Source: Streptosporangium sandarakinum
GTDB taxonomy: Bacteria > Actinomycetota > Actinomycetes > Streptosporangiales > Streptosporangiaceae
Assembly (NCBI RefSeq): GCF_013409935.1
Contig: NZ_JACCCO010000001.1
Span: 1,116,001-1,180,000 of the forward strand
Length of the DNA: 64,000 nucleotides
Direction of reading: 5' to 3'
Part shown: positions 1-64,000 of the stretch, piece by piece
Numbering within the stretch: position 1 is the stretch's first letter
How the letters are laid out: every line of letters begins with the position of its first letter
Made by a program: the position numbers and the translations under genes
The notes under the pieces: model-generated
Told to the model about the DNA's origin: nothing
The model's database searches: none
What the model saw: the letters and a program-made list of their open reading frames with translations, nothing else

Positions 1-241
1 CGCGCCGGTCCGAGACGGGCCCGGCGAGCAGGAGACCCGGCACGAGCCCGACGACGTACGCGCCGAGGAAGGCGTCGACGCTGAGCGCGGAGTAGCCGCC
101 CAGCCGGCGGTACATCAGCAGCAGCGGGGTGAACTGGTTGCCGCCCCAGCCGCAGGCGAACATCGCCGCGGCGACGATCCGCCAGGAGTCCGATCGGGGC
201 GCGGCGGCAGGCGACGGGACGGCCTGCTTGGTTTCGAGCAT
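1..241 (-). CDS. MFS transporter, N-terminal part (runs off the window)
   Basis: Reading the minus strand from an ATG at 241 gives about 80 residues with no stop before the window edge. A short polar N-terminus (MLETKQAVPSP) is followed by a first membrane helix containing GWGGNQFTPLL, a second helix (FLGAYVVGLVPGLLLAG), and then GPVSDRRG, which resembles the loop 2-3 signature of the major facilitator superfamily. This suggests a 12-helix inner-membrane transporter; the substrate cannot be read from this fragment. The start lies 15 bases after the stop of the GntR regulator, so the two genes are probably one transcript and the transporter is probably the regulator's target. Only the first two helices are visible. 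Confidence 0.75.
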   Translation of the reverse strand, partial: MLETKQAVPSPAAAPRSDSWRIVAAAMFACGWGGNQFTPLLLMYRRLGGYSALSVDAFLGAYVVGLVPGLLLAGPVSDRR

Positions 242-256
242 GGGGAAGATCGGACC

Positions 257-976
257 TTACGCGTCGTTCGTCGGGTACGGCTGAGGCCGTACGGAATGTT
301 GGGTGGCCGAGGCTTCGTCGCTCGCCCGGGACGGCCACGGCGAGCCGTGCGTCGCCGTGAGGTGGCTCAGCAGGGCCGAGGCGAAGGCGGCGTCGTCGCC
401 GTCGCGGAGGTGGCCGAGGAGGGCCTCGTGCTCGTCGGCCAGCAGGGAGAGCCGCTCCGGTCGCGGTCTCAGCGCGGAGATGCTCATGCGCCGCTGCCGG
501 TCGCCGAGGGTGGCGTAGAACCGGTCGGCCAGCCGGTTCCCGGACGCTTCGACGATGCAACGGTGGAACGACTCGTCGGCCTCGGCGAACCGGTCGACGT
601 CGGCGGTCTCGGCGAGGGCGCGCTGGCGTCTCAGCAGCTCCCGCATCCTCTCGTGGTACTCGTCCGGCAGGCCGGTGCGCGCGATGCGCTCCGCCGCGGA
701 CCGTTCGAGCGCCAGCCGCAGGTCCAGCACGTCCGCCGCCTCTCCCGGCGGCACCGGCACCACCACCGCGCCGCGCTTGGGGTGAAGCGTCAGCAGTTCC
801 TCCGACGCGAGGCGCAGGAACGCCTCCCGGACGGGCGTCCTGCTCACCCGCACCCGTTCGGCGATCTCCCCCTCGCTGATGAGGCTGCCGCCGGGCAGCT
901 CGCCGGAGAGGATCAACTCCTTGGTCACCGTGTACGCGGTGTGGGCGGCGGAGGGGCGCTTCACGGATTCGGACAT
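257..976 (-). CDS. GntR family transcriptional regulator, FCD type
   Basis: 239 residues. Residues about 10-75 form the GntR winged helix-turn-helix (AERVRVSRTPVREAFLRL is the typical recognition region). Residues about 95-220 are an all-helical FCD-type effector domain with the expected LRLALERSAAER, FHRCIVEASGN and HLTATHGS segments; such domains usually bind a metal plus a carboxylate or sugar acid. The gene lies just upstream of an MFS transporter in the same orientation, suggesting a local uptake or efflux regulator. No Shine-Dalgarno is near the ATG. Instead TAGGCT lies exactly six bases upstream (983-988 on the complement), so the mRNA is probably leaderless. The perfect 19-bp inverted repeat at 984-1025 covers this -10 hexamer, suggesting autorepression. 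The ligand is unknown. Confidence 0.9.
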   Translation of the reverse strand: MSESVKRPSAAHTAYTVTKELILSGELPGGSLISEGEIAERVRVSRTPVREAFLRLASEELLTLHPKRGAVVVPVPPGEAADVLDLRLALERSAAERIARTGLPDEYHERMRELLRRQRALAETADVDRFAEADESFHRCIVEASGNRLADRFYATLGDRQRRMSISALRPRPERLSLLADEHEALLGHLRDGDDAAFASALLSHLTATHGSPWPSRASDEASATQHSVRPQPYPTNDA

Positions 977-983
977 ACAAGCA

Positions 984-1025
984 GCCTACCGGCATAGATA
1001 CATGGTTGTATCTATGCCGGTAGGC
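984..1025. promoter_or_regulatory. Perfect inverted repeat, probable GntR operator
   Basis: Two perfectly complementary 19-base arms (984-1002 and 1007-1025) flank TGGT; the right arm reads TGTATCTATGCCGGTAGGC. The centre is AT-rich in an otherwise very GC-rich context. It begins 8 bases upstream of the gntR ATG and overlaps the likely -10 hexamer, so an operator is more likely than a terminator for the upstream phosphofructokinase gene; there is no T-run on the relevant side. Confidence 0.8.
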
Positions 1026-1067
1026 AAGAGACCCGGCGACTCCCGTCGGCCGGCCCGGCGACTCCCG

Positions 1068-2093
1068 TCAGCCGAAGAAGACCTCCGCCTCCTCGTAGCG
1101 TCCGACCGGCACCGTCTTCAGTTCCTTGGTGGCCTCGCCGAGGCCGGCCCGGACGATGTCGGTGCCCCGGAGCGCCACCATGACGCCGAACTCGCCGTCG
1201 TGGACGGCGTCGATGGCCTGCAGGCCGAACCTGGTGGCCAGGACCCGGTCGAAGGCCGTGGGCGTGCCGCCGCGCTGGATGTGGCCGAGCACGGTGGTGC
1301 GGGCCTCCTTGCCGGTCCGCTTCTCGATCTCCTTGGCCAGCATCTCGCCGATGCCGCCCAGCCGGACGTGGCCGAACGCGTCGAGCTCACCGGCCTGGAG
1401 GGTCATCTGGCCCTCGATCGGGTGGGCGCCCTCGGCGACCACGATGATCGGCGCGTACCGGGTCTGGAAGCGGGACTCGACGTAGGCGCAGACCCGGTCG
1501 ATGTCGAACGGCTTCTCCGGGATGAGGATGACATTGGCGCCTCCCGCCATGCCCGCGTGCAGGGCGATCCACCCGGCGTGGCGGCCCATCACCTCGCAGA
1601 TCAGCGCCCTGTGGTGGGACTCGGCGGTGGTGTGCAGCCGGTCGATCGCCTCGACGGCGATGTTGACGGCCGTGTCGAACCCGAAGGTGTAGTCGGTGGC
1701 GTTCAGGTCGTTGTCGATGGTCTTCGGCACGCCGACGACCTTGACGCCCTGGTCGAAGAGCTGCTTGGCGACGCCGAGGGTGTCCTCGCCGCCGATGGCG
1801 ATCAGGGCGTCGACCCCGGCCTCGGCCAGGTTGCCCTTGATCTTCTCGACACCGCCTTCGATCTTGAGGGGGTTGGTCCGGGAGGAGCCCAGGATGGTCC
1901 CGCCGCGTGGCAGGATGCCCCGGACCGCCTGGATGTCCAGCGGCACCGTCTCACCTTCGAGCGGGCCGCGCCAGCCGTCGCAGAATCCGACGAACTCGTG
2001 TCCGTAGACGCCCACACCCTTGCGCACGACGGCGCGGATCACGGCGTTCAGTCCGGGGCAGTCGCCGCCCCCAGTTAGCACTCCGATACGCAT
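1068..2093 (-). CDS. pfkA: 6-phosphofructokinase with pyrophosphate-type active site
   Basis: 341 residues, the usual length of actinobacterial PfkA. It phosphorylates fructose 6-phosphate in glycolysis. The N-terminal GGGDCPGLN loop, the PKTIDNDL catalytic segment (Asp127 is the expected base) and the MGRHAGWIA segment are present. Numbering matches E. coli PfkA without gaps: position 104 is Asp (GGEDT) and 124 is Lys (VPKTID). In the family literature Gly104 marks ATP users, while Asp104 with Lys124 marks PPi-dependent enzymes such as that of Amycolatopsis methanolica, so I infer a reversible PPi-dependent enzyme. The ATG has a good ribosome site (GGAGGA, 4 bases upstream). A DasR-like palindrome lies about 105 bases upstream. 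Next downstream is gntR, apparently separately transcribed. Confidence 0.95.
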   Translation of the reverse strand: MRIGVLTGGGDCPGLNAVIRAVVRKGVGVYGHEFVGFCDGWRGPLEGETVPLDIQAVRGILPRGGTILGSSRTNPLKIEGGVEKIKGNLAEAGVDALIAIGGEDTLGVAKQLFDQGVKVVGVPKTIDNDLNATDYTFGFDTAVNIAVEAIDRLHTTAESHHRALICEVMGRHAGWIALHAGMAGGANVILIPEKPFDIDRVCAYVESRFQTRYAPIIVVAEGAHPIEGQMTLQAGELDAFGHVRLGGIGEMLAKEIEKRTGKEARTTVLGHIQRGGTPTAFDRVLATRFGLQAIDAVHDGEFGVMVALRGTDIVRAGLGEATKELKTVPVGRYEEAEVFFG

Positions 2094-2507
2094 GGCATCC
2101 TCCGGTGGTTCCGAAACAAGACAGCCAAACCGAATGGGGTGACACGACCGGCGGGGTCTCCCGCGCCGACCTCACGCATTCTGCCTGCTGAAAGACCAAT
2201 GGTCTAGACCAAATGGAGGAGACTTCGGCGTTGTCCGCACCTCCCCTGGCCGGTGCGCCGGCGGGCCCGTTCCCGGGTGTCCGCGGCGCCGGGCCGGGCC
2301 GGTGCGGTCCGGGAGGAACGAGGGGGTACCTTCCCCCATCCGGGCCGCGCGACACGGGCCCCGCCGCATGATCTGGGCCGGCCCCTATGCCGCTCGGGGA
2401 CCGGCCCGATCCGGCCGCGGCGCCTCCGGGGACCGGCCGTACGGGCCGCCGCGGACTCCTCCGCCCGTCGCCCGTACGGGCCCCGCCCCGGAGCCCTCCG
2501 GCCAGGG
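2094..2507. other. Intergenic region with pfkA promoter side
   Basis: No convincing gene. The half next to pfkA holds the dre-like palindrome (2198-2213) and is relatively AT-rich. The remainder (about 2230-2507) is very GC-rich with two copies of a CCGTACGG-centred palindrome near 2438 and 2471. It is the 3' side of the DMFase-like gene, which is on the same strand. No clear T-rich intrinsic terminator is visible. Confidence 0.5.
2198..2213. promoter_or_regulatory. DasR-type operator (dre-like)
   Basis: AATGGTCTAGACCAAA contains the perfect palindrome TGGTCTAGACCA, the core of the published Streptomyces DasR element (ANTGGTCTAGACCANT); only the last position deviates. A second overlapping palindrome, GACCAATGGTC (2194-2204), adjoins it. 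DasR is the GlcNAc-responsive GntR repressor. The position, about 105 bases upstream of the pfkA start, would link phosphofructokinase expression to amino-sugar supply. The protein itself is not in the window. Confidence 0.7.
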
Positions 2508-4067
2508 TCAGCGCGCGCCGAGGCCCACCGTGGCGAGGTTGTCCTCGGCCGGGTGGCTGCGCCCGGCCGGACCGGCGGCGAAGGCCCGCAGGATGTTCAC
2601 CGTGCTGCGGCGGACGAACGCCCTGGCCTGCCCGGTGACGCCGTGCCCGCAGCGGGCGCCGCGCAGCGCGCAGACCCAGCGCATCGTGCCGGAGTTGAAC
2701 ACCCCGGCGCCGCTCGGCGCGGTGTAGTAGGCGCTGTGCGCGACCGTGGACCGTCCGCCGCAGTCGACGGGCGAGACCGACAGCACCTCCATGGGGCGGG
2801 GCGCGTCCCGGCCGATCCGGTCGGTCTCCACCCCCGCCATGCCGGGGAAGCGGGTGCCGTGCCGTACACCGGTGCCCCGGAAGATCCAGCTCCCCGGGCG
2901 GTGGACCACGTAGGCGGCCTCGGCGGGATAGCAGTCGTACATCGGCCCGGTCAGCGAGCTCTCCGGGCGGTGGTCGCGCCACAGGTCGGTGCGGGGGTCC
3001 TCGGCGGTGTCCTTGTGGCAGACGACCAGCCGGCCGGGGCCCAGCCGCGTCGCGGCGAACCTGATCCGCCAGTAGACGGCGTTGGCGCCGAGGAAGGCGA
3101 TGTTGACGCCCCGGTCGCGGGCGGTCTCGACGGCGCGGCGCATGCGCGGCGACCAGTACTCGTCGTGCCCCAGGGAGACCAGGCCCCGGGCGCCGTCGAG
3201 GGCGTGCGGGTCCTCGTCCAGGTCCACGCTGGTGAGGTAGGCGAGCGGGACGCCGGTGCGCTCGGCGAGGGCGATGGCGTCGTACTCCATGTCCAGGAAC
3301 AGCCGGGCACCGGAGGTGTCGTAGGGGCGGTCGAAGCTGACCGCCCGGGAACGCTCCTCGAAACCCCCGGGGCCGACGTAGAGGCTGCGGCCGCCCCAGT
3401 AGTTGTACGCCTGCCAGGTGGTGACCGCGTTGACGACCGCCATGCTCCCCCGCGCCGAGGCGGACCTGACGGTGACGGGGACGTAGCGGCCGCCTCCGGT
3501 GGCGGCGTCCAGGCGGATCAGGTAGGAACCCGCGGGCCAGCCGGTGGTGTCCACCTCCGGTCCCGGCCTCCAGTGGTCGGCGGTCACCGTGCGGGTCGCG
3601 GCGACGACCTTCGGAGCCGACTGCCGGACGCCGGGCAGCCCGGCCACCCGCCACACCCGCCGCGCGCCGGCTCCGCCGTACCAGCCCATCCGGAAGGCCG
3701 TGGCGGTGTAGTGGTCGGCCGTGGTCGAGACGTACAACCGGAACCTCTCCCCCGGCAGCACGCTGACCCGGTCGGCGAACCCCTCGATCTCGTGCGCGGC
3801 CCCGAGGCGGCGCAGCCGCCAGTGCGGGTCGCCCGGCCTGGCGTTCTCGGCGGCGGTGGCGCCTCCGGCGGCGGCCCCGGCGTCACCGGGGTTCCCCGCG
3901 GCGGCGTCCCCGCCTCGGGCGTCACCGGGCGCGGCGGAGCGGGAGCCGGAGGGCGCGAGGGTGCCGGCGGGGTGACGGGCGGCGGCCGCGCACCCGATGA
4001 CCAGAGCCATGGTCACCAGCAGGGTGACCGCCAGATGCGAGGGCACGCGAGACATGCCCGGCATCAT
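2508..4067 (-). CDS. Secreted lipoprotein with N,N-dimethylformamidase beta-subunit-like domain
   Basis: 519 residues. The N-terminus has a hydrophobic segment ending in a lipobox-like LVIGC (about residues 22-26), so the product is probably an exported lipoprotein. After a disordered Ala/Gly/Pro stretch (about 28-80) comes a beta-rich domain containing FRMGWYGGAGARRV and WPAGSYLIRL (about 100-190). It continues into the large C-terminal domain of the DMFase-beta family: WQAYNYWGG, FLDMEYDAIALAERTGVPLA, VSLGHDEYWS, NIAFLGANAVYWRIRF. The family is known from amidohydrolase complexes, but most homologues are of unknown role and this one is extracellular, so the substrate is not assigned. Alternative ATGs lie at 4064 and 4055; none has a strong ribosome site. 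It appears to be a single-gene transcript. Confidence 0.8.
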   Translation of the reverse strand: MMPGMSRVPSHLAVTLLVTMALVIGCAAAARHPAGTLAPSGSRSAAPGDARGGDAAAGNPGDAGAAAGGATAAENARPGDPHWRLRRLGAAHEIEGFADRVSVLPGERFRLYVSTTADHYTATAFRMGWYGGAGARRVWRVAGLPGVRQSAPKVVAATRTVTADHWRPGPEVDTTGWPAGSYLIRLDAATGGGRYVPVTVRSASARGSMAVVNAVTTWQAYNYWGGRSLYVGPGGFEERSRAVSFDRPYDTSGARLFLDMEYDAIALAERTGVPLAYLTSVDLDEDPHALDGARGLVSLGHDEYWSPRMRRAVETARDRGVNIAFLGANAVYWRIRFAATRLGPGRLVVCHKDTAEDPRTDLWRDHRPESSLTGPMYDCYPAEAAYVVHRPGSWIFRGTGVRHGTRFPGMAGVETDRIGRDAPRPMEVLSVSPVDCGGRSTVAHSAYYTAPSGAGVFNSGTMRWVCALRGARCGHGVTGQARAFVRRSTVNILRAFAAGPAGRSHPAEDNLATVGLGAR

Positions 4068-4262
4068 CGCCGCCCGCCGGGCGCCCCGTCCGCGACTTGA
4101 CCGGCCCTTGGCCCTTCGGCGGCGGAACGCGGACCCGGACGGCCGCCGCGGAGGCGGAACGGGCCCGGTGAGCGGCCCGGACCCCGCGTCCCGGACGGCC
4201 GTGGCGGACGGGGCCGGTGTCCCGGACCGCCGCGACGGGCGGGGTGCCGGGCCGGGACCCGG

Positions 4263-5252
4263 TCAGGACAGCGGCAGGACGCACGAGGGCGTGCCGACGG
4301 CGAACACCCCCGCGGCGTCCCCCGGGACGCCGTCCCTCATCGGCAGTACGGCCACGCCCGCGGACCGCTGGTTGGCCACGTACATCCGGTCGCCGGCGAC
4401 GGCGAAGTGCCGGGGCCACGCGCCGCCGCAGGGCACCTCGGCGACCCGCTCCAGGCCGGGCACGGAGAACACCGCGATCGTGTCGGGGCCCCGGTTGGCG
4501 ACGTAGACGAAGCGCCCGTCCCCGGACGCCTCCAGGTGCGAGGGATGGTTCTCGCCGTCGGCCGCGCCGGCCGGGACGGCCCGGACCTCCCGCCAGCCGT
4601 CGTCGCCGGCGTCGTAGGCGCGGACCGTGCCGTCCAGTTCCCCGGCGACGTACCAGCGGTCCCCCACCCGGGCCATGTGCCGGGGGCCCATGCCCTCGGC
4701 CAGCCGTACCGGGCCGCCGGGGTGCGGCGTCACCCGGTCCCCGGCCCGGCCGGGGCCCGGGACCAGGTAGCGGCGGATCTCGTCCGTGCCCAGGTCGGAG
4801 ACGTACAGCACGCCGTCGGGCCCGAAGACGGACTGGTGGGCGTGGGAGTCCTCGCGGTGCGGGAAGACCTGGGGGGCGGCGAGGGCGCCGGTCTCGTCGA
4901 TGGGGTACACGCTGACCACGCCGTCGCCGTAGTTGGCCACCGACAGCAGGGTCCCGGAGGGGTCGACGACCAGGTGGCAGGGGGTGTTCCCCTCGCTGGG
5001 CCGCCGGTCGGTCTCGGTGAGCGTCCCGTCGGCGGCGCGGGCGAAGACGGCGACCGTGCCGGGCTCCCCCTCGCCCACCGCGTACAGGACCGGCAGCCGG
5101 GGGTGGGCGGCGAGGAACGACGGGCTCGGGGCGGGCGTCTCCGCGACCCGGGTGAGTCCGGCCGGCTCCATCAGGGTGATCCCCGGGCCGGTGCCCTCGG
5201 TCCCCGGCGTGCCGCCCGGTGTGTAGCCGCCGATGTACGCGATCTCCGCCAT
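4263..5252 (-). CDS. Lactonase family beta-propeller protein
   Basis: 329 residues, cytoplasmic (no signal peptide). The sequence is a seven-bladed propeller of the 6-phosphogluconolactonase (Pgl/YbhE) type, with repeated blade motifs such as PCHLVVDPSGTLLSVANYGDGVVSVY, HAHQSVFGPDGVLYVSDLGTDEIRRY, GPRHMARVGDRWYVAGE and NHPSHLEASGDGRFVYVANRGPDTIAVF. The family hydrolyses 6-phosphogluconolactone in some bacteria, but many members have other or unknown roles, so only the fold is certain. I chose ATG 5252 (MAEIAYIGGY); GGGAG lies 4 bases upstream. ATG 5255 adds one Met. The reading frame stays open to 5597, but that extension is Arg/Gly/Pro-rich and unlike the family. Confidence 0.85.
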   Translation of the reverse strand: MAEIAYIGGYTPGGTPGTEGTGPGITLMEPAGLTRVAETPAPSPSFLAAHPRLPVLYAVGEGEPGTVAVFARAADGTLTETDRRPSEGNTPCHLVVDPSGTLLSVANYGDGVVSVYPIDETGALAAPQVFPHREDSHAHQSVFGPDGVLYVSDLGTDEIRRYLVPGPGRAGDRVTPHPGGPVRLAEGMGPRHMARVGDRWYVAGELDGTVRAYDAGDDGWREVRAVPAGAADGENHPSHLEASGDGRFVYVANRGPDTIAVFSVPGLERVAEVPCGGAWPRHFAVAGDRMYVANQRSAGVAVLPMRDGVPGDAAGVFAVGTPSCVLPLS

Positions 5253-5320
5253 CATGCTCCCGCAGCCGTGGAGGCCGGTGCGCGGCCCCCGAACCCTTCC
5301 TGACCTTCCCGTGCCGTTCT

Positions 5321-5360
5321 GGGCCTTCCCGGGCCCTCCCGGGCGCTCCCGGGCCCTCCC
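5321..5360. repeat. Four tandem 10-bp repeats with CCCGGG cores
   Basis: Successive decamers gggccttccc, gggccctccc, gggcgctccc and gggccctccc give a CCCGGG palindrome once per helical turn. They lie between the divergent lactonase and MarR-GNAT genes, about 70 bases upstream of the lactonase start. Slipped-strand expansion is the simplest explanation; a regulatory role is possible but unproven. Confidence 0.7.
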
Positions 5361-5522
5361 GGGTCTTTTCGCCCGTCCCCGCCAGTCTGCGAACCTAGCG
5401 CACCCCCTGCCCGTTCCGGGAGGCGCCCCTCCGAGGAGGACCGGGTGACCCGGGAGGCGCGCCGGGACCGGGGGACACCGCGTGCCGTCTTCCCACGAGG
5501 GCCCGGTTAATTCGTTGACTCG

Positions 5523-5551
5523 GTCATATAAATGGTTGATCGTGTCATACA
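5523..5551 (+). promoter_or_regulatory. Direct repeat GTCATA(T/C)A before the MarR-GNAT gene
   Basis: GTCATATA (5523-5530) and GTCATACA (5544-5551) are spaced 21 bases apart (two helical turns) in an AT-rich patch immediately upstream of and touching the ATG at 5551. MarR proteins usually autoregulate from sites of this placement. The repeat is seen; its function is inferred. Confidence 0.4.
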
Positions 5552-6462
5552 TGATTTCGGACATCGACCGCCGTGTGGCGGAGATCCGCGCGTTCAACCG
5601 CTTCTACACCGGTGTCATCGGCGTGCTCCACCAGGGCATCCTGAACACCCCCTACTCCCTCACCGAGGTGAGGGTGCTGTTCGAGCTGAACGGCGGAGAC
5701 CGGATGGAGACCGGCGAGCTGCGGCGGCTGCTCGGTCTCGACGCCGGCTACCTGAGCAGGATCCTCGGGCGGTTCGAGAGCGACGGCCTGGTCACCCGCG
5801 AGCGGTCGGCGGCCGACGCGCGGCGGCAGGTGGTCTCGCTGACCGCCGCCGGCCACACCACGTTCGCGGCCCTCGACGAGCGCTCGGCGGCCGAGGTGCG
5901 GGGCCTGCTGGAGGGGATCACCGAGGAGGACGCGCGGCGGCTGGTGGCGAGCATGGCGGCCATCCGGGAGGTCCTCGCCCCCGCCCGGCGGGCGGAGCCG
6001 TACGTCATCCGCCCGCCGCGCCCCGGCGACCTGGGATGGGTGGTGCACCGGCACGGCGTGCTCTACAGCCAGGAGTACGGCTGGGGCGCCGACTTCGAGG
6101 CGCTGGTGGCCAGGATCGTGGCCGACTACGTGGACCACCACGACCCCCGGCGCGAGGCCGGGTGGATCGCCGAGGTGGACGGCGAGCGGGCCGGATGCGT
6201 GTTCTGCGTCCGCAAGGACGACGGGACGGCGCTGCTGCGGATGCTGCTGGTCGAGCCGTCCGCCCGGGGGCTGGGGATCGGCGGGCGGCTCGTCGGCGAG
6301 TGCGTGGCCTTCGCCCGGGCGACGGGCTACCGGCGCATGGAGCTGTCGACCAGGAGCGTGCTGACCAGTGCCCGGCGGATCTACCGCGCGGCGGGCTTCG
6401 AGCCGGTCGAGGAGCGGCGGCTGGATGACCTCGTCGAGGAGACCTGGGCGATGGACCTCTGA
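5551..6462 (+). CDS. MarR HTH - GNAT acetyltransferase fusion
   Basis: 303 residues. Residues 1-150 are a MarR winged helix domain (METGELRRLLGLDAGYLSRILGRFESDGLVTRERSAADARRQVVSLT). Residues 155-303 are a GNAT N-acetyltransferase with the acetyl-CoA loop RMLLVEPSARGLGIGGRLV and the C-terminal RIYRAAGFEPVEE strand-helix. This two-domain arrangement is recurrent in actinobacteria and usually annotated as a regulator/acetyltransferase of unknown substrate. I chose ATG 5551 (MISDIDRR), where MarR homology begins; the open frame upstream to 5482 looks non-coding. No Shine-Dalgarno is visible before 5551, so the message may be leaderless. It is divergent from the lactonase gene. Confidence 0.88.
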   Translation: MISDIDRRVAEIRAFNRFYTGVIGVLHQGILNTPYSLTEVRVLFELNGGDRMETGELRRLLGLDAGYLSRILGRFESDGLVTRERSAADARRQVVSLTAAGHTTFAALDERSAAEVRGLLEGITEEDARRLVASMAAIREVLAPARRAEPYVIRPPRPGDLGWVVHRHGVLYSQEYGWGADFEALVARIVADYVDHHDPRREAGWIAEVDGERAGCVFCVRKDDGTALLRMLLVEPSARGLGIGGRLVGECVAFARATGYRRMELSTRSVLTSARRIYRAAGFEPVEERRLDDLVEETWAMDL

Positions 6463-6903
6463 CGCGCTCCGCCCGGGAGACGCGGCGGAGGCCGAGTCGG
6501 GATGGAGGGCGGACGGGTGAGGATGACCGCGAGCCGGGGCGGGCGGGGGCCGGTGCGGTGGAGCCGCCCCCGGCGCGGGGTCGCACGCCGGGCGAAGGCA
6601 AAGTTCTCGCAAGGACACGGGTGGGCGTCCTTCAAACCTGGCCGCCCTATCATCAAGATCCGCGTCTGGGGACGCCTGCGGGTCCACAGTGGATCCACGT
6701 GACTCCTCCGCTCCCTGAAGAGAGCGGCTTCTCGCTTTCCTCGGCCGAGGCAGGCGACGGACAAGCCCTGCCCGTTTCGAACACAGGAACCACATCAAGG
6801 AAGCGACTCCCCTGTCGGATGAACCCGGCAGTGCCCTCACCAGATCCGATGGGTCTCACGCGGACCCCGCGTGAGACTCCCCGCCGCCGCCCCGGGAGGA
6901 CCG
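6463..6903. other. Intergenic leader of the KAP NTPase gene
   Basis: About 440 bases without a supported gene. It is less GC-rich than its neighbours around 6600-6820 (for example AAAGTTCTCGC, CATCAAGATCC), consistent with a promoter and a long 5' UTR for the downstream NTPase gene. It ends in the stable hairpin listed separately. No conserved RNA motif was recognised. Confidence 0.4.
6853..6877 (+). promoter_or_regulatory. Leader hairpin before the KAP NTPase
   Basis: GTCTCACGCGG (6853-6863) and CCGCGTGAGAC (6867-6877) form an 11-bp perfect stem with a 3-base loop. It contains the in-frame GTG at 6871 and ends 17 bases before the GGGAGGA ribosome site of the preferred TTG start at 6904. It could be an operator, an attenuator or a translation-limiting structure; there is no T-run. 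Confidence 0.5.
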
Positions 6904-9900
6904 TTGAGCGAAGGACTCGCGTTCGCCGACCCGATCCCCGAGACCCCCGGGGCCGCCACCCGGACGGGCGCGCGACGGGCCCTGGTCTTCCTGGACTCGC
7001 CGCCCGCCACACCCGACCGGCCCTTCGACCCCCCGGCCGCCGGACGGCCGGACACCCGCCTGGCGGCGGTGCTGCGCGCCGAGGGCTTCACCGTCGACGC
7101 CCGCCCCGGCGAGGGCGCGCGGGCCGACGGCGGCCGGGTGTGGGACTTCCTGCGGTCGGCCGGGGACGGCGACGTGCTGATGATCCGGCTGCCCGGCGGC
7201 AACGCCTGGACCTCCGGCCAGCTCGGCTCCATGATCGGCGCGTTCGGCCGGCGGGTCGGCGAGTCGGCGGCGGCGGCCGTGCTGCTGGTCATGGACTTCG
7301 GCTGGAGCGCCCTGGACGGCTCGGCCCCGCCGGTCAGGCAGCTCGGCGTGGCCGGGGAGCCCCGCCTGTCCGCGGCGGCGCTCACCCTGGCCCTGCGGTT
7401 CGGCGAACCCGCCCACGGCCCCGCCCCCAGCCTGACCGGCGTCCTGGCCGACGGCCTGGCCTCCCTGGCTGCCGACCCGGCGCGCGGCGCGGTCACCGTC
7501 GGCGACCTGCACGCCCACGCGCTGCGCCACTACGCCGCCGTCTCCTCCCCCCGCACCCCAATCCTGCTGGCGTACGGCCCCGCCGCGGACGTCCCGCTGA
7601 CCCGGCCCCGTCTCCCGGCCGCGCCCGCGCCCTCGCCGGTGCACGCCGCCTTCGCCCGCACCCTCACCGTGCTCGGCGACCCCGCTCCCCCGGCCTCGGG
7701 CACCGAGATCGTGCGGCGGGTCTACGAGCTGCACCTGAGCGAGCACGCCCGGCAGGTGCTGCGCGGCGCCTCCCTGCTGGAGGAGGGCGAGCCGGTCGAG
7801 GAGATCCTCGGCGACGCCGCCGAGCTGCGGCACTGGGGGCTGCTCGGCGAGACGGCCCTGTTCGCCCACCCCGACGTGCGGGCCTTCGGCTACTCCCGGC
7901 TGAGCCCGGCGGAGCGGGCGCGGACGTCGGCGCTGCTGCGGCGGTGGCGGGCCGGGCGGCGGGCCGTACAGCCCCGGGCCAGGCTCACCGCCGACCGGTG
8001 GACCACCGACGACCAGCTCGGCCACCGGATCTACGCCGAGGCGATCGCCGCGTTCGTCCGCCACCCCGAGACCCGGCCGCCGCTCACCATCGGCGTCAAG
8101 GGCCCGTGGGGCGCCGGCAAGACCTCCCTGATGCGGATGATCCAGGACCTCCTGGACCCCGGGGCCGCCGGGGACGGCCCCGCCGAGATCCACCTGCCGG
8201 ACCCCGGCGGGGCGGGCGACCTGACCAACGCCGAGGTGCTGTCCAGGGCCGGACGGCGGCGGCGCGGCGGCGCGGGCCGGGCCGAACCCGGGGCCCTGCC
8301 GGTGCGGCGGGCCGACTGGCGGCCGACGGTGTGGTTCAACCCGTGGATGTACCAGAGCGGGGAGCAGGTCTGGGCCGGGCTGGCTCACGAGATCATCAGC
8401 CAGGTCACCCGGCGGCTGCCCCGCACCGAACGGGAACGGTTCTGGCTGGAGCTGAACCTGTCCAGGATCGACCCCGAGGCGGTCCGCCGCCGCGCCTACC
8501 AGCTCGCGGTGACCCGGCTGGTGCCGCTCGCCCTCGGCCTGCTCGCCGCCCTGGTCCTCACCGGCGCGCTGCTCGCCGGGGCCGCGCTGCTGCCGGCGTT
8601 CGCCGCCCTGCTGTCGAACGCGGCCGCCGCGGTCGGCGCGGCCGGGGCGGTCACCGCCGTCGGGGCGGGAGCCGTACGGCTGGCGAGGTTCTTCGGGGAG
8701 TCGGCCGGCAACGCCTTCTGCGACCTGGTCAGCCAGCCGGACCTGTTCGCCCCCGGCTCGGCCGACGGCCCGGCGGGCGAGTTGCTGAGCGGCCCCGGCT
8801 ACCGGTCCAGGGCGGGTTTCCTGCACCTGGTGCAGACCGACATGCGGCAGGTGCTCGACCTGGTGGCCACCGAGGAGCGGCCCCTGGTGGTGTTCGTCGA
8901 CGACCTGGACCGGTGCTCGCCGGGAACGGTGGCGCAGGTCATCGAGGCGATCAACCTGTTCCTCGCCGGGGAGTTCCCCAACTGCGTGTTCGTGCTGGCC
9001 ATGGAGCCGGAGGTGGTGGCCGCGCACGTCGAGGCCGCCTACCGGGAGCTGGCCGAGACGCTGCCGGACGACGGGCGGTCCGGGCTGGGCTGGCGGTTCC
9101 TGGAGAAGATCGTGCAGCTGCCGCTGAGCGTGCCGCTGCTGGACGACGCCGACCGGCTGCCGGCCTTCGTCCGGGCGCTGCTGGGCATGCCGGAGGTCAC
9201 CGACGCCCCGGGGGCGGGTCCCGGTGGGGAGGCCGGGGACCGGCGCTCCGCGGGGAACGGCGGGGCCGAGGACGGGCGACGCGGAGGCGGTCACGGCGAA
9301 ACCGGCGGTCACGGTGGGATCGACGGGACCGGCGGGTCCAGCGGGACCGTTGAGACCGGAGCCGGGCGCGGGAACGGCTCCGGGCATTCGGCCGGGAACG
9401 GGGGCACCGGGAACGCCGAAGACGCGGGCGGGGACGGGGACGGGAACGCCGCCGGGACGCCCTGCCCGGACGTCCCCGGGGCGCGCACGCCGCTCGACGT
9501 GCCGCTCGCCGTACCCCGGCCGGGGCCGGTGAGGCCGCCGGACCCGTCGCTGGTGAGCCGTCTGGAGGACGCGATCTGGGCGCTCCGGCCGACGGCCGCG
9601 ACCCTGGACGAGGCGGCGCGGCGGGCCCAGGAGGAGCTGGGCGTGGACTGCTCGGACGCGATCGGCGGGCTGGCCACGGCGACCCGCGAGGCGGCCGACC
9701 GGGTCTTCGACGAGCTCTACAGCGACGAGAACGCCTACCGGGCCATCGAGTTCGTCCTGCCTGCCCTGATGTTCTTCAACCCCCGGGAGATCAAGCGCTA
9801 CGTCAACGTCTTCCGCTTCTACTCGTTCATCGCCTACCGGCGGACGCTCGCCGGGGCCGCCCCCGCCTCCGACGGGGAGGTCGCCAAACTGGCGGCGCTG

Positions 9901-10200
9901 ACCATCCACTGGCCGCATCTGCTGACCTCCCTGGCCCGGGAGACGGGCGGGACGACCGCGCTGGAGCGGCTGGAGGAGGCCGCGGGCGACGACGCCGCCT
10001 GGGAGCGGGCCGTACGCGAGTGCGGGCTGGCGGCGGTCCGCGAGGCGGGACCCCCGGGGCCGTACGGGCCTCCGGGACCGTCCGGGCCGTGGGGACCGCC
10101 GGGGACGGACGGCGACGGGGACGTCGCCCACCTGGACCCGCTGCGGAACCTGCTGCGCTTCCCGCACCCCGTCGCCGCCCTGGCCCGCCACCTCCTCTGA
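6904..10200 (+). CDS. KAP family P-loop NTPase with N-terminal degenerate caspase-like domain
   Basis: 1098 residues from TTG 6904 (GGAGG four bases upstream); an in-frame GTG at 6871 would add 11 residues but sits in a hairpin. Residues about 20-220 have the layout of caspase-like (C14) domains: a first strand (RALVFLDSP), DTRLAAVLRAEGFTV, GDVLMIRLPGGN (about 90-100) where SGHG is expected, VMDFGWSALDG (about 129-139) where DCCxSG is expected, then SLTGVLADGLASLAAD, TVGDLHAHALRHY and TP. Both catalytic His and Cys appear to be lost. The KAP domain follows: Walker A GPWGAGKT (400-407), two membrane segments (about 539-567 and 575-600), Walker B LVVFVDDLD (661-669). A Gly/Asp-rich linker (about 766-860) and a collagen-like PPGPYGPPGPSGPWGPPG tail (about 1049-1070) are odd additions. 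KAP NTPases are membrane-anchored; PifA, a known member, excludes phage. A conflict or signalling role is inferred. Confidence 0.88.
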   Translation: MSEGLAFADPIPETPGAATRTGARRALVFLDSPPATPDRPFDPPAAGRPDTRLAAVLRAEGFTVDARPGEGARADGGRVWDFLRSAGDGDVLMIRLPGGNAWTSGQLGSMIGAFGRRVGESAAAAVLLVMDFGWSALDGSAPPVRQLGVAGEPRLSAAALTLALRFGEPAHGPAPSLTGVLADGLASLAADPARGAVTVGDLHAHALRHYAAVSSPRTPILLAYGPAADVPLTRPRLPAAPAPSPVHAAFARTLTVLGDPAPPASGTEIVRRVYELHLSEHARQVLRGASLLEEGEPVEEILGDAAELRHWGLLGETALFAHPDVRAFGYSRLSPAERARTSALLRRWRAGRRAVQPRARLTADRWTTDDQLGHRIYAEAIAAFVRHPETRPPLTIGVKGPWGAGKTSLMRMIQDLLDPGAAGDGPAEIHLPDPGGAGDLTNAEVLSRAGRRRRGGAGRAEPGALPVRRADWRPTVWFNPWMYQSGEQVWAGLAHEIISQVTRRLPRTERERFWLELNLSRIDPEAVRRRAYQLAVTRLVPLALGLLAALVLTGALLAGAALLPAFAALLSNAAAAVGAAGAVTAVGAGAVRLARFFGESAGNAFCDLVSQPDLFAPGSADGPAGELLSGPGYRSRAGFLHLVQTDMRQVLDLVATEERPLVVFVDDLDRCSPGTVAQVIEAINLFLAGEFPNCVFVLAMEPEVVAAHVEAAYRELAETLPDDGRSGLGWRFLEKIVQLPLSVPLLDDADRLPAFVRALLGMPEVTDAPGAGPGGEAGDRRSAGNGGAEDGRRGGGHGETGGHGGIDGTGGSSGTVETGAGRGNGSGHSAGNGGTGNAEDAGGDGDGNAAGTPCPDVPGARTPLDVPLAVPRPGPVRPPDPSLVSRLEDAIWALRPTAATLDEAARRAQEELGVDCSDAIGGLATATREAADRVFDELYSDENAYRAIEFVLPALMFFNPREIKRYVNVFRFYSFIAYRRTLAGAAPASDGEVAKLAALTIHWPHLLTSLARETGGTTALERLEEAAGDDAAWERAVRECGLAAVREAGPPGPYGPPGPSGPWGPPGTDGDGDVAHLDPLRNLLRFPHPVAALARHLL

Positions 10201-10222
10201 ACGCCCCGCCTCCCGGGGACGG

Positions 10223-10447
10223 TCACCGCCGTACGGTCGCCTGCTTGCGGCCCCGGGCGGAGGGTCCCCGCCAGGTGGGGACGTTCCCGGAGCCGCGGCC
10301 GGGCTGGCGCAGCGTCTCCTTGCGGGGATCGGCGGCCTGGTCGCGGCGGCGCTTGCGCATGATCAGCCACCCGGCCCCGAGCACGGCGAGCCCGAGGGGC
10401 GTTCTGGAGAGCCAGCGGGTCGCCACGAGCTGCAGGATCCTCTTCAT
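10223..10447 (-). CDS. Small single-pass membrane protein, basic C-terminus
   Basis: 74 residues. One hydrophobic helix at about residues 13-31 (RTPLGLAVLGAGWLIM) is preceded by a short basic amphipathic N-terminus (MKRILQLVATRWLS) and followed by a strongly basic tail (RKRRRDQ ... RGRKQATVRR). A ribosome site (GGGAGAAG) directly precedes the ATG. I do not recognise a function; similar short proteins are annotated as DUF families in Streptosporangiales, but I cannot name one with confidence. It is convergent with the KAP gene, with only 22 bases between the stops, and divergent from the GT-C gene. Confidence 0.65.
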   Translation of the reverse strand: MKRILQLVATRWLSRTPLGLAVLGAGWLIMRKRRRDQAADPRKETLRQPGRGSGNVPTWRGPSARGRKQATVRR

Positions 10448-10578
10448 CTTCTCCCTCTCTCAGCTAGCCTCCGTCTCCTCTACCCCGGCCCCCGCCCCGC
10501 ATGCCAGGCGACGGCCTCAGCCGCCGGGCCCGCGGCCATGACGGCTGACCTGCCCGGACCTGCTACTACGGTGAACGG

Positions 10579-12180
10579 GTGCGCGCAGTCCTCCCCCGAC
10601 GACCCCGCCCCCGGACCGGAAGCGGCGCGACCGCCTCATGGCGCCGCCGGGCGGCCGTCGCCGTCCCCCCGCTGATGGCCGCCGCCATCGCCGGATGGGG
10701 GATCACCGTGCCGTCGCTGTGGCGGGACGAGTCGGTCACCGGCATGGCCGCCCGCATGTCCCTGCCCGAGCTGCGGGCGCTCCTCGCCGACATCGACACC
10801 GTCCACGCCCTGTACTACCTGCTCATGCGGCCGTTCGCCGCGCTCGGCGCCTCCGGCCCCGTCGAGCTGGCGCTGCGGCTGCCGTCGCTGCTCGCGTTCG
10901 CCGCCGCCGCGTACGGCGTGGCCGTCCTGGGCCGCCGCCTCGCCGGTCCGGCGGCCGGCCTGTGGAGCGGCCTGCTGTACGCCGTCCTGCCGATCATGTC
11001 CCGCTACGCCCAGGAGGCGCGCGGCTACGCGCTGGTCAGCGCGGTCGCCGTGCTGGCCACGTGGCTGCTCGTCACGGCGCTGGAGCGGCCGTCACGGCTG
11101 CGGTTCGCCGGGTACGGGGCGGCGGTCGCCCTGCTCGGGTGGCTGCACCTGTACGCCCTGCTCCTGCTGGTCGCGCACGCCGTCGCCGTACTCGCCGCCG
11201 GACGGGCCGTCCCCGGGACGCGACCGCCGCGGCGCCCCCGGTCCTCTCCCACGTCACACCCGCCGCGAGGGCCGCTGCGGCCGCCATGGCCGTCGTGGCT
11301 GCTCGCCGTGGCCGGCGCCGGGGTCGCGCTGGCGCCGCTCGTGGTGGTCGCGGCCGGGCAGCGGGACACCCAGCTGTTCTGGCTGCGCTCCCCCGGCCCG
11401 CCGGAGCTGGTGGCCTTCCCGATCGGGGTGGCCGGGAGCGCGGCCGGGGCGGCGGCGGTGTTCGGCCTGGCGGTGTGGGGCGGGTGGTCGGCCCGCCGTA
11501 CGCCGCTCGTCGCGGCCTGGGCGGTCCTGCCGTTCGCGATCTCGTTCGCCGTGTCGCAGGTGGCGCCGATCTACCATCCCCGGTACGTGCTGGTCGTGGT
11601 CCCCGGGATCGCGCTCGCCGCCGGGATCGGCCTGACCCGCCTCGCCGCGATCGCGGGCCGATGGCGGTTCGCGGTCGCCGTGCCCGCCGTCCTGCTCGTC
11701 GCCGCGACGGCCCTCCCGGCGCACGAGGCGCTCCGCACGCCGGACAGCCGCCCCGACGACCTGCGGTCCCTGACCGCCGCCCTCGACGCCGAGGTGCGGC
11801 CCGGTGACCGGGTGCTCTTCGTGCCGTACCGGTACCGGCTGTTCGTCGCCGTCTACGGCGGGCCGTACGAGCGCCTGGTGGACCTCACCCACGCGCCCGG
11901 CCGGTACGAGCCGCGCACCGCTGCCGAGTTCACCGCCGCGGCGGCCGGGGCGAACCGGATCTGGCTGGTCTCGGCGCGGATCGGCAAGGTCTACGCCGCC
12001 GACCCGCGCCTGGTGGCGCTGCGGAGCGCCTTCTCCGCCGCCGGGCCGACCCGGCGGTTCGGCTCCATCCGCCTCACGCTCTACCGGCCCCGCGGGGCCG
12101 AGCGGCACCGGGCCGGGGTGGAGCGGCGGTCCGGCGGCGCCCGTGACGCCGCCACCTCCACACCCGCGCCGCCCGCCTGA
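10579..12180 (+). CDS. GT-C fold glycosyltransferase (polyprenyl-phosphate-sugar dependent, GT39/ArnT-like)
   Basis: 533 residues, polytopic with roughly ten hydrophobic segments. The first extracytoplasmic loop has the acidic LWRDESVT motif expected of GT-C enzymes, followed by ALYYLLMRPF, LRLPSLLAFAAAAYG and the typical YAQEARGYAL motif. A soluble C-terminal domain (about 400-510) follows the last helix. Such proteins transfer sugars from polyprenyl-phosphate donors to proteins, lipids or wall polymers on the outer face of the membrane; donor and acceptor are not predictable. GTG 10579 is chosen because TACGGT (10567-10572) is exactly six bases upstream, the spacing of a leaderless promoter; no Shine-Dalgarno is seen. 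A Pro/Arg-rich cytoplasmic loop (about 215-235) is poorly conserved-looking. Confidence 0.85.
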   Translation: MRAVLPRRPRPRTGSGATASWRRRAAVAVPPLMAAAIAGWGITVPSLWRDESVTGMAARMSLPELRALLADIDTVHALYYLLMRPFAALGASGPVELALRLPSLLAFAAAAYGVAVLGRRLAGPAAGLWSGLLYAVLPIMSRYAQEARGYALVSAVAVLATWLLVTALERPSRLRFAGYGAAVALLGWLHLYALLLLVAHAVAVLAAGRAVPGTRPPRRPRSSPTSHPPRGPLRPPWPSWLLAVAGAGVALAPLVVVAAGQRDTQLFWLRSPGPPELVAFPIGVAGSAAGAAAVFGLAVWGGWSARRTPLVAAWAVLPFAISFAVSQVAPIYHPRYVLVVVPGIALAAGIGLTRLAAIAGRWRFAVAVPAVLLVAATALPAHEALRTPDSRPDDLRSLTAALDAEVRPGDRVLFVPYRYRLFVAVYGGPYERLVDLTHAPGRYEPRTAAEFTAAAAGANRIWLVSARIGKVYAADPRLVALRSAFSAAGPTRRFGSIRLTLYRPRGAERHRAGVERRSGGARDAATSTPAPPA

Positions 12181-12319
12181 CGGACGGCGGCCGGCTCCAC
12201 GGCCGCGTCGCCGAAGAGCAGGCGAAACCCCATTCCGGACGGGCCCCGGGGCCCCGCTCCGGACGCCCCGTGGGCACGCTCCCATATCCCGGGAGAGCGC
12301 TTCCTCCTATCCTTGGCCG

Positions 12320-13114
12320 ATGGAACTAGCGGAGATCCGCACCTACCCCGTCAAGTCCACCGCAGGCATCCTCCGCCCATCCGCCCGAGTCCTCCCCTGG
12401 GGCCTGGAAGGCGACCGCCGCTGGGGCGTGGTGGACCCGCTGGGAGAACTGATCTGGGTGGGCGAACACCCCCGCCTCCTCTCGGTCTCGGCCGCCGAGA
12501 CCCCTGAAGGCGGCCTCCGCCTGTCGGCGAAGGGCATGGGCGAGCTCAGGGTCCCCCCGGCCACCGGCGACACGATCCCGATGGGTTGCTCCAACCTCGA
12601 CCGGGCCGTGCTCGCCCACGCCGACGCCCATGAATGGTTCACCCGCCTGCTCGGCAGGCCCGCCCGCCTCATCTGGCTGGACGAGCCCGCACGCCGGGCC
12701 GGCGCCGGGGAGTACGCCGGCCTCTGGGACGGGCCCCTCCATCTCGTCTCCAGGAGTTCGCTCCGGCGCCTGGACGACTGGATCGCCGAAGGCGCCCTGG
12801 AACGCCGGGAGCACCCCCCGGGCCCCCTCGACATCGCCCGCTTCCGGCCCAACGCCGTCATCGACGGCGCGGAACCCTTCGCGGAGGACGCCTGGGCATC
12901 GGTCAGCATCGGCGAGATCGACTTCCGCGTCTCGGAGTCGTGCGACCGCTGCGCCGCCACCATCTGGAACCCCACCACTCAGGAGCGCGGCAGGGAACCC
13001 CTGAGAACCCTGGCCGAACGCCGCCGCTGGGACGGAAAGACCTGGTTCGGCATCCGCCTGGTGCCCAGGAACGTCGGCGAACTGAGAGTCGGCGACGAAG
13101 TCCGGCCAGGCTAG
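12320..13114 (+). CDS. MOSC domain protein (YcbX/mARC-like)
   Basis: 264 residues. The N-terminal MOSC beta-barrel (MELAEIRTYPVKSTAGI ... GLEGDRRWGVVDPLGELI) is followed by the MOSC domain with FRPNAVIDGAEPFAEDAW and the cofactor-binding segment SESCDRCAATIWNPTTQERGREPLRTL. In the YcbX/mARC group the conserved Cys of this segment ligates molybdenum, so this is probably a molybdenum-cofactor enzyme reducing N-hydroxylated compounds. Unlike E. coli YcbX it has no C-terminal ferredoxin domain, so it needs a separate electron donor. TATCCT (12308-12313) lies six bases upstream of ATG 12320 and no ribosome site is present, indicating a leaderless transcript. It is convergent with the acetyltransferase gene. 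Confidence 0.88.
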   Translation: MELAEIRTYPVKSTAGILRPSARVLPWGLEGDRRWGVVDPLGELIWVGEHPRLLSVSAAETPEGGLRLSAKGMGELRVPPATGDTIPMGCSNLDRAVLAHADAHEWFTRLLGRPARLIWLDEPARRAGAGEYAGLWDGPLHLVSRSSLRRLDDWIAEGALERREHPPGPLDIARFRPNAVIDGAEPFAEDAWASVSIGEIDFRVSESCDRCAATIWNPTTQERGREPLRTLAERRRWDGKTWFGIRLVPRNVGELRVGDEVRPG

Positions 13115-13144
13115 CCGGTCAGGCGCTCCGTGGCCGCCTTCGAT

Positions 13145-13164
13145 GGCCGCCTTCGATGGCGGCC
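13145..13164. terminator. Hairpin between convergent genes
   Basis: GGCCGCC (13145-13151), loop TTCGAT, GGCGGCC (13158-13164). The left arm and loop are tandemly duplicated just upstream (13132-13144), so alternative pairing is possible. It separates the convergent MOSC and acetyltransferase genes and probably terminates both. Confidence 0.6.
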
Positions 13165-13187
13165 GAACCCCCGGACGGCGCCGCGGC

Positions 13188-13730
13188 CTAGCCCTTCGAG
13201 TCCGGCTTCCAGTCCTGGACGAGGAGGCCGAGCAGCACCTCGTCCAGGAACTCGCCCATCACCCAGGCCGCCGAGCGCAGCACGCCCTCGCGGACGAAGC
13301 CGTTGCGCTCGGCGGAGCGCAGCATCGCGGCGTTGTCCGCCAGCGTCTCGATCTGCAGCCGATGCAGGCCGCGCACGGCGAAACCGTAGTGGCACAGCAC
13401 CGCGACCACGTCGGTGCCGTAGCCCTTGCCACGGGCCGCCGGCCGCAGCCCCAGCCCGATGTGCGCGGACCGGCTGTGGTTGTCGATACCCCACAGCGTC
13501 GCGGCGCCGACCAGCGTGCCGCCGTCCAGCTCCACGACCGAGAAGGAGGCGTGCCCCTGCTCCTTGTCGTCCACCGCGAACTGCGAATCCTTCGAGCCGG
13601 GCATGATCGGCCGCCACGGCTGGCCCACGGACCGCGAGGTGTTGACCACGTCGTCGTAGAGCTCGGTCTGCAGAATCGGGATGTCGTCCTCGTGCCGGGC
13701 CCTGAGCCCGACCTTGTCACCTCTCAGCAC
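13188..13730 (-). CDS. GNAT N-acetyltransferase, RimJ/RimL type
   Basis: 180 residues. The N-terminus LRGDKVGLRARHEDDIPILQTELYDD is typical of RimJ/RimL-like GNATs. The acetyl-CoA site is HIGLGLRPAARGKGYGTDVVAVLCHYGF, followed by LHRLQIETLADNAAMLRSAERNGFVREGVLR. Such enzymes acetylate N-termini of ribosomal proteins or small molecules; the substrate is unassigned. The GTG start has AGGA about 7 bases upstream. It stands alone between convergent MOSC and the dps gene, which is in the same orientation 130 bases upstream. Confidence 0.9.
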   Translation of the reverse strand: MLRGDKVGLRARHEDDIPILQTELYDDVVNTSRSVGQPWRPIMPGSKDSQFAVDDKEQGHASFSVVELDGGTLVGAATLWGIDNHSRSAHIGLGLRPAARGKGYGTDVVAVLCHYGFAVRGLHRLQIETLADNAAMLRSAERNGFVREGVLRSAAWVMGEFLDEVLLGLLVQDWKPDSKG

Positions 13731-13859
13731 GCGAGCTTCCTATCGGACCGGGCCGGTCGGCGGCAAACCGATAAGAACTCCGAACGGAACGGCGCTCCAG
13801 CCTCGATCAGGCCGGAGCGCCGGGGACGCGCCGGGTGGATCCGGCGCGGCGAGGCGGAC

Positions 13860-14327
13860 CTAGCGCTGGGCCTCCAGCATCCAGTGGTGCTTCTCCAGGT
13901 CCTGGGTGATCTCGATGAGGATGTCCTGGGTCACCGGGTCCGGCTTCTCGGTGGCGGCGACGCGCTCCCGCATCCGGCGGATGATGGACCCGAGGATGTC
14001 CGTCATGGCGGCGACGACCTTGCCGTCGTTGATGTAGCCCGCTTCCAGCTGCGGCAGCTCGTTCGTGTTGGCCAGCGTGGACGGCCGGCCGTCGGGGTTG
14101 CATCCCAGCGCCACCGCGCGTTCGGCGACGGTGTCGGCGTGCTCCCGGGCGGCCGCGACGATCTCGTCGAGCTGCAGGTGCAGGGAGCGGAAGTTGTGGC
14201 CGATCACGTTCCAGTGCGCCTGCTTGCCCACGAGCGAGAGGTTCAGCAGGTCGACGAGCGATCCCTGGAGGGTCTCGCCGATGACCTTCTTGTTCTCGGG
14301 AGTGAGCGGGCTGGTGATCGTGGACAT
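13860..14327 (-). CDS. dps: Dps family ferritin-like DNA-protection protein
   Basis: 155 residues, a normal Dps length. The ferroxidase region is clear: LVGKQAHWNVIGHNFRSLHLQLDEIVAAAREHADTVAERAVALG supplies the His, Asp and Glu residues used at the Dps dimer interface. Dps dodecamers oxidise and store iron with peroxide and protect DNA under starvation and oxidative stress. The start at 14327 (MSTITSPLTPENKK) has GGGGAG seven bases upstream; the frame stays open to 14384 but that extension is not Dps-like. Divergent from it is a MerR-type regulator, with tandem palindromes between; dps may be under that regulator or a sigma factor. Confidence 0.95.
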   Translation of the reverse strand: MSTITSPLTPENKKVIGETLQGSLVDLLNLSLVGKQAHWNVIGHNFRSLHLQLDEIVAAAREHADTVAERAVALGCNPDGRPSTLANTNELPQLEAGYINDGKVVAAMTDILGSIIRRMRERVAATEKPDPVTQDILIEITQDLEKHHWMLEAQR

Positions 14328-14349
14328 GAGATATCTCCCCGTTATCGTC

Positions 14350-14367
14350 CTATGTCCTTCTATGTCC
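14350..14367 (-). promoter_or_regulatory. Tandem CTATGTCC repeat in the dps upstream region
   Basis: CTATGTCC occurs at 14350-14357 and 14360-14367, a period of ten bases, 23 bases upstream of the dps start. It may be a regulator site or part of the dps promoter; no clear -10/-35 pair is assignable. Confidence 0.35.
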
Positions 14368-14400
14368 CAAACGCCCATACCCACCGAACGGCTTCTTATG

Positions 14401-14430
14401 TTGACAGTGTCACGATGACAGTGTCATTGT
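14401..14430 (+). promoter_or_regulatory. MerR-type promoter with two TGACAGTGTCA palindromes
   Basis: TTGACA (14401-14406) and CATTGT (14425-14430) are separated by 18 bases, and the ATG follows six bases after the -10, indicating leaderless transcription. Two identical 11-base palindromes, TGACAGTGTCA, lie at 14402-14412 and 14416-14426, one on the -35 and one abutting the -10. They are the obvious operators for the encoded MerR-like protein. Confidence 0.65.
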
Positions 14431-14436
14431 TGGAAC

Positions 14437-15345
14437 ATGGAGTGGACGATCGGCGAACTGGCCGAGCAGGCGACGGCCCTGCTGGGTCCCACCGCCCAGC
14501 TCAGCGGGCGCGTCAGGGACGTGCCCAACGAGCGCCTCATCCGGTGGTACGCCACGATCGGGCTCCTCGACCCGCCCCTGACCCGCCGTGGCCGCGTCGC
14601 CCTGTACGGCAGGCGCCACCTGCTCCAACTCGTCGCCGTCAAGCGCCGCCAGGCCGAGGGCCGGACCATCGCCGAGATCCAGGCCGAGCTGGCCGGAGCC
14701 ACCGACCGGACGCTGGAGGCGATCGCGGACATCCCCGAGCCGCCCGCGGGGTCACCCGCCGGACCGGCCGCCGGGCCACCGGCCGCGCCGCGTGCCGCGC
14801 GCCCGCGCTTCTGGGCCACGCCGCCCGCCGCGACCGGAGCCGCGCCCGCCCCTCCCCCGCCGTCCGGCGCACCTCCGAACACTTCCCCGTCATCGGCCGC
14901 GCCGCCCGGCGCACCGCCGAACATCCCGCGGTCGCCCACCGGCCGCCCGCCCGCCGCCGTACCCGCCCCTCCCCCGCGACCGGCGGCGCCCGGGGCCGCC
15001 GCGCGGTCCCTCCGGCGCGCACCCCGCCAGGCCGGGAGCCGGCCCGCACCACACCCGGAAGCCGGGCCGCCCACCTCCTCACCCGCCGCCGTGGGGCCGC
15101 AGTCCCCCGGCACGAAGCCTCAGCCTCCGGACACGCCGGCCACCGTGAGGCCGCAGGCCCCGCCCCCGAGTGGGCCGCCGGCCGTGGCCGTCCACGGCGT
15201 ACGGCTCGCACCGGGCGTGACGCTGCTGCTCGACGGCGGCCGCGCGCCCTCCCCGGACGACCTCACCGCGATCGGCGCCGCGTCCCGGGCGCTCCTCGCG
15301 GTCCTGCGTGAACACGACCTCGTCCCTCCGGAAGGAGAGCAGTGA
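14437..15345 (+). CDS. MerR-like HTH regulator with long Pro/Ala-rich linker
   Basis: 302 residues. Residues 1-90 form a MerR-type winged HTH (WTIGELAEQATALLG ... VRDVPNERLIRWYATIGLLDPPLTRRGRVALYGRRHLLQLVAVKRRQAEGRTIAEIQAEL). Residues about 100-245 are low-complexity Pro/Ala/Arg. A short structured C-terminus (about 248-300: VAVHGVRLAPGVTLLLDGG ... LTAIGAASRALLAVLREHDL) follows, perhaps an oligomerisation or sensor element. Its stop overlaps the start of the VIT/vWA gene, so the two are translationally coupled; in other actinobacteria such MerR-like genes also accompany VIT-vWA genes. The promoter carries two tandem palindromes and is probably leaderless. The signal sensed is unknown. Confidence 0.8.
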   Translation: MEWTIGELAEQATALLGPTAQLSGRVRDVPNERLIRWYATIGLLDPPLTRRGRVALYGRRHLLQLVAVKRRQAEGRTIAEIQAELAGATDRTLEAIADIPEPPAGSPAGPAAGPPAAPRAARPRFWATPPAATGAAPAPPPPSGAPPNTSPSSAAPPGAPPNIPRSPTGRPPAAVPAPPPRPAAPGAAARSLRRAPRQAGSRPAPHPEAGPPTSSPAAVGPQSPGTKPQPPDTPATVRPQAPPPSGPPAVAVHGVRLAPGVTLLLDGGRAPSPDDLTAIGAASRALLAVLREHDLVPPEGEQ

Positions 15346-17945
15346 TGATCAGCTCGATAGGAACGCTCAGCCCGGAGGAGTACGCGCCGGTCCCGGACGC
15401 CGGGCTGGGCGCGCTCGCCACCGAACGCGGCAACCTGCCGCTGGAGGGCGTGGACGTCACCGCCGCGGTGTCCGGGCTGGTCGCCGGGGTCGAGGTGACC
15501 CAGGTCTTCCGCAACCCGCACGACGTGGCGCTGGAGGCCACCTACGTCTTCCCGCTGCCCGACCGGGCCGCCGTCACGGCCTTCCGGATGGAGGCGGACG
15601 GCCGGGTCGTCGAGGGGATCCTCAAGGAGCGCGGGCAGGCCAGGGCCGACTACGACCGGGCCCTCGCCGAGGGCAGGCGGGCCGCGATCGCCGAGGAGGA
15701 CCGGCCCGACGTCTTCACCATCAGGGTCGGCAACATCGTGCCCGGCGAGCGGGTCACCGTACGCCTGACGCTCAGCCAGCCGCTGCCGTACGAGGACGGC
15801 GCCGCGACCTTCCGCTTCCCGCTGGTCGTGGCCCCGCGCTACATCCCCGGCGCCCCGCTCGACGGCGAGCGGGCCGGCGACGGCCGGTCACCGGACACCG
15901 ACGCGGTCCCGGACGCCTCCCGGATCACCCCTCCGGTGCTGCTGCCCGGTTTCCCGGCCCCGGTACGGCTCTCGCTCGCGGTCACCGTCGATCCCGCCGG
16001 GCTGGAGCTGCGGGAGATCCGCTCCAGCCTGCACGCGGTCCTCCAGGAGGACGATGAGGAGGGCGTGACGGTCGGCCTGCGACCCGGCGAACGGCTGGAC
16101 CGCGACTTCGTCCTGCGCCTGGCCTTCGACGCCTCGACCGCCCTGACGCTGGTCCCCGACCAGGCCGGATCGGCCTCCGGAGCGCGCGAAACGTCCGCCG
16201 GAGCGGCCGGGACGGGCGACGAAGCGGCCGGACAGGCTCCCGGCACCAGCGAAACGCCTTCCGATACGGCCGAACCGGCCGGGGGGACGTTCACGCTGAC
16301 CGTCGTGCCCGGCCCCGCGCCCGCCGCGACCGGTTCCAAGGACGTCGTGCTCGTCCTCGACCGCTCGGGCAGCATGGGCGGCTGGAAGATGGTCGCCGCC
16401 CGGCGCGCCGCCGCGCGCATCGTCGACACCCTCACCGACGGCGACCGGTTCGCCGTGCTGTCCTTCGACCACATGGTGGAACGGCCGGCCGGGCTGGGCG
16501 AGGGACTGGTGGAGGCGACCGACCGCAACCGCTACCGGGCGGTCGAGCACCTGTCCCGGCTGGAGGCGCGCGGCGGCACCGAGATGCTGGCCCCGCTGGA
16601 GGAGGCCGTCGCGCTGCTGAACGGCCGCCCGGATCCCATGTCCCCCGGACGTCCCGGAGCGCCCGGGGACCCCGCCCGGACGGCCGGCACCGTGCCCTCC
16701 GCCGGTTCCGCGCCCTCCGGCGGCCCCGCCGGTCCGGCCGACCGCGTCCTGGTCCTGGTGACCGACGGCCAGGTCGGCAACGAGGACCAGATCCTGGAGC
16801 GGATCGGCGGCGGGCTGGCGGGGACGCGGGTGCACACGGTCGGCATCGACCGCGCGGTCAACGCCGGGTTCCTCGGCAGGCTGGCCGGGCTCGGCGCGGG
16901 CCGCTGCGAGCTGGTGGAGTCGGAGGACCGGCTGGACGAGGCGATGGAGCACATCCACCGCAGGATCGCCGCCCCGCTGGTCACCGACCTGTCCCTCGAG
17001 GCCGACGGGCTGAGCCTCGTCCCGGACACGACCGGCCGCCTCGGCTCGATCCACCACGGCGTGCCGCTGACCGTCCACGGCCGGTACCTGGGGGACGCGG
17101 CCGGAGCGCTGACCGTCCGGGGACTGGACGCCGCCGGGCGGCCGTGGGAGCGCAGGGTCACCGGCGTCCGGGGGAGCAATCCGGCCATGCGGGCGATCTG
17201 GGCGCGCGCCCGGCTGCGCGAGCTGGAGGACCGCTACGCCGCCGGGGACCGGTCCCTGGAGGAGGAGATCGTGGCGACCTCCCTCGGGTACGGCGTGCTC
17301 TGCCGGTTCACCGCCTTCGTCGCGGTCGACTCCAGGGTCGTCGCCGAGGGCGGCCCGGAGCACCACGTGATCCAGCCGGTGGAACCGCCCTCCGGCTGGG
17401 CGGGATCGGGCGGCGCGCCGATGGCGATGATGCAGGCCGCGATGCCCATGATGCCGGTCGCGGCCGCCGGGCCGATGCCGGCGCCCGGCGGCCCGGCCCC
17501 GTCCGGCCCTTCCCCGGAGTTCGGCGGCCCCGCCCCGGCCTTCGCGCCCGCCCCGGGCTTCGCCCGCGCGGCGAAGGCGCCGGCCCCGCGGGTGTCCGGT
17601 ACGGCCCGGCCGTCGGAGACGCTGCGGGTCAGGCTCGGCGAGGAGCTGGAGCGGCTGCGCGCCGCGGAGTCCCTCCCGGCGGCGGCGAAGCTGCGCTACC
17701 TGGACGACCTGGGCAGCCGCCTCGCGGCCCTCGCCGCGTATCTGGGCGGCCACACCGGGCTCGCGGCCCTGGCCGAGGAGCTGCAAACCGGCGGCGACCC
17801 GGACGCGCTGTGGCGCCGGGCCGTCGAGGTTCTGTCCGCCCTCCGTGACTCCGCCGGATCCGGCGGGCCGGGTGAGCCGGGTGGGACCGGCGGTTCCGGA
17901 GGCTCCGGCGAGCCCGGCCGGCGCCGGCCGTTCTGGAAGCGCTGA
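15345..17945 (+). CDS. VIT and von Willebrand factor A domain protein
   Basis: 866 residues. The VIT domain (about 15-140) shows VEVTQVFRNPHDVALEATYVFPLPDRAAVTAFRM, VVEGILKERGQARADYDRALAEGRRAAI and NIVPGERVTVRLTLSQPLPY. The vWA domain (about 330-515) has an intact metal site: DRSGSM, a Thr in GGTEML and LVTDGQVGNE. Acidic or proline-rich linkers (about 275-325, 430-465, 690-755) separate domains. A helical C-terminal part and a Gly-rich tail follow. Function is unknown; the pairing with inter-alpha-inhibitor-like domains suggests metal-dependent protein interaction. There is no signal peptide, so it is probably cytosolic. ATG 15345 has AAGGAG seven bases upstream; GTG 15342 is an alternative. 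It overlaps the MerR stop. Confidence 0.88.
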   Translation: MISSIGTLSPEEYAPVPDAGLGALATERGNLPLEGVDVTAAVSGLVAGVEVTQVFRNPHDVALEATYVFPLPDRAAVTAFRMEADGRVVEGILKERGQARADYDRALAEGRRAAIAEEDRPDVFTIRVGNIVPGERVTVRLTLSQPLPYEDGAATFRFPLVVAPRYIPGAPLDGERAGDGRSPDTDAVPDASRITPPVLLPGFPAPVRLSLAVTVDPAGLELREIRSSLHAVLQEDDEEGVTVGLRPGERLDRDFVLRLAFDASTALTLVPDQAGSASGARETSAGAAGTGDEAAGQAPGTSETPSDTAEPAGGTFTLTVVPGPAPAATGSKDVVLVLDRSGSMGGWKMVAARRAAARIVDTLTDGDRFAVLSFDHMVERPAGLGEGLVEATDRNRYRAVEHLSRLEARGGTEMLAPLEEAVALLNGRPDPMSPGRPGAPGDPARTAGTVPSAGSAPSGGPAGPADRVLVLVTDGQVGNEDQILERIGGGLAGTRVHTVGIDRAVNAGFLGRLAGLGAGRCELVESEDRLDEAMEHIHRRIAAPLVTDLSLEADGLSLVPDTTGRLGSIHHGVPLTVHGRYLGDAAGALTVRGLDAAGRPWERRVTGVRGSNPAMRAIWARARLRELEDRYAAGDRSLEEEIVATSLGYGVLCRFTAFVAVDSRVVAEGGPEHHVIQPVEPPSGWAGSGGAPMAMMQAAMPMMPVAAAGPMPAPGGPAPSGPSPEFGGPAPAFAPAPGFARAAKAPAPRVSGTARPSETLRVRLGEELERLRAAESLPAAAKLRYLDDLGSRLAALAAYLGGHTGLAALAEELQTGGDPDALWRRAVEVLSALRDSAGSGGPGEPGGTGGSGGSGEPGRRRPFWKR

Positions 17946-17947
17946 GC

Positions 17948-17979
17948 GGACGCGTTCTCCCGATCAGGAGGACGCGTCC
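17948..17979 (+). terminator. Hairpin terminator after the VIT/vWA gene
   Basis: GGACGCGTTCTCC (17948-17960) pairs with GGAGGACGCGTCC (17967-17979) with one G-T wobble and a six-base loop, starting two bases after the stop codon. No T-run follows, as is usual in high-GC actinomycetes. Confidence 0.75.
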
Positions 17980-18031
17980 CGGCCCGGAAAACGCCGGGCT
18001 CCCCGGCTGACCGGTGGGTTACAGTGCCGGG

Positions 18032-19660
18032 GTGACCAGCCCGATATTTGCGCTTTGCGATGAGTACGTGACCCGCTCGGCGGCCCTCGACCCGGTCGCC
18101 GCCGGCATGGACGGCGTGGACGTCCCGTTCGCCCCGGCCACCGACTACAGCCCGGAGGGCCACGCCGCCCGCGCGTCGCTGATGAAGGAGACCCTGTCCA
18201 GGCTCTCCTCCCTGGAGCCGCTCGGCGAGGCCGACGTGCGGGCCGCCGCCCACCTGCGGGAACGGCTGGAGGCCGAGCTTGGCCTGCACGAGACCGGCGA
18301 GCACCTCCGCGCGGTGTGCGCGCCGTTCGGGCTGGTCTGCGAGCTGTGGGAGAGCACCGACCTGCTGCCGCACCGCACCGAGGATGAATGGCGCGACGTC
18401 GCGACGCGGCTCGCGGCCATCCCCCGCATGCTCCAGGGCTGGCAGACGAGCCTCTCCGCCGGTCTGGAACAGGGGCTGCGGGCCGCGCGCCGGCAGGCGC
18501 TGGAGGCCGCGGTCCAGGCCGCGCGCTTCGCGGAGGACCGCACGCACGGGTCCCTGGTGGACGCCTACGGCGACGGCCCGCTCCGGGACGAGCTCGCCGA
18601 GAGCGCCGCCGCCGCGCACGCGGGCTACGCCGAGGCCGCCCGCTACCTGCGCGAGGAGTACGCGCCCCGGGCGAGCGAGGCCGACGGGGTCGGCGCCGAG
18701 CGGTACGCCGTGCACTCGCGCCTCCAGCTCGGCGCCGACATCGACCTGGTCGACGCCTACGAGTGGGGCTGGGCCGAACTGGCCCGCATCGAGGCCGAGC
18801 TGGCCGCCGAGGCCGACCGGGTGCGGCCGGGCGCCTCGGTGGAGGAGGCGACCGCGATCCTCAACGAGACCTACTACGTCGAGGGCCGGGACGCCTACCG
18901 GGAATGGCTGCAGGAGCGCCACGACCGGGCGATCGAGCGGCTGCACGGCACCCACTTCGACATCGCCGAGCCGCTGCGCCGGGTGGACGTCGTGCTGTCC
19001 TTCGACGCCAGCGCGGGCGCGGCCTCCTACATGAGCCCCAGCGAGGACCTGTCCCGGCCTGGTCGAACCAACTGGCCCGTGACCCCGGGGCGGGACCGGT
19101 TCGAGGTCTGGAACGAGCTGACCACCGTCTTCCACGAGGGCGTCCCGGGCCACCACCTCCAGATCGGCACCACGCGGGTGGTCGGCGACGGCCTGTCGCG
19201 CTTCGGCCTGGCCTCCTGGGTGAGCGGGCACGGCGAGGGCTGGGCGCTGTACGCCGAGCGGCTGGCCGACGAGCTGGGCTGGTTCGACGAACCGGGCACC
19301 CGGCTGGGCATGCTGGCCGGGTCTGCCCTGCGGGCGGCCCGGGTCGTCATCGACCTCGGCGTCCACCTGGACCTGCCGCTGCCCGACGGCTCCCGGTGGA
19401 CCTTCGAGCGGGCGTGCGAGGTGCTGCGGGACCGCGGCCGCTGCGAGCCGCACCGGGTGCACAACGAGGTGGTCCGCTACTTCGGCTGGCCCGCGCAGGC
19501 CCCCTCCTACAAGCTCGGCGAGCGTGCCTGGCTGGCCGCCCGCGAGGAGGCCCGGCAGCGGCTGGGCGCCGGCTTCGACCTGCGGCGCTGGCACACCGCG
19601 GCGCTGGAGCTGGGCCCGGTGGGCCTGTCGAGCCTCACCGAGGCCCTGCGCCGGATCTGA
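18032..19660 (+). CDS. DUF885 family protein, putative zinc-dependent hydrolase
   Basis: 542 residues, no signal peptide. The hallmark of DUF885 is present: ELTTVFHEGVPGHHLQIGTTRV (about residues 365-385), a likely metal-binding HExxxxHH segment, followed downstream by SGHGEGWALYAERLADELGWF, a probable second-shell or metal-ligand Glu region. The helical N-terminus and the ending AWLAAREEARQRLGAGFDLRRWHTAALELGPVGLSSL also fit. The family is related to gluzincin peptidases, but its substrates are mostly unknown. GTG 18032 is chosen: TACAGT (18020-18025) lies six bases upstream and there is no ribosome site, so a leaderless transcript is likely; GTG 18014 would add six residues. It stands alone downstream of the VIT/vWA terminator. 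Confidence 0.85.
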   Translation: MTSPIFALCDEYVTRSAALDPVAAGMDGVDVPFAPATDYSPEGHAARASLMKETLSRLSSLEPLGEADVRAAAHLRERLEAELGLHETGEHLRAVCAPFGLVCELWESTDLLPHRTEDEWRDVATRLAAIPRMLQGWQTSLSAGLEQGLRAARRQALEAAVQAARFAEDRTHGSLVDAYGDGPLRDELAESAAAAHAGYAEAARYLREEYAPRASEADGVGAERYAVHSRLQLGADIDLVDAYEWGWAELARIEAELAAEADRVRPGASVEEATAILNETYYVEGRDAYREWLQERHDRAIERLHGTHFDIAEPLRRVDVVLSFDASAGAASYMSPSEDLSRPGRTNWPVTPGRDRFEVWNELTTVFHEGVPGHHLQIGTTRVVGDGLSRFGLASWVSGHGEGWALYAERLADELGWFDEPGTRLGMLAGSALRAARVVIDLGVHLDLPLPDGSRWTFERACEVLRDRGRCEPHRVHNEVVRYFGWPAQAPSYKLGERAWLAAREEARQRLGAGFDLRRWHTAALELGPVGLSSLTEALRRI

Positions 19661-20040
19661 CCGGCGGGCGGACCGGCCCACCACGCCCCGGCGTCACGGA
19701 CCGGTCCGCCCATGCCCCGCCCGTACGGCCCGTCCCGCCCCGGCGTCACGGGCCGGCCCCTGCCCGTACGGCCCGGCCCGCCTCGCCCGTACGGCCCGGC
19801 GTCGCGGACCGGCGGCCGGTCGGGCGGACGGCCGGTCGGGCGGCCGGCCGTCCGCCCGACCGGCCGCCGGTCGGTCGGACGGCCGGCCCGCGGTAAACCC
19901 GCGCCGGTCACATGGATTTATTACCTCCGCCCCCAGTGATCCGCGGGGTGGCGGGAATGCTGTCCTCCCGGCCCGAGCGGGCCCTTTCCGAAGATCTTCC
20001 GGACGGCGGGACGTCGCCTCCGGTGCCTTAGGGTGGCGAG
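19661..20040. other. Repeat-rich intergenic region
   Basis: No gene. 19661-19805 contains several copies of CCCGTACGGCCCG-like words in slightly varying context. 19807-19872 is a 29-bp perfect inverted repeat. 19893-19906 can form a small GCGG/CCGC hairpin. The final 120 bases are less GC-rich and hold the leaderless promoter of the following gene (TAGGGT at 20029-20034). Confidence 0.6.
19807..19872. repeat. 29-bp perfect inverted repeat with 8-base loop
   Basis: The arm at 19807-19835 (beginning GACCGGCGGCCGGTC) is exactly complementary to 19844-19872. The arms are almost entirely G and C, so any RNA made here would form a very stable stem. It lies about 150 bases beyond the DUF885 stop and could be its terminator or a mobile-repeat relic. 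Confidence 0.8.
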
Positions 20041-20904
20041 ATGGTGATTCTGGACGGCGGACTGGCCACACATCTGGAGACGCTCGGCGCGGACCTCAAG
20101 GACGAGCTCTGGTCGGCGAAACTGCTGGTGGAGGACCCTTCGGTGATCCGGCAGGCGCACCTCGACTACTTCCGCGCCGGAGCCAACGTCGCGATCACGT
20201 CGAGTTACCAGGCCAACGTCCCGGCGTTCATGCGCCGCGGGCTGAGCGCCGCCGAGGCCGAGAACCTGATCCTGCTGTCCGTTCGCCTGGCCATACAGGC
20301 CCGCGACCAGTACGGCGAGGGCACCGTGGCGGCCAGTGTGGGGCCGTACGGGGCCTCCCTCGCCAACGGCGCCGAGTACACCGGCGAATACGACCTCGAC
20401 GAGGACGGTCTGGTCGACTGGCACCGGGACCGCTGGCACATCCTCGCCGGCAGCGGCGCCGACCTGATGGCCTGCGAGACCATCCCCTCCTACACGGAGG
20501 CCAGGGCGCTGGCCCGGCTGTTCGCCGAGACCCCCCGGATGCGGGGATGGGTGAGCTTCTCCTGCCGGGACGGCGAGCACATCAACGACGGCACCCCGCT
20601 CAAGGAGGCCGCCGCGCTGTTCGCCGGCATCCCGCAGGTGATCACCGTCGGCGTGAACTGCACGGCGCCGCGGCACGTCAACAGCCTCATCGGGCAGGTC
20701 CAGGGCAAGCCCGTGATCGTCTACCCCAACTCCGGTGAGACCTGGGACCCGGCGGGCCGCCGCTGGCTCGGCCTGGCCGACCCGGTCGAGTTCGGCGCCG
20801 CGGCGGCCGAGTGGCACGCCGCCGGCTCGAACTTCATCGGCGGCTGCTGCCGTACCACGCCGGAGCACATCCGCCAGATCCGGCGGCACCTGAGGACCGG
20901 CTGA
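20041..20904 (+). CDS. mmuM: Homocysteine S-methyltransferase
   Basis: 287 residues, cytoplasmic. It starts ILDGGLATHLETLG and contains RAGANVAITSSYQAN, VGPYGASLANGAEYTG and ADLMACETIPSYTEA. The zinc ligands typical of MmuM/BHMT enzymes are present: Cys in GVNCTAPRHV and the Cys pair in GGCCRTTPEHI. These enzymes make methionine from homocysteine using S-methylmethionine or S-adenosylmethionine. The start ATG has TAGGGT (20029-20034) exactly six bases upstream and no Shine-Dalgarno, so it appears leaderless; there is thus no room for a SAM riboswitch. It stands alone; the next gene, an esterase, starts 180 bases later. Confidence 0.93.
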   Translation: MVILDGGLATHLETLGADLKDELWSAKLLVEDPSVIRQAHLDYFRAGANVAITSSYQANVPAFMRRGLSAAEAENLILLSVRLAIQARDQYGEGTVAASVGPYGASLANGAEYTGEYDLDEDGLVDWHRDRWHILAGSGADLMACETIPSYTEARALARLFAETPRMRGWVSFSCRDGEHINDGTPLKEAAALFAGIPQVITVGVNCTAPRHVNSLIGQVQGKPVIVYPNSGETWDPAGRRWLGLADPVEFGAAAAEWHAAGSNFIGGCCRTTPEHIRQIRRHLRTG

Positions 20905-21084
20905 GCGGCGGGCCTTCCCTGGCGCCGGGCTTCCCGGGCGGTTCCGGGGAAGCCGCCCGTCCCTGGCGCAAACAACGGCTAATCGCCACAATAACCCCAA
21001 CAACACCGCTTCGTACCGCCGGTACGGCGCGGCACCGGCCGGGTCCTCCCGGCCTTCGCGCACGCCCCGATCCCGGGAGACCTC

Positions 21085-22056
21085 TTGTTCGTCGACATGC
21101 CGCTGGCACAGCTGCTGGAGTACCGTCCCGACCGTCACGAGCCCGAGGGGTTCGACGCCTTCTGGGAGCGCACCCTGGCCGAGAGCCGCGCCCACGACCT
21201 GGGCGCGGTCTTCACCGAGGTGGAGACCGATCTCGCGCTGGTGCGCGTCTTCGACGTCCGCTACGCGGGTTTCGGCGGGCACGAGATCCGGGGCTGGCTG
21301 CTCGCGCCGGCCGCGGCCGAGGGGCCGCTGCCGTGCGTGGTGCAGTACATCGGCTACGGCGGCGGCCGGGGCCTGCCGCACGACTGGCTGACCTGGCCGG
21401 CGGCCGGCTGGGCGGTCTTCGTGATGGACTCGCGCGGGCAGGGCGGCGGCTGGCGCGTCGGCGACACCCCCGACCCGGTGGGGGGCACCGGCCCTGAGGT
21501 GAGCGGCAAGCTCACCCACGGGGTGCTCGACCCGGACGACTACTACTACCGGCGCCTGTACACCGACGGGGTCCGGGCCGTCGAGGCCGCCCGGACCCAC
21601 CCCCTGGTGGACCCCTCCCGCGTGGTCGTCTCGGGCGGCAGCCAGGGCGGCGCCATCGCGATGGCGGTCAGCTCGATGGTCCCGGATCTGCTGTTCGCCT
21701 TCATCGACGTGCCGTTCATGTCCCACATCCGCCACGCCGCCGTGATCACCGACGAGGACCCCTACGCCGAGCTCGGGCGCTTCCTGAAGGCGCACCGCCA
21801 CCGCTTCGACCAGGTGTTCGCCACCCTCGACCACTTCGACGGCGTGAACTTCGCGGCCCGCAACACCACCCCGGCGCTCTTCTCGGTGGGGCTGCGCGAC
21901 GGCGTCACCCCGCCGTCCACGGTGTTCGCGGCCTACAACCACTACGCGGGCCCCAAGGACATCCGGGTGTGGCACTTCAACGGGCACGAGGGCGGCGAGT
22001 CCGCCCAGGTGACCGAGCACCTGAGGATGGCGCGGAAGCTGCCGGCCGGCCGCTGA
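21085..22056 (+). CDS. Acetylxylan esterase / cephalosporin deacetylase family (CE7)
   Basis: 323 residues, no signal peptide. The alpha/beta-hydrolase elements of CE7 are clear: PEGFDAFWERTLAESR at the N-terminus, VVQYIGYGGGRGLPHDWL, FVMDSRGQGGGW, the nucleophile GGSQGG, the acid in LRDGVTPPSTVFAAYN and the His in FNGHEGG. CE7 enzymes remove acetyl groups from sugars or cephalosporins. TTG 21085 (MFVDMPLAQL) is preceded by GGGAGA four bases upstream; ATG 21097 is an alternative without a ribosome site. It is the last plus-strand gene before the convergent fluC operon, followed by three tandem 24-bp repeats. Confidence 0.9.
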   Translation: MFVDMPLAQLLEYRPDRHEPEGFDAFWERTLAESRAHDLGAVFTEVETDLALVRVFDVRYAGFGGHEIRGWLLAPAAAEGPLPCVVQYIGYGGGRGLPHDWLTWPAAGWAVFVMDSRGQGGGWRVGDTPDPVGGTGPEVSGKLTHGVLDPDDYYYRRLYTDGVRAVEAARTHPLVDPSRVVVSGGSQGGAIAMAVSSMVPDLLFAFIDVPFMSHIRHAAVITDEDPYAELGRFLKAHRHRFDQVFATLDHFDGVNFAARNTTPALFSVGLRDGVTPPSTVFAAYNHYAGPKDIRVWHFNGHEGGESAQVTEHLRMARKLPAGR

Positions 22057-22075
22057 ACGCGGCCGGGCCGCCGGT

Positions 22076-22147
22076 CCGGAGTCCGTACGGGAACCCGGCC
22101 CGGAGTCCGTACGGGAAGCCGGCCCGGAGTCCGTACGGGAAGCCGGG
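22076..22147. repeat. Three tandem 24-bp repeats centred on CCGTACGG
   Basis: Units at 22076-22099, 22100-22123 and 22124-22147 share the form ccggagtccgtacgggaagc and differ at one or two positions. They occupy the gap between the convergent esterase and fluC stops. Each unit contains the palindrome CCGTACGG, which recurs in other intergenic regions of this window. Confidence 0.85.
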
Positions 22148-22159
22148 CGGGGGCGGCGG

Positions 22160-22534
22160 TCAGCCGGTGAAGGCGCGGGCCAGCGCGAAGCCGACGGTCG
22201 CCGCGCCCAGGCCGGCGGCGACCGAGGCGGCGACGTTGGCGACGGCGAGCGTCCTGGCCCCGCTCTCGGCCAACCGCAGCGTCTCGTAGGAGAACGTCGA
22301 GTAGGTCGTCAGCGCGCCGCAGAGGCCGGCGCCGAGCAGCAGTTGCGGGCCGGTGCCCACGATCCCGGACAGCACCGCCCCGGTCAGCGCGCCCAGCATC
22401 AGCGAGCCGGCCATGTTGACGACGAGGGTGCCCCAGGGGAAGGTCGTGGCGTGGCGGGCCTGGACGGCGCGGTCGATGAGGTAGCGCAGGGGCGCGCCGA
22501 GGGCGCCCCCGAGCAGCACCAGCAGCCAGCTCAT
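22160..22534 (-). CDS. fluC: Fluoride ion channel FluC/CrcB (first of pair)
   Basis: 124 residues with four membrane helices, standard for FluC. Family signatures: GGALGAPLRYLID, FPWGTLVVNMAGSLMLG (pore Asn) and GLCGALTTYSTFSYE (phenylalanine track). FluC exports toxic fluoride passively. The ATG has GGGAGGA four bases upstream and overlaps the stop of the other fluC gene by four bases (ATGA), so both proteins are made together. Adjacent crcB pairs are common in Gram-positive bacteria and may form heterodimers or antiparallel homodimers. No fluoride riboswitch was found upstream of the pair. Confidence 0.95.
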   Translation of the reverse strand: MSWLLVLLGGALGAPLRYLIDRAVQARHATTFPWGTLVVNMAGSLMLGALTGAVLSGIVGTGPQLLLGAGLCGALTTYSTFSYETLRLAESGARTLAVANVAASVAAGLGAATVGFALARAFTG

Positions 22535-23163
22535 CGCGTCCTCCCGTCGGTCCTCGGCCTCTCCGGCCCTTCCCCGGCTCCCCCCGGTCCCCGCGTCCTC
22601 TCCGCCTCCCGTGTCCTCCGCGCCTCCGACGGCGCCCGCCGCTCCACCGCTCCGGCACCGACTCCGCTTTCGGCTCCGGCACCGACTCCGGTTTCGCTCC
22701 CGGAACCGGCTCCGGACAGAAGCCCGCGGGCGACACGCGACCCGGCGGTCACCGCGATCAGGGCTGCCACGGGGGTGACCGCGAGGTAGGCGAGGGCGAC
22801 GCCGGGCCGACCGCCGAGCAGCAGGCCCTGGATGTCCACGGAGAAGGTGGAGAAGGTGGTGAACCCGCCCAGCACCCCGGTGCCCAGGAACGGCCGGACC
22901 CAGGCCGGGGCCGCCGACGCGGCGGCCAGGACCGCCATGAGGACGCCGATCAGCAGGCAGCCGACCGCGTTGACGCCCAGTGTGGTCCACGGGAAGGAGC
23001 CGTCCGGGGTGGGCCACAGCAGGCCGGCACCGTACCGGGCCGTGGCTCCGGCGGCACCGCCGGCGGCGATGAACGCCAGGACGGCGTGGTGCGAGCGGCT
23101 CAGCTCGCCCCGCTGGCGTTCGTCGGTGAGATCGACGTCGGAGTCGATGGGCTCGGCGGCCAT
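22531..23163 (-). CDS. fluC: Fluoride ion channel FluC/CrcB with long C-terminal tail (second of pair)
   Basis: 210 residues. Residues about 25-145 are a complete FluC: AAGGAAGATARYGAGLLW, FPWTTLGVNAVGCLLIG (pore Asn) and GTGVLGGFTTFSTFSVD. Unusually, about 65 further residues follow: a Gly/Ser/Glu-repeat (GSGSETGVGAGAESGVGAGAVERR) and an Arg-rich end (SEARRTREAERTRGPGG). The DNA of this tail has internal repeats of a ctccggcaccgactccg-like unit, so it probably grew by slippage. An acidic N-terminal extension (MAAEPIDSDVDLTDERQ) precedes the first helix. It overlaps the partner gene by ATGA and lies 107 bases downstream of plsC in the same orientation. Confidence 0.93.
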   Translation of the reverse strand: MAAEPIDSDVDLTDERQRGELSRSHHAVLAFIAAGGAAGATARYGAGLLWPTPDGSFPWTTLGVNAVGCLLIGVLMAVLAAASAAPAWVRPFLGTGVLGGFTTFSTFSVDIQGLLLGGRPGVALAYLAVTPVAALIAVTAGSRVARGLLSGAGSGSETGVGAGAESGVGAGAVERRAPSEARRTREAERTRGPGGAGEGPERPRTDGRTR

Positions 23164-23270
23164 GACAGCCAGCTTAGGGTCCGCCCGGCGGGCTTCCTCC
23201 GCTCCCGGGCCCTCCCCGGCGGCCGTCCGGGGCCGCTCCCGCCACGGCGAGGAGCCACCGGACGGTGGTC

Positions 23271-24056
23271 CTATTCGTGCCCGGGGTCCTTGGCGTTCTT
23301 GGCGGCCTTGGCTGTCTTGGCCGCACGGGCGGCCTCCTTCGCCGCCTCCTTGGCGGCTCGGGCGGCGTCCTTGGCGGCGCGGGCCGCCTCGGCCTTGGCG
23401 GTGGCGGCGTACTTGTCGACGTACTCCTGGCCGGAGAGCTCCATCAGCGCGTACATGATCTCGTCGGTGACGGCCCGCAGGACGAGGTGGTCCTCCTCCA
23501 TCCCGTGGTAACGGGAGAAGTCGAGCGGCTTGCCGAACCTCACCCCCGGGCGGATGCCCAGCTTGGGCAGCGGGCGGCCGGGGGGCATCATCTCGAAGGT
23601 GTTGACCATCACCCAGGGGATGACCGGCACGCGGGACTCCAGCGCCAGGCGGGCCACTCCGGTCTTGCCCTTGTAGAGGCGGCCGTCGTGGGTGCGGGTG
23701 CCCTCCGGGTAGATCGCGAGCACGTGCCCCTCGGAGAGGATGCGCTTGCCGGTGCGCAGCGCGGCCTCGCTGGCCTTGCCGCCGGAGCGGTCGATCGGGA
23801 CCGTGCCCACGCCGCTGAAGAACGCCTTGCTGACGACCCCCTTGAGGCCGCTTCCGGTGAAGTAGTCGGACTTGCCGAGGGTGATCACCTTGCGCGGCAG
23901 GGGCAGCGCCCCGAAGAAGTGGTCGGCGAACGACAGGTGGTTGCCGGCCAGGATCACCGGCCCCTCCACGGGTACGTTCTCCACCCCCTCCGCCCACGGG
24001 CGGAAGATGAGATGGAGGAAAGGCCAGAGGATGGCCTTCACCACCCAGTAGAACAC
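23271..24056 (-). CDS. plsC: 1-acyl-sn-glycerol-3-phosphate acyltransferase (PlsC family) with Ala/Lys-rich tail
   Basis: 261 residues. The acyltransferase motifs are intact: NHLSFADH (HX4D), a glycerophosphate-binding segment around VPIDRSGGK, YPEGTRTHDG and VPVIPWVMV. It should transfer a second acyl chain to lysophosphatidate in phospholipid synthesis at the membrane. The last 45 residues form a repetitive helix built from EAARAAKDAARAAK-like heptads, strikingly lysine/alanine-rich and not part of the enzyme. GTG 24056 has AAGGAG six bases upstream. From memory, M. tuberculosis Rv2182c occupies the corresponding position near arsA and SRPBCC genes. It is divergent from the esterase gene. 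Confidence 0.92.
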   Translation of the reverse strand: MFYWVVKAILWPFLHLIFRPWAEGVENVPVEGPVILAGNHLSFADHFFGALPLPRKVITLGKSDYFTGSGLKGVVSKAFFSGVGTVPIDRSGGKASEAALRTGKRILSEGHVLAIYPEGTRTHDGRLYKGKTGVARLALESRVPVIPWVMVNTFEMMPPGRPLPKLGIRPGVRFGKPLDFSRYHGMEEDHLVLRAVTDEIMYALMELSGQEYVDKYAATAKAEAARAAKDAARAAKEAAKEAARAAKTAKAAKNAKDPGHE

Positions 24057-24205
24057 GCGGGGCTCCTTCGGTTGACAGGCGTCGAACTGGAGTTATCTTC
24101 GCACTTTCAGACTCAGCCAACTACACCGCGAAACCACCCAAATCCACCCCTCGCAAAACACGGCCCACTCGTGCGACGATCGGGCGGACCTGACAAGGAG
24201 CTGCG

Positions 24206-24970
24206 ATGCCAGTCATGCCTGGTGCGGAACCGTACCACCACAGAGGTGGACAGATAGGCGTGCTGCTCTGTCATGGATTCACTGGTTCGCCCCAGTCGCT
24301 GCGCCCCTGGGGCGAATATCTCGCCGCGGCCGGCCTGACCGTGTCGCTGCCCCGGCTGCCGGGCCACGGCACCACCTGGCAGGAGATGAGCCACACCCGC
24401 TGGGAGGACTGGTACGCCGAGCTGGACAAGGCGCTGGCCCGGCTGCGGGCCGACTGCGCCGAGGTGTTCGCGATGGGCCTGTCGCTGGGCGGCTGCCTGG
24501 CGCTGCGGCTGGCCGAGGTGCACGGCCAGGCGATCAGGGGCGTGGTGGTCGTCAACCCTTCGGTGGCCAACGACGTCCCACTTCTGAGGCTCGCGCCGCT
24601 GCTGCGGCTGGTGGTCTCCTCCGTGCCGGGAGTGGCCGGGGACATCAAGAAGGAGGGGGTGTCCGAACTGGGGTACACGCGCACGCCGGTCAAGGCCGCC
24701 GCCACCCTCCCCCGGCTGTGGGCCCTGACCCAGGCCGACCTGGGAAAGATCACCCAGCCGGTGCTGGTCTTCCACAGTCCGCAGGACCATGTGGTGAAAC
24801 CGACCAGTGTGCGTATTCTGCGTGAGAGGCTGACGAGGGGGAATCTCGATGTGGTGGAACTCCGCGACAGCTATCACGTCGCGACGCTCGACAACGACGC
24901 CGAACAGATCTTTGCGAGGAGCCTGGAGTTCATCGACACGAACGCCTCTGTACCCTTGCAGGGAAGTTGA
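24206..24970 (+). CDS. Alpha/beta-hydrolase, carboxylesterase / monoacylglycerol lipase type
   Basis: 254 residues, cytosolic. It shows [37 protein letters not shown], the nucleophile elbow GLSLGG, the acid in FHSPQDHVV and the His in DSYHVATLDND. The arrangement matches Est30-like carboxylesterases and bacterial monoglyceride lipases. The neighbouring divergent plsC suggests a role in lipid turnover, though the spacing does not prove it. ATG 24206 has AAGGAG five bases upstream, a strong site. Confidence 0.92.
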   Translation: MPVMPGAEPYHHRGGQIGVLLCHGFTGSPQSLRPWGEYLAAAGLTVSLPRLPGHGTTWQEMSHTRWEDWYAELDKALARLRADCAEVFAMGLSLGGCLALRLAEVHGQAIRGVVVVNPSVANDVPLLRLAPLLRLVVSSVPGVAGDIKKEGVSELGYTRTPVKAAATLPRLWALTQADLGKITQPVLVFHSPQDHVVKPTSVRILRERLTRGNLDVVELRDSYHVATLDNDAEQIFARSLEFIDTNASVPLQGS

Positions 24971-25015
24971 ACGCGGGTGGGGGATGTGCGGTTTCCGGGA
25001 GAAAGAGGCCGCCCG

Positions 25016-25036
25016 ATGAGTAACGGGCCCAGCTAA
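25016..25036 (+). CDS. Six-residue leader ORF abutting the next start codon
   Basis: ATG 25016 opens MSNGPS and stops at TAA 25034-25036; the next base begins the GTG of the following gene. AGAGG lies seven bases upstream of the ATG, whereas the GTG has no site of its own. Ribosomes could translate the mini-ORF and restart. It may instead be a start region interrupted by a nonsense codon. Confidence 0.35.
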   Translation: MSNGPS

Positions 25037-25528
25037 GTGACACCGCAGAGCGATGAGGACGAGGTCTGGCGTCAGATCGTCGCGTCCTTCAACGACACCG
25101 CCGAGCGCGACTCGGCGGATCAGCCGTGGCCGGACAGCGAGAACCTCCCGGCGGAGCCTTCCCGGCGGGTGGTCAAGCGCTCGGACGAGGAACTCCTCGC
25201 CGAGGACGAGTACGGCGACGGCGACGCTCCCGGCGGCGACAACCAGGAGGACCGGGAGAACCGGGAGGATCCGGACGACGAGGGCCACTACGTGCCCCCG
25301 CCGCCGCCCCCGCTGCCCAAGACCGACGCCACCACGAAGATCGCCTGGCTCGGTCTGTTCGGCGGTCCCGCCTACCTGCTGCTCAGCGCCGCCTTCGGCT
25401 GGAGCCTGCCCGGCTGGGTGCTCTTCACCGCGGTCGCCGCGTTCATCGGCGGCTTCGTGGCCCTGGTGGTGCGGATGGGCGACGGCCCGCCCAGCGATTC
25501 CGGCTGGGACGACGGCGCCGTGGTCTGA
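25037..25528 (+). CDS. Conserved actinobacterial membrane protein of unknown function
   Basis: 163 residues. Residues 1-85 are acidic and disordered (EDEYGDGDAPGGDNQEDRENREDPDDEGH), followed by VPPPPPPLPKTDATTKIAWLG and two membrane helices (about 102-122 and 126-146) joined by a short loop (GWSLPGW), then a short acidic tail. The pattern VPPPPPPLPxTDxxTxxAW plus two helices is one I recall from hypothetical proteins throughout actinobacteria; no function is known to me. GTG 25037 directly follows the TAA of a six-residue leader ORF. It lies 66 bases downstream of the esterase, possibly co-transcribed. Confidence 0.75.
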   Translation: MTPQSDEDEVWRQIVASFNDTAERDSADQPWPDSENLPAEPSRRVVKRSDEELLAEDEYGDGDAPGGDNQEDRENREDPDDEGHYVPPPPPPLPKTDATTKIAWLGLFGGPAYLLLSAAFGWSLPGWVLFTAVAAFIGGFVALVVRMGDGPPSDSGWDDGAVV

Positions 25529-25648
25529 CACGGCGCGCGGCCGGGACATCGCGGCACGGTGCCGGCCGGACGACGGCGACCGGAGAACGGCCGCGGCCGG
25601 AGGACCGGCGGCCGAGTGAGGAAGCGCGGCGGGGCGGGCCCGGAGCGG

Positions 25649-26782
25649 TCAGGACTTGGCCCGCTCCGGGGCGCCGAACCGCTCGATCACGTCGGTGTAG
25701 CGGCCCTTGGGGTCCACGACGTGGCCCACGGCCAGCACGCCGCCGTCCTTGGGGAGGTAGGCGACCGACTGGAGCCGGACGGTGCGCCGGGCCTCGGCCG
25801 GGGCGCCGTGCACCGACTTGAGCGTGCGGCCGTCGTAGCGCAGCAGGAACGCCTCCCCCGGCCGCTTCAGGTCCACGCCGGAGATCCAGAAGTGCCCCTT
25901 GCGGTCGCCGGTGACCCCGTACAGGTTCATCCGGTCGCCGCGCACGCGCACCCGGGACCACTTCTTGCCGTTCCACGACAGGATCAGCGGGCCGGCCTCG
26001 CCGGACTCCCCCCGGTAGACGCCGCCGACCGCCAGCGCCCGCTTCGGCCCGTCGATGTGGATGTCGCGGAGATAACCGTTGGGAACGCCGGGGGCCTTGA
26101 CGGTCTTCCACCGCCCGTCGGAGAGCCGGGCGAGCAGCGGCCCGTCGCCGTCGTCGCCCACCGCCCAGCCGTCGTCCTTGCCGGAGAGCGCCACGCCGTA
26201 CAGCGTGCCCTCGCCCTTGAGCTTGGCGACCTTCCGCTTGGCGGAGGTCACCGTGAGGATCATCGGGTCCTTGCCGCGGCGGCCGACCGAGACCATCCGG
26301 CCGCCGCCAGCGGCCACCCCGCCCAGCCAGTCGCCCACGCGCAGCTCGTCGACGGCGAACCGGTCGAAGCCCGTGCCGTCCCCCCGCGCCACGTACGGCA
26401 GGCCGTCGTGGCCCTCGCCGACGGCCCACAGCTCCGTCGGGGAGCCCGCGGCGATCGAGCGCAGGACGCCGGCTCCGGTGGGGTCGTTGCGGACGCCGAC
26501 CTCGCTCCAGGCCGAGCCGTCCCAGTGGGCGATCGCCCCGCGGCTCTGCCAGATGTCCCAGACGCTCTGCTGGCCCACGGCCCAGGCGCTGCTCGCCGAG
26601 AGCCCGACCACGTCGGACAGCGACCCGTCGCTGCTCAGGCGCGCGCTGGTCGGCGTCTGCCAGGCACCCCCGGCCGAGGGCGGGTCGGCGGGCTCGGCGA
26701 GTGCGGCGGACGGGTGCGAGGACAACAGGAGCATGCCTCCCGCGCACAGCGCCAGCGCACGCCGCGGAAGGCGACGGGTCAT
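25649..26782 (-). CDS. Secreted beta-propeller-like protein
   Basis: 377 residues. A Sec signal peptide (RRLPRRALALCAGGMLLLSSHPSAALA, cleavage near 29) precedes about six repeats with the pattern (D/S)VVGLSASSAWAVGQ, SIAAGSPTELWAVGEG, GVALSGKDDGWAVGDD, DIHIDGPKRALAVGG, GVTGDRKGHFWISGVD and SVAYLPKDGGVLAVGHV, consistent with a propeller exposed outside the cell. The ligand is unknown. The ATG has TACCAT seven bases upstream and no Shine-Dalgarno, so it is probably transcribed leaderless. The endonuclease/phosphatase-like gene lies 68 bases upstream on the same strand. Confidence 0.75.
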   Translation of the reverse strand: MTRRLPRRALALCAGGMLLLSSHPSAALAEPADPPSAGGAWQTPTSARLSSDGSLSDVVGLSASSAWAVGQQSVWDIWQSRGAIAHWDGSAWSEVGVRNDPTGAGVLRSIAAGSPTELWAVGEGHDGLPYVARGDGTGFDRFAVDELRVGDWLGGVAAGGGRMVSVGRRGKDPMILTVTSAKRKVAKLKGEGTLYGVALSGKDDGWAVGDDGDGPLLARLSDGRWKTVKAPGVPNGYLRDIHIDGPKRALAVGGVYRGESGEAGPLILSWNGKKWSRVRVRGDRMNLYGVTGDRKGHFWISGVDLKRPGEAFLLRYDGRTLKSVHGAPAEARRTVRLQSVAYLPKDGGVLAVGHVVDPKGRYTDVIERFGAPERAKS

Positions 26783-26850
26783 GCACCAAATGGTACGGGG
26801 CCGGAGAGGATCACGTGTGCCGCTCCCCCGTCCGGGACCCCGGGAAGGGC

Positions 26851-27558
26851 TCAGCCGCTCCGGCCGGCCGACCGGCTCAGCTCCGCGACCACCGGGAGGT
26901 GGTCGGTGGCCGCCGCCAGGTCGGCGGGGTCGGCCTCGCCCCCGCCGCAGGACACGACCCGCAGGTCACCGGCGGCGAAGATCGCGTCGATGCGCAGCCG
27001 CGGCCCGCGCGCCGGGAAGGTGAGGCCGTCGCCGCGCGGCGACACGGGGTGGCAGTCGGTCAGCCGCCCGGCGAGGTAGCGCCAGGTCGGCTCGTGGGAC
27101 TGCTCGTTGAGGTCCCCGGCGAGCACCGGCAGGGCGTCGAAGCGGCGGGCCGTCGCGCGCAGCAGGGCCAGCGCCTCGACCGCGTGGTACAGGCGGGCGC
27201 CCCGGTCGAGGTCGAGGTGGACCGAGCCGACCGCCAGCCGCTGCCCGCGCGCCTCCACCACGGCGATCGCGACCGCGCGCCGCTCCAGGCCGGGGAACCA
27301 CCGCAGGTGGTGGCCCGTGCCGTGCAGCACCCGCACGTCCGGGCCGACCAGGACGGCCACCCCGCCGGAGCGGCGGCCGGCGGCCGGTGTCAGCCCTCCG
27401 GAGGAGGCCAGTTCCCGGCGCCTGCGCCGCCAGCGCAGGAAACGGGGCGCCTCCTGCACGCAGAGCACGTCGGCGCGGAGTGCGGCGATCACCCGGCTCA
27501 GCGCGGCGGTGTCGTCCTTCATGGAGCGCACGTTGTAGCCGGCGATCCTGACCGTCAC
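26851..27558 (-). CDS. Endonuclease/exonuclease/phosphatase (EEP) family protein
   Basis: About 235 residues from GTG 27558 (VTVRIAGYNVRSMKDD); the open frame extends to 27609 but the extra part is Arg/Gly-rich. EEP motifs are visible: GYNVRS, VLCVQEAPRF (catalytic Glu), VGSVHLDLD (His), VLAGDLNEQSHEP (Asp/Asn), RIDAIFAA and the final ATDHLPVVAEL (Asp-His). The enzyme is metal-dependent and may act on nucleic acid or phosphoesters; there is no signal peptide or membrane anchor. It lies between the glucokinase gene, upstream on the same strand, and the propeller gene. The start choice is uncertain. Confidence 0.85.
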   Translation of the reverse strand: MTVRIAGYNVRSMKDDTAALSRVIAALRADVLCVQEAPRFLRWRRRRRELASSGGLTPAAGRRSGGVAVLVGPDVRVLHGTGHHLRWFPGLERRAVAIAVVEARGQRLAVGSVHLDLDRGARLYHAVEALALLRATARRFDALPVLAGDLNEQSHEPTWRYLAGRLTDCHPVSPRGDGLTFPARGPRLRIDAIFAAGDLRVVSCGGGEADPADLAAATDHLPVVAELSRSAGRSG

Positions 27559-27664
27559 CGCGTCACCGCCCGGCGTCCGCCGCCGTCCCGCACCGTCACG
27601 GTCCGGCACCTGCCCCGCGTCCGCCGCCCGACACCTTTCGGCGCCCGTCGCCGCCCGGCGCCCG

Positions 27665-28609
27665 TCAGAGCCGCCTGGCGAGGTCGGCCGCGCCGACCAG
27701 GCCCGCGGACGCGCCCAGCTCGGCGAGGCGGATCTCGACCGGCGGGCGGTGCCCCCTGCCGGTCACGATCCGCGCGTAGGTGTCGCGGACCTCGTCGAAC
27801 CAGAACTCCGCGGCGCGCGAGACGCCGCCGCCGAGCACGAAGCAGCCGGGGTCGAGGACCGCGGTGAGGTCGGCCAGCCCCTGGGCGAGCCACCCGGCGA
27901 TCGAGGAGAACGCGGCCAGCGCGGCCGGGTCTCCCTCGCCCGCCGCCTGGGTGACCTCCTGGCCCTCGATCCGGTCGGGCGTGCCGCCGGCGATCTCCAG
28001 CAGCCGGGCCGCCCGGCCCGGCTCGGCCGTGGCGATCTCCTTGGCCTCGTGGACCAGGGCGTTGCCGCTGGCGTACTGCTCCCAGCAGCCGAGGTTGCCG
28101 CACCCGCACAGGCGTCCGCCGGGGACCGCCTGTATGTGGCCCAGCTCGGCGCCCATGCCCCAGCGCCCCCGGTAGAGGGCGCCGTCGAGCACGATGCCGC
28201 CGCCGATGCCGGTGCCGACGGTCACGCACACCAGGTGGGTCTCGCCGCGCCCGGCGCCGAACCGGGACTCCGCCCAGGCCATCGCGTTGGCGTCGTTCTC
28301 CACCACGACGGGCAGGCCGACGAGGTCGGAGACCTTCTTCTGCAGCGGCTCCTCCCGCCAGGCCAGGTTGGGGGCGAAGCGCACGACGGAGCGCGTCTCG
28401 TCGACGAACCCGGCGGCGCCGAGCCCCACGGCCTCGATCGAGCGGCCCTTCGACAGCTCCCTGACCACCTCGGCGATGGTCTCGGCGACCTTCTCGGGGC
28501 TCTGGGCCGGGGTGGGCCTCAGCAGGTTCTCGACGATGCGGCCGTCCTCGTCGACCACGCCCGCCGCGACCTTGGTGCCGCCGATGTCAACGCCGATGGT
28601 CAGCGCCAT
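27665..28609 (-). CDS. glkA: ROK family glucokinase
   Basis: 314 residues, close to the length of Streptomyces GlkA. Features: ATP-phosphate loop IGVDIGGTKVAAGV at the N-terminus, VVVENDANAMAWAE (catalytic Asp), GTGIGGGIVLDG, and the zinc-binding ROK signature GHIQAVPGGRLCGCGNLGCWEQYASG. It phosphorylates glucose to glucose 6-phosphate; in Streptomyces GlkA also mediates carbon catabolite repression. ATG 28609 (MALTIGVD) has AGAGG seven bases upstream; the open frame to 28663 is not family-like. It is the last gene but two of a minus-strand run beginning with the SRPBCC gene. Confidence 0.95.
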   Translation of the reverse strand: MALTIGVDIGGTKVAAGVVDEDGRIVENLLRPTPAQSPEKVAETIAEVVRELSKGRSIEAVGLGAAGFVDETRSVVRFAPNLAWREEPLQKKVSDLVGLPVVVENDANAMAWAESRFGAGRGETHLVCVTVGTGIGGGIVLDGALYRGRWGMGAELGHIQAVPGGRLCGCGNLGCWEQYASGNALVHEAKEIATAEPGRAARLLEIAGGTPDRIEGQEVTQAAGEGDPAALAAFSSIAGWLAQGLADLTAVLDPGCFVLGGGVSRAAEFWFDEVRDTYARIVTGRGHRPPVEIRLAELGASAGLVGAADLARRL

Positions 28610-28659
28610 TTTCCAACCTCTCTCGCCGGGGTCCGCCCCCGGTCGTTCCGCTCCGGGGG

Positions 28660-29250
28660 TCACCCCAGGTCGATGTGCTCCACCGGGGTCTCGTCACGAC
28701 GGCGCTCCCGGGCCCGCTGCGCGGGCGAGGGCCGGTTGAGGCCGTCCACGGCGGTCCTGAAGGCGGCGAACAGCTCGCTGCCCGCCTGCACCAGGTGGTC
28801 GGTGACCGCGACGCCCGACTCCCGTTCCCGCGCCCGCCGGTCCGCCATCGCCCGGCAGACGGGGCAGGCCCGGCAGATGTACTCGTCGTGCTCGGACACC
28901 GCCTCCTCCCAGACGTCCCGGCCGGCCGTACGGCCGCCGCCGAAGACGCCGCCCACGGTGCCCCGGACGTCCCGGACGGCGCCCCTGACCAGGGTCTTGC
29001 CCAGCTCCCTGGCGGCCCGCTGCTGGAGGGAGTCGAAGAGCTTGAACGCCTCCTCGACGGCGCCGCCCAGCGGGTCCCCGGCGGTGGCGCGCGCGTCGCT
29101 CCGCACGCCGCGCGCCTCGTCCCGCGCTCCGCCGCGTGAGTCGTCCCGCACGTCGTCCCGCACCGCGTCGCTCACGTCGCCCCACACGTCGCCGCGCGCG
29201 TCGGCCCCGGCGTTCTCCGCCTTGCCGGTCTTGTCGGTCATGTCAGTCAT
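28660..29250 (-). CDS. Conserved hypothetical protein (DUF5304-like) downstream of arsA
   Basis: 196 residues. The N-terminal 55 residues are a degenerate charged repeat (GDVWGDVSDAVRDDVRDDSRGGARDEARG). The remainder is helical and contains EAFKLFDSLQQRAARELGKTL and the conserved-looking EYICRACPVCRAMADRRARE, whose Cys-x2-Cys-x2-Cys spacing could bind a metal. Its start overlaps the arsA stop by eight bases, so it is coupled to the ATPase. In Streptomyces a protein of this size sits at the same place; I believe it is DUF5304 but cannot verify. Function unknown. Confidence 0.7.
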   Translation of the reverse strand: MTDMTDKTGKAENAGADARGDVWGDVSDAVRDDVRDDSRGGARDEARGVRSDARATAGDPLGGAVEEAFKLFDSLQQRAARELGKTLVRGAVRDVRGTVGGVFGGGRTAGRDVWEEAVSEHDEYICRACPVCRAMADRRARERESGVAVTDHLVQAGSELFAAFRTAVDGLNRPSPAQRARERRRDETPVEHIDLG

Positions 29251-30412
29251 CTGGCCCTCCCGACTCGAACCGTACCCGGAGAAGCCCGTCGCGGAGCACG
29301 GCCTCGCGCACCCGCCTGCGGGACAGGGCCGCGGGGAGGGCCAGCACCCGCCGGTGGGAGCCGGCGGTGACGATCAGCTCGTCGCCCTTGCGCGCCAGGT
29401 CCACCTCGCCCCGCTCGGCGAGCGGCAGCGCCAGGACCAGCTCTCCCTCGGGGGTGATCCGCAGCGGCGGGTCCCCGGCGGGCGGCGCGAAGGGGTCGGT
29501 CCCGCCGTACACGGCCTCGGCGACCTCGGCGAGGGCGTCGGCGCCGATCGGCTCGGCGTCGAGGTAGGGCACGGTGTGCAGGGGCAGCGGGGAGAACGAC
29601 TGGCGGATCTCCGCCAGGTGGCCGGCCTGGGCCTTCACCCAGCCGCGCCGCCACGGGTCGGCACCGCCCGCGGGGAAGACCCGGTTGGCGATCACCGCGT
29701 CGACGCGGTAGCCGTACAGGCTGAGCGAGGTGAGCGTGCGGCGGGCCTCGGCCAGCACGACGGCCTCGGGGGTGAGGACCAGCCGGACGCTGGCGCCGGG
29801 GCCGGTGAGCAGCTCCCGGACCTCCATCAGGCTCCGGTGCAGGCGCTCGCCCGCGCCGAGCACATGGTCCTCGGGCACGTTCACCTGGGCCACCCTGCGG
29901 ACCACCGGCGAGAGCGCGCGCAGCAGCCGCCGGCCGGTCGGCAGCAGCCGGTTCACGTGCCAGTCGAGGGCCTCGGGCAGGGCGAGCAGCCGGAGCGTCT
30001 CGGCGGTGGGCGCGCAGTCGACGACGATCACGTCCCACCGGCCGTCGCGGGCCTGCTCGCGCAGCTCCAGCAGCGCGATGACCTCCTCCGCGCCGGGCAG
30101 CACCGTGATCTCCTCGGCGGTGATCTCGTCCAGGCCGAGGTCGGCGAGGACGTCCCTGGCGTAGTCGCGCAGCTCGCCCCACTGGCGCTCCAGCGCCTTC
30201 TGGGTGTCCACCTGGTACAGGTGCAGGCCGGGCGCGACCTCGGCGGGGCCGTCCCCGGCCGTCACGCCCAGCGCGTCGGCCAGCGAGTGCGCGGTGTCGG
30301 TGGAGAGCACCAGCGTCCTCAGCCCCGAGCGGGCGGCGAGGGTGGCGGTGGCGGCCGCCACGGTCGTCTTGCCGACGCCGCCCTTGCCGGTGAACAGCAG
30401 GACCCGGCTCAC
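29243..30412 (-). CDS. ArsA/Get3-type ATPase with C-terminal Hsp20-like domain
   Basis: 389 residues. Deviant Walker A GKGGVGKTT is at residues 9-17; switch I is STDTAHSLADALG; switch II is VVDCAPTAETLRLL. The ArsA fold extends to about residue 310. Residues about 315-385 (LRITPEGELVLALPLAERGEVDLARKGDELIVTAGSHRRVLALP) form a small beta-domain like the Hsp20/alpha-crystallin domain recorded at the end of actinobacterial ArsA paralogues. No arsenite-binding Cys cluster is visible, so arsenic transport is unlikely; a chaperone or targeting ATPase role is inferred. GTG 30412 overlaps a 37-codon ORF by four bases (GTGA), itself coupled to the SRPBCC gene. The counterpart in M. tuberculosis is, from memory, Rv2184c. 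Confidence 0.9.
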   Translation of the reverse strand: MSRVLLFTGKGGVGKTTVAAATATLAARSGLRTLVLSTDTAHSLADALGVTAGDGPAEVAPGLHLYQVDTQKALERQWGELRDYARDVLADLGLDEITAEEITVLPGAEEVIALLELREQARDGRWDVIVVDCAPTAETLRLLALPEALDWHVNRLLPTGRRLLRALSPVVRRVAQVNVPEDHVLGAGERLHRSLMEVRELLTGPGASVRLVLTPEAVVLAEARRTLTSLSLYGYRVDAVIANRVFPAGGADPWRRGWVKAQAGHLAEIRQSFSPLPLHTVPYLDAEPIGADALAEVAEAVYGGTDPFAPPAGDPPLRITPEGELVLALPLAERGEVDLARKGDELIVTAGSHRRVLALPAALSRRRVREAVLRDGLLRVRFESGGPDD

Positions 30413-30522
30413 GCGGCCTCCCGGCCCGCCGCCGCACCGCCCGGGACGGCCGCCCCGGGGCCCGGCACGGCCGGGACGGCCACCGTACGGCCCGCCACCG
30501 AGACCCGGCCGCCGCGCCTCAT
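30409..30522 (-). CDS. 37-codon ORF linking SRPBCC and arsA genes by overlaps
   Basis: ATG 30522 overlaps the SRPBCC stop (ATGA) and the stop overlaps the arsA GTG (GTGA). The peptide is MRRGGRVSVAGRTVAVPAVP followed by an Ala/Gly/Pro-rich end. It has no recognisable domain and its composition is that expected of random high-GC sequence, so it may serve only to pass ribosomes from one gene to the next. The double 4-base overlap is the support for translation. Confidence 0.4.
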   Translation of the reverse strand: MRRGGRVSVAGRTVAVPAVPGPGAAVPGGAAAGREAA

Positions 30523-30956
30523 GAGGCCTCGACGCGCTTCTTCAGTCCCTTCAGGGCGGTGTCGACGATGACCTTCTCGGCCTTTCGTTTGATCATTCCG
30601 ATCATCGGGACCTTGAGGTCCGCGGCGAGCTCGTACGTCACCTCGGTGCCGCTGCCCCGCTCGGCCAGGACGTAACGTCCGGTGAGCCCGGAGACCATCC
30701 GGCCCTCCTTCGCGATCCGCCAGCCGACGGACTCCTCGCCGTTCCAGGTGTAGGCGAGGGTGTACTCGTCGTTGATGACGCCGGCGTCCAGGACGAACCT
30801 GACCTCGGCCGGACGGCCGTCCGGCCCGGTGGACAGGACCTCGGCCTCCTTCACCTGGCCGGCCCACCGGGGATAGGAGGGGAAGTCGGCGATCACGGCC
30901 ATGACGGCCGGGCGGGCGGCGTCGATCGTGATGCTGGAGGAGGTTCGATCAGCCAT
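30519..30956 (-). CDS. SRPBCC (START/Bet v1-like) family protein
   Basis: 145 residues: ADRTSSSITIDAARPAVMAVIADFPSYPRWAGQVKEAEVL followed by alternating strands (RFVLDAGVINDEYTLAYTWN, GRYVLAERGSGTEVTYELAADLKVP) and a long C-terminal helix (MIKRKAEKVIVDTALKGLKKRVE). The fold makes a hydrophobic cavity for lipids or polyketides. M. tuberculosis Rv2185c (TB16.3) is, from memory, the positional homologue next to ArsA. ATG 30956 is preceded by TACGGT at exactly six bases (30963-30968) and no Shine-Dalgarno, so this is the leaderless head of the SRPBCC-ORF37-arsA-DUF5304-like operon, probably continuing into glkA. Confidence 0.9.
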   Translation of the reverse strand: MADRTSSSITIDAARPAVMAVIADFPSYPRWAGQVKEAEVLSTGPDGRPAEVRFVLDAGVINDEYTLAYTWNGEESVGWRIAKEGRMVSGLTGRYVLAERGSGTEVTYELAADLKVPMIGMIKRKAEKVIVDTALKGLKKRVEAS

Positions 30957-31062
30957 GGGGTTACCGTACTCGTTCCCGGTTTCCCAGCGGACCTCCGGCG
31001 CACCGCGCCGTTCCCTCCCGGACGGCGCCGATCCGGCCGCCCGGATCACCGCCATGGCGTCC

Positions 31063-31122
31063 GGCTCACCACTCCGGGACGAGGCTCACCATTCCAGGAC
31101 GAGGCTCACCATTCCAGGACGA
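31063..31122. repeat. Three tandem 20-bp repeats at the end of the phosphoesterase gene
   Basis: Units at 31063-31082, 31083-31102 and 31103-31122 follow ggctcaccattccaggacga; the last two are identical and the first differs at two positions. The third unit contains the stop codon and the last four codons (VLEW) of the minus-strand phosphoesterase, so its 3' end has been copied twice beyond the gene. Confidence 0.9.
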
Positions 31123-31873
31123 AGGGCGTCCCCCGGCCGCGGAAGTGGCCCACGTTGAGGCACTCGGTCCGGCCGATCCGGGTGCGCGGCGACAGGGGCT
31201 GGTGGACGTGGCCGAACAGGGCGTAGCGCGGCTGGGTCCGCCTGATCGCCTCCAGCGTGGCCTCGCTGCCCCGCTCGAAGCGCCGGGCGACCACGTCGTA
31301 GAGCAGTTCGGGGACGGCCGGGGGGATGTGGCAGCAGAGCACGTCCACCTCGCCGACGGCCTCCACCTTGCGGGCGAACTCCTCGTCGTCGATCTCGTTC
31401 GGCGTCCGGTACGGCGTGCGCAGCCCGCCCCCGACGAAGCCGAACCGCAGGCCGCCGATCTCCACGGTCTCCCCGTCGAGCACGCGGTGGCCCTCCCGCA
31501 GGTAGTCGGGCCACAGGCGGGGCAGGTCCACGTTGCCGTGGGTGAGGTAGGCCGGGATCGGCATCGCGGCGAAGATCTCCGCGTACTGCCGGCGGACGGC
31601 GTGCTCGATGTGGTCGCGGGGGTCGCCGCCGAGGGAGGCCCACAGCGCCGCCGACATCTCCCGCGCCTCACCGAACCGCTTGGCGGTGCGCAGCGCGATG
31701 AAGCGGGCGGCCTGCTCGGCCCCGAACAGCTCGGCGAAGATGCCCCGGGAGTGGTCGTCGTAGTCGATGAACAGGATGAGGTCCCCGAGGCAGACGAGCG
31801 CGTCGGCCCCCTCTCCCGCGCGGGCCAGGGCGTCGGTCCTACCGTGCACATCACTGACGACATGAACCCGCAT
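31106..31873 (-). CDS. Calcineurin-like metallophosphoesterase
   Basis: 255 residues. The dimetal ligands appear in order: DVHG (Asp-x-His) near the N-terminus, CLGDLI (GD), THGNVD (GN-His/Asp), CCHIPP (His) and FGHVHQP (GHxH). Between them is a helical insertion (RAAFAELFGAEQAARFIALRTAKRFGEAREM-like). The product is cytosolic; the substrate, perhaps a nucleotide or phosphoprotein, is not predictable. ATG 31873 is chosen; TAGTAT lies seven bases upstream (31881-31886 on the complement), giving a leaderless promoter. The word GCGGACATA (plus strand) occurs at 31875-31883 and again at 31901-31909. It is divergent from the acyl-CoA synthetase gene. Confidence 0.9.
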   Translation of the reverse strand: MRVHVVSDVHGRTDALARAGEGADALVCLGDLILFIDYDDHSRGIFAELFGAEQAARFIALRTAKRFGEAREMSAALWASLGGDPRDHIEHAVRRQYAEIFAAMPIPAYLTHGNVDLPRLWPDYLREGHRVLDGETVEIGGLRFGFVGGGLRTPYRTPNEIDDEEFARKVEAVGEVDVLCCHIPPAVPELLYDVVARRFERGSEATLEAIRRTQPRYALFGHVHQPLSPRTRIGRTECLNVGHFRGRGTPFVLEW

Positions 31874-32073
31874 GGCGGACATACTAACCAGACCAAGAAA
31901 GCGGACATAAGTAACAACTAAGCCGCGACCGGTACGGCACAGCCGCCCTGGGCGGCAAGGCTGATACCGTGAATCCGCCTCGGACAGCGCCTGGTCGTCG
32001 GCCTTACCCACGCGTAACATGTCGCGATGAACCTCCAGGCAGACCATCTATCCGCGCGATCTCAGGAGTGCCC

Positions 32074-33867
32074 GTGCGCGAGTACAGCGTCCCCGTGCTG
32101 GTGGATGTCCCCTCCTCCGCCAATCTGACCGACACGCCGTTCCGGCGCGCCGATCGGGAGCCGGGCACCGTGGTCATGCGCCGCAAGGTCGGCGAGGAGT
32201 GGGAGGACGTCACCGCCCGGGAGTTCCGCGACCAGGTCGCCGCCCTGGCCAAGGGCCTGATCGACGCCGGCATCGAGCCGGGCGACCGGGTCGCCCTGAT
32301 GTCGCGCACCCGCTACGAGTGGACCGTCGCCGACTACGCGATCTGGGCCGCCGGCGCGGTCGGCGTACCGATCTACGAGACCTCCTCCGCCGACCAGGTG
32401 AGGTGGATCGTCTCCGACAGCGGCGCCAGGGCCGCCTTCGTGGAGCTCGCCTCGCACGAGGAGACGGTCCGCGAGGTGATGGACGAGCTGCCGGGCCTCA
32501 AAGACGTCTGGCGCATCGACGACGGCGCCCTGGAGGAGCTGAGCGCGGCCGGCGCCGGGGTGTCCGACGAGACCCTGACCGAGCGCAGGACCTCCCGCGG
32601 CATCGCCGACCTGGCCACCATCGTCTACACCTCCGGCACCACCGGCCGGCCCAAGGGCTGCCGGCTGACCCATGACAACCTGCTGTTCACCGCGCGGAAC
32701 GTCGCGTCCGGCCCACTGGAGGCCCTGTTCACCAGGGATGACCGGGCGGCGCTGCTGTTCCTGCCCCTCGCGCACGTCTTCGCCCGCATGATCGAGATCG
32801 TGCTCGTCGAGACGGGCACGATCATCTGCCACACCCCCAACATGAAGAACGTCGCGCCCGACCTGCAGGGCGCCCGGCCGACGTTCCTGCTGGGCGTGCC
32901 CCGGGTGTTCGAGAAGGTCTACAACAGCGCCGAGCAGACGGCCGCCGCCGGCGGCAAGGGCAAGATCTTCCACGCCGCCGCCGCCGTCGCCATCGCCTGG
33001 AGCCGCGCCGAGTCCTCCGGCGGCGCCGGGCTCGGCCTGAAGATCAAGCGCGCCGTGTTCGACCGGCTGGTGTACAGCAAGCTCCGCGCGGCCACCGGCG
33101 GCAGGCTGTCGGCCGCGGTGTCGGGCGGCTCGGCGCTGGGCGAGCGGCTCGGCCACTTCTTCCGCGGCGTGGGCATCGAGGTCTTCGAGGGCTGGGGCCT
33201 GACCGAGACCTCCGCGCCGTCCGCGGTCAACATGCCCGGCGCCAACAAGATCGGCACCGTCGGCAAGCCGTTCCCGGGCGTCACGCTCGCCATCGCCGAC
33301 GACGGTGAGATCCTGATCAAGGGCCGCCACGTCTTCCACGGCTACTGGAAGGACGAGAAGGCCACCGCCGAGGTGATCGACGCCGACGGCTGGTTCCACA
33401 GCGGCGACGTCGGCGAGCTGGACAAGGACGGCTACCTCCGCATCACCGGCCGCAAGAAGGAGATCCTCGTCACCGCCGCCGGCAAGAACGTCGCGCCCGG
33501 CCCGCTGGAGGACTTCATCCGCGCCCACCCGCTGGTCAGCCAGGCGATGGTGGTCGGCGACGGCCGGCCGTTCGTCTCCGCGCTCATCACCCTCGACCCC
33601 GAGGCGCTGGAGCAGTGGAAGAAGACCAACGGCAGGGAGGGCGCCTCCCTGGCCGAGCTCAGCGCCGACCCGGCCGTCCTCGCCGAGGTGCAGAAGGCGG
33701 TGGACACCGCCAACCGCTCGGTGTCCAAGGCCGAGCAGATCAAGAAGTTCACGGTGCTCGACACCGACCTCACCGAGGAGACCGGGCACGTCACGCCCAG
33801 CCTCAAGATCAAGCGCAACATCGTGATGCGCGACTTCGCCGACCGGATCGACGCCCTGTACGGCTGA
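32074..33867 (+). CDS. Long-chain fatty acid-CoA ligase, FadD15-like
   Basis: 597 residues. Adenylation motifs: IVYTSGTTGRPKGCRLTHDN (P-loop), FEGWGLTETSAPSAVNMPG, HSGDVGELDKDGYLRITGRKKEILVTAAGKNVAPGPLED (hinge and A8) and the final catalytic Lys in TPSLKIKRNIVMRDF. It should activate long-chain fatty acids to acyl-AMP and then acyl-CoA. GTG 32074 (MREYSVPVLVD) is preceded by AGGAG five bases away, better than the upstream in-frame extension to 31969. In M. tuberculosis fadD15 (Rv2187) sits next to pimB (Rv2188c); the same pair is here, convergent across a hairpin. Confidence 0.93.
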   Translation: MREYSVPVLVDVPSSANLTDTPFRRADREPGTVVMRRKVGEEWEDVTAREFRDQVAALAKGLIDAGIEPGDRVALMSRTRYEWTVADYAIWAAGAVGVPIYETSSADQVRWIVSDSGARAAFVELASHEETVREVMDELPGLKDVWRIDDGALEELSAAGAGVSDETLTERRTSRGIADLATIVYTSGTTGRPKGCRLTHDNLLFTARNVASGPLEALFTRDDRAALLFLPLAHVFARMIEIVLVETGTIICHTPNMKNVAPDLQGARPTFLLGVPRVFEKVYNSAEQTAAAGGKGKIFHAAAAVAIAWSRAESSGGAGLGLKIKRAVFDRLVYSKLRAATGGRLSAAVSGGSALGERLGHFFRGVGIEVFEGWGLTETSAPSAVNMPGANKIGTVGKPFPGVTLAIADDGEILIKGRHVFHGYWKDEKATAEVIDADGWFHSGDVGELDKDGYLRITGRKKEILVTAAGKNVAPGPLEDFIRAHPLVSQAMVVGDGRPFVSALITLDPEALEQWKKTNGREGASLAELSADPAVLAEVQKAVDTANRSVSKAEQIKKFTVLDTDLTEETGHVTPSLKIKRNIVMRDFADRIDALYG

Positions 33868-33915
33868 CACCGTACGGCCGGCGGGGTCCCGCCCCGCCCC
33901 GTCCCGCCGCACGAC

Positions 33916-33946
33916 CGGCGCCCGGCCCGCCTCGGGCCGGGCGCCG
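33916..33946. terminator. Bidirectional hairpin between fadD15-like and pimB-like genes
   Basis: CGGCGCCCGGCCC (33916-33928) and GGGCCGGGCGCCG (33934-33946) are perfectly complementary with loop GCCTC. It lies between two convergent stops and probably ends both transcripts. Confidence 0.8.
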
Positions 33947-33964
33947 CCGTACATCGAGCCCGGC

Positions 33965-35095
33965 TCACGTCCCGGCGGGCGCCGGGTCCCGCAGCAGCTC
34001 GGCGAAGCGGGCGGACACCAGGTCCCAGCCCCACTCGCGGGTGACCCAGTCGCGCCCCCGCTCGCCCATCTTCCGCGCCCGCTCCGGGTCCTCCAGCAGC
34101 CCGGTCACGGCCCGCGCCACCTCCCGCGGGCGGGTGCCGTCCACCACCACGCCGGTCTCCCCCGGCAGGACCGCATCCGGGGCCCCGCCGGAGGAGCCCG
34201 CCACCACGGGCAGGCCGCTGGCCGAAGCCTCCAGGTAGACGATGCCGAGCCCCTCGAAGTCGATGCCGCCCAGCCGGGTGCGGCACGGCATGGCGAACAC
34301 GTCCCCGGCGTCGAGGTGGGCCGGCAGCGCCGCCCACGGCACCGGCCCGGTGATTCGCACCGCGTCGCCCAGCGGCCGGGCCAGCCGTTCCAGGGTGCGG
34401 TGGTAGGGGCCGCCGCCGACGATCAGCAGCACGGCCTCCGGCACGGCCCGCAGCACGAGCGGCCAGGCCCGCAGCAGGACGTCCTGGCCCTTGCGCGGCA
34501 CCAGCCTGGACAGGCAGACCACGACCGGCCGCTCCCCGAGGTCCAGCGCCGCGCGCACCTCGCGCCCGCCCGCGCCGGGCCGGAACGCCCCGGTGTCCAC
34601 ACCGGGCGCGAGCCGGGCCAGCCTGCCCGCGGGGATCACCCGCTCCAGCCGCCGCCGGGTGTACTCCCCCAGGTAGGTGACCACGTCGGCGTGCTCGCCG
34701 ATCCTCGCCAGCAGCCCGCGGGCGCCGGGGACGCCGGCCCAGGCCGCCTCGTGCCCGTGGGTGACCATGACGATCCGGCGGGCCCCGGCGGCGCGCATCG
34801 CGGGCGCGAGCAGCCCGAGCGGGGCCGCCGCCCCGAACACCACCGTGTCGCAGCCGTACGCGGCCATGACCTCGGCGGCCCGGCGGGCGACCCCGCGGGT
34901 GGGCAGCATCAGCGAGGTGGGGTGCCGCACGACCGGGTACGGCCGGCGGGCGTCGAAGTCCTCGCAGCCGGACCAGCGCGGGGCGTAGACGACCACCGAC
35001 CCCGGCGGGCGGCCGGCGGCCAGGCCGTGCACGAACGCCTGGATGCCCCCGGGCCGGGGCGGGAAGTCGTTGGTGAGGAACAGCGCGCGGCTCAC
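33965..35095 (-). CDS. pimB: GT4 glycosyltransferase, probable phosphatidylinositol mannoside mannosyltransferase
   Basis: 376 residues, GT-B fold. N-terminal RALFLTNDFPPRPGGIQAFVHGLA is the typical PimB' start; VTHGHEAAWAGVPGARGLL, PGVDTGAFRPG, LSRLVPRKGQDVLLRAWP (phosphate-binding Arg/Lys), FAMPCRTRLGGIDFEGLGIVYLEASASGLPVVAG (the E-x7-E donor motif) follow. PimB' adds the second mannose from GDP-Man to PIM1 at the cytoplasmic membrane. The assignment rests on the N-terminus and on the fadD15/pimB neighbourhood known in M. tuberculosis (Rv2187/Rv2188c). GTG 35095 overlaps the stop of the M48 protease gene (GTGA), so the two are coupled. Confidence 0.88.
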   Translation of the reverse strand: MSRALFLTNDFPPRPGGIQAFVHGLAAGRPPGSVVVYAPRWSGCEDFDARRPYPVVRHPTSLMLPTRGVARRAAEVMAAYGCDTVVFGAAAPLGLLAPAMRAAGARRIVMVTHGHEAAWAGVPGARGLLARIGEHADVVTYLGEYTRRRLERVIPAGRLARLAPGVDTGAFRPGAGGREVRAALDLGERPVVVCLSRLVPRKGQDVLLRAWPLVLRAVPEAVLLIVGGGPYHRTLERLARPLGDAVRITGPVPWAALPAHLDAGDVFAMPCRTRLGGIDFEGLGIVYLEASASGLPVVAGSSGGAPDAVLPGETGVVVDGTRPREVARAVTGLLEDPERARKMGERGRDWVTREWGWDLVSARFAELLRDPAPAGT

Positions 35096-36411
35096 GGCTC
35101 CGGAACGCCGTTCAGCAGGGCCCATGAGCGCGCCATGGCGATCCGCTGCGGCGCCGTCGGGTGAGAACCATAGAGAACATATTCCAGGAAGTCCGGCGAG
35201 AGATCGGAGATGTTGGTGACCGACAGGCGCCGCTGCATCGCGACGAACGTCTCCGGGTCCCGGGTCAGCTCCAGCGCGTGCGCGTCGGCGCGGGCCTCGA
35301 TCTGCCTGCTGACCAGGTTCTGCGCCGGCCCGGACAGCACCGTGGCCAGGCTCATCAGCCCCATGATCAGCCCCACCGCCCGCGGGTCGGCCGCCGAGGC
35401 GACGCCGGCGCGCCGCCGCACGGGGCCCGCGGCGAGCACCAGGTACAGCAGGCAGGCGCCGAAGGCGGCGCCCAGTCCCCCGACGAGCGTGCCGTACAGC
35501 ACGTCGCCCGCCTTGGCGTGGCCCAGCTCGTGCGCCACCACCAGCTCGACCTCCCTGGCGGGCGCCCGGAGCAGGGTGTCGTAGACCACGATCCTGCGGG
35601 TCGCGCCGAACCCGGAGACGTAGGCGTTGAGCGCGGTGGTGCGCCGGGAGGCGTCGGCGACCAGGACGTCCTCGACGGGCACGCCGTCGCGGGCGGCCAT
35701 GGCCAGCAGGTCGTCGCGCAGCGGCCCGGCGGCCATCGGCGTGAAGTCGTTGAAGAGCGGCTCGATGACCACCGGGTAGGCGAAGGACGCGGCCACGGTC
35801 AGCGTGAACGCGCCGATCGCGGCGGGTATCCACCAGCGCCGGAAGCGCCGGGCCAAAGCCACCACCGCGAGCACCATGACCGCGAGCAGCGCGGTCCGGA
35901 CGCCGATGTCCTTGAGCCGGTCCGCGGTCCACGACGGCCACGTCTGGGTGGACAGGCCGTAGGCGCGCAGCTGCGTCTCCGACCACATGCCCAGCGGCCA
36001 GCGCAGGGCCTCGACCGCCGCCGACAGCCCGACGACGCCGAGCAGCGCCCGCGCCCACCAGGGTCCGCGCAGCCGGCCGAGCAGCCGGGCGCCCAGCGGA
36101 GTGGCCACCAGCACCCCGGCGACCAGGAGGGTCAGCCCGAGCGACAGGTAGGCGGGCGCGGTGAGCGCGGCGTCGAACGCCTCGGAGCGGGCGATCTGCC
36201 CGGCGGTGAAGTCGCGCGCCGGGTCCGGCGCGACGGCCGGGGCGGCGGACGGCAGGGCCCACCAGGGGGTGGTGAGCGCCACGACCGCGACCGTGGCCGC
36301 GCCCAGGACGGCCAGCGCCCATCCGGCGGCCCGCACCCCCGCGGGTGCCGCTGCCGCTTCCGCCGCTTCCGCCGCTTCCGGCGTGTCCGGGCCCGTCGCG
36401 GGGTCCGTCAT
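35092..36411 (-). CDS. M48 family zinc metalloprotease (Ste24/CAAX protease-like)
   Basis: 439 residues, several membrane helices (about 28-48, 88-110, 120-140, 170-190, 198-218, 318-340, 355-375). The zinc motif is VAHELGHAKAGD, with the third ligand Glu in SRQIEARADAHALELT. The length and the LRAYGLSTQTWPSWTADRLKD segment match bacterial Ste24-type proteases, membrane-embedded enzymes acting in protein quality control. The N-terminal AAEAAEAAAAPAG comes from a (CCGCTT)-like triplet repeat in the DNA. ATG 36411 has GGAGGG five bases upstream. It overlaps the pimB-like start (GTGA) and lies 49 bases from the stop of the upstream gluzincin gene. Confidence 0.9.
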   Translation of the reverse strand: MTDPATGPDTPEAAEAAEAAAAPAGVRAAGWALAVLGAATVAVVALTTPWWALPSAAPAVAPDPARDFTAGQIARSEAFDAALTAPAYLSLGLTLLVAGVLVATPLGARLLGRLRGPWWARALLGVVGLSAAVEALRWPLGMWSETQLRAYGLSTQTWPSWTADRLKDIGVRTALLAVMVLAVVALARRFRRWWIPAAIGAFTLTVAASFAYPVVIEPLFNDFTPMAAGPLRDDLLAMAARDGVPVEDVLVADASRRTTALNAYVSGFGATRRIVVYDTLLRAPAREVELVVAHELGHAKAGDVLYGTLVGGLGAAFGACLLYLVLAAGPVRRRAGVASAADPRAVGLIMGLMSLATVLSGPAQNLVSRQIEARADAHALELTRDPETFVAMQRRLSVTNISDLSPDFLEYVLYGSHPTAPQRIAMARSWALLNGVPEP

Positions 36412-36460
36412 CGGGTCCCTCCGAGTCGCGGGGACCCCGCCCTCGGGCGTGGAGAGGACG

Positions 36461-37267
36461 TCAACCCAGCTCCCTTCTCAGGTGGTCGCGCCAGCCGGCG
36501 GTGAACTCCGCCGGGGACATGCCCGGCACGCCGCCGACATCGCTACCGTAGAGCCTCACCAGGGCCCGCTCGCCGTACCGCTGCGCGACATAGCGGCAGG
36601 CGAGCCACGCCTCCTCGTACGCCTGCGCCCGCCGCGGGGCGCCCGCCGCGAAGTCGGCGGGGCCGGGGAGCCGCGCGGGCAGCCGGCCCTCGCGCACCTC
36701 CGCGGCCAGTTCGGCGGCGGCCGTCGCGGTCGCGATCCCGGCGTCACGATAGCCGACGTAGTCGGCGAACCCCTCCGACAGCCAGACCGGCACCCGGCCG
36801 CCGCGGGTGGCGCCGGTGGCCACGTGGGTGAGCTCGTGGGCGAGCACCACGTCGCGGCCGGGGCCGCTCAGCCTGGCGTATCCCGACGGCAGGACGATCA
36901 CCCGGCCCGCGTCGGCCAGCGCGGCCAGGCCGGCGACGGCGGCGGGCGCGGCGCCGGCCAGCGCCGCCGCCTCGGCGTCGTCGGCGGGGAACAGGACCAC
37001 CGCCCGGACCGGCCCCCAGACCTCGAGGACCGTACGGCGGGCGCGGTCGGCCCTGGCCGCCAGGTCGGCGAGGCGGGACGGCGGGACACGGTGGCCGATC
37101 ACGACGGAGTGCTCGCCGCGGACGGTGACGGAGTCGCCGGGCCACGGGTCGCGCGGCGCGGGAGACGGGCTCGCGCCGGTGACCAGGGCGGCGCCCGCCA
37201 TCGTCAGGATCCCGGCGAGCACGGCACGACGCTCCGCCGGGACGCGCTGCTCTGTCGGGACGCGCAC
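36461..37267 (-). CDS. Secreted gluzincin peptidase (peptidase MA-like)
   Basis: 268 residues from GTG 37267. A basic start (RVPTEQRVPAERR) and hydrophobic segment (AVLAGILTMAGAALVTG) form an export signal. Residues about 130-165 hold LAHELTHVATGATRGGRVPVWLSEGFADYVGY: HExxH plus a downstream Glu is the gluzincin zinc site. The substrate is unknown. The frame is open upstream to 37450, but the added part is Arg/Pro-rich. TACCAT lies seven bases before GTG 37267 (37275-37280 on the complement), indicating a leaderless promoter. The M48 and pimB-like genes follow on the same strand with short gaps. Confidence 0.82.
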   Translation of the reverse strand: MRVPTEQRVPAERRAVLAGILTMAGAALVTGASPSPAPRDPWPGDSVTVRGEHSVVIGHRVPPSRLADLAARADRARRTVLEVWGPVRAVVLFPADDAEAAALAGAAPAAVAGLAALADAGRVIVLPSGYARLSGPGRDVVLAHELTHVATGATRGGRVPVWLSEGFADYVGYRDAGIATATAAAELAAEVREGRLPARLPGPADFAAGAPRRAQAYEEAWLACRYVAQRYGERALVRLYGSDVGGVPGMSPAEFTAGWRDHLRRELG

Positions 37268-37400
37268 ACGCCCGATGGTAGCGACGGGCCCCGGACGCCG
37301 ACCGGCGGCGTCCCGGTGGCGCGGCGGGTGCGCCGCGGGGTCCGGCGGCGTCGCGGCACGTCCCGGCGCGTCCCGGGCCGGACCGGCCCTAGACACGCGG

Positions 37401-37437
37401 CGGCCCCGCCCGTCCCTTCGCGGGACGGGCGGGGCCG
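37401..37437. terminator. 16-bp perfect hairpin
   Basis: CGGCCCCGCCCGTCCC (37401-37416) pairs with 37422-37437 around loop TTCGC. It lies 42 bases beyond the stop of the riboswitch-controlled NlpC/P60 gene on its strand and upstream of the gluzincin gene, so it should terminate the hydrolase transcript. Confidence 0.8.
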
Positions 37438-37478
37438 TCTTCCCGGTCACCTCCCTGGCGGGCGGCGGCCGGGATCCG

Positions 37479-38117
37479 TCAGGCTCCGGGCCGGACCGCC
37501 CCGGAGAAGGAGGACCGGTAGTACCCCTTCAGGAGGACGACCCTGACGGTCTTGCCGCTGCTCGGCGAGTGGACCATCCTGCCCTTGCCGACGTACATGC
37601 CCACGTGGCCCTTGCCGTAGAAGAACAGCAGGTCACCGGGGCGCAGGCTGCTCCACGAGACCTTCTTCCGCACGGATCGGTACTGGCTGGTCGTGACCCT
37701 GGGGAGGGAGACGCCGGCCTTGCGCCACGCGTACCGGACGAGACCGGAGCAGTCGAACGCGCCGGGACCGGAGGCTCCCCACCGGTATGGATCGCCGATC
37801 TGCTTCTTGGCCGTCGAGACGGCCCTCGCGGCCTTCACCTTCTGCAGCGCGGTCCTGCTCAGCGTGGTCTTCTTCTTCGCCTTCGCCGTCTTCTTGGCGC
37901 TGACGTGCGCCGCGGAGGCGGCGGAGGCGGCGACCGGGCTCTCAATCCGAGAGGCGGTGCTTCTGACCTGGAGAACGGAGCCGGTTTCCGTGTCGGCCAG
38001 CGCGGCCGTGGAGCTCATCGTGACCGCTCCGGCGGAGGCGGTCACGGTGAGGGCGAAACCACTGGCACAAACGCGAAAAAAGCGCGACGAACGGGGGTTA
38101 AGCAGGGTGGTAGACAG
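37479..38117 (-). CDS. NlpC/P60 cell-wall hydrolase under c-di-AMP riboswitch, probable CTG start
   Basis: 212 residues if it starts at CTG 38117. That start gives a full signal peptide (LSTTLLNPRSSRFFRVCASGFALTVTASAGAVTMSSTAALA-D in outline) and has AAGGAG five bases upstream. The first conventional in-frame start is GTG 38045, which would cut through the hydrophobic core. After a Lys/Ala-rich linker (AKKTAKAKKKTTLSRTALQKVKAA) the C-terminal NlpC/P60 domain has its catalytic Cys in GAFDCSGLVRYAWRKAG, His in GHVGMYVGKGRMVHS and the usual RPGDLLFF. It would cut D-Glu-diaminopimelate peptide bonds in peptidoglycan. The riboswitch ends 27 bases upstream, and CRP-like sites lie further upstream, a combination known for rpf and NlpC genes. 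Confidence 0.9.
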   Translation of the reverse strand: MSTTLLNPRSSRFFRVCASGFALTVTASAGAVTMSSTAALADTETGSVLQVRSTASRIESPVAASAASAAHVSAKKTAKAKKKTTLSRTALQKVKAARAVSTAKKQIGDPYRWGASGPGAFDCSGLVRYAWRKAGVSLPRVTTSQYRSVRKKVSWSSLRPGDLLFFYGKGHVGMYVGKGRMVHSPSSGKTVRVVLLKGYYRSSFSGAVRPGA

Positions 38118-38143
38118 GATTTCTCCTTGGGACTTCCGCTGAC

Positions 38144-38280
38144 GCCTACCGGGTTAGCTGACGGGTTCGGGCAGGGAAGAAGCCCTACGGCGCGTCGGAC
38201 GCGCCGATTCACCCCTGGCCGTGTCTCACGGCCGGTGGGTCCCCGGCTCCGTGCCTCCTGGCTGCACGGACTCGGCAGGC
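38144..38280 (-). promoter_or_regulatory. c-di-AMP riboswitch (ydaO/yuaA class)
   Basis: On the minus strand the conserved ydaO words occur in order: GCCGAGTCCG near the 5' end, GCCGGGGACCC, AGGGGTGAATCGG, CGTAGGGCTTC, then CCCGAACCCGTCAGCTAACC and GGTAGGC. GCCTGCC (38274-38280 complement) pairs with GGTAGGC (38144-38150 complement) to close P1. The class binds two c-di-AMP molecules and usually switches expression off; in actinobacteria it precedes cell-wall hydrolase and resuscitation-factor genes, as here. Confidence 0.93.
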
Positions 38281-38750
38281 CGCCGCAGGTGGGAGCGTCT
38301 CTCGCCGGGCGCGGCGGCCGGATGGATCTTTCGTGGGCTCCGGCATGACGGGCCGGACCCGGCGCGGCGGCATGGCTTGCTCGCCGCGACGCCAGAAGTT
38401 ACCCCCGCTTCTCACGATTCGGCAAAGGAATCGCAAAAGATACATAGATCGACAACGCTTCCGGTGATCGCCGAGTCGCTGTTCAGGGACCGATTTCACC
38501 GGGCGAATATGACGCTCGTCACATTTCTGTGATCAAACCGAGAAATCATGATTTTTGTGGCACAGATCACATAATGGTTAAGATCATTGGCGGAACGCCC
38601 GGCCGCCCGGGGACGGGCACGTACGGGTTCTCGCGCTCCATGTCGCCGTCGCGGCGCTCCGGGCAGGGGCGATGAACTCCGTTCCCAGGTCGCCGGATCA
38701 GGCGACGCGGCCGATCACGCCGCTGCCTCCTCGCGCTCGGCTCCTGGCAA
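38281..38750. other. Long intergenic promoter region
   Basis: About 470 bases with no supported gene between the hydrolase leader and the serine-hydrolase module. 38400-38600 is markedly AT-rich for this genome and holds the CRP-like sites. 38600-38750 is ordinary GC-rich DNA before repeat copy A begins. Confidence 0.5.
38508..38571. promoter_or_regulatory. Two CRP/GlxR-like sites upstream of the riboswitch
   Basis: TGTGG-N6-TCACA (38556-38571) and TATGA-N6-TCACA (38508-38523) each differ at one position from the TGTGA-N6-TCACA consensus of actinobacterial CRP/GlxR. They are centred 48 bases apart in an AT-rich stretch. The likely target is the riboswitch-controlled hydrolase; a CRP-riboswitch combination is known for rpfA in Streptomyces. 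No unambiguous -35/-10 pair was identified. Confidence 0.5.
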
Positions 38751-38853
38751 GGGACTCCGTGTATCGCGGACGTATGGAAAACCGCATACGCCGCCGCAAC
38801 GGTCCCGCGTCTTCAGTGAAGGCGTGAACCATCACGCATCACTGTCAGCACCG
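38751..38853. repeat. Duplicated promoter/leader element, copy A
   Basis: Aligns over about 103 bases with 40185-40288, with the first 25 bases identical and one indel. It includes an inverted repeat CGTATG/CATACG (38771-38776, 38785-38790) and ends inside a short ORF whose residues match the VanZ-like N-terminus encoded by copy B. It lies immediately upstream of the serine hydrolase. Confidence 0.85.
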
Positions 38854-38880
38854 GCTTCATCGGCCGGGAAAGGACCATGA
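38824..38880 (+). CDS. 18-residue upstream ORF, vestige of the VanZ-like N-terminus
   Basis: GTG 38824 opens MNHHASLSAPASSAGKGP, stopping at 38878-38880 across the first ATG of the serine hydrolase. The segment MN--ASLSAP matches the start of the VanZ-like protein (MNRSASLSAP). It is therefore a relic of duplicated coding sequence that may now couple translation into the hydrolase. Its own ribosome site (GAAGG) is too close to the GTG to be convincing. Confidence 0.5.
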   Translation: MNHHASLSAPASSAGKGP

Positions 38881-38882
38881 TC

Positions 38883-40124
38883 ATGGGTTCGGATTCGTTA
38901 CCTGGCATCGACCGGCGGCGGCTGGTCAAATGGGGCGGGCTGGCGGCCGCCGGCGTCGTCGCGGCCGGCACGCCGCCGGTGAGCGCCGGGACCGGCCACA
39001 CCGAATCGTCCGGACACGGCCGGATCCCGCCGGACACCCTGCCCGGCGGGGCCTATGACCGGTACGTGGCGCGGCTGGCCGCCGAGGGCAGGTTCTCCGG
39101 TGTGGTGCTGCTGTCACACCAGGGCCGGACGGTGCTGTCCCGCGGCTACGGCATGGCGGACGAGGAGAGAGGGATCCGCAACCACGAGGGCACCGCGTTC
39201 AGCCTCAGTTCGGCCGGCAAACCGTTCCACGCGGTGGCCGTTCTGCAGCTGGCGCAGCGGGGCAGGTTGCAGCTGACCGACACGGTGGGCGAACACCTGA
39301 CGGGCTTCGCCCCGGAGATCGCCGACCGGGTGACCATCCACCACCTGCTGTCCGGCACCTCGGGGCTGGACATGCCGGACGAGGACGTGCAACGCGTCTT
39401 CCAGAGCCGGGACGAGGTGCACGACCACTACGTGCGGCGCGCCCGGCAGGCGAGACCGGTGGGCGCCCCGGGCACTCCCACCACCGCTCACGCGGAGGCC
39501 GAGGTCACCATTCCCGCGCTGATCGTGGAGGCCGTGACCGGCATGACGTACTGGGACTACGTCCAGGAGAACATCTTCAAGCGCTGCGGCATGGCCGGCT
39601 CGGCGTTCCACACCAGGCCGCGGTGGCTCACCGGCGAGCACATCGCGCACCCCTACATGAAGCTGGCCGACGGCAGCGTGGTGGACGCCCTCCGCAACCT
39701 GGACAGGGGCAGCCCGTACCCGCACGTACCGGGCAAGAACCCGGGCCGCGGCTTCATCGACGCCCCCGGGGACGGCGGCTTCGCCACCGCGCCGGATCTG
39801 GTCCGGTTCGCACACGCGCTGCGCGACGGCACGGTGCTGGACCGGCCCTGGGCCGACGTGCTCACCGCGGCCAAGATCCCCCACGGACCGGCGTCGTTCG
39901 GCGCGTACGGGATCCCGATCGACATCGTCAACGGCCAGTGGATGTTCCAGCGTGCCGGTGGCAACCCCGGCGTCGGCGCCAACTGGAGCATCTACCCCGA
40001 CACCGGCTGGGTCGGCGTCATCCTCTCCAACCGCGACTCAGACGGCGTGTCGCTGCAGGACATGATCGGGCGGGAGACGCAGGCCGTCACCGGGGCTTCG
40101 CCCGGCGGCGGGGGTGGTGGCTGA
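38883..40124 (+). CDS. Secreted serine hydrolase, class C beta-lactamase fold, altered motifs
   Basis: 413 residues from ATG 38883, with AAGGA eight bases upstream; ATG 38877 adds two residues. The N-terminus IDRRRLVKWGGLAAAGVVAAG looks like a twin-arginine signal. The penicillin-binding/beta-lactamase fold is clear: FSGVVLLSHQGRTVLSRGYGMADEE, SLSSAGKPFHAVAVLQLAQ with SxxK (Ser110-Lys113), IHHLLSGTSGLDMP. The usual YxN base motif is replaced by TAHAEAEV, and the HxG motif before PG appears as RAGGNPG, so catalysis may be altered. A Gly-rich end closes the protein. It is expressed from repeat copy A, followed by the VanZ-like gene and a two-component system, suggesting an envelope role. Confidence 0.85.
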   Translation: MGSDSLPGIDRRRLVKWGGLAAAGVVAAGTPPVSAGTGHTESSGHGRIPPDTLPGGAYDRYVARLAAEGRFSGVVLLSHQGRTVLSRGYGMADEERGIRNHEGTAFSLSSAGKPFHAVAVLQLAQRGRLQLTDTVGEHLTGFAPEIADRVTIHHLLSGTSGLDMPDEDVQRVFQSRDEVHDHYVRRARQARPVGAPGTPTTAHAEAEVTIPALIVEAVTGMTYWDYVQENIFKRCGMAGSAFHTRPRWLTGEHIAHPYMKLADGSVVDALRNLDRGSPYPHVPGKNPGRGFIDAPGDGGFATAPDLVRFAHALRDGTVLDRPWADVLTAAKIPHGPASFGAYGIPIDIVNGQWMFQRAGGNPGVGANWSIYPDTGWVGVILSNRDSDGVSLQDMIGRETQAVTGASPGGGGGG

Positions 40125-40184
40125 AACGTTCCGGCGGCTGAGTCGGCTGCGGGCCCGGGGCGGAGGCGCCGGGCGGCGACGCCG

Positions 40185-40288
40185 GGGACTCCGTGTATCG
40201 CGGACGTATCCGAAATCGCATACGCCACCGCAACGGCCCTCCGTCTCCAATGGGAGGCATGAACCGAAGTGCATCCCTGTCAGCACCG
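40185..40288. repeat. Duplicated promoter/leader element, copy B
   Basis: Counterpart of 38751-38853. Here the inverted repeat reads CGTATC/CATACG (40205-40210, 40219-40224). The element runs into the first ten codons of the VanZ-like gene, so the repeated unit contains promoter, leader and N-terminal codons. This is probably the parental copy, as its ORF is intact. Confidence 0.85.
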
Positions 40289-40963
40289 CTCCGCCGCGCG
40301 CGCGGCATCGTGCTCGCCGGCCTGGCGATCCTCGGCCTGGCGGGCCTGGCGTTCGTCGTGCGGCGGCCGCTCATGATGTCCGCTCCGAGGTGCCTGGCCG
40401 GCCGGTGGCACGGCTGCCTCGACACGGAGAACGGTGTGCTGCTCATGACGCTGGTCGCGCTGCCGCTGGCCGCCCTGGCGGCGTGGGCCCTGGCGCGCCG
40501 CCGGCGTGCCGCCTGCGCCGCGTCGGCCTGGCGGATGTCGCTGGCCGAGGTGGGCATGGTCTACGGGACGGTGCCGTTCGTATGGATGACCATGATGCCG
40601 GGCCCGGGGGCGGGCGTCATCCCCGGCCGGGTGAGTCTGGTCCCGCTGCGGGATCTGCTCACCATGGGGCCCGTCGGCATCGGCGGCAACCTGCTGGTCT
40701 TCGCGGCGCTGGGGTTCTTCGCCCCGATGCGGTTCGCGGCGCTGGCGTCCGTGCCGCGGATCCTGGCGCTCGGGGCAGGCTGCTCGGTCGTGGTCGAAAC
40801 CGCGCAGTACGTTCTGTGGCTGGACCGGGTGTCGTCGGTGGACGACGTGCTGGTCAACGCCGCCGGCGCCGCGCTGGCCGCGCTGGCGTCGCGCCGCTGG
40901 TGGCGCACCGCGGCGGAGGCGCCGTCGGATCGGCCTCGCCCCGCGCCGGCATCGGCGGGCTGA
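40259..40963 (+). CDS. VanZ-like family membrane protein
   Basis: 234 residues with about five helices. The VanZ core is visible: VSLVPLRDLLTMGPVGIGGNLLVFAALGFFAPMRF, a helix (ASVPRILALGAGCSVVVETAQYVLWLDRVSSVDDVLVNAAGAALAALA) bearing the conserved Glu and the RxxSVDDVLVNAxG segment. VanZ raises teicoplanin resistance in enterococci; homologues act at the membrane in envelope traits of unclear mechanism. ATG 40259 matches the repeat-A peptide; ATG 40250 is an alternative. GGGAGG directly precedes 40259, unusually close. It is followed, 68 bases later, by a response regulator and sensor kinase. Confidence 0.85.
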   Translation: MNRSASLSAPLRRARGIVLAGLAILGLAGLAFVVRRPLMMSAPRCLAGRWHGCLDTENGVLLMTLVALPLAALAAWALARRRRAACAASAWRMSLAEVGMVYGTVPFVWMTMMPGPGAGVIPGRVSLVPLRDLLTMGPVGIGGNLLVFAALGFFAPMRFAALASVPRILALGAGCSVVVETAQYVLWLDRVSSVDDVLVNAAGAALAALASRRWWRTAAEAPSDRPRPAPASAG

Positions 40964-41031
40964 GTCGCGTGCCCGGTGCGCACGCGTCCTCGCATACCCC
41001 GGCGATATGTCGTACTGCCTAGGCTTCGGAC

Positions 41032-41748
41032 ATGCGCGTACTGATCGTGGAGGACGAGCCCTACCTGGCCGAAGCCGTCCGTGACGGTCTGCGGCTGGAG
41101 GCGATCGCCGCCGACATCGCCGGCGACGGCGACTCCGCCCTGGAACTGCTCAGCGTCAACTCCTACGACCTCGCGGTCCTCGACCGCGACATCCCCGGCC
41201 CCTCCGGCGACGAGGTCGCCCGGCACATCGTCGCCTCCGGCAGCGGCATCCCGATCCTCATGCTCACCGCCGCCGACCGGATCGACGACAAGGCTTCGGG
41301 GTTCGGGCTCGGCGCCGATGACTACCTCACCAAACCGTTCGACCTTCGGGAGCTCGTGATGCGGCTGAGGGCGCTCGACCGCAGACGCGCGCACGCCCGG
41401 CCCCCGGTCAGGGAGATCGCGGGCCTGCGGGTGGACCCCTTCCGCCGGGAGGTCTTCCGGGACGGACGCCACGTCGCGCTCACCCGCAAGCAGTTCGCCG
41501 TGCTCGAAGTCCTCGTCGCCGCCGAAGGCGGTGTCGTCAGCGCCGAAGAACTGCTGGAGCGGGCCTGGGACGGGAACGCCGACCCCTTCACCAACGCCGT
41601 CCGCATCACCGTCTCCGCATTGCGCAAACGACTCGGCGAACCATGGCTCATCGCCACGGTGCCGGGCGTCGGCTACCGAATCGACACCGGCGCCGACACC
41701 GGCGCCGACACAGGGCATGGGCCCCGCCCGCCCTGGCGGCACTCGTGA
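41032..41748 (+). CDS. OmpR/PhoB family response regulator
   Basis: 238 residues. Receiver domain 1-115: the acidic pair in VEDEPYLAEAV, the phospho-acceptor in AVLDRDIPGPSGDE, LMLTAAD (Thr) and DDYLTKPFDLREL (Lys). Winged-helix DNA-binding domain about 125-222: LTRKQFAVLEVLVAAEGGVVSAEELLERAW, TNAVRITVSALRKRLG and IATVPGVGYRID. A duplicated GADTGADTG and a short Pro/Arg tail end the protein. TAGGCT (41020-41025) lies six bases before the ATG with no Shine-Dalgarno: a leaderless start. It overlaps the sensor kinase by four bases (GTGA). Likely targets are the upstream serine hydrolase and VanZ-like genes, by position. Confidence 0.93.
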   Translation: MRVLIVEDEPYLAEAVRDGLRLEAIAADIAGDGDSALELLSVNSYDLAVLDRDIPGPSGDEVARHIVASGSGIPILMLTAADRIDDKASGFGLGADDYLTKPFDLRELVMRLRALDRRRAHARPPVREIAGLRVDPFRREVFRDGRHVALTRKQFAVLEVLVAAEGGVVSAEELLERAWDGNADPFTNAVRITVSALRKRLGEPWLIATVPGVGYRIDTGADTGADTGHGPRPPWRHS

Positions 41749-42965
41749 CCAGGCGCCCGGGGCTCAGCGCCCGGCTGAGGCTCACCATCAGCTACGCCGG
41801 GTTCCTCCTGCTCGCCGGCGCTCTCCTGCTGGCCGTGGTATGGGTGTTCCTGCTGCGCTACGTACCCGACGGCACGCTCATGATCGAGCCGTGGGGCGGC
41901 CGGCCCGGGGCGCCGTCCCCGCGGCTCATACCCAACCGCACCGACCTCCAGCGCGCCTTCGTCCCCCGCGCGGCCCAGGCACTGGCCTTTCTGCTGACGT
42001 TCGGCCTGCTGGGCGGATGGATCCTCGCCGGCCGGATGCTCGCACCGCTCACCCAGATCACGGATGCGGTCCGGACGGCCGGGAACGGGTCGCTGTCCCA
42101 CCGGATCCGCATGAAGGGCCGCCAGGACGAATTCCGTGAGCTCTCCGACGCGTTCGACTCGATGCTCGAGCAACTGGAGTCCCACGTCGCCGAGCAGCGG
42201 AGGTTCGCCGCGAACGCCTCCCACGAACTGCGAACCCCGCTGGCGATCTCGCGGACGCTCCTCGACGTCGCCCGCCAGGACCCCACGCGGAACCGGGACG
42301 AACTCATCGAACGCCTGCGCACCGTCAACCAGCGGGCGATCGGCCTCACCGAGGCCCTCCTGCTGCTCAGCCGCGGCGACCGCGGAAACTTCACCCGCGA
42401 GGGCGTCGACCTCTCCCTCCTCGCCGAAGAAGCCGCCGAGACCCTGCTTCCCCTCGCCGAACGGCGCCGGATCACGCTGGACGTCACCGGCGGGGCGGCC
42501 CCGGCCGACGGCTCCGCCGAGCTCCTGCTGCGGATGGTGACGAACCTCGTCCAGAACGCCATCGTCCACAACCTCCCCGCCGGCGGCACCGTGACGGTCC
42601 ACACCGAGGCGCACGACGACACGAGCGTGCTGCGGGTCGAGAACACGGGTCACCGGCTTCCACCGGAACTGGTGCCGACCCTCACCGAACCCTTCCGGCG
42701 CGGAACGGAACGTGTGCGCACCGGCGAGCACGCCGGCGTCGGGCTCGGCCTGGCCATCGTGCACAGCATCGTCCGCGCCCACGACGGCACCCTCGACCTC
42801 GTCCCCCGCCCCGACGGGGGTCTCCTCGTCACGGTGCGGCTTCCCGGCGCGCCGACGGCCGAGACCGGCCCGGCCTCGTCGGCCTCGCGGTCAACGCGAC
42901 CCGGAGAGGGCCGGCTCAGGGACGGACGGCGCCGACCAGGCCGCTGCGGAGGGGCGAGATCTTGA
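41745..42965 (+). CDS. Sensor histidine kinase
   Basis: 406 residues from GTG 41745. Helix one (about 13-36, SYAGFLLLAGALLLAVVWVFLL), a short extracytoplasmic loop of about 50 residues, helix two (about 86-106), a HAMP domain (GRMLAPLTQITDAVRTAGNGSLSHRI), the H-box FAANASHELRTPLAISRTLLD, the N-box MVTNLVQNAIVHN and G-boxes (VENTGHRLP, TGEHAGVGLGLAIV). The loop is small, as in kinases sensing membrane or envelope signals. The start overlaps the regulator stop (GTGA). The last 50 bases overlap, in the opposite direction, the 3' end of the RipA-like gene. The C-terminal 35 residues beyond the kinase core are Arg/Gly/Ser-rich and may be an artefact of that overlap. Confidence 0.92.
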   Translation: MTRRPGLSARLRLTISYAGFLLLAGALLLAVVWVFLLRYVPDGTLMIEPWGGRPGAPSPRLIPNRTDLQRAFVPRAAQALAFLLTFGLLGGWILAGRMLAPLTQITDAVRTAGNGSLSHRIRMKGRQDEFRELSDAFDSMLEQLESHVAEQRRFAANASHELRTPLAISRTLLDVARQDPTRNRDELIERLRTVNQRAIGLTEALLLLSRGDRGNFTREGVDLSLLAEEAAETLLPLAERRRITLDVTGGAAPADGSAELLLRMVTNLVQNAIVHNLPAGGTVTVHTEAHDDTSVLRVENTGHRLPPELVPTLTEPFRRGTERVRTGEHAGVGLGLAIVHSIVRAHDGTLDLVPRPDGGLLVTVRLPGAPTAETGPASSASRSTRPGEGRLRDGRRRPGRCGGARS

Positions 42966-43899
42966 CGACGTCGCCGGTCTGCGGGGCGTGGACCATCTTC
43001 CCGCCGCCGATGTAGATGCCGACGTGCCCCAGGCCGTGGCTGAAGACGAGGTCTCCGGGCTGGAGGGCGCTCACCGGCACCCGGCGACTCGCCCCCCAGC
43101 TCCACTGCTCCCAGGTCGTACGGGGCAGGCTGACGCCCCCGCTGCGCCAGGACGCCTGGACGAGCCCGGAGCAGTCCCAGCCGCCCGGCCCCGTCCCGCC
43201 GAACCGGTAGGGCTTGCCGATCTGGGCGTAGGCGAAGGCGAGGGCGGTGCGGGCGTTGCCGGAGGCCGGGCCGCTGTACTTGATCCCGGTGCTGTTGGGG
43301 TTGCCCTGCTGGTAGGTGCCCAGCTCGTTCAGGAGCTTGGTCTGGGCCCTGACCATCTTCTCGACCTTGGCCTTCTCGCCGGCCAGCTCGTCACGCGTCT
43401 TGTCGGCCTCGTTGAGGGCGGCCTTGGCCTGGTTCCGGTTGTCGCGCAGCGTCTTGGTCGCCTCGTCGAAGGCGTTGAGATACCGGGCGCGGGCGGCGGC
43501 CATCTGGTCGGCCGCGGCCATGCTGCTCAGCAGGGCCCCGGGGTCGCCCTGGTTGATCAGGCCCTCCCAGCCGGTCACGGAGCCGTACTGGTAGGAGCTG
43601 ACCGCCATCGTGACGAGCTCCTTGCGCAGGTCGGCGACCTTGGCCGTCTGGCGGGCGAGGTCACCGTCCAGTGCCTTGTACTTCTTGCGGGCCTTCTTCC
43701 ACTTCTCGCCCGCCTGGTTGTACTTCTCAACGATCTTGTCGGCCTGGTCGTTGAGCTTCGCCAGCTTCCGCTTGGCCTCGGCGACCGTGGGCCTCGGATC
43801 GGCGGCCGCACCGCCCATCGGCACCAGGAACAGCGCGAGGGCGAGCCCCGCGGCCACCGGTACACGTCCGAACCAAACCGGCTTACCCGCCACGGCCAC
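42916..43899 (-). CDS. NlpC/P60 endopeptidase with coiled-coil, RipA-like
   Basis: 327 residues. Signal peptide (GRVPVAAGLALALFLVPMGGAAA, cleavage near 33), then a long coiled coil (about 38-205: TVAEAKRKLAKLNDQADKIVEKYNQAGEKWKKARKKYKALDGDL and DEATKTLRDNRNQAKAALNEADKTRDEL). The C-terminal NlpC/P60 domain has Cys in GGWDCSGLVQASWRSGG and His in GLGHVGIYIGGGKMVHAP. It should cut peptidoglycan stem peptides; the coiled coil is usually the autoinhibitory or FtsX-interacting part. By order next to the DEDD/GIY-YIG gene it corresponds, from memory, to M. tuberculosis Rv2190c. The GTG start has GGGGAGG seven bases upstream. Unlike the other NlpC gene, I see no ydaO riboswitch upstream. Confidence 0.93.
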   Translation of the reverse strand: MAVAGKPVWFGRVPVAAGLALALFLVPMGGAAADPRPTVAEAKRKLAKLNDQADKIVEKYNQAGEKWKKARKKYKALDGDLARQTAKVADLRKELVTMAVSSYQYGSVTGWEGLINQGDPGALLSSMAAADQMAAARARYLNAFDEATKTLRDNRNQAKAALNEADKTRDELAGEKAKVEKMVRAQTKLLNELGTYQQGNPNSTGIKYSGPASGNARTALAFAYAQIGKPYRFGGTGPGGWDCSGLVQASWRSGGVSLPRTTWEQWSWGASRRVPVSALQPGDLVFSHGLGHVGIYIGGGKMVHAPQTGDVVKISPLRSGLVGAVRP

Positions 43900-44162
43900 A
43901 GTGCCGCCTCCCCAGTGCGAAGACCTGGGGCGAAATAGTACAGAAGAGGTAAGGACCGGCTCACCTTTTCGGGGGTTTTACTTGGTTTCGAAGCGATCTC
44001 TCCTGACGGTCCGGCGCACCCCGGCCGGTCGGCCCGCCCGGCGCGGCGGCGCCGGCTCAGGAGAGACGGACACGGAAGGGACCGGGAAGAGACCGGGAAG
44101 GGCCCCGGAGCCCCGGGCGGGCACCCGGTGGCCCCGGGGTGGCCGCCGGCCGCGTGCGGGCC

Positions 44163-45485
44163 TCAGGTGCGCCCGAGACGCCGCAGCAGCAGCACCGAGG
44201 GCACCGGCCGGGCGCCCATCCGGCGGACCGACTCGGCCACCTCGCGGTCGGAGGAGACCACCGCGACGGCGCGGCCGACCGGCTCGGCGCGGACGAGCTG
44301 ACGGATGAGGTCGTCGGCGATCTGCCCCGGGGAGCTGAACATCACCCGCACCCCCCGCGGGGCCGACACCGGCACCGGGCCGTTCAGCTCGGCGCCGTCG
44401 AAGACGCAGGTCAGCTCGACCCGGGTCTGCGCGTACAGCGCGCCGAGGCCGGTGAGCAGCCGGGCGCGCTGGTCGGCCAGGGTGAGCGTGCCGTACCCGG
44501 TCTTGGTGACGTTGTAGCCGTCCACGATCACGTGGATCTGCGGCAGCGCGAGCAGCTGGTCGAGCAGTGCCGGGTCGTCGTCGGCGAGCGCCCGCGCGGG
44601 CACCGCCTGGGCCCCCTGCCCGCCGGGCGCCACCGAGAGCACCGAGTCGGCGGGCCGGTTGATACCGGAGGGCAGGGCGAGCTCCCGGCGCAGTCCGGCG
44701 GCGGCGTCCTGGAGGGCGTCGAGCAGCATGCGGACCTTGGCGTCCTCCAGGCTGCGGCCCTCGCGGGCGGCCCGGCGGCTGGTCTCCAGCTGCCGCTCGG
44801 CGTCGGCGAGGCGCTCGCGCAGGCGGCGCAGCTCGCTCTCCCCCGCGCTGCCCGCCGACGCGGCGGCGACCTTGGCCTCGCGGACCTCCTCCTCCGCCTC
44901 GGCGGTCCGTGCCTCGGCGGCCCGGGCGCGCTCGCGGGCGTCGTGCAGCCGGCGGCGCAGGTCGGAGATCTCCGAGCGGGCGCCCTTGAGCTGCTCGCGC
45001 AGCCGTTCGCCCTCCTCCTTGGCGGCGGCCTTCTGCGCGGCGAGCTGCTCGCGCAGCCGGGTGACGGTCTGCTCCATCGCCGAGCCCTCGGCCACGGCGG
45101 CCGACCGCTCCAGGTCGTCACGGGCGGCCTCGACCATGTCCGCCCAGCCGGGCGGACGCGTGAGGTAGGCCGCGGCGGCCACCAGGGACGGCTCGGCCGC
45201 CGGCGGCGCCACACCCCCGGCGAGGCTCGCCACCAGGTCGGGCCACTCGGCCGCCAGCGCCTCGGCGACCAGCTCCCGGAACTCCTTGTCGTTCTCCAGC
45301 TGGGCGGCGATCGGCGCGCTGCCCAGCCTGGCCCGCTTGCGTGGGTCGAACTTCGCGATCCCCTTGAGCTGGGAGGGCACGGCGGCGGCGGGCATCGCCC
45401 CCAGGATCTGCGCCGCCAGCTCCACGACGTGTGAGCGGACCTGCTCGGGTAACGGACGAGACAGGCCCTCTCCGGCTGAACTCAT
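44163..45485 (-). CDS. NYN (PIN-like) domain protein with coiled-coil
   Basis: 440 residues. An N-terminal helical region (PEQVRSHVVELAAQILGAMPAAAVPSQLKGIAKFDPRKRARLG) is followed by a long coiled coil (about 140-255: TVTRLREQLAAQKAAAKEEGERLREQLKGARSEISDLRRRLHD). Residues about 290-440 are a NYN/YacP-like nuclease domain: IHVIVDGYNVTKTGYG with the metal-binding Asp, VELTCVFDGAELNG, VMFSSPGQIADDLIRQLV and VAVVSSDREVAESVRRMGA. Such domains act on RNA; this architecture is conserved in actinobacteria but not characterised to my knowledge. ATG 45485 has AGGGG about six bases upstream; GTG 45488 is an alternative. It is divergent from the DEDD/GIY-YIG gene. Confidence 0.88.
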   Translation of the reverse strand: MSSAGEGLSRPLPEQVRSHVVELAAQILGAMPAAAVPSQLKGIAKFDPRKRARLGSAPIAAQLENDKEFRELVAEALAAEWPDLVASLAGGVAPPAAEPSLVAAAAYLTRPPGWADMVEAARDDLERSAAVAEGSAMEQTVTRLREQLAAQKAAAKEEGERLREQLKGARSEISDLRRRLHDARERARAAEARTAEAEEEVREAKVAAASAGSAGESELRRLRERLADAERQLETSRRAAREGRSLEDAKVRMLLDALQDAAAGLRRELALPSGINRPADSVLSVAPGGQGAQAVPARALADDDPALLDQLLALPQIHVIVDGYNVTKTGYGTLTLADQRARLLTGLGALYAQTRVELTCVFDGAELNGPVPVSAPRGVRVMFSSPGQIADDLIRQLVRAEPVGRAVAVVSSDREVAESVRRMGARPVPSVLLLRRLGRT

Positions 45486-45636
45486 CACGGGCCCCTACTC
45501 GGATCGGTCTTGACGTCAAGGGTACGGCCAGCCCGCGACGGCACCGACCTGAGCGGAGATCACCGGCTCCGGCCCGACCTGCGCGCGCCGGGGGCCGGAC
45601 GGTGAATGTCGGTGGGGGCTTCTATGGTCTTGAGCC

Positions 45637-47361
45637 GTGGAGTACGCCGTACAGGGAACGCTGGACGAGCTGGGCACCCCCCTCGACCAGATCACGTTCG
45701 TCGTGTTCGACCTGGAGACCACAGGCGTCTCCGCGGCCGAGCATGCGATCACCGAGATCGGAGCGGTCAAGGTCAGGGGCGGCGAGATCCTGGGCGAGTT
45801 CGCCACGCTGGTCGACCCCGGGTCCCCCATCCCTCCGTTCATCTCCGTGCTGACCGGCATCACCGACAGCATGGTCGTGGCCGCCCCGAAGATCGAGGCG
45901 GTGCTGCCGTCCTTCCTGGAGTTCACCCGCGGGACGACGCTGGTGGCGCACAACGCCGGGTTCGACGTGGGCTTCGTCAAGGCGGCCTGCGCCGCCCACG
46001 GCCATCCCCCGCCCGACCACCCGGTGGTCGACACCGTCGTGCTGGCCCGCCGCCTGCTGACCCGCGACGAGGCCCCCAACTGCAAGCTGGCCACGCTGGC
46101 CCGGCTCTTCAGCGGCACCGAGCCCCGCCACCGCGCCCTGGCCGACGCCCGCGCCACGGTGGACGTGCTGCACGCGCTGCTGGAGCGGGCCGGCTCCTTC
46201 GGCGTGCACACCCTGGAGGAGCTGCGCGGCTTCACCCGCGCGCCCACCCCCGAGCAGCGCCGCAAGCGCCACCTCGCCGACGCGGTGCCCGCCGCCCCGG
46301 GCGTCTACGTCTTCGAGGACCACCGCGGCGACCCGCTGTACGTCGGCAAGAGCGTCGACCTGCGCACCCGCGTGCGCAGTTACTTCACCGCGAGCGAGAC
46401 CCGCCCGCGGATCCGCGAGATGGTCGGGCTGGCCGAGCGGGTCCGGCCCATCGTCTGCGCGACCCCGCTGGAGGCCGAGGTCAGGGAGCTGCGGCTGATC
46501 GGCGCGGCCAAGCCGCGCTACAACCGCCGCTCTCGCTTCCCCGAGCGGGCGGTCTGGCTGAAGCTGACCGTCGAGCCCTTCCCCCGCCTGTCGGTCGTCC
46601 GCGAGGTCAGGGACGACGGCGCCGCCTACCTCGGCCCGTTCGGCGGCTCCCGCGCCGCCGAGGACGCCCGCGTCGCCCTGCACGAGACGTTCCCGCTGCG
46701 GCAGTGCGCCGAGCGGATCACCGCCCGCGCCCGGCGCCCGGCCTGCGCCCTGTTCGGCATCGGCCGGTGCGGCGCGCCCTGCGAGGGCCGCCAGAGCGCC
46801 GAGGAGTACGGCGAGCTCGCCGAGGCCGCGCGCCGGGCGATGGAACTGGACGCCTCGGCGGTCTTCGCCGCGATGGAGACGCGGATGACGCGCCTGTCGC
46901 TCGACCAGCGCTACGAGGAGGCCGCGGCCGACCGCGACCGGCTGGCCGCCTACGTCCGGGTCGCCGCGCGCATGCAGCGGCTGCGGGCGCTGACCGCCCT
47001 CCCCCAGCTCGTCGCAGCCGCCCCCGCGGCGGACGGCGCCTGGGAGGTCCACGTCGTACGGCACGGCCGGCTGGTCTCGGCCGGGGTCATGGCCCGCGGC
47101 GTCCACCCCACGCCCTTCGTGGAGGCGCTGGTGGCCACGGCCGAGACCGTCGTGCCGGGGCCCGGCCCGCTGCCGGCCGCCCTGGCCGAGGAGACCGAGT
47201 GCGTGCTGCGCTGGCTGGAGGGCCCCGGCGTGCGGCTGGTGCAGGTGGAGGGCACCTGGAGCCTGCCGGTGCACGGGGCCGGGAGGCTGCGGGCCCGCAT
47301 CGACCACGCCTACCGTGGGATCGACTCCCACCGGCCGCGTGAGGGCCGCCCGGAGCGCTGA
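45637..47361 (+). CDS. DEDDh 3'-5' exonuclease fused to UvrC-like GIY-YIG nuclease
   Basis: 574 residues. Residues about 15-190 are a DnaQ/epsilon-type exonuclease: FVVFDLETTGVSA (DxE), LVAHNAGFDVGFV (Asp) and HRALADARATVDVL (His-x4-Asp). Residues about 210-290 form the UvrC N-terminal GIY-YIG domain (PAAPGVYVFEDHRGDPLYVGKSVDLRTRVRSYF), followed by a UvrC-like RQCAERITARARRPACALFGIGRCGAPCEG and UVR-like helices. It probably incises or trims damaged DNA; M. tuberculosis Rv2191 has, from memory, the same fusion and position. GTG 45637 is preceded by TATGGT (45623-45628) at eight bases and no Shine-Dalgarno, suggesting a leaderless mRNA. Confidence 0.92.
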   Translation: MEYAVQGTLDELGTPLDQITFVVFDLETTGVSAAEHAITEIGAVKVRGGEILGEFATLVDPGSPIPPFISVLTGITDSMVVAAPKIEAVLPSFLEFTRGTTLVAHNAGFDVGFVKAACAAHGHPPPDHPVVDTVVLARRLLTRDEAPNCKLATLARLFSGTEPRHRALADARATVDVLHALLERAGSFGVHTLEELRGFTRAPTPEQRRKRHLADAVPAAPGVYVFEDHRGDPLYVGKSVDLRTRVRSYFTASETRPRIREMVGLAERVRPIVCATPLEAEVRELRLIGAAKPRYNRRSRFPERAVWLKLTVEPFPRLSVVREVRDDGAAYLGPFGGSRAAEDARVALHETFPLRQCAERITARARRPACALFGIGRCGAPCEGRQSAEEYGELAEAARRAMELDASAVFAAMETRMTRLSLDQRYEEAAADRDRLAAYVRVAARMQRLRALTALPQLVAAAPAADGAWEVHVVRHGRLVSAGVMARGVHPTPFVEALVATAETVVPGPGPLPAALAEETECVLRWLEGPGVRLVQVEGTWSLPVHGAGRLRARIDHAYRGIDSHRPREGRPER

Positions 47362-47403
47362 TAGCTTCTGGACTGCAAGCCGCACTCAACGAGGAGGAAG
47401 CCC

Positions 47404-47691
47404 GTGGTCACCGCGATCGTGCACATCACCGCCGAGGTGGACCGGATCCCCGAGGTCGCCCAGACGATCGCCGAGCTCGACGGGGTGAGCGAGGTGTACT
47501 CCATAACCGGCGAGTACGACCTGATGGCGATGGTGCGCGTCCCCTCCTACGAGGAGATCGCCGAGGTCATCCCGGGCCGGATCAACAAGGTGCCCGGGGT
47601 GCTGCACACCGAGACCAACGTCGCCTTCCGCACCTACTCCCGGCACGACCTCGACGCCGCCTTCTCGATCGGCCTCGGCGAGTCCGACTGA
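47404..47691 (+). CDS. Stand-alone Lrp/AsnC ligand-binding (RAM) domain protein
   Basis: 95 residues: VTAIVHITAEVDRIPEVAQTIAELDGVSEVYSITGEYDLMAMVRVPSYEEIAEVIPGRINKVPGVLHTETNVAFRTY in order (shown here only as the diagnostic path from the first strand to GEYDLMAMVRV). This is the RAM/ACT-like fold of Lrp/AsnC regulators without any HTH domain. Such small proteins bind amino acids and may modulate full-length Lrp proteins. GTG 47404 has GAGGAGG about six bases upstream. It lies 42 bases after the nuclease gene and is convergent with trpD. Confidence 0.9.
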   Translation: MVTAIVHITAEVDRIPEVAQTIAELDGVSEVYSITGEYDLMAMVRVPSYEEIAEVIPGRINKVPGVLHTETNVAFRTYSRHDLDAAFSIGLGESD

Positions 47692-47738
47692 CGTCTCCCC
47701 GGCCGGCTTCCGCGATCCGGGGCCGGCCGGCAGGTCCG

Positions 47739-47788
47739 GGGCCGGGCTCCCGGCCGGGCGCGGGGTTCGGCCCGCGGGAGCCCGGCCC
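47739..47788. terminator. Hairpin between convergent RAM-domain gene and trpD
   Basis: GGGCCGGGCTCCC (47739-47751) pairs with GGGAGCCCGGCCC (47776-47788). The 24-base loop can itself pair (GGCCG/CGGCC). It sits just before the trpD stop and after the RAM-domain gene, so it probably acts in both directions. Confidence 0.65.
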
Positions 47789-47795
47789 GGGGGGC

Positions 47796-48842
47796 TCAGG
47801 CCCGCTTCAGTGACCGGCTGGCGGCGATCCAGCGGTCGAGGAGGGCGGCGGCGGCGCCGGAGTCGACGGCCTCCACGGCGCGGGCGTAGGCGGCCGTCAT
47901 CGCGGCGTCCAGGTCGTCACCCGGGCCGTCGTGGGCGACCAGCGCGGCGGCGGCGTTGAGCAGCACCGCGTCGCGGACCGGCCCGGTCCTGCCGCCGACC
48001 AGGTCGCGGACGGCCTGGGCGTTGAAGACCACGTCGCCGCCGCGCAGCGCGTCCGGGGCCGACCTGGGGATGCCCAGCACGGCCGGGTCGAAGACGGTCT
48101 GCGTGGCGTCGCCGTCGCGCACCACCCAGACCGTGGAGGTGGTGGCGGTGGTGAGCTCGTCCAGCCCGTCGTCGCCCCGGAAGACCAGCGCCGACACCCC
48201 GCGCTCGGCGAACACGCCGGCGATCACCGGGAGCATGCGCGGCTCGAAGATGCCGATCGCCTGGGCCTGGGGCCGGGCCGGGTTGGTCAGCGGGCCCAGG
48301 AAGTTGAAGACCGTCGGGACGGCCAGCTCCTTGCGGGCCGGGCCGGCGAAGCGCAGCGCCGGGTGGTAGAAGGCCGCGAAGCAGAAGGCGATGCCCACCT
48401 CGGCGGCCAGCCGGGCGGTGGCGGCCGGCGGCAGGTCGAGCACGATCCCGAGGTGCTCCAGCACGTCGGCGGCGCCCACGGAGGAGGACGCCGAGCGGTT
48501 GCCGTGCTTGACGACCCGCGCACCCGCGGCGGCGGCCACGATCGCGGCCATCGTGGAGACGTTGACGGTGTGGGCGCGGTCGCCGCCGGTGCCGACGATG
48601 TCGACGACGCGGCCCTCGACGGTCAGCGGCGTGGCGTGCTCCAGCATCGTGCGCGCCAGGCCGGTCACCTCCGCGACCGTCTCCCCCTTGGCCCGCAGCG
48701 CCACGGCGAAGCCGGCGACCTGAGCGGGCGTGGCCGTACCGGACATGATCTCGTTCATCGCCCAGGCGGTCTCGTCCGCCGTCAGGTGCTCACCGGCGAT
48801 CAGGGCCGACAGCAGCGCGGGCCAGGTGGTGCGCGCGTCCAT
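47796..48842 (-). CDS. trpD: Anthranilate phosphoribosyltransferase
   Basis: 348 residues. Signature motifs of Trp[29 protein letters not shown] (PRPP-binding loop), [23 protein letters not shown], and the DE-type metal motif in [12 protein letters not shown]. It joins anthranilate to PRPP in tryptophan synthesis. It is remote from other trp genes, as in mycobacteria, where trpD is beside ctaE (Rv2192c/Rv2193). ATG 48842 has GGAG seven bases upstream. The atypical receiver-domain gene lies 21 bases upstream on the same strand and is probably co-transcribed. No attenuator-like leader peptide was seen. Confidence 0.96.
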
Positions 48843-48863
48843 GAGAGGTCTCCAGCGGATGGG

Positions 48864-49280
48864 TCAGTGGGCGGTCAGGCGGCCGGACAGCCGCCGGCGC
48901 ATCAGGCCGGCGATGGCGTCGGCGAGCGTCACCGGGTCGATCGGCTGCGGCACGACGGCGTCGGCCCGCGACCACTCCGCCAGCCAGCGGTCGTCCCGGC
49001 GGGCGATCAGCAGGCAGATCGGCGGGCAGTCGTAGACCTCGTCCTTGGCCTGGCGGGCCACCCCCATGCCGCCGGCCGGCTGGGCCTCCGCGTCGAGCAC
49101 CGCCACGTCGATCTCGCCGGAGTCGAAGTGCTGGACGACCTTGGCGTGGGTGGCGCACTCCACGATCTCCACGAGGGGCACGTCGGCGGCCGGGCGCCTG
49201 CCGATGGCCTGCCGCACCTTCTCCCGGGTGGCGGCGTCGTCGCTGTAGACGAGGACCCTCATCTTGTCGTCGGTGCTCAC
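48864..49280 (-). CDS. Stand-alone atypical receiver-domain protein
   Basis: 138 residues with a CheY-like fold: [87 protein letters not shown]. The acidic pair and the phospho-acceptor Asp are present, but the conserved switch Thr is not apparent and the invariant Lys before Pro is Gln (VPQPID), so phosphorylation may not operate in the usual way. There is no output domain. GTG 49280 is used; ATG 49262 (MRVLVYSDD) is an alternative. It is divergent from ctaE and directly upstream of trpD. Confidence 0.8.
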
Positions 49281-49395
49281 GGTCTGCGCTCACTCATCCC
49301 TTGTCGATGTATGGTCACCTGGGATGCTACCGGTCACCTCGCCCGCGGACCCAGGGCGGAGGTACTGACGGACGGAAAACTCCGTTCGTCCTGTT

Positions 49396-49428
49396 TACAG
49401 TGGCATTCAGGCCCCCTATCGGGGGGCC
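49396..49428 (+). promoter_or_regulatory. Possible ctaE-qcrCAB promoter with leader hairpin
   Basis: TACAGT (49396-49401) fits a -10 hexamer in a locally AT-richer patch about 60 bases upstream of ctaE. Just downstream GGCCCCC (49410-49416) pairs with GGGGGCC (49422-49428) around a five-base loop. Promoter assignment is tentative, as the -35 is not clear. Confidence 0.4.
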
Positions 49429-49459
49429 GTGCGGCGACCCGACCAGGGGAGCCGCAATA

Positions 49460-50077
49460 ATGCTGGGCGTGGCGACAGCATCCGCAATCTCAACGACGAC
49501 GACAGCACACTCGTCCCGCAGGCCCGACCTGGTCAGCGTGGGGACGATCGTCTGGCTGTCCTCCGAGCTCATGTTCTTCGCGGCGCTGTTCGCGATGTAC
49601 TTCACCATCCGGTCAGTGAGCATCGGCCGGGGCATGCCCTGGCCCGAGGCTCATCTGAACGTCCAGTTCTCGCTGGTCAACACGATCATCCTGGTCCTGT
49701 CGAGTGTGACCTGCCAGCTTGGCGTGTGGGCAGCCGAGAAGGGCCAGGTCGCCAAGCTGCGCTTCTGGTACATCGTCAGCTTCCTGATGGGCGCCGTGTT
49801 CGTCGGCGGCCAGCTGTACGAGTACAGCCAGCTGGTCCACGAGGGGCACACCCTGTCGCACTCCGCGTACGACTCGGTGTTCTACCTGACCACGGGCTTC
49901 CACGGCCTTCACGTGACCGGTGGACTGATCGCGTTCCTCTTCATGCTGGGACGCACGTACGCCGCGAAGCGCTTCACCCGTGAGCAGGCGACCAGCGCGA
50001 TCGTCGTGTCCTACTACTGGCACTTCGTCGACGTGGTCTGGATTGGCCTTTTCGTGACCATCTACGGCATTCACTAA
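49460..50077 (+). CDS. ctaE: Cytochrome c oxidase subunit III
   Basis: 205 residues with five membrane helices, the short actinobacterial form. [76 protein letters not shown] and [24 protein letters not shown] are typical. It stabilises the aa3 oxidase core in the bcc-aa3 supercomplex. ATG 49460 has GGGGAG eight bases upstream. It heads the ctaE-qcrCAB operon; qcrC starts 16 bases after its stop. Confidence 0.96.
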
Positions 50078-50093
50078 GGAATCGGGGATCTCT

Positions 50094-50903
50094 GTGACTA
50101 GGATCACCGCTGGACGGCGGCATCCCCTCGCGAGATACGCCGTCCTGCTTCTGGCTCTCGGGCTGCTCGGAGGTATCTACACCTTCGTGGCCTCGACGAC
50201 GGGGCGTGCCGACGCCTCCATCGCGGCGGGCCGGGCCGACGACGTAGCCGAGGGCAAGAAGCTCTTCCAGCAGAGCTGCGCCAGCTGCCACGGCTTCAAC
50301 GCCGAAGGCAGCAACGTGGCTCCGTCGCTGGTCGGCGTCGGCGCCGCGGCCGTCGACTTCCAGGTCAGCAGCGGGCGCATGCCGCTGGCCAGGCCCGAGG
50401 CCCAGGCGCCGCGCAAGCCGCCGCCCCCGTGGGTCAACGAGACGACCATCCGCCAGCTCTCGGCCTACGTCGAGTCGCTGGGCGGCGGCCCCACCGTTCC
50501 CGCGGCCGAGCAGGTCGACCCGGCCAAGGGCGACCCGGCCAAGGGCGGTGAGCTGTTCCGGGCGAACTGCATCCAGTGCCACAACTTCGTCGGCGCCGGT
50601 GGCGCTCTGACCCGGGGCAAGTACGCCCCGAACCTGACGGAGTCCACCCCGACGCAGATCTACGAGGCCATGATCACCGGCCCGCAGGCCATGCCGGTGT
50701 TCAACGACAGCATCATCACGCCCGAGCAGAAGCGGGACATGATCGCCTACATCACGGGCGTCCGCAGCCAGGTCGACCCGGGCGGCGCGGGTCTCGGCCG
50801 CATCGGCCCGGTCACCGAGGGTCTGACGGCCTGGATCGTCGGTCTCAGCCTGCTCGTCCTGGCCGCCATCTGGATCACCGCGAAGAAGCGACAGGCCAAA
50901 TGA
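50094..50903 (+). CDS. qcrC: Dihaem cytochrome c of the bcc complex
   Basis: 269 residues. An N-terminal membrane anchor (YAVLLLALGLLGGIYTFVA) is followed by two cytochrome c domains with haem motifs CASCH (about residues 62-66) and CIQCH (about 160-164), axial Met candidates in SGRMPL and AMPVF, and a C-terminal helix (AWIVGLSLLVLAAIWITA). It carries electrons from the Rieske centre to the CuA site, replacing a soluble cytochrome c in actinobacteria. The stop overlaps the qcrA ATG by four bases. Confidence 0.97.
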   Translation: MTRITAGRRHPLARYAVLLLALGLLGGIYTFVASTTGRADASIAAGRADDVAEGKKLFQQSCASCHGFNAEGSNVAPSLVGVGAAAVDFQVSSGRMPLARPEAQAPRKPPPPWVNETTIRQLSAYVESLGGGPTVPAAEQVDPAKGDPAKGGELFRANCIQCHNFVGAGGALTRGKYAPNLTESTPTQIYEAMITGPQAMPVFNDSIITPEQKRDMIAYITGVRSQVDPGGAGLGRIGPVTEGLTAWIVGLSLLVLAAIWITAKKRQAK

Positions 50904-52006
50904 CTGACAACAACCACGACATCGAACAGCCCGAGGGCCGCGTCCCCAAGCGCGTGATCGGCACTCCCTCGCCCGCCACGAGCACGTCCGTGCTCGGCGA
51001 CGACGAGCGCCCCGGGGACCAGGGTGTCCCCGGGGTCGTCCCGCAGAGCGAGGCGACCGCGAGGAAGGGTGAGCGGATCGCCGCCCTCTGCTTCCTCCTG
51101 ACCCTGCTCGGGGGCATCGCCTTCATCGCCTCCTATGTGATCTTCCAGGTCGGGGACATCGACTCCGCGCGCGCCTCCAACGTGGCCCTGGGCGGCTCGC
51201 TCGCCCTCGCGCTGCTGGCCATGGCCGCCGGCATGGTGGTCTGGGTCCGCCTGGTCATGCCGAAGTACAACATGGTCCAGGAGCGCCACACGATGGCCTC
51301 CGACGGCCGGACCCGCGAGTACGTCACCGAGACGTTCAAGCACGGCGTCGACGAGAGCGGCTTCGTCAAGCGGCCGATGCTGCGCCGTACGCTGCTGCTC
51401 GCCGCGGCCCCGCTGGGCCTGGCGCCGCTGGTCCTGCTGCGCGACCTCGGCCCCCGCTACAGCGATTTCCCCGAGAAGCTCCGGCACACCGTCTGGGGCG
51501 AGAAGACCAAGGACGGCAAGCCTCGCAGGCTCGTCGTCGAGGGCACCGGCGCGCCGATCCGCGCGGCGGACTTCAACTCCCCCGGCGGCATCCTCTCCGT
51601 GGTCCCCGAAGGGTACGAGCACGATCTGAACGCGCTGGCCAAGGCCACGCTGATCCTGCTCAAGTTCCGGCCGGAGGAGCTCAAGTCCGGCACGAACCTG
51701 AACTGGGCGCCCCAGGGCATCGTGGCGTACTCGAAGATCTGCACGCACGTCGGCTGCCCCGCGGCCCTGTACGAGCAGACCACGCACCACATCCTGTGCC
51801 CGTGCCACCAGTCCACCTTCGACGCCGCCGACGGCGCCAAGGTGATCTTCGGCCCGGCCGCCCGGCCTCTGCCCCAGCTCCCCATCGCCGTCGACGAGGA
51901 GGGCTTCCTCGTCGCCACAGCGGACTTCTCCGTCCCGCCCGGCCCCAGCTTCTGGGAGCGCGGGGACGCCGAGGCCGAGGTCCGTGAGAACGGAGGCCAC
52001 GCGTGA
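50900..52006 (+). CDS. qcrA: Rieske iron-sulfur subunit of the bcc complex
   Basis: 368 residues. A polar N-terminus (about 60 residues) precedes three membrane helices (about 62-82, 90-112, 150-170), the usual actinobacterial topology. The C-terminal Rieske domain ligates the 2Fe-2S cluster through CTHVGCP and CPCHQSTFD. The domain ends GPAARPLPQLPIAVDEEGFLVA. ATG 50900 overlaps the qcrC stop, and the stop overlaps the qcrB GTG at 52003, so translation of the three subunits is coupled. Confidence 0.97.
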   Translation: MTDNNHDIEQPEGRVPKRVIGTPSPATSTSVLGDDERPGDQGVPGVVPQSEATARKGERIAALCFLLTLLGGIAFIASYVIFQVGDIDSARASNVALGGSLALALLAMAAGMVVWVRLVMPKYNMVQERHTMASDGRTREYVTETFKHGVDESGFVKRPMLRRTLLLAAAPLGLAPLVLLRDLGPRYSDFPEKLRHTVWGEKTKDGKPRRLVVEGTGAPIRAADFNSPGGILSVVPEGYEHDLNALAKATLILLKFRPEELKSGTNLNWAPQGIVAYSKICTHVGCPAALYEQTTHHILCPCHQSTFDAADGAKVIFGPAARPLPQLPIAVDEEGFLVATADFSVPPGPSFWERGDAEAEVRENGGHA

Positions 52007-53649
52007 GCATCACGACCGTTCCGAAGCCCATCGCGGGAACGAGTTCCTTCCTCGACGACCGCCTGGGCGCCGGAAACTTCCTCAAGCGCAACCTGAGGAA
52101 GATCTTCCCCGACCACTGGTCCTTCCTGCTGGGTGAGATCGCCCTCTACTCGTTCATCGTCCTGCTGCTGACCGGCACGTTCCTGACGTTCTTCTTCAAG
52201 CCCAGCATGGGCGAGGTCCCCTACGAGGGCTCCTACGAGCCGCTCAAGGGCATCATGATGTCCGAGGCGTACGCATCGTCGCTGCACATCAGCTTCGACG
52301 TGCGCGGCGGTCTGCTGATGCGGCAGATGCACCACTGGGCGGCCCTGCTGTTCGTCGGCGGCATGATGGTGCACGCGCTCCGCGTGTTCTTCACCGGTGC
52401 GTACCGCAAGCCGCGCGAGCTGAACTGGCTGATCGGCGTCCTGCTGCTGACGCTGGCCCTGTTCGAGGGCCTGACCGGCTACTCCCTCCCCGACGACCTG
52501 CTCTCCGGCGCCGGTCTGCGGATCACCGAGGGTGTGGCGATCTCGCTGCCGCTGGTCGGCACCTGGATCACGTTCTTCCTCTTCGGCGGCGAGTACCCCG
52601 GCGAGGACGTGATCTCCCGGTTCTACTCGCTGCACATCCTGCTCATCCCGGGCATCCTCCTGGCGCTGATCACCGCCCACATGATCCTGATGTGGGTGCA
52701 GAAGCACACCCAGATGCCGGGCAAGGGCCGGACGAACGAGAACGTCGTCGGCGCCCCGTTCTACCCCGCCTTCATGGTCAAGGCCGGCGCCTACTTCATG
52801 TTCACCTTCGGCGTCATCGCGCTGCTGGGCGCCTTCGCCCAGATCAACCCGATCTGGCTGTTCGGCCCCTACACCCCGGCGGACATCTCGGCGGGTTCGC
52901 AGCCGGACTTCTACATGGGCTTCCTGGAGGGCTCCCTCCGCCTGATGCCCCCGTGGGAGATCAACATCGCCGGCTTCACCCTGCCGATGAGCGTGCTGAT
53001 CCCGGCGCTGGTCCCGATGGGGATCATCATGACGGGCCTGGCGCTGTACCCGTTCATCGAGCAGTGGGTCACCGGCGACCGCAGCGAGCACCACATCGCC
53101 GACCGGCCCCGCAACAACCCGCACCGCACCTCGATCGGCATGGCGGCGGTCACCTTCTACGGTGTCCTGTGGCTGCTGGGCGCCAACGACGAGCTGGCCT
53201 CGTTCTTCCACATCTCGCTGAACGCGACCACCTACGTCGGCCGGGTGATGGTCTTCCTCGGCCCGGCGATCGCCTACTACGTCACCTACCGGGTCTGCCT
53301 CGGCCTGCAGCGCAGCGACGCCGCGGTCATCGGGCACGGCGTGGAGTCGGGCGTCATCAAGCGCCTGCCCAACGGTGAGTACATCGAGGTCCACGTCCCG
53401 CCGAACCCGGCCATCGAGGCCCACGTGCGCGGCAAGGCGCCGGTCCCGATGCTCCCCGGTGCCGACGGCGACGGCGGCGGCGAGCGCGACGGCGTGCCGC
53501 CCAAGCAGCTGCGCGGTCCGCTCGGCAGGCTCCGCGTCAAGATGAGCCGGGCCTACGGCGGCGAGAAGATCCCGCTGGACGACGGCCACGGCCACGGCGA
53601 GGAGCACGCCGCGATCGGGTCGGGCGAGGACAGGTCCCTCACCCACTGA
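52003..53649 (+). CDS. qcrB: Cytochrome b subunit of the bcc complex
   Basis: 548 residues with eight or nine helices. Haem-ligand His pairs occur in MRQMHHWAALLFVGGMMVHALRVFF and SLHILLIPGILLALITAHMILM. The quinol-site loop shows GYSLPDDLLSG, and PPWE follows in LRLMPPWEINIAG. A long hydrophilic tail (about 430-548) rich in Gly, Asp and His (DDGHGHGEEHAA) extends beyond the core. It oxidises menaquinol and passes electrons to the Rieske and dihaem subunits. GTG 52003 overlaps the qcrA stop. A 17-bp hairpin terminates the operon 23 bases later. Confidence 0.97.
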   Translation: MSITTVPKPIAGTSSFLDDRLGAGNFLKRNLRKIFPDHWSFLLGEIALYSFIVLLLTGTFLTFFFKPSMGEVPYEGSYEPLKGIMMSEAYASSLHISFDVRGGLLMRQMHHWAALLFVGGMMVHALRVFFTGAYRKPRELNWLIGVLLLTLALFEGLTGYSLPDDLLSGAGLRITEGVAISLPLVGTWITFFLFGGEYPGEDVISRFYSLHILLIPGILLALITAHMILMWVQKHTQMPGKGRTNENVVGAPFYPAFMVKAGAYFMFTFGVIALLGAFAQINPIWLFGPYTPADISAGSQPDFYMGFLEGSLRLMPPWEINIAGFTLPMSVLIPALVPMGIIMTGLALYPFIEQWVTGDRSEHHIADRPRNNPHRTSIGMAAVTFYGVLWLLGANDELASFFHISLNATTYVGRVMVFLGPAIAYYVTYRVCLGLQRSDAAVIGHGVESGVIKRLPNGEYIEVHVPPNPAIEAHVRGKAPVPMLPGADGDGGGERDGVPPKQLRGPLGRLRVKMSRAYGGEKIPLDDGHGHGEEHAAIGSGEDRSLTH

Positions 53650-53671
53650 CCCACCGCTGATCCGCCACGGC

Positions 53672-53710
53672 AGAAGGGCCCGGACACCGCCACGGTGTCC
53701 GGGCCCTTCT
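53672..53710 (+). terminator. Terminator of the ctaE-qcrCAB operon
   Basis: AGAAGGGCCCGGACACC (53672-53688) and its exact complement (53694-53710) flank loop GCCAC. It begins 23 bases after the qcrB stop. Confidence 0.9.
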
Positions 53711-53934
53711 CCGTCTCCACAGGGCCTCTCAGGGCTCTTCCGCCGGCGTCCCGCGGGCCTGGACCGCGGCGTCCCCAGGGGCCGCCCGGGACGCCTGTAC
53801 GGGCTCACCGGCCCCCTCGACCGGTGCCCGGCCCCCGAGGCCCGCCCAGGACGTCCGTACGGGCTCACCGGCATCTCGGCCCGGGGTGGGGCGGTGGTCG
53901 CCCGTACGGCCCGCTCAGGGCGTCCGGCGGGTGG

Positions 53935-55146
53935 TCACAGCTCCTCGGTGACGAAGTGCTTGGTGCTGCTCCACTTCAGCCATTCCTTCCAGTTCTCCTG
54001 CCACTGTCCCCAGCCGTTGGTGGGCTCCAGCGGGCGCGGCGAGCCGGTGATGATGATCGGGTCGCCGATCAGCGTGTTGTCGAGGAACCACTTGGCGTCC
54101 GCCGGGCTGACGTTGACGCAGCCGTGGCTGACGTTGGAGTTGCCCTGCGAGCCGACCGACCAGGGCGCGGCGTGGACGTACTCGCCGCTGTTGGAGATCC
54201 GCACGGTGTCGTAGACGGTCATCTGGTAGTAGCCCGACTCGCCGGGGCCGATCCCCGGTGAGGTCATGACCGTGACGTTCTCCCGCGACATGGCCAGGTG
54301 GATGCCGCTGGTCGTGTAGTACTTCCACACGCCGCCCTGGCCCGCGCTCATCGGCATCACCCGCACCTTCCTGCCGTCGCGCCTGACGGTCAGGTAGTGG
54401 GTGTCGGTGCTGCCCCGGGTGATCTGCGAGCGGCCGACCTTGAAGTCCAGCGTGAGGTTCCGCTTGCCGTACAGGCCCTTGCCGCCGCGGACCCCGGCGA
54501 GGCGGGCCTCCAGCCTGACCTTGGTGTGGGCCGGCCAGAAGGTCTTGGGGCGGAAGTGCACGGTCTTGTCGTCGAACCAGTGCCAGGCGCCGGAGACCGG
54601 CTTGGACGCGGTGACCACCAGGTTCCGCTCGACCGAGACGCGGTCGGTGATCGGCTTGTCGAAGGTGAGCATGATCGGCATGCCGACGCCGACGGTCAGC
54701 CCGGTGTCGTCCTTGTTCGGCTGGACGCTCTCGATCGAGAAGGCCTCCTGGGCCTTGACCGTCGAGAAGGAGCTGGTGGTCTGGGTGAGCTTCCCGTCGG
54801 GGTTCACCGCGGTCACCGTGACCCGGTAGGAGGCCCCCGGCGGGATCGTGCCCCAGCTGTGCCAGCGGGTGCCGTCGGCGCTCAGCGCGCCCGGCAGGGG
54901 ACCCTTCCGGCCCGCGACGGTGACGTCCTTCAGGGTGCCGCCGCGCGCGGAGACCAGGATGGTCGCGTCGGTCGGCACGTTGACCGCCCCGTTGAGAGGG
55001 GTCACGGCGACGGCGGCGTCGGCGCGCGGCGTGGCGCCCGGCGTGCCCGCCGTCCGGGTGGAGGTGCTGTCCGAGCAGGAGGCGGCCGCCAGCGCCAGGG
55101 CCAGCAGGCTCACCCCCCATATCGGACCACGGATCGCCTGCCGCAC
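53935..55146 (-). CDS. L,D-transpeptidase lipoprotein with Ig-like domains
   Basis: 403 residues. Lipoprotein signal with lipobox LAAASC (Cys24). Two bacterial Ig-like domains (about 45-150, 150-265) include VTPLNGAVNVPTDATILVSARGG and ISFDKPITDR-like strands. The YkuD catalytic domain (about 270-385) has HLAMSRENVTV, YVHAAPW and the active site NSNVSHGCVNVSPADAKWF, with Cys in SHGCVN. The architecture equals mycobacterial LdtMt2-type enzymes that make 3-3 peptidoglycan cross-links and use carbapenem-sensitive catalysis. GTG 55146 has GGGAG five bases upstream. It is isolated between the qcr terminator and the ctaCDF terminator. Confidence 0.95.
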   Translation of the reverse strand: MRQAIRGPIWGVSLLALALAAASCSDSTSTRTAGTPGATPRADAAVAVTPLNGAVNVPTDATILVSARGGTLKDVTVAGRKGPLPGALSADGTRWHSWGTIPPGASYRVTVTAVNPDGKLTQTTSSFSTVKAQEAFSIESVQPNKDDTGLTVGVGMPIMLTFDKPITDRVSVERNLVVTASKPVSGAWHWFDDKTVHFRPKTFWPAHTKVRLEARLAGVRGGKGLYGKRNLTLDFKVGRSQITRGSTDTHYLTVRRDGRKVRVMPMSAGQGGVWKYYTTSGIHLAMSRENVTVMTSPGIGPGESGYYQMTVYDTVRISNSGEYVHAAPWSVGSQGNSNVSHGCVNVSPADAKWFLDNTLIGDPIIITGSPRPLEPTNGWGQWQENWKEWLKWSSTKHFVTEEL

Positions 55147-55248
55147 ATGAACTCCCTGTCCCGGTACTGAACCACTAATTCAGTTATTACCCGGAGTAAG
55201 GGGATCACTACGGAGGACATCCGTCTTGTGCAGCTAACAAACGCCAAA

Positions 55249-55281
55249 AAGCGGGCCACGGAAACTTTCCGTGGCCCGCTT
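55249..55281 (-). terminator. Rho-independent terminator of the ctaCDF operon
   Basis: Read on the minus strand, AAGCGGGCCACGGAAA and its complement form a 16-bp stem with a minimal loop, followed by a run of T (five A on the plus strand at 55246-55250). It lies about 80 bases beyond the ctaF stop. It is the clearest classic intrinsic terminator in the window. Confidence 0.9.
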
Positions 55282-55363
55282 CCAGGTCCCGCCTCCGCGG
55301 GTCCCCGTTGTGGCGGGGTCCGCAGAGGCCGGGTCCCGCGGGGTCGGGGACCGGCGGGGCCGG

Positions 55364-55759
55364 TCAGTGGGAGAAGTGCCCCCGGTAGTACTCGAAGACG
55401 AAGCCGATCATGCTCATGATGACCGCGAAGACGCCGATCATGAACAGCCACCAGCCGATGACCAGGCCGACCGCGGTGAGCGCGACGGCCAGGCAGACGA
55501 ACAGCGGCCACCAGCTGTGCGGGCTGAAGAAGCCGAGCTCCCCGGCGCCGTCGGCGATCTCGCCCTGCTTGTTGTCCTCGGGCTGGTCACCGATGCGGCG
55601 GGCGGTGTACATCAGGTAGTAGCCGATCATGAAGGCGAAGCCCACCGAGATGGCCATCGCCGTCGTGCCGACCGGTTCCTTGGACCAGTACCAGTAGACG
55701 ACGTCCACCGCGGCGAAGAAGACACCGCAGAGGATGAACAACCAGCCCTGAACCTTCAT
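55364..55759 (-). CDS. ctaF: Actinobacterial cytochrome c oxidase subunit IV
   Basis: 131 residues, four hydrophobic helices: [69 protein letters not shown] and [21 protein letters not shown]. The cytosolic loop [33 protein letters not shown] is characteristic of the actinobacterial subunit IV. It is an accessory of the aa3 oxidase. ATG 55759 overlaps the ctaD stop by four bases. It is the last gene of ctaC-ctaD-ctaF. Confidence 0.95.
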
Positions 55760-57417
55760 CGGGCGTCCTCCAGCTCACGGGGAGCGGTCACGTGCGGGTA
55801 CTTGAGGTCGAAGGCCGGACGCTCGGAGCGGATGCGCGGCAGCGAGGTGAAGTTGTGCCGCGGCGGCGGGCAGGAGGTCGCCCACTCCAGGGAGTTGCAG
55901 TAACCCCACGGGTCGTCCACCGTGACCTTCGGCGCGTACTTGGCCGTCTTCCAGACGTTGTAGAGGAACGGCAGCGTGGAGGCGCCGAGGATGAAGGCGC
56001 CGACCGAGGAGATCATGTTCAGGTCGGTGAAGCCGTCGATCGGGCTGTAGTCGGCGTAGCGGCGCGGGAAGCCCTCGGCGCCCAGCCAGTGCTGCACCAG
56101 GAAGGTGGTGTGGAAGCCGATGAACAGCGTCCAGAAGTGCCACTTGCCCAGCCGGTCGTCCAGCATCTTGCCGGTGAACTTCGGCCACCAGAAGTAGAAG
56201 CCGGAGAACATCGCGAACACCACGGTGCCGAAGACGACGTAGTGGAAGTGCGCCACCACGAAGTAGGAGTCCGACACCTGGAAGTCCAGCGGCGGCGAGG
56301 CGAGGATGACGCCGGTCAGGCCACCGAAGAGGAAGGTGACCAGGAAGCCGATCGCGAACAGCATCGGCGACTCGAACGACAGGTGGCCCCGCCACATGGT
56401 GCCGATCCAGTTGAAGAACTTCACACCGGTCGGGACCGCGATGAGGAACGTCATGAACGAGAAGAACGGCAACAGTACCTGGCCGGTCGGGAACATGTGG
56501 TGCGCCCACACGGTGATCGACAGGCCGGCGATGACGATGGTCGCGCCGACCAGGCCGATGTAGCCGAACAGCGGCTTGCGGCTGAAGACCGGGATGACCT
56601 CGGTCACGATGCCGAAGAACGGCAGCGCGATGATGTACACCTCGGGGTGGCCGAAGAACCAGAACAGGTGCTGCCACAGGATCGGGCCGCCGGTCTCGGT
56701 GGCGAAGATCTGCGCGCCGAACTTGCGGTCGGCCTCCAGGGCCAGCAGGGCGGCGGCGAGCACCGGGAAGGCCATCAGCACCAGGATCGAGGTGAGCAGG
56801 ACGTTCCAGGTGAACAGCGGCATGCGGAACATGGTCATGCCGGGGGCGCGCATGGTGACGACCGTGGTGATGAAGTTCACCGAGCCGAGGATCGTGCCCA
56901 GACCGGAGATGGTCAGGCCCATGATCCACAGGTCGCCGCCGATGCCGGGCGAGCTGATCGCGTTCGACAGCGGGGTGTAGGCGAACCAGCCGAAGTCGGC
57001 GGCGCCGCCCGGGGTGAGGAAGCCCGACAGGGCGATGAGGCTGCCGAAGGTGAACAGCCAGTAGCTCACCATGTTCAGCCGGGGGAAGGCCACGTCCGGC
57101 GCGCCGATCTGCAGTGGCATCAGCTCGTTGGCGAAGCCGGCGAACAGCGGCGTGGCGAACATGAGCAGCATCACCGTGCCGTGCATGGTGAACAGCTGGT
57201 TGAACTGCTCGTTGGTGGTCACCTGCAGGCCCGGCTGGGCCAGCTCCGCCCGCATGATCAGCGCCATCACGCCGCCGATCAGGAAGAACACGAACGAAGT
57301 GATCAGGTAGAGGTGCCCAATGATCTTGTGATCGGTGGAGGACAGCCACTTCACGATGACGGAGCCCTTGCGCTCCGGCACCGGCATGGAGGTGAGGGGT
57401 TCGTTAAGTGCGGTCAC
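55756..57417 (-). CDS. ctaD: Cytochrome c oxidase subunit I
   Basis: 553 residues with twelve helices. Key haem-copper residues: the low-spin haem His in [12 protein letters not shown], CuB His in [11 protein letters not shown] with the linked Tyr and in WAHHMFPTG, and haem ligands in [12 protein letters not shown]. It reduces oxygen to water while pumping protons. GTG 57417 overlaps the ctaC stop (GTGA) and the stop overlaps the ctaF ATG, so all three subunits are coupled. Its length and ending ([26 protein letters not shown]) are typical of actinobacteria. Confidence 0.98.
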
Positions 57418-58211
57418 TGGGCACCCGCCTGACTAGCGACGTACTGGTCGAACTCGGCCTGGGGAACGAGCTTCACCGAGAACAGCATGCGACTGTGGTC
57501 CACACCGCACAGCTCGGCGCATCGGCCGGCGTAGACGGCGGGCTTGTTGAGCGTGTCGACCTCGAACTTGTTCACGATGCCCGGGATCACGTCACGCTTG
57601 AAGTGGAAGGCCGGCACCCAGAAGGAGTGGATGACGTCCGGCGACTGCAGCTCGAACTCGACCTTCCTGTCGACCGGCAGCACCAGCTGGGGGCCGTCGG
57701 TGTAGTCGCTGACCGGCCGGCCGACGGTCTGCACCTGCTTGCCGTTGTAGTCGGTCGTGAAGCGCCAGCTCCACTGGAACGCCTCGACCTTCACCTTCAC
57801 GTCCGGCTTGCCGGACATCTTGTCGATGTAGGTCTCGTCCCGGGCGGTGAAGTAGAAGAACACGCCGACCATGATGATCGGGACCACCGTGTAGAGGATC
57901 TCGATCGGGAGGTTGTAGCGGACCTGGGGAGGCAGCTCCTCCTTCGAGTTCTTCCTCTTACGGTGGAAGGCCGCGGACCACAGGATCAGGCCCCACACGA
58001 CCACACCGGTGGCGAGAGCGGCGATCCAGGATCCGTTCCACAGACTCTGGACCGTCTCGGCCTGCTTGGTGATGCCGACGGGCATGCCGGCGCGCTTCCA
58101 CTCATCGGCACTGCACGCCGTCGCGGACACCAGCAGCAGCGCCAGAGCGGCAGCGCGTGGCACCCGGCGGCGGGCCAACGGACGCCGTGCAGAACGGCGG
58201 GTCGGACTCAC
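57414..58211 (-). CDS. ctaC: Cytochrome c oxidase subunit II
   Basis: 265 residues from GTG 58211 ([15 protein letters not shown]). An export signal ends near SATAC, probably a lipidated Cys as in other Gram-positive CtaC. Two helices (about 65-87, 108-130) are followed by the CuA domain: [22 protein letters not shown] and the binuclear site [12 protein letters not shown]. It accepts electrons from QcrC. The open frame extends to GTG 58289, adding 26 residues (MNYELLIRTNDRPG...), but a basic n-region starting at 58211 is more plausible; GTAGG lies six bases upstream of it. It is divergent from the cysteine desulfurase gene. Confidence 0.95.
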
Positions 58212-58377
58212 GGATCGCCTACCCCACAGATGAAGCCCAGAAGTCACTCCTGGGCGGTCGTTTGTTCGTATTAACAACTCGTAGTTCACAGCTTTACGCT
58301 GGAGGACACACTAGCGCGGACCCGGCTCGCCCCCCCGCGCAGCCCCCGGTTCCACCACGCGGTGCGACGATTGAGGA

Positions 58378-59514
58378 ATGGCGTACTTCGACGCGGCCTC
58401 CACCGAACCGTTGCATCCTCAGGCGCGCGAGGCGCTGATCGAGGCACTCGACGCCGGCTGGGCCGACCCGGCTCGGCTGTACGGCCCAGCCCGCCGCGCA
58501 AGGATGTTACTGGAACAGGCGCGCGCCGAGGTCGCCGAGGTGATCGGCGCCCGGCCCGACGAGGTCTCCTTCACCGCCTCCGGCACCCAGGCGGTGCACC
58601 TGGGCGTGCTCGGCGCGCTTCTGGGCCGCCGCCGGGCGGGCCGCCGCCTGGTGGTCTCCGCGGTGGAGCACTCGGCGGTGCTGCACGCCGCCGCGCTGCA
58701 CGAGCGCGACGGCGGCACGGTCGAGACGGTCGGCGTGAACCGGGCCGGCGCGGTCGACCCGGCCGCCTTCGGCGCGGCCGCCGGGGCCGAGGGCACCGCC
58801 CTGGCCTGCCTGCAGAGCGCCAACCACGAGGTGGGCACCCTGCAGCCGGTGGCCGAGGCGGCGGCCGCGTGCGCCGAGGCGGGCGTGCCGCTGCTGGTGG
58901 ACGCCGCGCAGACCGTCGGCCGGGCGCCGGTGCCCGCCGACTGGTCGGTGCTGGCCGCGAGCGCGCACAAGTGGGGCGGTCCGGCCGGGGTCGGGGTGCT
59001 GGCGGTCCGCAAGGGCGTCCGGTGGCGTTCCCCGCTGCCGGAGGACGACCGGGAGCGACGGCGGGTCCCGGGCTTCGAGAACGTGCCGGCGATCATCGCC
59101 GCGGCCGTCGCGCTGCGGGCCGTCGCCGCCGACGCGGCCCGGGAGTCGGCCCGCCTCTCCGCGCTCGTGGACCGGATCAGGAGCGAGGTGCCGAGGACCG
59201 TGCCGGACGTCGAGGTCATCGGCGACCCCGTGGCCCGCGCCCCACACATTGTCACCTTTTCGTGTCTTTACGTGGACGGTGAGGCCCTGTTGACAGAGTT
59301 GGATAGGGCGGGGTTCGCCGTGTCGTCCGGCAGTTCGTGTACGGCGAGCACGCTTCGCCCGTCGCATGTTCTGGAGGCCATGGGGGTGCTGACACACGGG
59401 AACCTCCGGGTGTCGCTGCCCCGGGGAGCCTCCGCGGCGGACGTCGACCGCTTCCTCGCCGCCCTGCCGGACATGGTGAAGAGGATCCGCGAGGACGCGG
59501 GAATGCAGCCGTGA
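58378..59514 (+). CDS. Cysteine desulfurase (IscS/NifS family)
   Basis: 378 residues, class V aminotransferase fold: YFDAASTEPLHPQAREAL at the N-terminus, SFTASGTQAVHLG, HSAV (His near PLP), QSANHEVGTLQPV, LVDAAQTVGR, PLP-Lys in SAHKWGGPAGVGVL, and the active Cys in VSSGSSCTASTLRPSHVL. It mobilises sulfur from cysteine as a persulfide. The next gene, a TusA-like carrier 28 bases later, is the likely acceptor. ATG 58378 has GACGAT six bases upstream, a weaker form of the leaderless pattern, and GAGGA abutting it. It is divergent from ctaC; sulfur supply for Fe-S or thiolated products near erpA and nadA is an attractive context. Confidence 0.92.
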   Translation: MAYFDAASTEPLHPQAREALIEALDAGWADPARLYGPARRARMLLEQARAEVAEVIGARPDEVSFTASGTQAVHLGVLGALLGRRRAGRRLVVSAVEHSAVLHAAALHERDGGTVETVGVNRAGAVDPAAFGAAAGAEGTALACLQSANHEVGTLQPVAEAAAACAEAGVPLLVDAAQTVGRAPVPADWSVLAASAHKWGGPAGVGVLAVRKGVRWRSPLPEDDRERRRVPGFENVPAIIAAAVALRAVAADAARESARLSALVDRIRSEVPRTVPDVEVIGDPVARAPHIVTFSCLYVDGEALLTELDRAGFAVSSGSSCTASTLRPSHVLEAMGVLTHGNLRVSLPRGASAADVDRFLAALPDMVKRIREDAGMQP

Positions 59515-59542
59515 CGGACCATTCTTCGGGGAGTGAAGTGAC

Positions 59543-59812
59543 ATGACGGCCGGCCAGACGACCGCGGAGGGGGCCGGGCAGCCCCCGGCGCTGACCATCG
59601 ACGCGCTGGGCAAGAAGTGCCCGATCCCGATCATCATGCTCGCCCAGCAGATCAACGACGTCCCGCGCGAGGCGATCGTGTCGGTCCTCGCCGACGATCC
59701 CGCGGCGTTCACCGACATCCCGGCCTGGTGCCGGCTCAAGTCGCACCACCACGTGGCCAGCCACGAGCTCCCCTCGGGCGGCTGGGCCATCCACGTGCGG
59801 CGCAACTACTGA
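59543..59812 (+). CDS. TusA family sulfurtransferase
   Basis: 89 residues. After a disordered N-terminus (about 15 residues) the TusA fold follows: LTIDALGKKCPIPIIMLAQQINDVPREAIVSVLADDPAAFTDIPAWCRLKSHH and the final strand. The Cys of KCPIPI is the persulfide carrier. It probably receives sulfur from the adjacent cysteine desulfurase and hands it to a thiolation or cofactor pathway. ATG 59543 has GGGGAG about nine bases upstream, somewhat long. A 17-bp hairpin follows the stop. Confidence 0.92.
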   Translation: MTAGQTTAEGAGQPPALTIDALGKKCPIPIIMLAQQINDVPREAIVSVLADDPAAFTDIPAWCRLKSHHHVASHELPSGGWAIHVRRNY

Positions 59813-59831
59813 GCTGAGCCGCCGGGTCCCG

Positions 59832-59870
59832 TCCGCGGATCGCCCCGCCCGTCGCGGGGCGATCCGCGGA
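59832..59870. terminator. Bidirectional hairpin between tusA-like and adoK genes
   Basis: TCCGCGGATCGCCCCGC (59832-59848) and its exact complement (59854-59870) flank loop CCGTC, between two convergent stops. Confidence 0.88.
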
Positions 59871-59877
59871 GCGGGTC

Positions 59878-60864
59878 CTAGGGGTGGTGGCAGCGCACGT
59901 GGCGGGAGATCTCGTCGGCGGCCTCGGAGCCGTAGGCGGCGGCGAAGCGGTCGAGGAAGACCCGCTGGCCGAGGCGGTACTCCTGCCCGCCGACGTGCTC
60001 CAGGACGTGGGTGGCGGTGAGGTTGCCGAGCTGGCCGCAGCGCTCCAGGGACAGGCCCCAGGCCAGGCCGGCCAGGAACCCGGCGCGGAAGCCGTCGCCG
60101 ACGCCGGTGGGGTCGGCCTTGCCCAGCTCGGGGACGGCCGGGACGCGCAGGATCGGCTCACCCCTGCGCTCGATCGCGACGCCCTTGGGACCGAGCGTGG
60201 TGACGCGGACCTCGACGCGGTCGAGGACCTCCTCGGCGGACAGCCCGGTCTTCTGCTCGATCATGCCCTTCTCGTAGTCGTTGCTGAACAGGTAGGCGGC
60301 GCCGTCCAGCAGCGGGCGGATGTCGTCGCCGGACATGCGGGCGATCTGCTGGGAGAAGTCGGCGGCGAAGGGGATACCGCGCCGGCGGGCCTCCTCGGTG
60401 TGCCGCAGCATCGCGTCGGGGTCGTTCGGGCCGACCAGCACCAGGTCGAGGCCGCCGAGCCGCTCGGCGATCGGGCCGAGCTCGATCAGCCGCGCCTCGG
60501 CCATCGCGCCGGTGTAGAAGGAGGCGATCTGGTTGTGGTCGTCGTCGGTGGTGCACAGGAACCGGGCCGTGTGGTGCAGCTCGGAGGTGTGCACGGAATC
60601 ACAGTCGACGCCGTGCCGCTCCAGCCAGGACCGGTAGTCGGCGAAGTCGGCGCCGACCGCGCCGACGAGGATGGGCCGCAGGCCGAGGCACCCCATGCCG
60701 AAGGCGATGTTGGCCGCGCAGCCGCCACGGCGGATCTGCAGGTCGTCCACGAGGAACGACAGGGACACCCGATCGAGCTGGCCGGCGATCAGCTGGTCGC
60801 TGAAGCGCCCCGGGAAGGTCATCAGGTGGTCGGTCGCGATGGAACCGGTGACGGCGATGCGCAC
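59878..60864 (-). CDS. adoK: Adenosine kinase, PfkB/ribokinase family
   Basis: 328 residues. It begins RIAVTGSIATDHLMTFPGRFSDQL and continues VSLSFLVDDLQIRRGGCAANIAFGMGCLG, HTARFLCTTDDDHNQIASFYTGAMAEAR, YLFSNDYEKGMIEQKTG, VTTLGPKGVAIERRG and the PfkB anion-hole motif DPTGVGDGFRAGFLAG with its catalytic Asp. As I recall it, this closely parallels M. tuberculosis AdoK (Rv2202c), an unusual bacterial adenosine kinase of the ribokinase family. It should phosphorylate adenosine to AMP in purine salvage. GTG 60864 has GGAGAAG six bases upstream. It lies downstream of erpA on the same strand, separated by a strong hairpin. Confidence 0.93.
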   Translation of the reverse strand: MRIAVTGSIATDHLMTFPGRFSDQLIAGQLDRVSLSFLVDDLQIRRGGCAANIAFGMGCLGLRPILVGAVGADFADYRSWLERHGVDCDSVHTSELHHTARFLCTTDDDHNQIASFYTGAMAEARLIELGPIAERLGGLDLVLVGPNDPDAMLRHTEEARRRGIPFAADFSQQIARMSGDDIRPLLDGAAYLFSNDYEKGMIEQKTGLSAEEVLDRVEVRVTTLGPKGVAIERRGEPILRVPAVPELGKADPTGVGDGFRAGFLAGLAWGLSLERCGQLGNLTATHVLEHVGGQEYRLGQRVFLDRFAAAYGSEAADEISRHVRCHHP

Positions 60865-60930
60865 GGGGTTCTTCTCCTCGTTGTCGGCATCCGGAACATG
60901 GTCGGGGGGCGGTTACAGGCGTGCGAACAC

Positions 60931-60976
60931 ACGATGGCCCCGCCGGGTGAGTCAGCTCACCCGGCGGGGCCATCGT
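60931..60976. terminator. 21-bp hairpin between erpA and adoK
   Basis: ACGATGGCCCCGCCGGGTGAG (60931-60951) is exactly complementary to 60956-60976 with loop TCAG. It begins seven bases past the erpA stop on the minus strand, so it should terminate erpA before adoK. Confidence 0.88.
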
Positions 60977-60983
60977 ATTGCGA

Positions 60984-61337
60984 CTAGTTGAAAGAGTCGC
61001 CGCAGGCGCACGAGCCCGTGGCGTTGGGGTTGTCGATCGTGAAGCCCTGCTTCTCGATCGTGTCGACGAAGTCGATCGTCGCGCCCGTGAGATAGGGGGC
61101 GCTCATCCGGTCGGTGACCACACTGACCCCGTTGAAGTCGGAGACGATGTCACCGTCCATCGAACGGTCGTCGAAGAAGAGCTGGTAACGCAGGCCGGAG
61201 CAGCCGCCGGGCTGCACGGCCACGCGCAGCTGGAGCCCCTCCTCGCCCTGCTGCTCCAGCAGGCTCTTGACCTTGGCGGCGGCGGCGTCGCTGAGGATCA
61301 GGCCCTGCGCCGTGGTCTCGCTGCTCTCAACCGACAT
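60984..61337 (-). CDS. erpA: A-type Fe-S cluster insertion protein ErpA/HesB
   Basis: 117 residues. LILSDAAAAKVKSLLEQQGEEGLQLRVAVQPGGCSGLRYQLFFDD and the C-terminal NPNATGSCACGDSF supply the three conserved Cys (GGCSG and CAC) that bind a 2Fe-2S or 4Fe-4S cluster for delivery to apoproteins. ATG 61337 has GGGAG seven bases upstream. It is divergent from nadA, whose product is a 4Fe-4S enzyme, and near a cysteine desulfurase/TusA pair. From memory the positional homologue is M. tuberculosis Rv2204c. Confidence 0.96.
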   Translation of the reverse strand: MSVESSETTAQGLILSDAAAAKVKSLLEQQGEEGLQLRVAVQPGGCSGLRYQLFFDDRSMDGDIVSDFNGVSVVTDRMSAPYLTGATIDFVDTIEKQGFTIDNPNATGSCACGDSFN

Positions 61338-61589
61338 GTGGTGACTCCCGCGTCTGCGTCAACCGCCCGTTCGAGACGGTTGTCTGTTTCTGACGTCCTA
61401 CTAAGACGCTACCAACACCCACGCGGGCCTACACATTCCTGCGGGCTCCGGTCTCCCGCCGCCACCCCGTCCGAACGGCCGTGACCGCCCCCGATCAGGA
61501 CGTTCGCCCCGATCGACTCCCCCGGGAACAAAAACCCCCGGCCGTGTGTCATCATTAGTCGTCACTTCGACGATAAGGGGGTGGTGGTC

Positions 61590-62744
61590 GTGACGACCAC
61601 CGAGACCGGCCTTCCGCTCTTCGTCCTCGGCCGGGGAACCGACCCGCACAGCGAGCGCGGTGTCGACTGCCCCGGCGAGCTGCCGCCCGCGTCCGACCCG
61701 GCGCTGGTGGAGCGGGCCCGGCGGGCCAAGGCCGCGCTGGGCGAGCGGGTCTTCGTGCTGGGCCACCACTACCAGCGCGACGAGGTCATCCAGTTCGCCG
61801 ACGTGACCGGCGACTCGTTCAAGCTGGCCCGCGAGGCCGCCGCCCGGCCCGACGCCGAGTACATCGTCTTCTGCGGCGTCCACTTCATGGCCGAGTCGGC
61901 CGACATCCTCACCTCCGACGCGCAGAGGGTCGTCCTGCCCGACCTCGCCGCCGGCTGCTCCATGGCCGACATGGCCACCTTCGACCAGGTCGAGGAGTGC
62001 TGGGAGGCGCTGCAGGACGCCGGGATCGCCGACGTCACCGTCCCGGTCACCTACATGAACTCCAGCGCCGACATCAAGGCGTTCTGCGGGCGCAACGGCG
62101 GCGCCGTCTGCACCTCCTCCAACGCCCGGCGCGCCCTCGACTGGGCCTTCTCCCGCGGCGAGAAGGTGCTGTTCCTGCCCGACCAGCACCTGGGGCGCAA
62201 CACCGCGGTGCTGGAGATGGGCCTGTCCCTGGACGACTGCGTCGTCTACAACCCGCACCGGCCGAACGGCGGGCTGACCGCCGGGCAGCTGGAGAACGCC
62301 AAGATGATCCTGTGGAAGGGGCACTGCTCGGTGCACGGCCGCTTCAGCGCGGAGTGCGTCGACGACGTCCGGGAACGCATCCCCGGCGTCAACGTGCTGG
62401 TCCACCCCGAGTGCCGCCACGAGGTGGTCACCAAGGCCGACCACATCGGCTCCACCGAGTACATCATCGAGACGCTGCGGCGGGCGCCGGCGGGCTCCTC
62501 CTGGGCCGTGGGCACCGAGCTGAACCTGGTGAAGAGGCTCGCCCGGATGTTCCCCGACAAGAACGTCACGTTCCTCGACCGGACCGTCTGCTACTGCTCG
62601 ACGATGAACCGGATCGACCTGCCGCACCTGGTGTGGGCGCTGGAGTCCCTCGCCGCCGGGCAGGTCGTCAACCAGATCACGGTCGATGACGACACCGCGC
62701 ACTGGGCGAAGGTCGCCCTCGACCGGATGCTCGCGCTGCCCTGA
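61590..62744 (+). CDS. nadA: Quinolinate synthase
   Basis: 384 residues. NadA features: ERVFVLGHHYQRDEVIQFADVTGDSFKLAREAA, the three cluster Cys regions FCGVHFMAES, KGHCSVHGRF or CTSSNARRA, and TVCYCSTMNRI, plus FLPDQHLGRNTA and LVHPECRHEVV. It condenses iminoaspartate with dihydroxyacetone phosphate to quinolinate using a 4Fe-4S cluster, the first committed step with NadB in NAD synthesis. Three GTG codons (61581, 61584, 61590) are possible; 61590 places AAGGGGG eight bases upstream and is preferred. nadB and nadC are not in the window. Confidence 0.96.
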   Translation: MTTTETGLPLFVLGRGTDPHSERGVDCPGELPPASDPALVERARRAKAALGERVFVLGHHYQRDEVIQFADVTGDSFKLAREAAARPDAEYIVFCGVHFMAESADILTSDAQRVVLPDLAAGCSMADMATFDQVEECWEALQDAGIADVTVPVTYMNSSADIKAFCGRNGGAVCTSSNARRALDWAFSRGEKVLFLPDQHLGRNTAVLEMGLSLDDCVVYNPHRPNGGLTAGQLENAKMILWKGHCSVHGRFSAECVDDVRERIPGVNVLVHPECRHEVVTKADHIGSTEYIIETLRRAPAGSSWAVGTELNLVKRLARMFPDKNVTFLDRTVCYCSTMNRIDLPHLVWALESLAAGQVVNQITVDDDTAHWAKVALDRMLALP

Positions 62745-63094
62745 CGGCCCCGGGGCCGTCAGGGAGCCGTCGGGGCCGGCGCCCGGCGAAGGTCCCGGCC
62801 GGCCACTTCCCGGGCGGCCGGGGTCGGACGGCTACCGAGATGCGGGCCGGTGCTCCGGTCTTCAGGCCGGAGGTGAAGGCCCGCGCGGGAGTGCCCGCCA
62901 GGGCGCGGGCGTGTCCTGACCTTCCCGGCCTTGCCGCTCGGCTCACCAGGTGTAGGGCACCAGGGCGGTGAAGGGCCGGCCGCCCGCGTTCGGCGATGGT
63001 GTGCTCGCCGGGGTGGTGGGCGGCGTCGGCGCGGTCGCCGGTGTGTTCACGGATCGCCCGGATCCCCTACGCCCGGTCATGGCCGGATGGCACG
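62745..63094. other. Intergenic region between nadA and tnpB
   Basis: About 350 bases without a supported gene. 62860-62910 carries short GC-rich inverted repeats; 62943-63050 has a 35-codon minus-strand frame (ending FTALVPYTW) that lacks support. No tnpA is present in this interval. If the element has a left end it should be here, but I cannot define it. Confidence 0.4.
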
Positions 63095-64000
63095 ATGATG
63101 GCCGTGCGGCTGCGTTACCGGTACCGGCTCTCCCCGGACGCCGCCCGGCGCCAGGCGCTGGCCAAGGCGTTCGGGTGCGCCCGCGTGGTGTTCGACGACG
63201 GGCTGCGCCTGCGGCAGGAAGCCCGCGAGGCGGGCCTGCCGTACGTCTCCGACGGGGAGTTGTCCAAGCGGGTCATCACCGAGGCGAAGAAGACGCCGGA
63301 ACGCGCCTGGCTCGGTGAGGTGTCGGCCGTCCTGCTTCAGCAGGCGCTCGCCGATCTGAACACCGCCTACCGGAATTTCTTCACCTCGGCCGCCGGGAAG
63401 CGGAAGGGCCCGAAGGTCGCCCCGCCCCGGTTCCGGTCGCGCAAGGACAACCGGCAGGCCATCCGGTTCACCCGCAACGCCCGATTCTCGATCACGACGG
63501 GCGGGAGGCTGCGCCTGCCGAAGATCGGGGACATGCCGGTGCGCTGGTCGCGGACCCTACCGTCGGAGCCGTCCAGCGTCACGGTCATCAAGGACGCGGC
63601 AGGCAGGTACTTCGCGTCGTTCGTGGTCGAGACGGCCGACGAGCCGCTACCGGAAACGGTGGCCGAGGTGGGCATCGACCTGGGACTGACGCACTTCGCG
63701 GTCACCTCCGACGGCTCGAAGGTGGACAACCCGCGCTTCCTGCGCCGGACGGAGCGCCGCCTGCGCAAAGCCCAGCAGGCCCTCAGCCGCACGGTGAAGG
63801 GGTCGGACAATCGCAAGAAGGCCATTGCCAAGGTCGCGCGGGCGCACGCCCGGGTGGCCGACGCGCGCGGAGACTTCGCCCACAAGCTCTCTGCGAGCAT
63901 CATTCGCGACAACCAAGCGGTGTACGTGGAGAACCTGTCGGTAAGGGGCCTGGCGCGCACGAGGCTGGCCAAAAGCGTCCACGACGCGGGCTGGTCGCAG
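63095..64000 (+). CDS. tnpB: IS605-type TnpB RNA-guided nuclease, 3' end beyond the window
   Basis: 302 residues to the window edge. The N-terminal RYRYRLSPDAARRQALAKAFGCARVVFDDGLRLRQEAR is the standard TnpB start. A wedge/REC-like part follows (FFTSAAGKRKGPKVAPPRFRSRKDNRQAIRF). RuvC-I is VGIDLGLTHFAVTSDG (Asp195) and RuvC-II is VYVENLSVRGLARTRLAKSVHDAGW (Glu279). The zinc ribbon and the third catalytic Asp should lie beyond 64000. TnpB is a guide-RNA nuclease that preserves IS200/IS605 elements at their sites. Starts at 63095, 63098 and 63104 are all possible. No tnpA precedes it, so this is probably an IS1341-like tnpB-only element. Confidence 0.9.
   Translation, partial: MMAVRLRYRYRLSPDAARRQALAKAFGCARVVFDDGLRLRQEAREAGLPYVSDGELSKRVITEAKKTPERAWLGEVSAVLLQQALADLNTAYRNFFTSAAGKRKGPKVAPPRFRSRKDNRQAIRFTRNARFSITTGGRLRLPKIGDMPVRWSRTLPSEPSSVTVIKDAAGRYFASFVVETADEPLPETVAEVGIDLGLTHFAVTSDGSKVDNPRFLRRTERRLRKAQQALSRTVKGSDNRKKAIAKVARAHARVADARGDFAHKLSASIIRDNQAVYVENLSVRGLARTRLAKSVHDAGWSQ
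63095..64000 (+). mobile_element. IS200/IS605 family element, partial
   Basis: Defined only by its tnpB gene; left boundary not identified, right part outside the window. Its location directly after nadA at the edge of the conserved block suggests a recent insertion. Confidence 0.6.

Follow-up and report, generated by a model that had tools for sequence, protein, structure and literature searches.

What does a bacterium do with a caspase fold from which the catalytic residues have gone? Animals are known to use pseudo-caspases as regulators, and the question is raised here by a single gene of Streptosporangium sandarakinum, lying in a 64,000-nucleotide stretch of DNA (the window, to which all coordinates refer). 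The original prediction described its product as a catalytically dead caspase-like domain fused to a membrane KAP NTPase and suggested a sensor or scaffold in a defence or cell-fate system. In the literature searched, which included few subscription papers, neither this protein nor any caspase-KAP fusion is described. The gene and its parts are as follows.

6904..10200, + strand: whole gene, encoding a pseudo-caspase, a winged helix and a KAP NTPase in 1098 aa (sequence, Pfam)
6894..6906, + strand: Shine-Dalgarno-like GGGAGG and TTG start codon (sequence, relatives)
6961..7611, + strand: residues 20-236, caspase-fold domain without the catalytic dyad (AF2 model, Foldseek, VIA, hhalign)
7189..7203, + strand: residues 96-100, LPGGN at the position of the catalytic His segment (alignment)
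7294..7305, + strand: residues 131-134, DFGW at the position of DCCY in DCCYSG (alignment, 38 of 38 rows)
7636..7968, + strand: residues 245-355, winged-helix-like domain (hhalign, AF2 helices)
8032..9150, + strand: residues 377-749, KAP NTPase domain (PF07693, E 1.4e-30)
8101..8127, + strand: Walker A, GPWGAGKTS, with G400, P401, W402, G403, G405, K406, T407 and S408 invariant (32 rows)
8500..8676, + strand: residues 533-591, hydrophobic insert, a predicted membrane segment (Kyte-Doolittle)
8887..8916, + strand: Walker B, VVFVDDLDRC, with FVDDLDRC invariant (32 rows)
9184..9543, + strand: residues 761-880, Gly/Asp-rich low-complexity linker, fast evolving (dN/dS 0.63)
9544..10197, + strand: residues 881-1098, conserved C-terminal part (invariant columns, dN/dS 0.061)

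The TTG start and a GGGAG/GGGGG-type site are retained in all six relatives compared. Searches of Pfam, NCBIfam, PADLOC and PDB sequences with the first 365 residues found nothing up to E 10, and no effector-associated domain was recognised there by Pfam, NCBIfam or PADLOC; NF047832, the model for EACC1-associated caspases (cut-off 140 bits), likewise found nothing in the N-terminus up to E 10, which leaves the protein outside that family as modelled. Structure prediction followed by a Foldseek search, the check proposed with the original prediction, recovered the caspase sheet order: the AF2 model has the strand order and helices of a caspase and matches solved caspases with both Foldseek and VIA, placing the domain in the caspase fold (clan CD, C14-like). 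Profile comparison agrees. When the orthologue alignment (38 rows; L005, L006, L034 and L053, short or cut by a 440-residue window, were left out) was compared by hhalign with seven intact caspases, the result was 93.6%, and with 28 intact loci (26 distinct domains, actinomycete genomes) it was 97.4% at a score of 82.4, against maxima of 18.8 in 100 column shuffles and 19.8 for the reversed profile. Because 16 of the 28 loci had been found with the query profile itself, which favours a high score, we repeated the comparison with nine distinct domains found by Pfam/NCBIfam models only, and obtained 90.7% at a score of 49.5 (100 shuffles, maximum 18.9). The caspase-like N-terminal layout read from the sequence at the outset was thus correct.

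An HMM of the orthologue alignment matched 23 of 394 class genomes at E 1e-3, with 20 loci given (three orthologues and the 17 examined) and five more weak matches without a locus. All 17 non-orthologous loci are caspase-like frames and 16 carry both [ST][CG]HG and DCC.[SAG]G, the exception (L087) having DCCYGG and no HG in the frame examined. The nearest relatives found for the domain are intact NF047832 members, of the EACC1-associated type. By eye, intact EACC1-type caspases (L054, L076, L099) have a DxDxDG(x)VTxxE-like stretch near the domain end that resembles an EF-hand loop; the corresponding stretch is about one residue shorter in the pseudo-caspases and degenerate in the window protein.

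The absence of the catalytic motifs, also part of the original prediction, proves to be a property of the whole orthologous group. His is found at residues 93-100 in none of the 38 rows and Cys at residues 128-137 in none, and the protein therefore lacks the His and Cys of an active C14 peptidase. Residue 99, which aligns with the catalytic His, varies among orthologues, and G133 sits where intact caspases have the second Cys of DCCYSG, which we take to be the catalytic one. By alignment the His-Cys spacing is 34, compared with 50 in 15 of 16 intact caspases. What the former active site has kept is a different set of residues: R95, just ahead of LPGGN, is invariant in the 38 rows, and D131, F132, G133 and W134 are invariant in all of them. 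The cleft could have gained a different, non-cysteine chemistry, a reading to which the invariance of D31, R95, D131 and T178, two of them at the former active site, lends something. It is highly improbable, since residues 20-239 contain no position at which His, Cys, Glu or Lys is 85% conserved and no invariant Ser, the His-aligned residue varies and the loops are shortened.

Comparison with the nearest relative (L002) gives a dN/dS of 0.083 for the pseudo-caspase domain (only 10 synonymous and 2 non-synonymous changes), 0.63 for the linker and 0.061 for the C-terminal residues 881-1098, which also contain invariant columns; all of these values rest on few changes. From these few changes the pseudo-caspase domain appears to be under purifying selection in its own lineage.

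The KAP NTPase is the only Pfam domain above cut-off in the protein (107 bits against a gathering score of 20), a clear KAP P-loop NTPase. Its Walker A and Walker B motifs are intact and invariant across 32 rows (the 38 rows minus L002, L013, L029, L031, L032 and L050), and between them the insert at residues 533-591 reaches Kyte-Doolittle 19-residue means of up to 2.46. The fusion of a pseudo-protease to a membrane KAP NTPase is accordingly upheld by Pfam, AF2, Foldseek, VIA, hhalign, residue invariance and hydropathy.

Between these two domains lies a winged helix. Residues 240-365 align with the pre-KAP regions of nine relatives that carry other heads (hhalign 97.9%, score 78.5; maximum 19.7 in 60 shuffles), and the match persists when KAP-proximal parts are removed on both sides (97.5%, score 69.8; maximum 17.4 in 60 shuffles). 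The winged helix is common to NB-ARC-KAP and kinase-KAP relatives, and in L044 an AfsR (NB-ARC) profile match at residues 138-464 spans the winged-helix region; the protein thus has the architecture of a STAND receptor, with a STAND-type winged helix adjoining the NTPase. The heads on the relatives are diverse: models identify a protein kinase (L043), NB-ARC (L041 and L047, the latter also with HTH) and an intact EACC1-type caspase (L054, NF047832 163.1 bits against the cut-off of 140), L044 has a weak TIR match below cut-off, and four heads are named by eye only (L042 TIR-like, L045 kinase-like, L048 trypsin-like, L052 cold-shock-like). In L054 (4921-6750, Phytohabitans flavus) the intact caspase is followed by a related KAP domain, within which the open frame stops; no winged helix was recognised in its pre-KAP region. 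The actinomycete winged helix-KAP proteins L041-L049, L051 and L052, with their many N-terminal heads, look like an unsurveyed modular family.

The order of head, winged helix and NTPase recalls STAND/NB-ARC receptors as described in the available portions of PMC8195603 and PMC10907252. The window protein differs from them in that its NTPase is a KAP with a hydrophobic insert and that it is a single gene at a kept locus. According to the same portions, KAP ATPases can displace STAND NTPases (Kaur 2021, PMC8195603) and KAP NTPases are listed among hypermutated sensors (PMC10907252). Our preferred view of the protein is that of a variant among receptor-like NTPases whose heads are exchangeable, one now established as a stable gene of several genera. 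The sensor or scaffold role first suggested for it is plausible, and is strengthened by the kinase and NB-ARC heads on relatives and by the intact EACC1-type caspase on one KAP relative.

Tentatively, and at something short of an even chance, we favour a membrane-anchored, ATP-driven signalling switch in which the inactive caspase head has been retained under selection as a binding module on the winged helix and KAP NTPase. A STAND-type winged helix and KAP NTPase would carry an exchangeable N-terminal head; here that head would be a caspase domain, closest to those associated with EACC1. Before the Streptosporangiaceae genera that carry it split, it would have lost the dyad and some of the active-site loops, and selection would then have preserved it for binding. 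The pseudo-active cleft, with invariant R95 and D131-F132-G133-W134, would bind a peptide or partner protein, with a ligand bound the winged helix would let go of the KAP ATPase, and ATP-driven assembly or rearrangement at the membrane would relay the signal, with proteolysis unnecessary. We infer the steps from cleft binding to membrane signalling; the sensor step in particular is suggested by the architecture and by analogy. Two Nonomuraea orthologues (L037 and L038) are without the winged helix, and the latch step would therefore not be universal.

Intact caspases in the same cell offer another role for an inactive head. The pseudo-caspase might pair with co-resident intact EACC1-type caspases, or compete for their ligands, and so set the threshold of a proteolytic response in the manner of cFLIP, with its inactive caspase domain, in animals; cFLIP is mentioned in the available part of PMC8195603. 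Kaur 2020 (PMC7159879), as far as its accessible text goes, describes EACC1 caspases, reports that of the caspases in effector position in VMAP systems about 70% are inactive, and proposes dominant-negative or peptide-binding roles for these, which speaks for such a decoy and, as to peptide binding, also for the switch favoured above. NF047832 matches 8 of 16 genus genomes, and all eight are among the 13 that carry the pseudo-caspase. The other five carriers, the genome studied here included, have no NF047832 or PF00656 match at E 1e-3, yet the domain appears to be under purifying selection in this lineage. With five carriers showing no intact caspase, a decoy could be general only if its partner escapes the models through divergence, and we regard it as quite unlikely. 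The three genus genomes without the gene also have no intact caspase match, and are too few to weigh. For the switch that we favour, the lack of a detectable intact caspase in this genome implies that no caspase partner would be needed there.

Two groups of bacterial caspase homologues are closest in kind. EACC1-associated caspases (NF047832; system 4 of Kaur et al. 2020, in the accessible text of PMC7159879) share the fold and the late elements with the pseudo-caspase. They differ in that the 38 orthologue rows are without His and Cys and have a His-Cys spacing 16 residues shorter, that the NF047832 match is absent, and that here the 5' neighbour is MarR-GNAT and the KAP NTPase is the constant partner. 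For this neighbour only MarR and GNAT models match in Pfam and NCBIfam, the latter perhaps having no model of EACC1. Pseudo-orthocaspases of the SyOC type, in the parts of PMC7889975 and PMC6426788 that were available, share a p20-like caspase fold without the HC dyad that has been retained in evolution. Their commonest substitution is Tyr/Ser, whereas here there are a variable residue and Gly, with DFGW, a winged helix and the KAP fusion; 90% of them are in Alphaproteobacteria and Cyanobacteria, with 3 pseudo-variants out of 636 sequences in Actinobacteria (PMC6426788, same parts). SyOC of Synechocystis is the closest analogue in print: its deletion made the cells more tolerant of oxidative stress, and its authors suggested that it promotes death (PMC7889975, available part). 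The result is as compatible with a cell-death arm as with a benign sensor, a point against the switch that we favour.

The gene's history looks like that of a resident. A quickly built KAP tree places the 42 pseudo-caspase rows together on one side of a branch with a support of 99, and genera mostly cluster together; the tree has unresolved forks and long branches, with L055 left out and L054 included only in part. The gene is present in 13 of 16 genus genomes, and strong matches (above a line at 190 bits, counted by hand) occur in at least 45 of 250 family genomes, in nine genera and at one place each, a lower bound because eight candidates were scored per genome. A tally at E 1e-3 gives 79 of 250 and includes weak partial matches of the intact-caspase kind. 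Since three of the 16 genus genomes have no copy, and strong matches were counted in only 45 of the 250 family genomes, the gene is not essential, which counts against the switch reading.

The place it occupies is kept. Of 41 orthologue loci, 34 have a VIT-vWA gene within the flank retrieved and 23 have PFK, some loci (L005, L019, L045 and L055 among them) being too short for both flanks, while neither is found in the flank of any of 13 KAP-only relatives. Two genus genomes without the gene (G001, G003) retain PFK, Dps and VIT-vWA, with no KAP match in 19.9 kb, and a third (G011) retains Dps and VIT-vWA; from this comparison the gene appears to have been lost from an otherwise kept locus. The flanking genes match GntR, PFK, DMFA2-like, MarR-GNAT, DUF6203, PMT-like, MOSC, GNAT, Dps/ferritin, VIT-vWA and DUF885 in Pfam, and as judged by these models are metabolic or regulatory.

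Some details of the 3' side deserve mention. DUF6203, PMT-like and MOSC genes (10223-13114) separate the KAP gene from Dps here and in L002, but the Dps region seems to follow the KAP gene directly in many other genera. The VIT-vWA gene (15342-17945, + strand) lies beyond Dps, yet is near the pseudo-caspase gene in those 34 of 41 loci; its product matches the TIGR03788 sortase-target model below its cut-off. A conserved match had made the frame at 13143-15311 (+ strand, 722 aa) a candidate downstream operon partner, which we rejected: it is largely antisense to a ferritin/Dps-like gene (13860-14384, - strand) and a GNAT gene (13188-13730, - strand), the conserved match is read as antisense translation of the former, and the frame is likely not a gene.

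This setting bears on whether the protein belongs to phage defence or is an abortive-infection effector, with a KAP ATPase that works like that of PifA or QatA and a head that senses a phage product. The KAP part does match QatA models (NCBIfam E 4.4e-32, PADLOC E 6.4e-26) and PifA models (E 1.8e-19), a P-loop domain with Walker A and B being common to all three, and in the available text of PMC8195603 KAP can take the place of STAND NTPases in EAD systems. The N-terminus is different from those of PifA and QatA, however, and the QatA score of 111.5 bits is far under the cut-off of 600 that, together with qatBCD neighbours, defines QatA, a DNA-binding heptamer or octamer that is partly dispensable according to the portion of PMC13279940 available. 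PADLOC recognised no partner in the flanks scanned (zero matches in 10 flanking frames), and the N-terminus had no match in plasmids and phages and no relative in viral contigs. A mobile element or defence island was considered and found no support in the plasmid, viral-contig and phage searches or in Pfam, PADLOC and NCBIfam searches of the flanking frames (257-19660). Together with the kept locus, the single KAP group and the apparent loss from a retained locus, these results go against the defence system first proposed, and a role of this kind is distinctly unlikely. Since certain defence systems are likewise chromosomal and passed on vertically, the points against defence amount to context only.

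The same kept locus and single KAP-tree group, with a C-terminal part as constrained as the head, would also suit a housekeeping protein that does not signal: a membrane ATPase with a structural or chaperone-like part in the mycelial envelope, its caspase fold serving as a mere protein-protein scaffold. Against this, the kinase, NB-ARC and caspase heads on related KAP modules form a signalling repertoire, and the invariance of DFGW and R95 suggests a specific function at the former active site; we consider the housekeeping role unlikely. The kept chromosomal place in related genera points instead to a sensor or switch, rather than to a protease or a roaming anti-virus gene, and because the gene is kept at one locus across genera, a role in stress, in the envelope or in (mycelial) development seems to us more likely than a typical phage-defence module. 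A more specific version of the switch, possible although doubtful, is that an actinomycete lineage domesticated a suicide-type caspase receptor: seated on a membrane KAP ATPase, the former protease would be a pseudo-enzyme that senses a ligand through R95 and DFGW, and the whole would serve as a protease-free, apoptosome-like switch of mycelial life.

In this compact, single-gene pseudo-caspase, which several actinomycete genera have kept, the invariant surface can be named and the ATPase motifs are intact. What a caspase fold does once it is no longer able to cut becomes a testable question here, and the protein may illustrate how receptors of the conflict type become part of core physiology.
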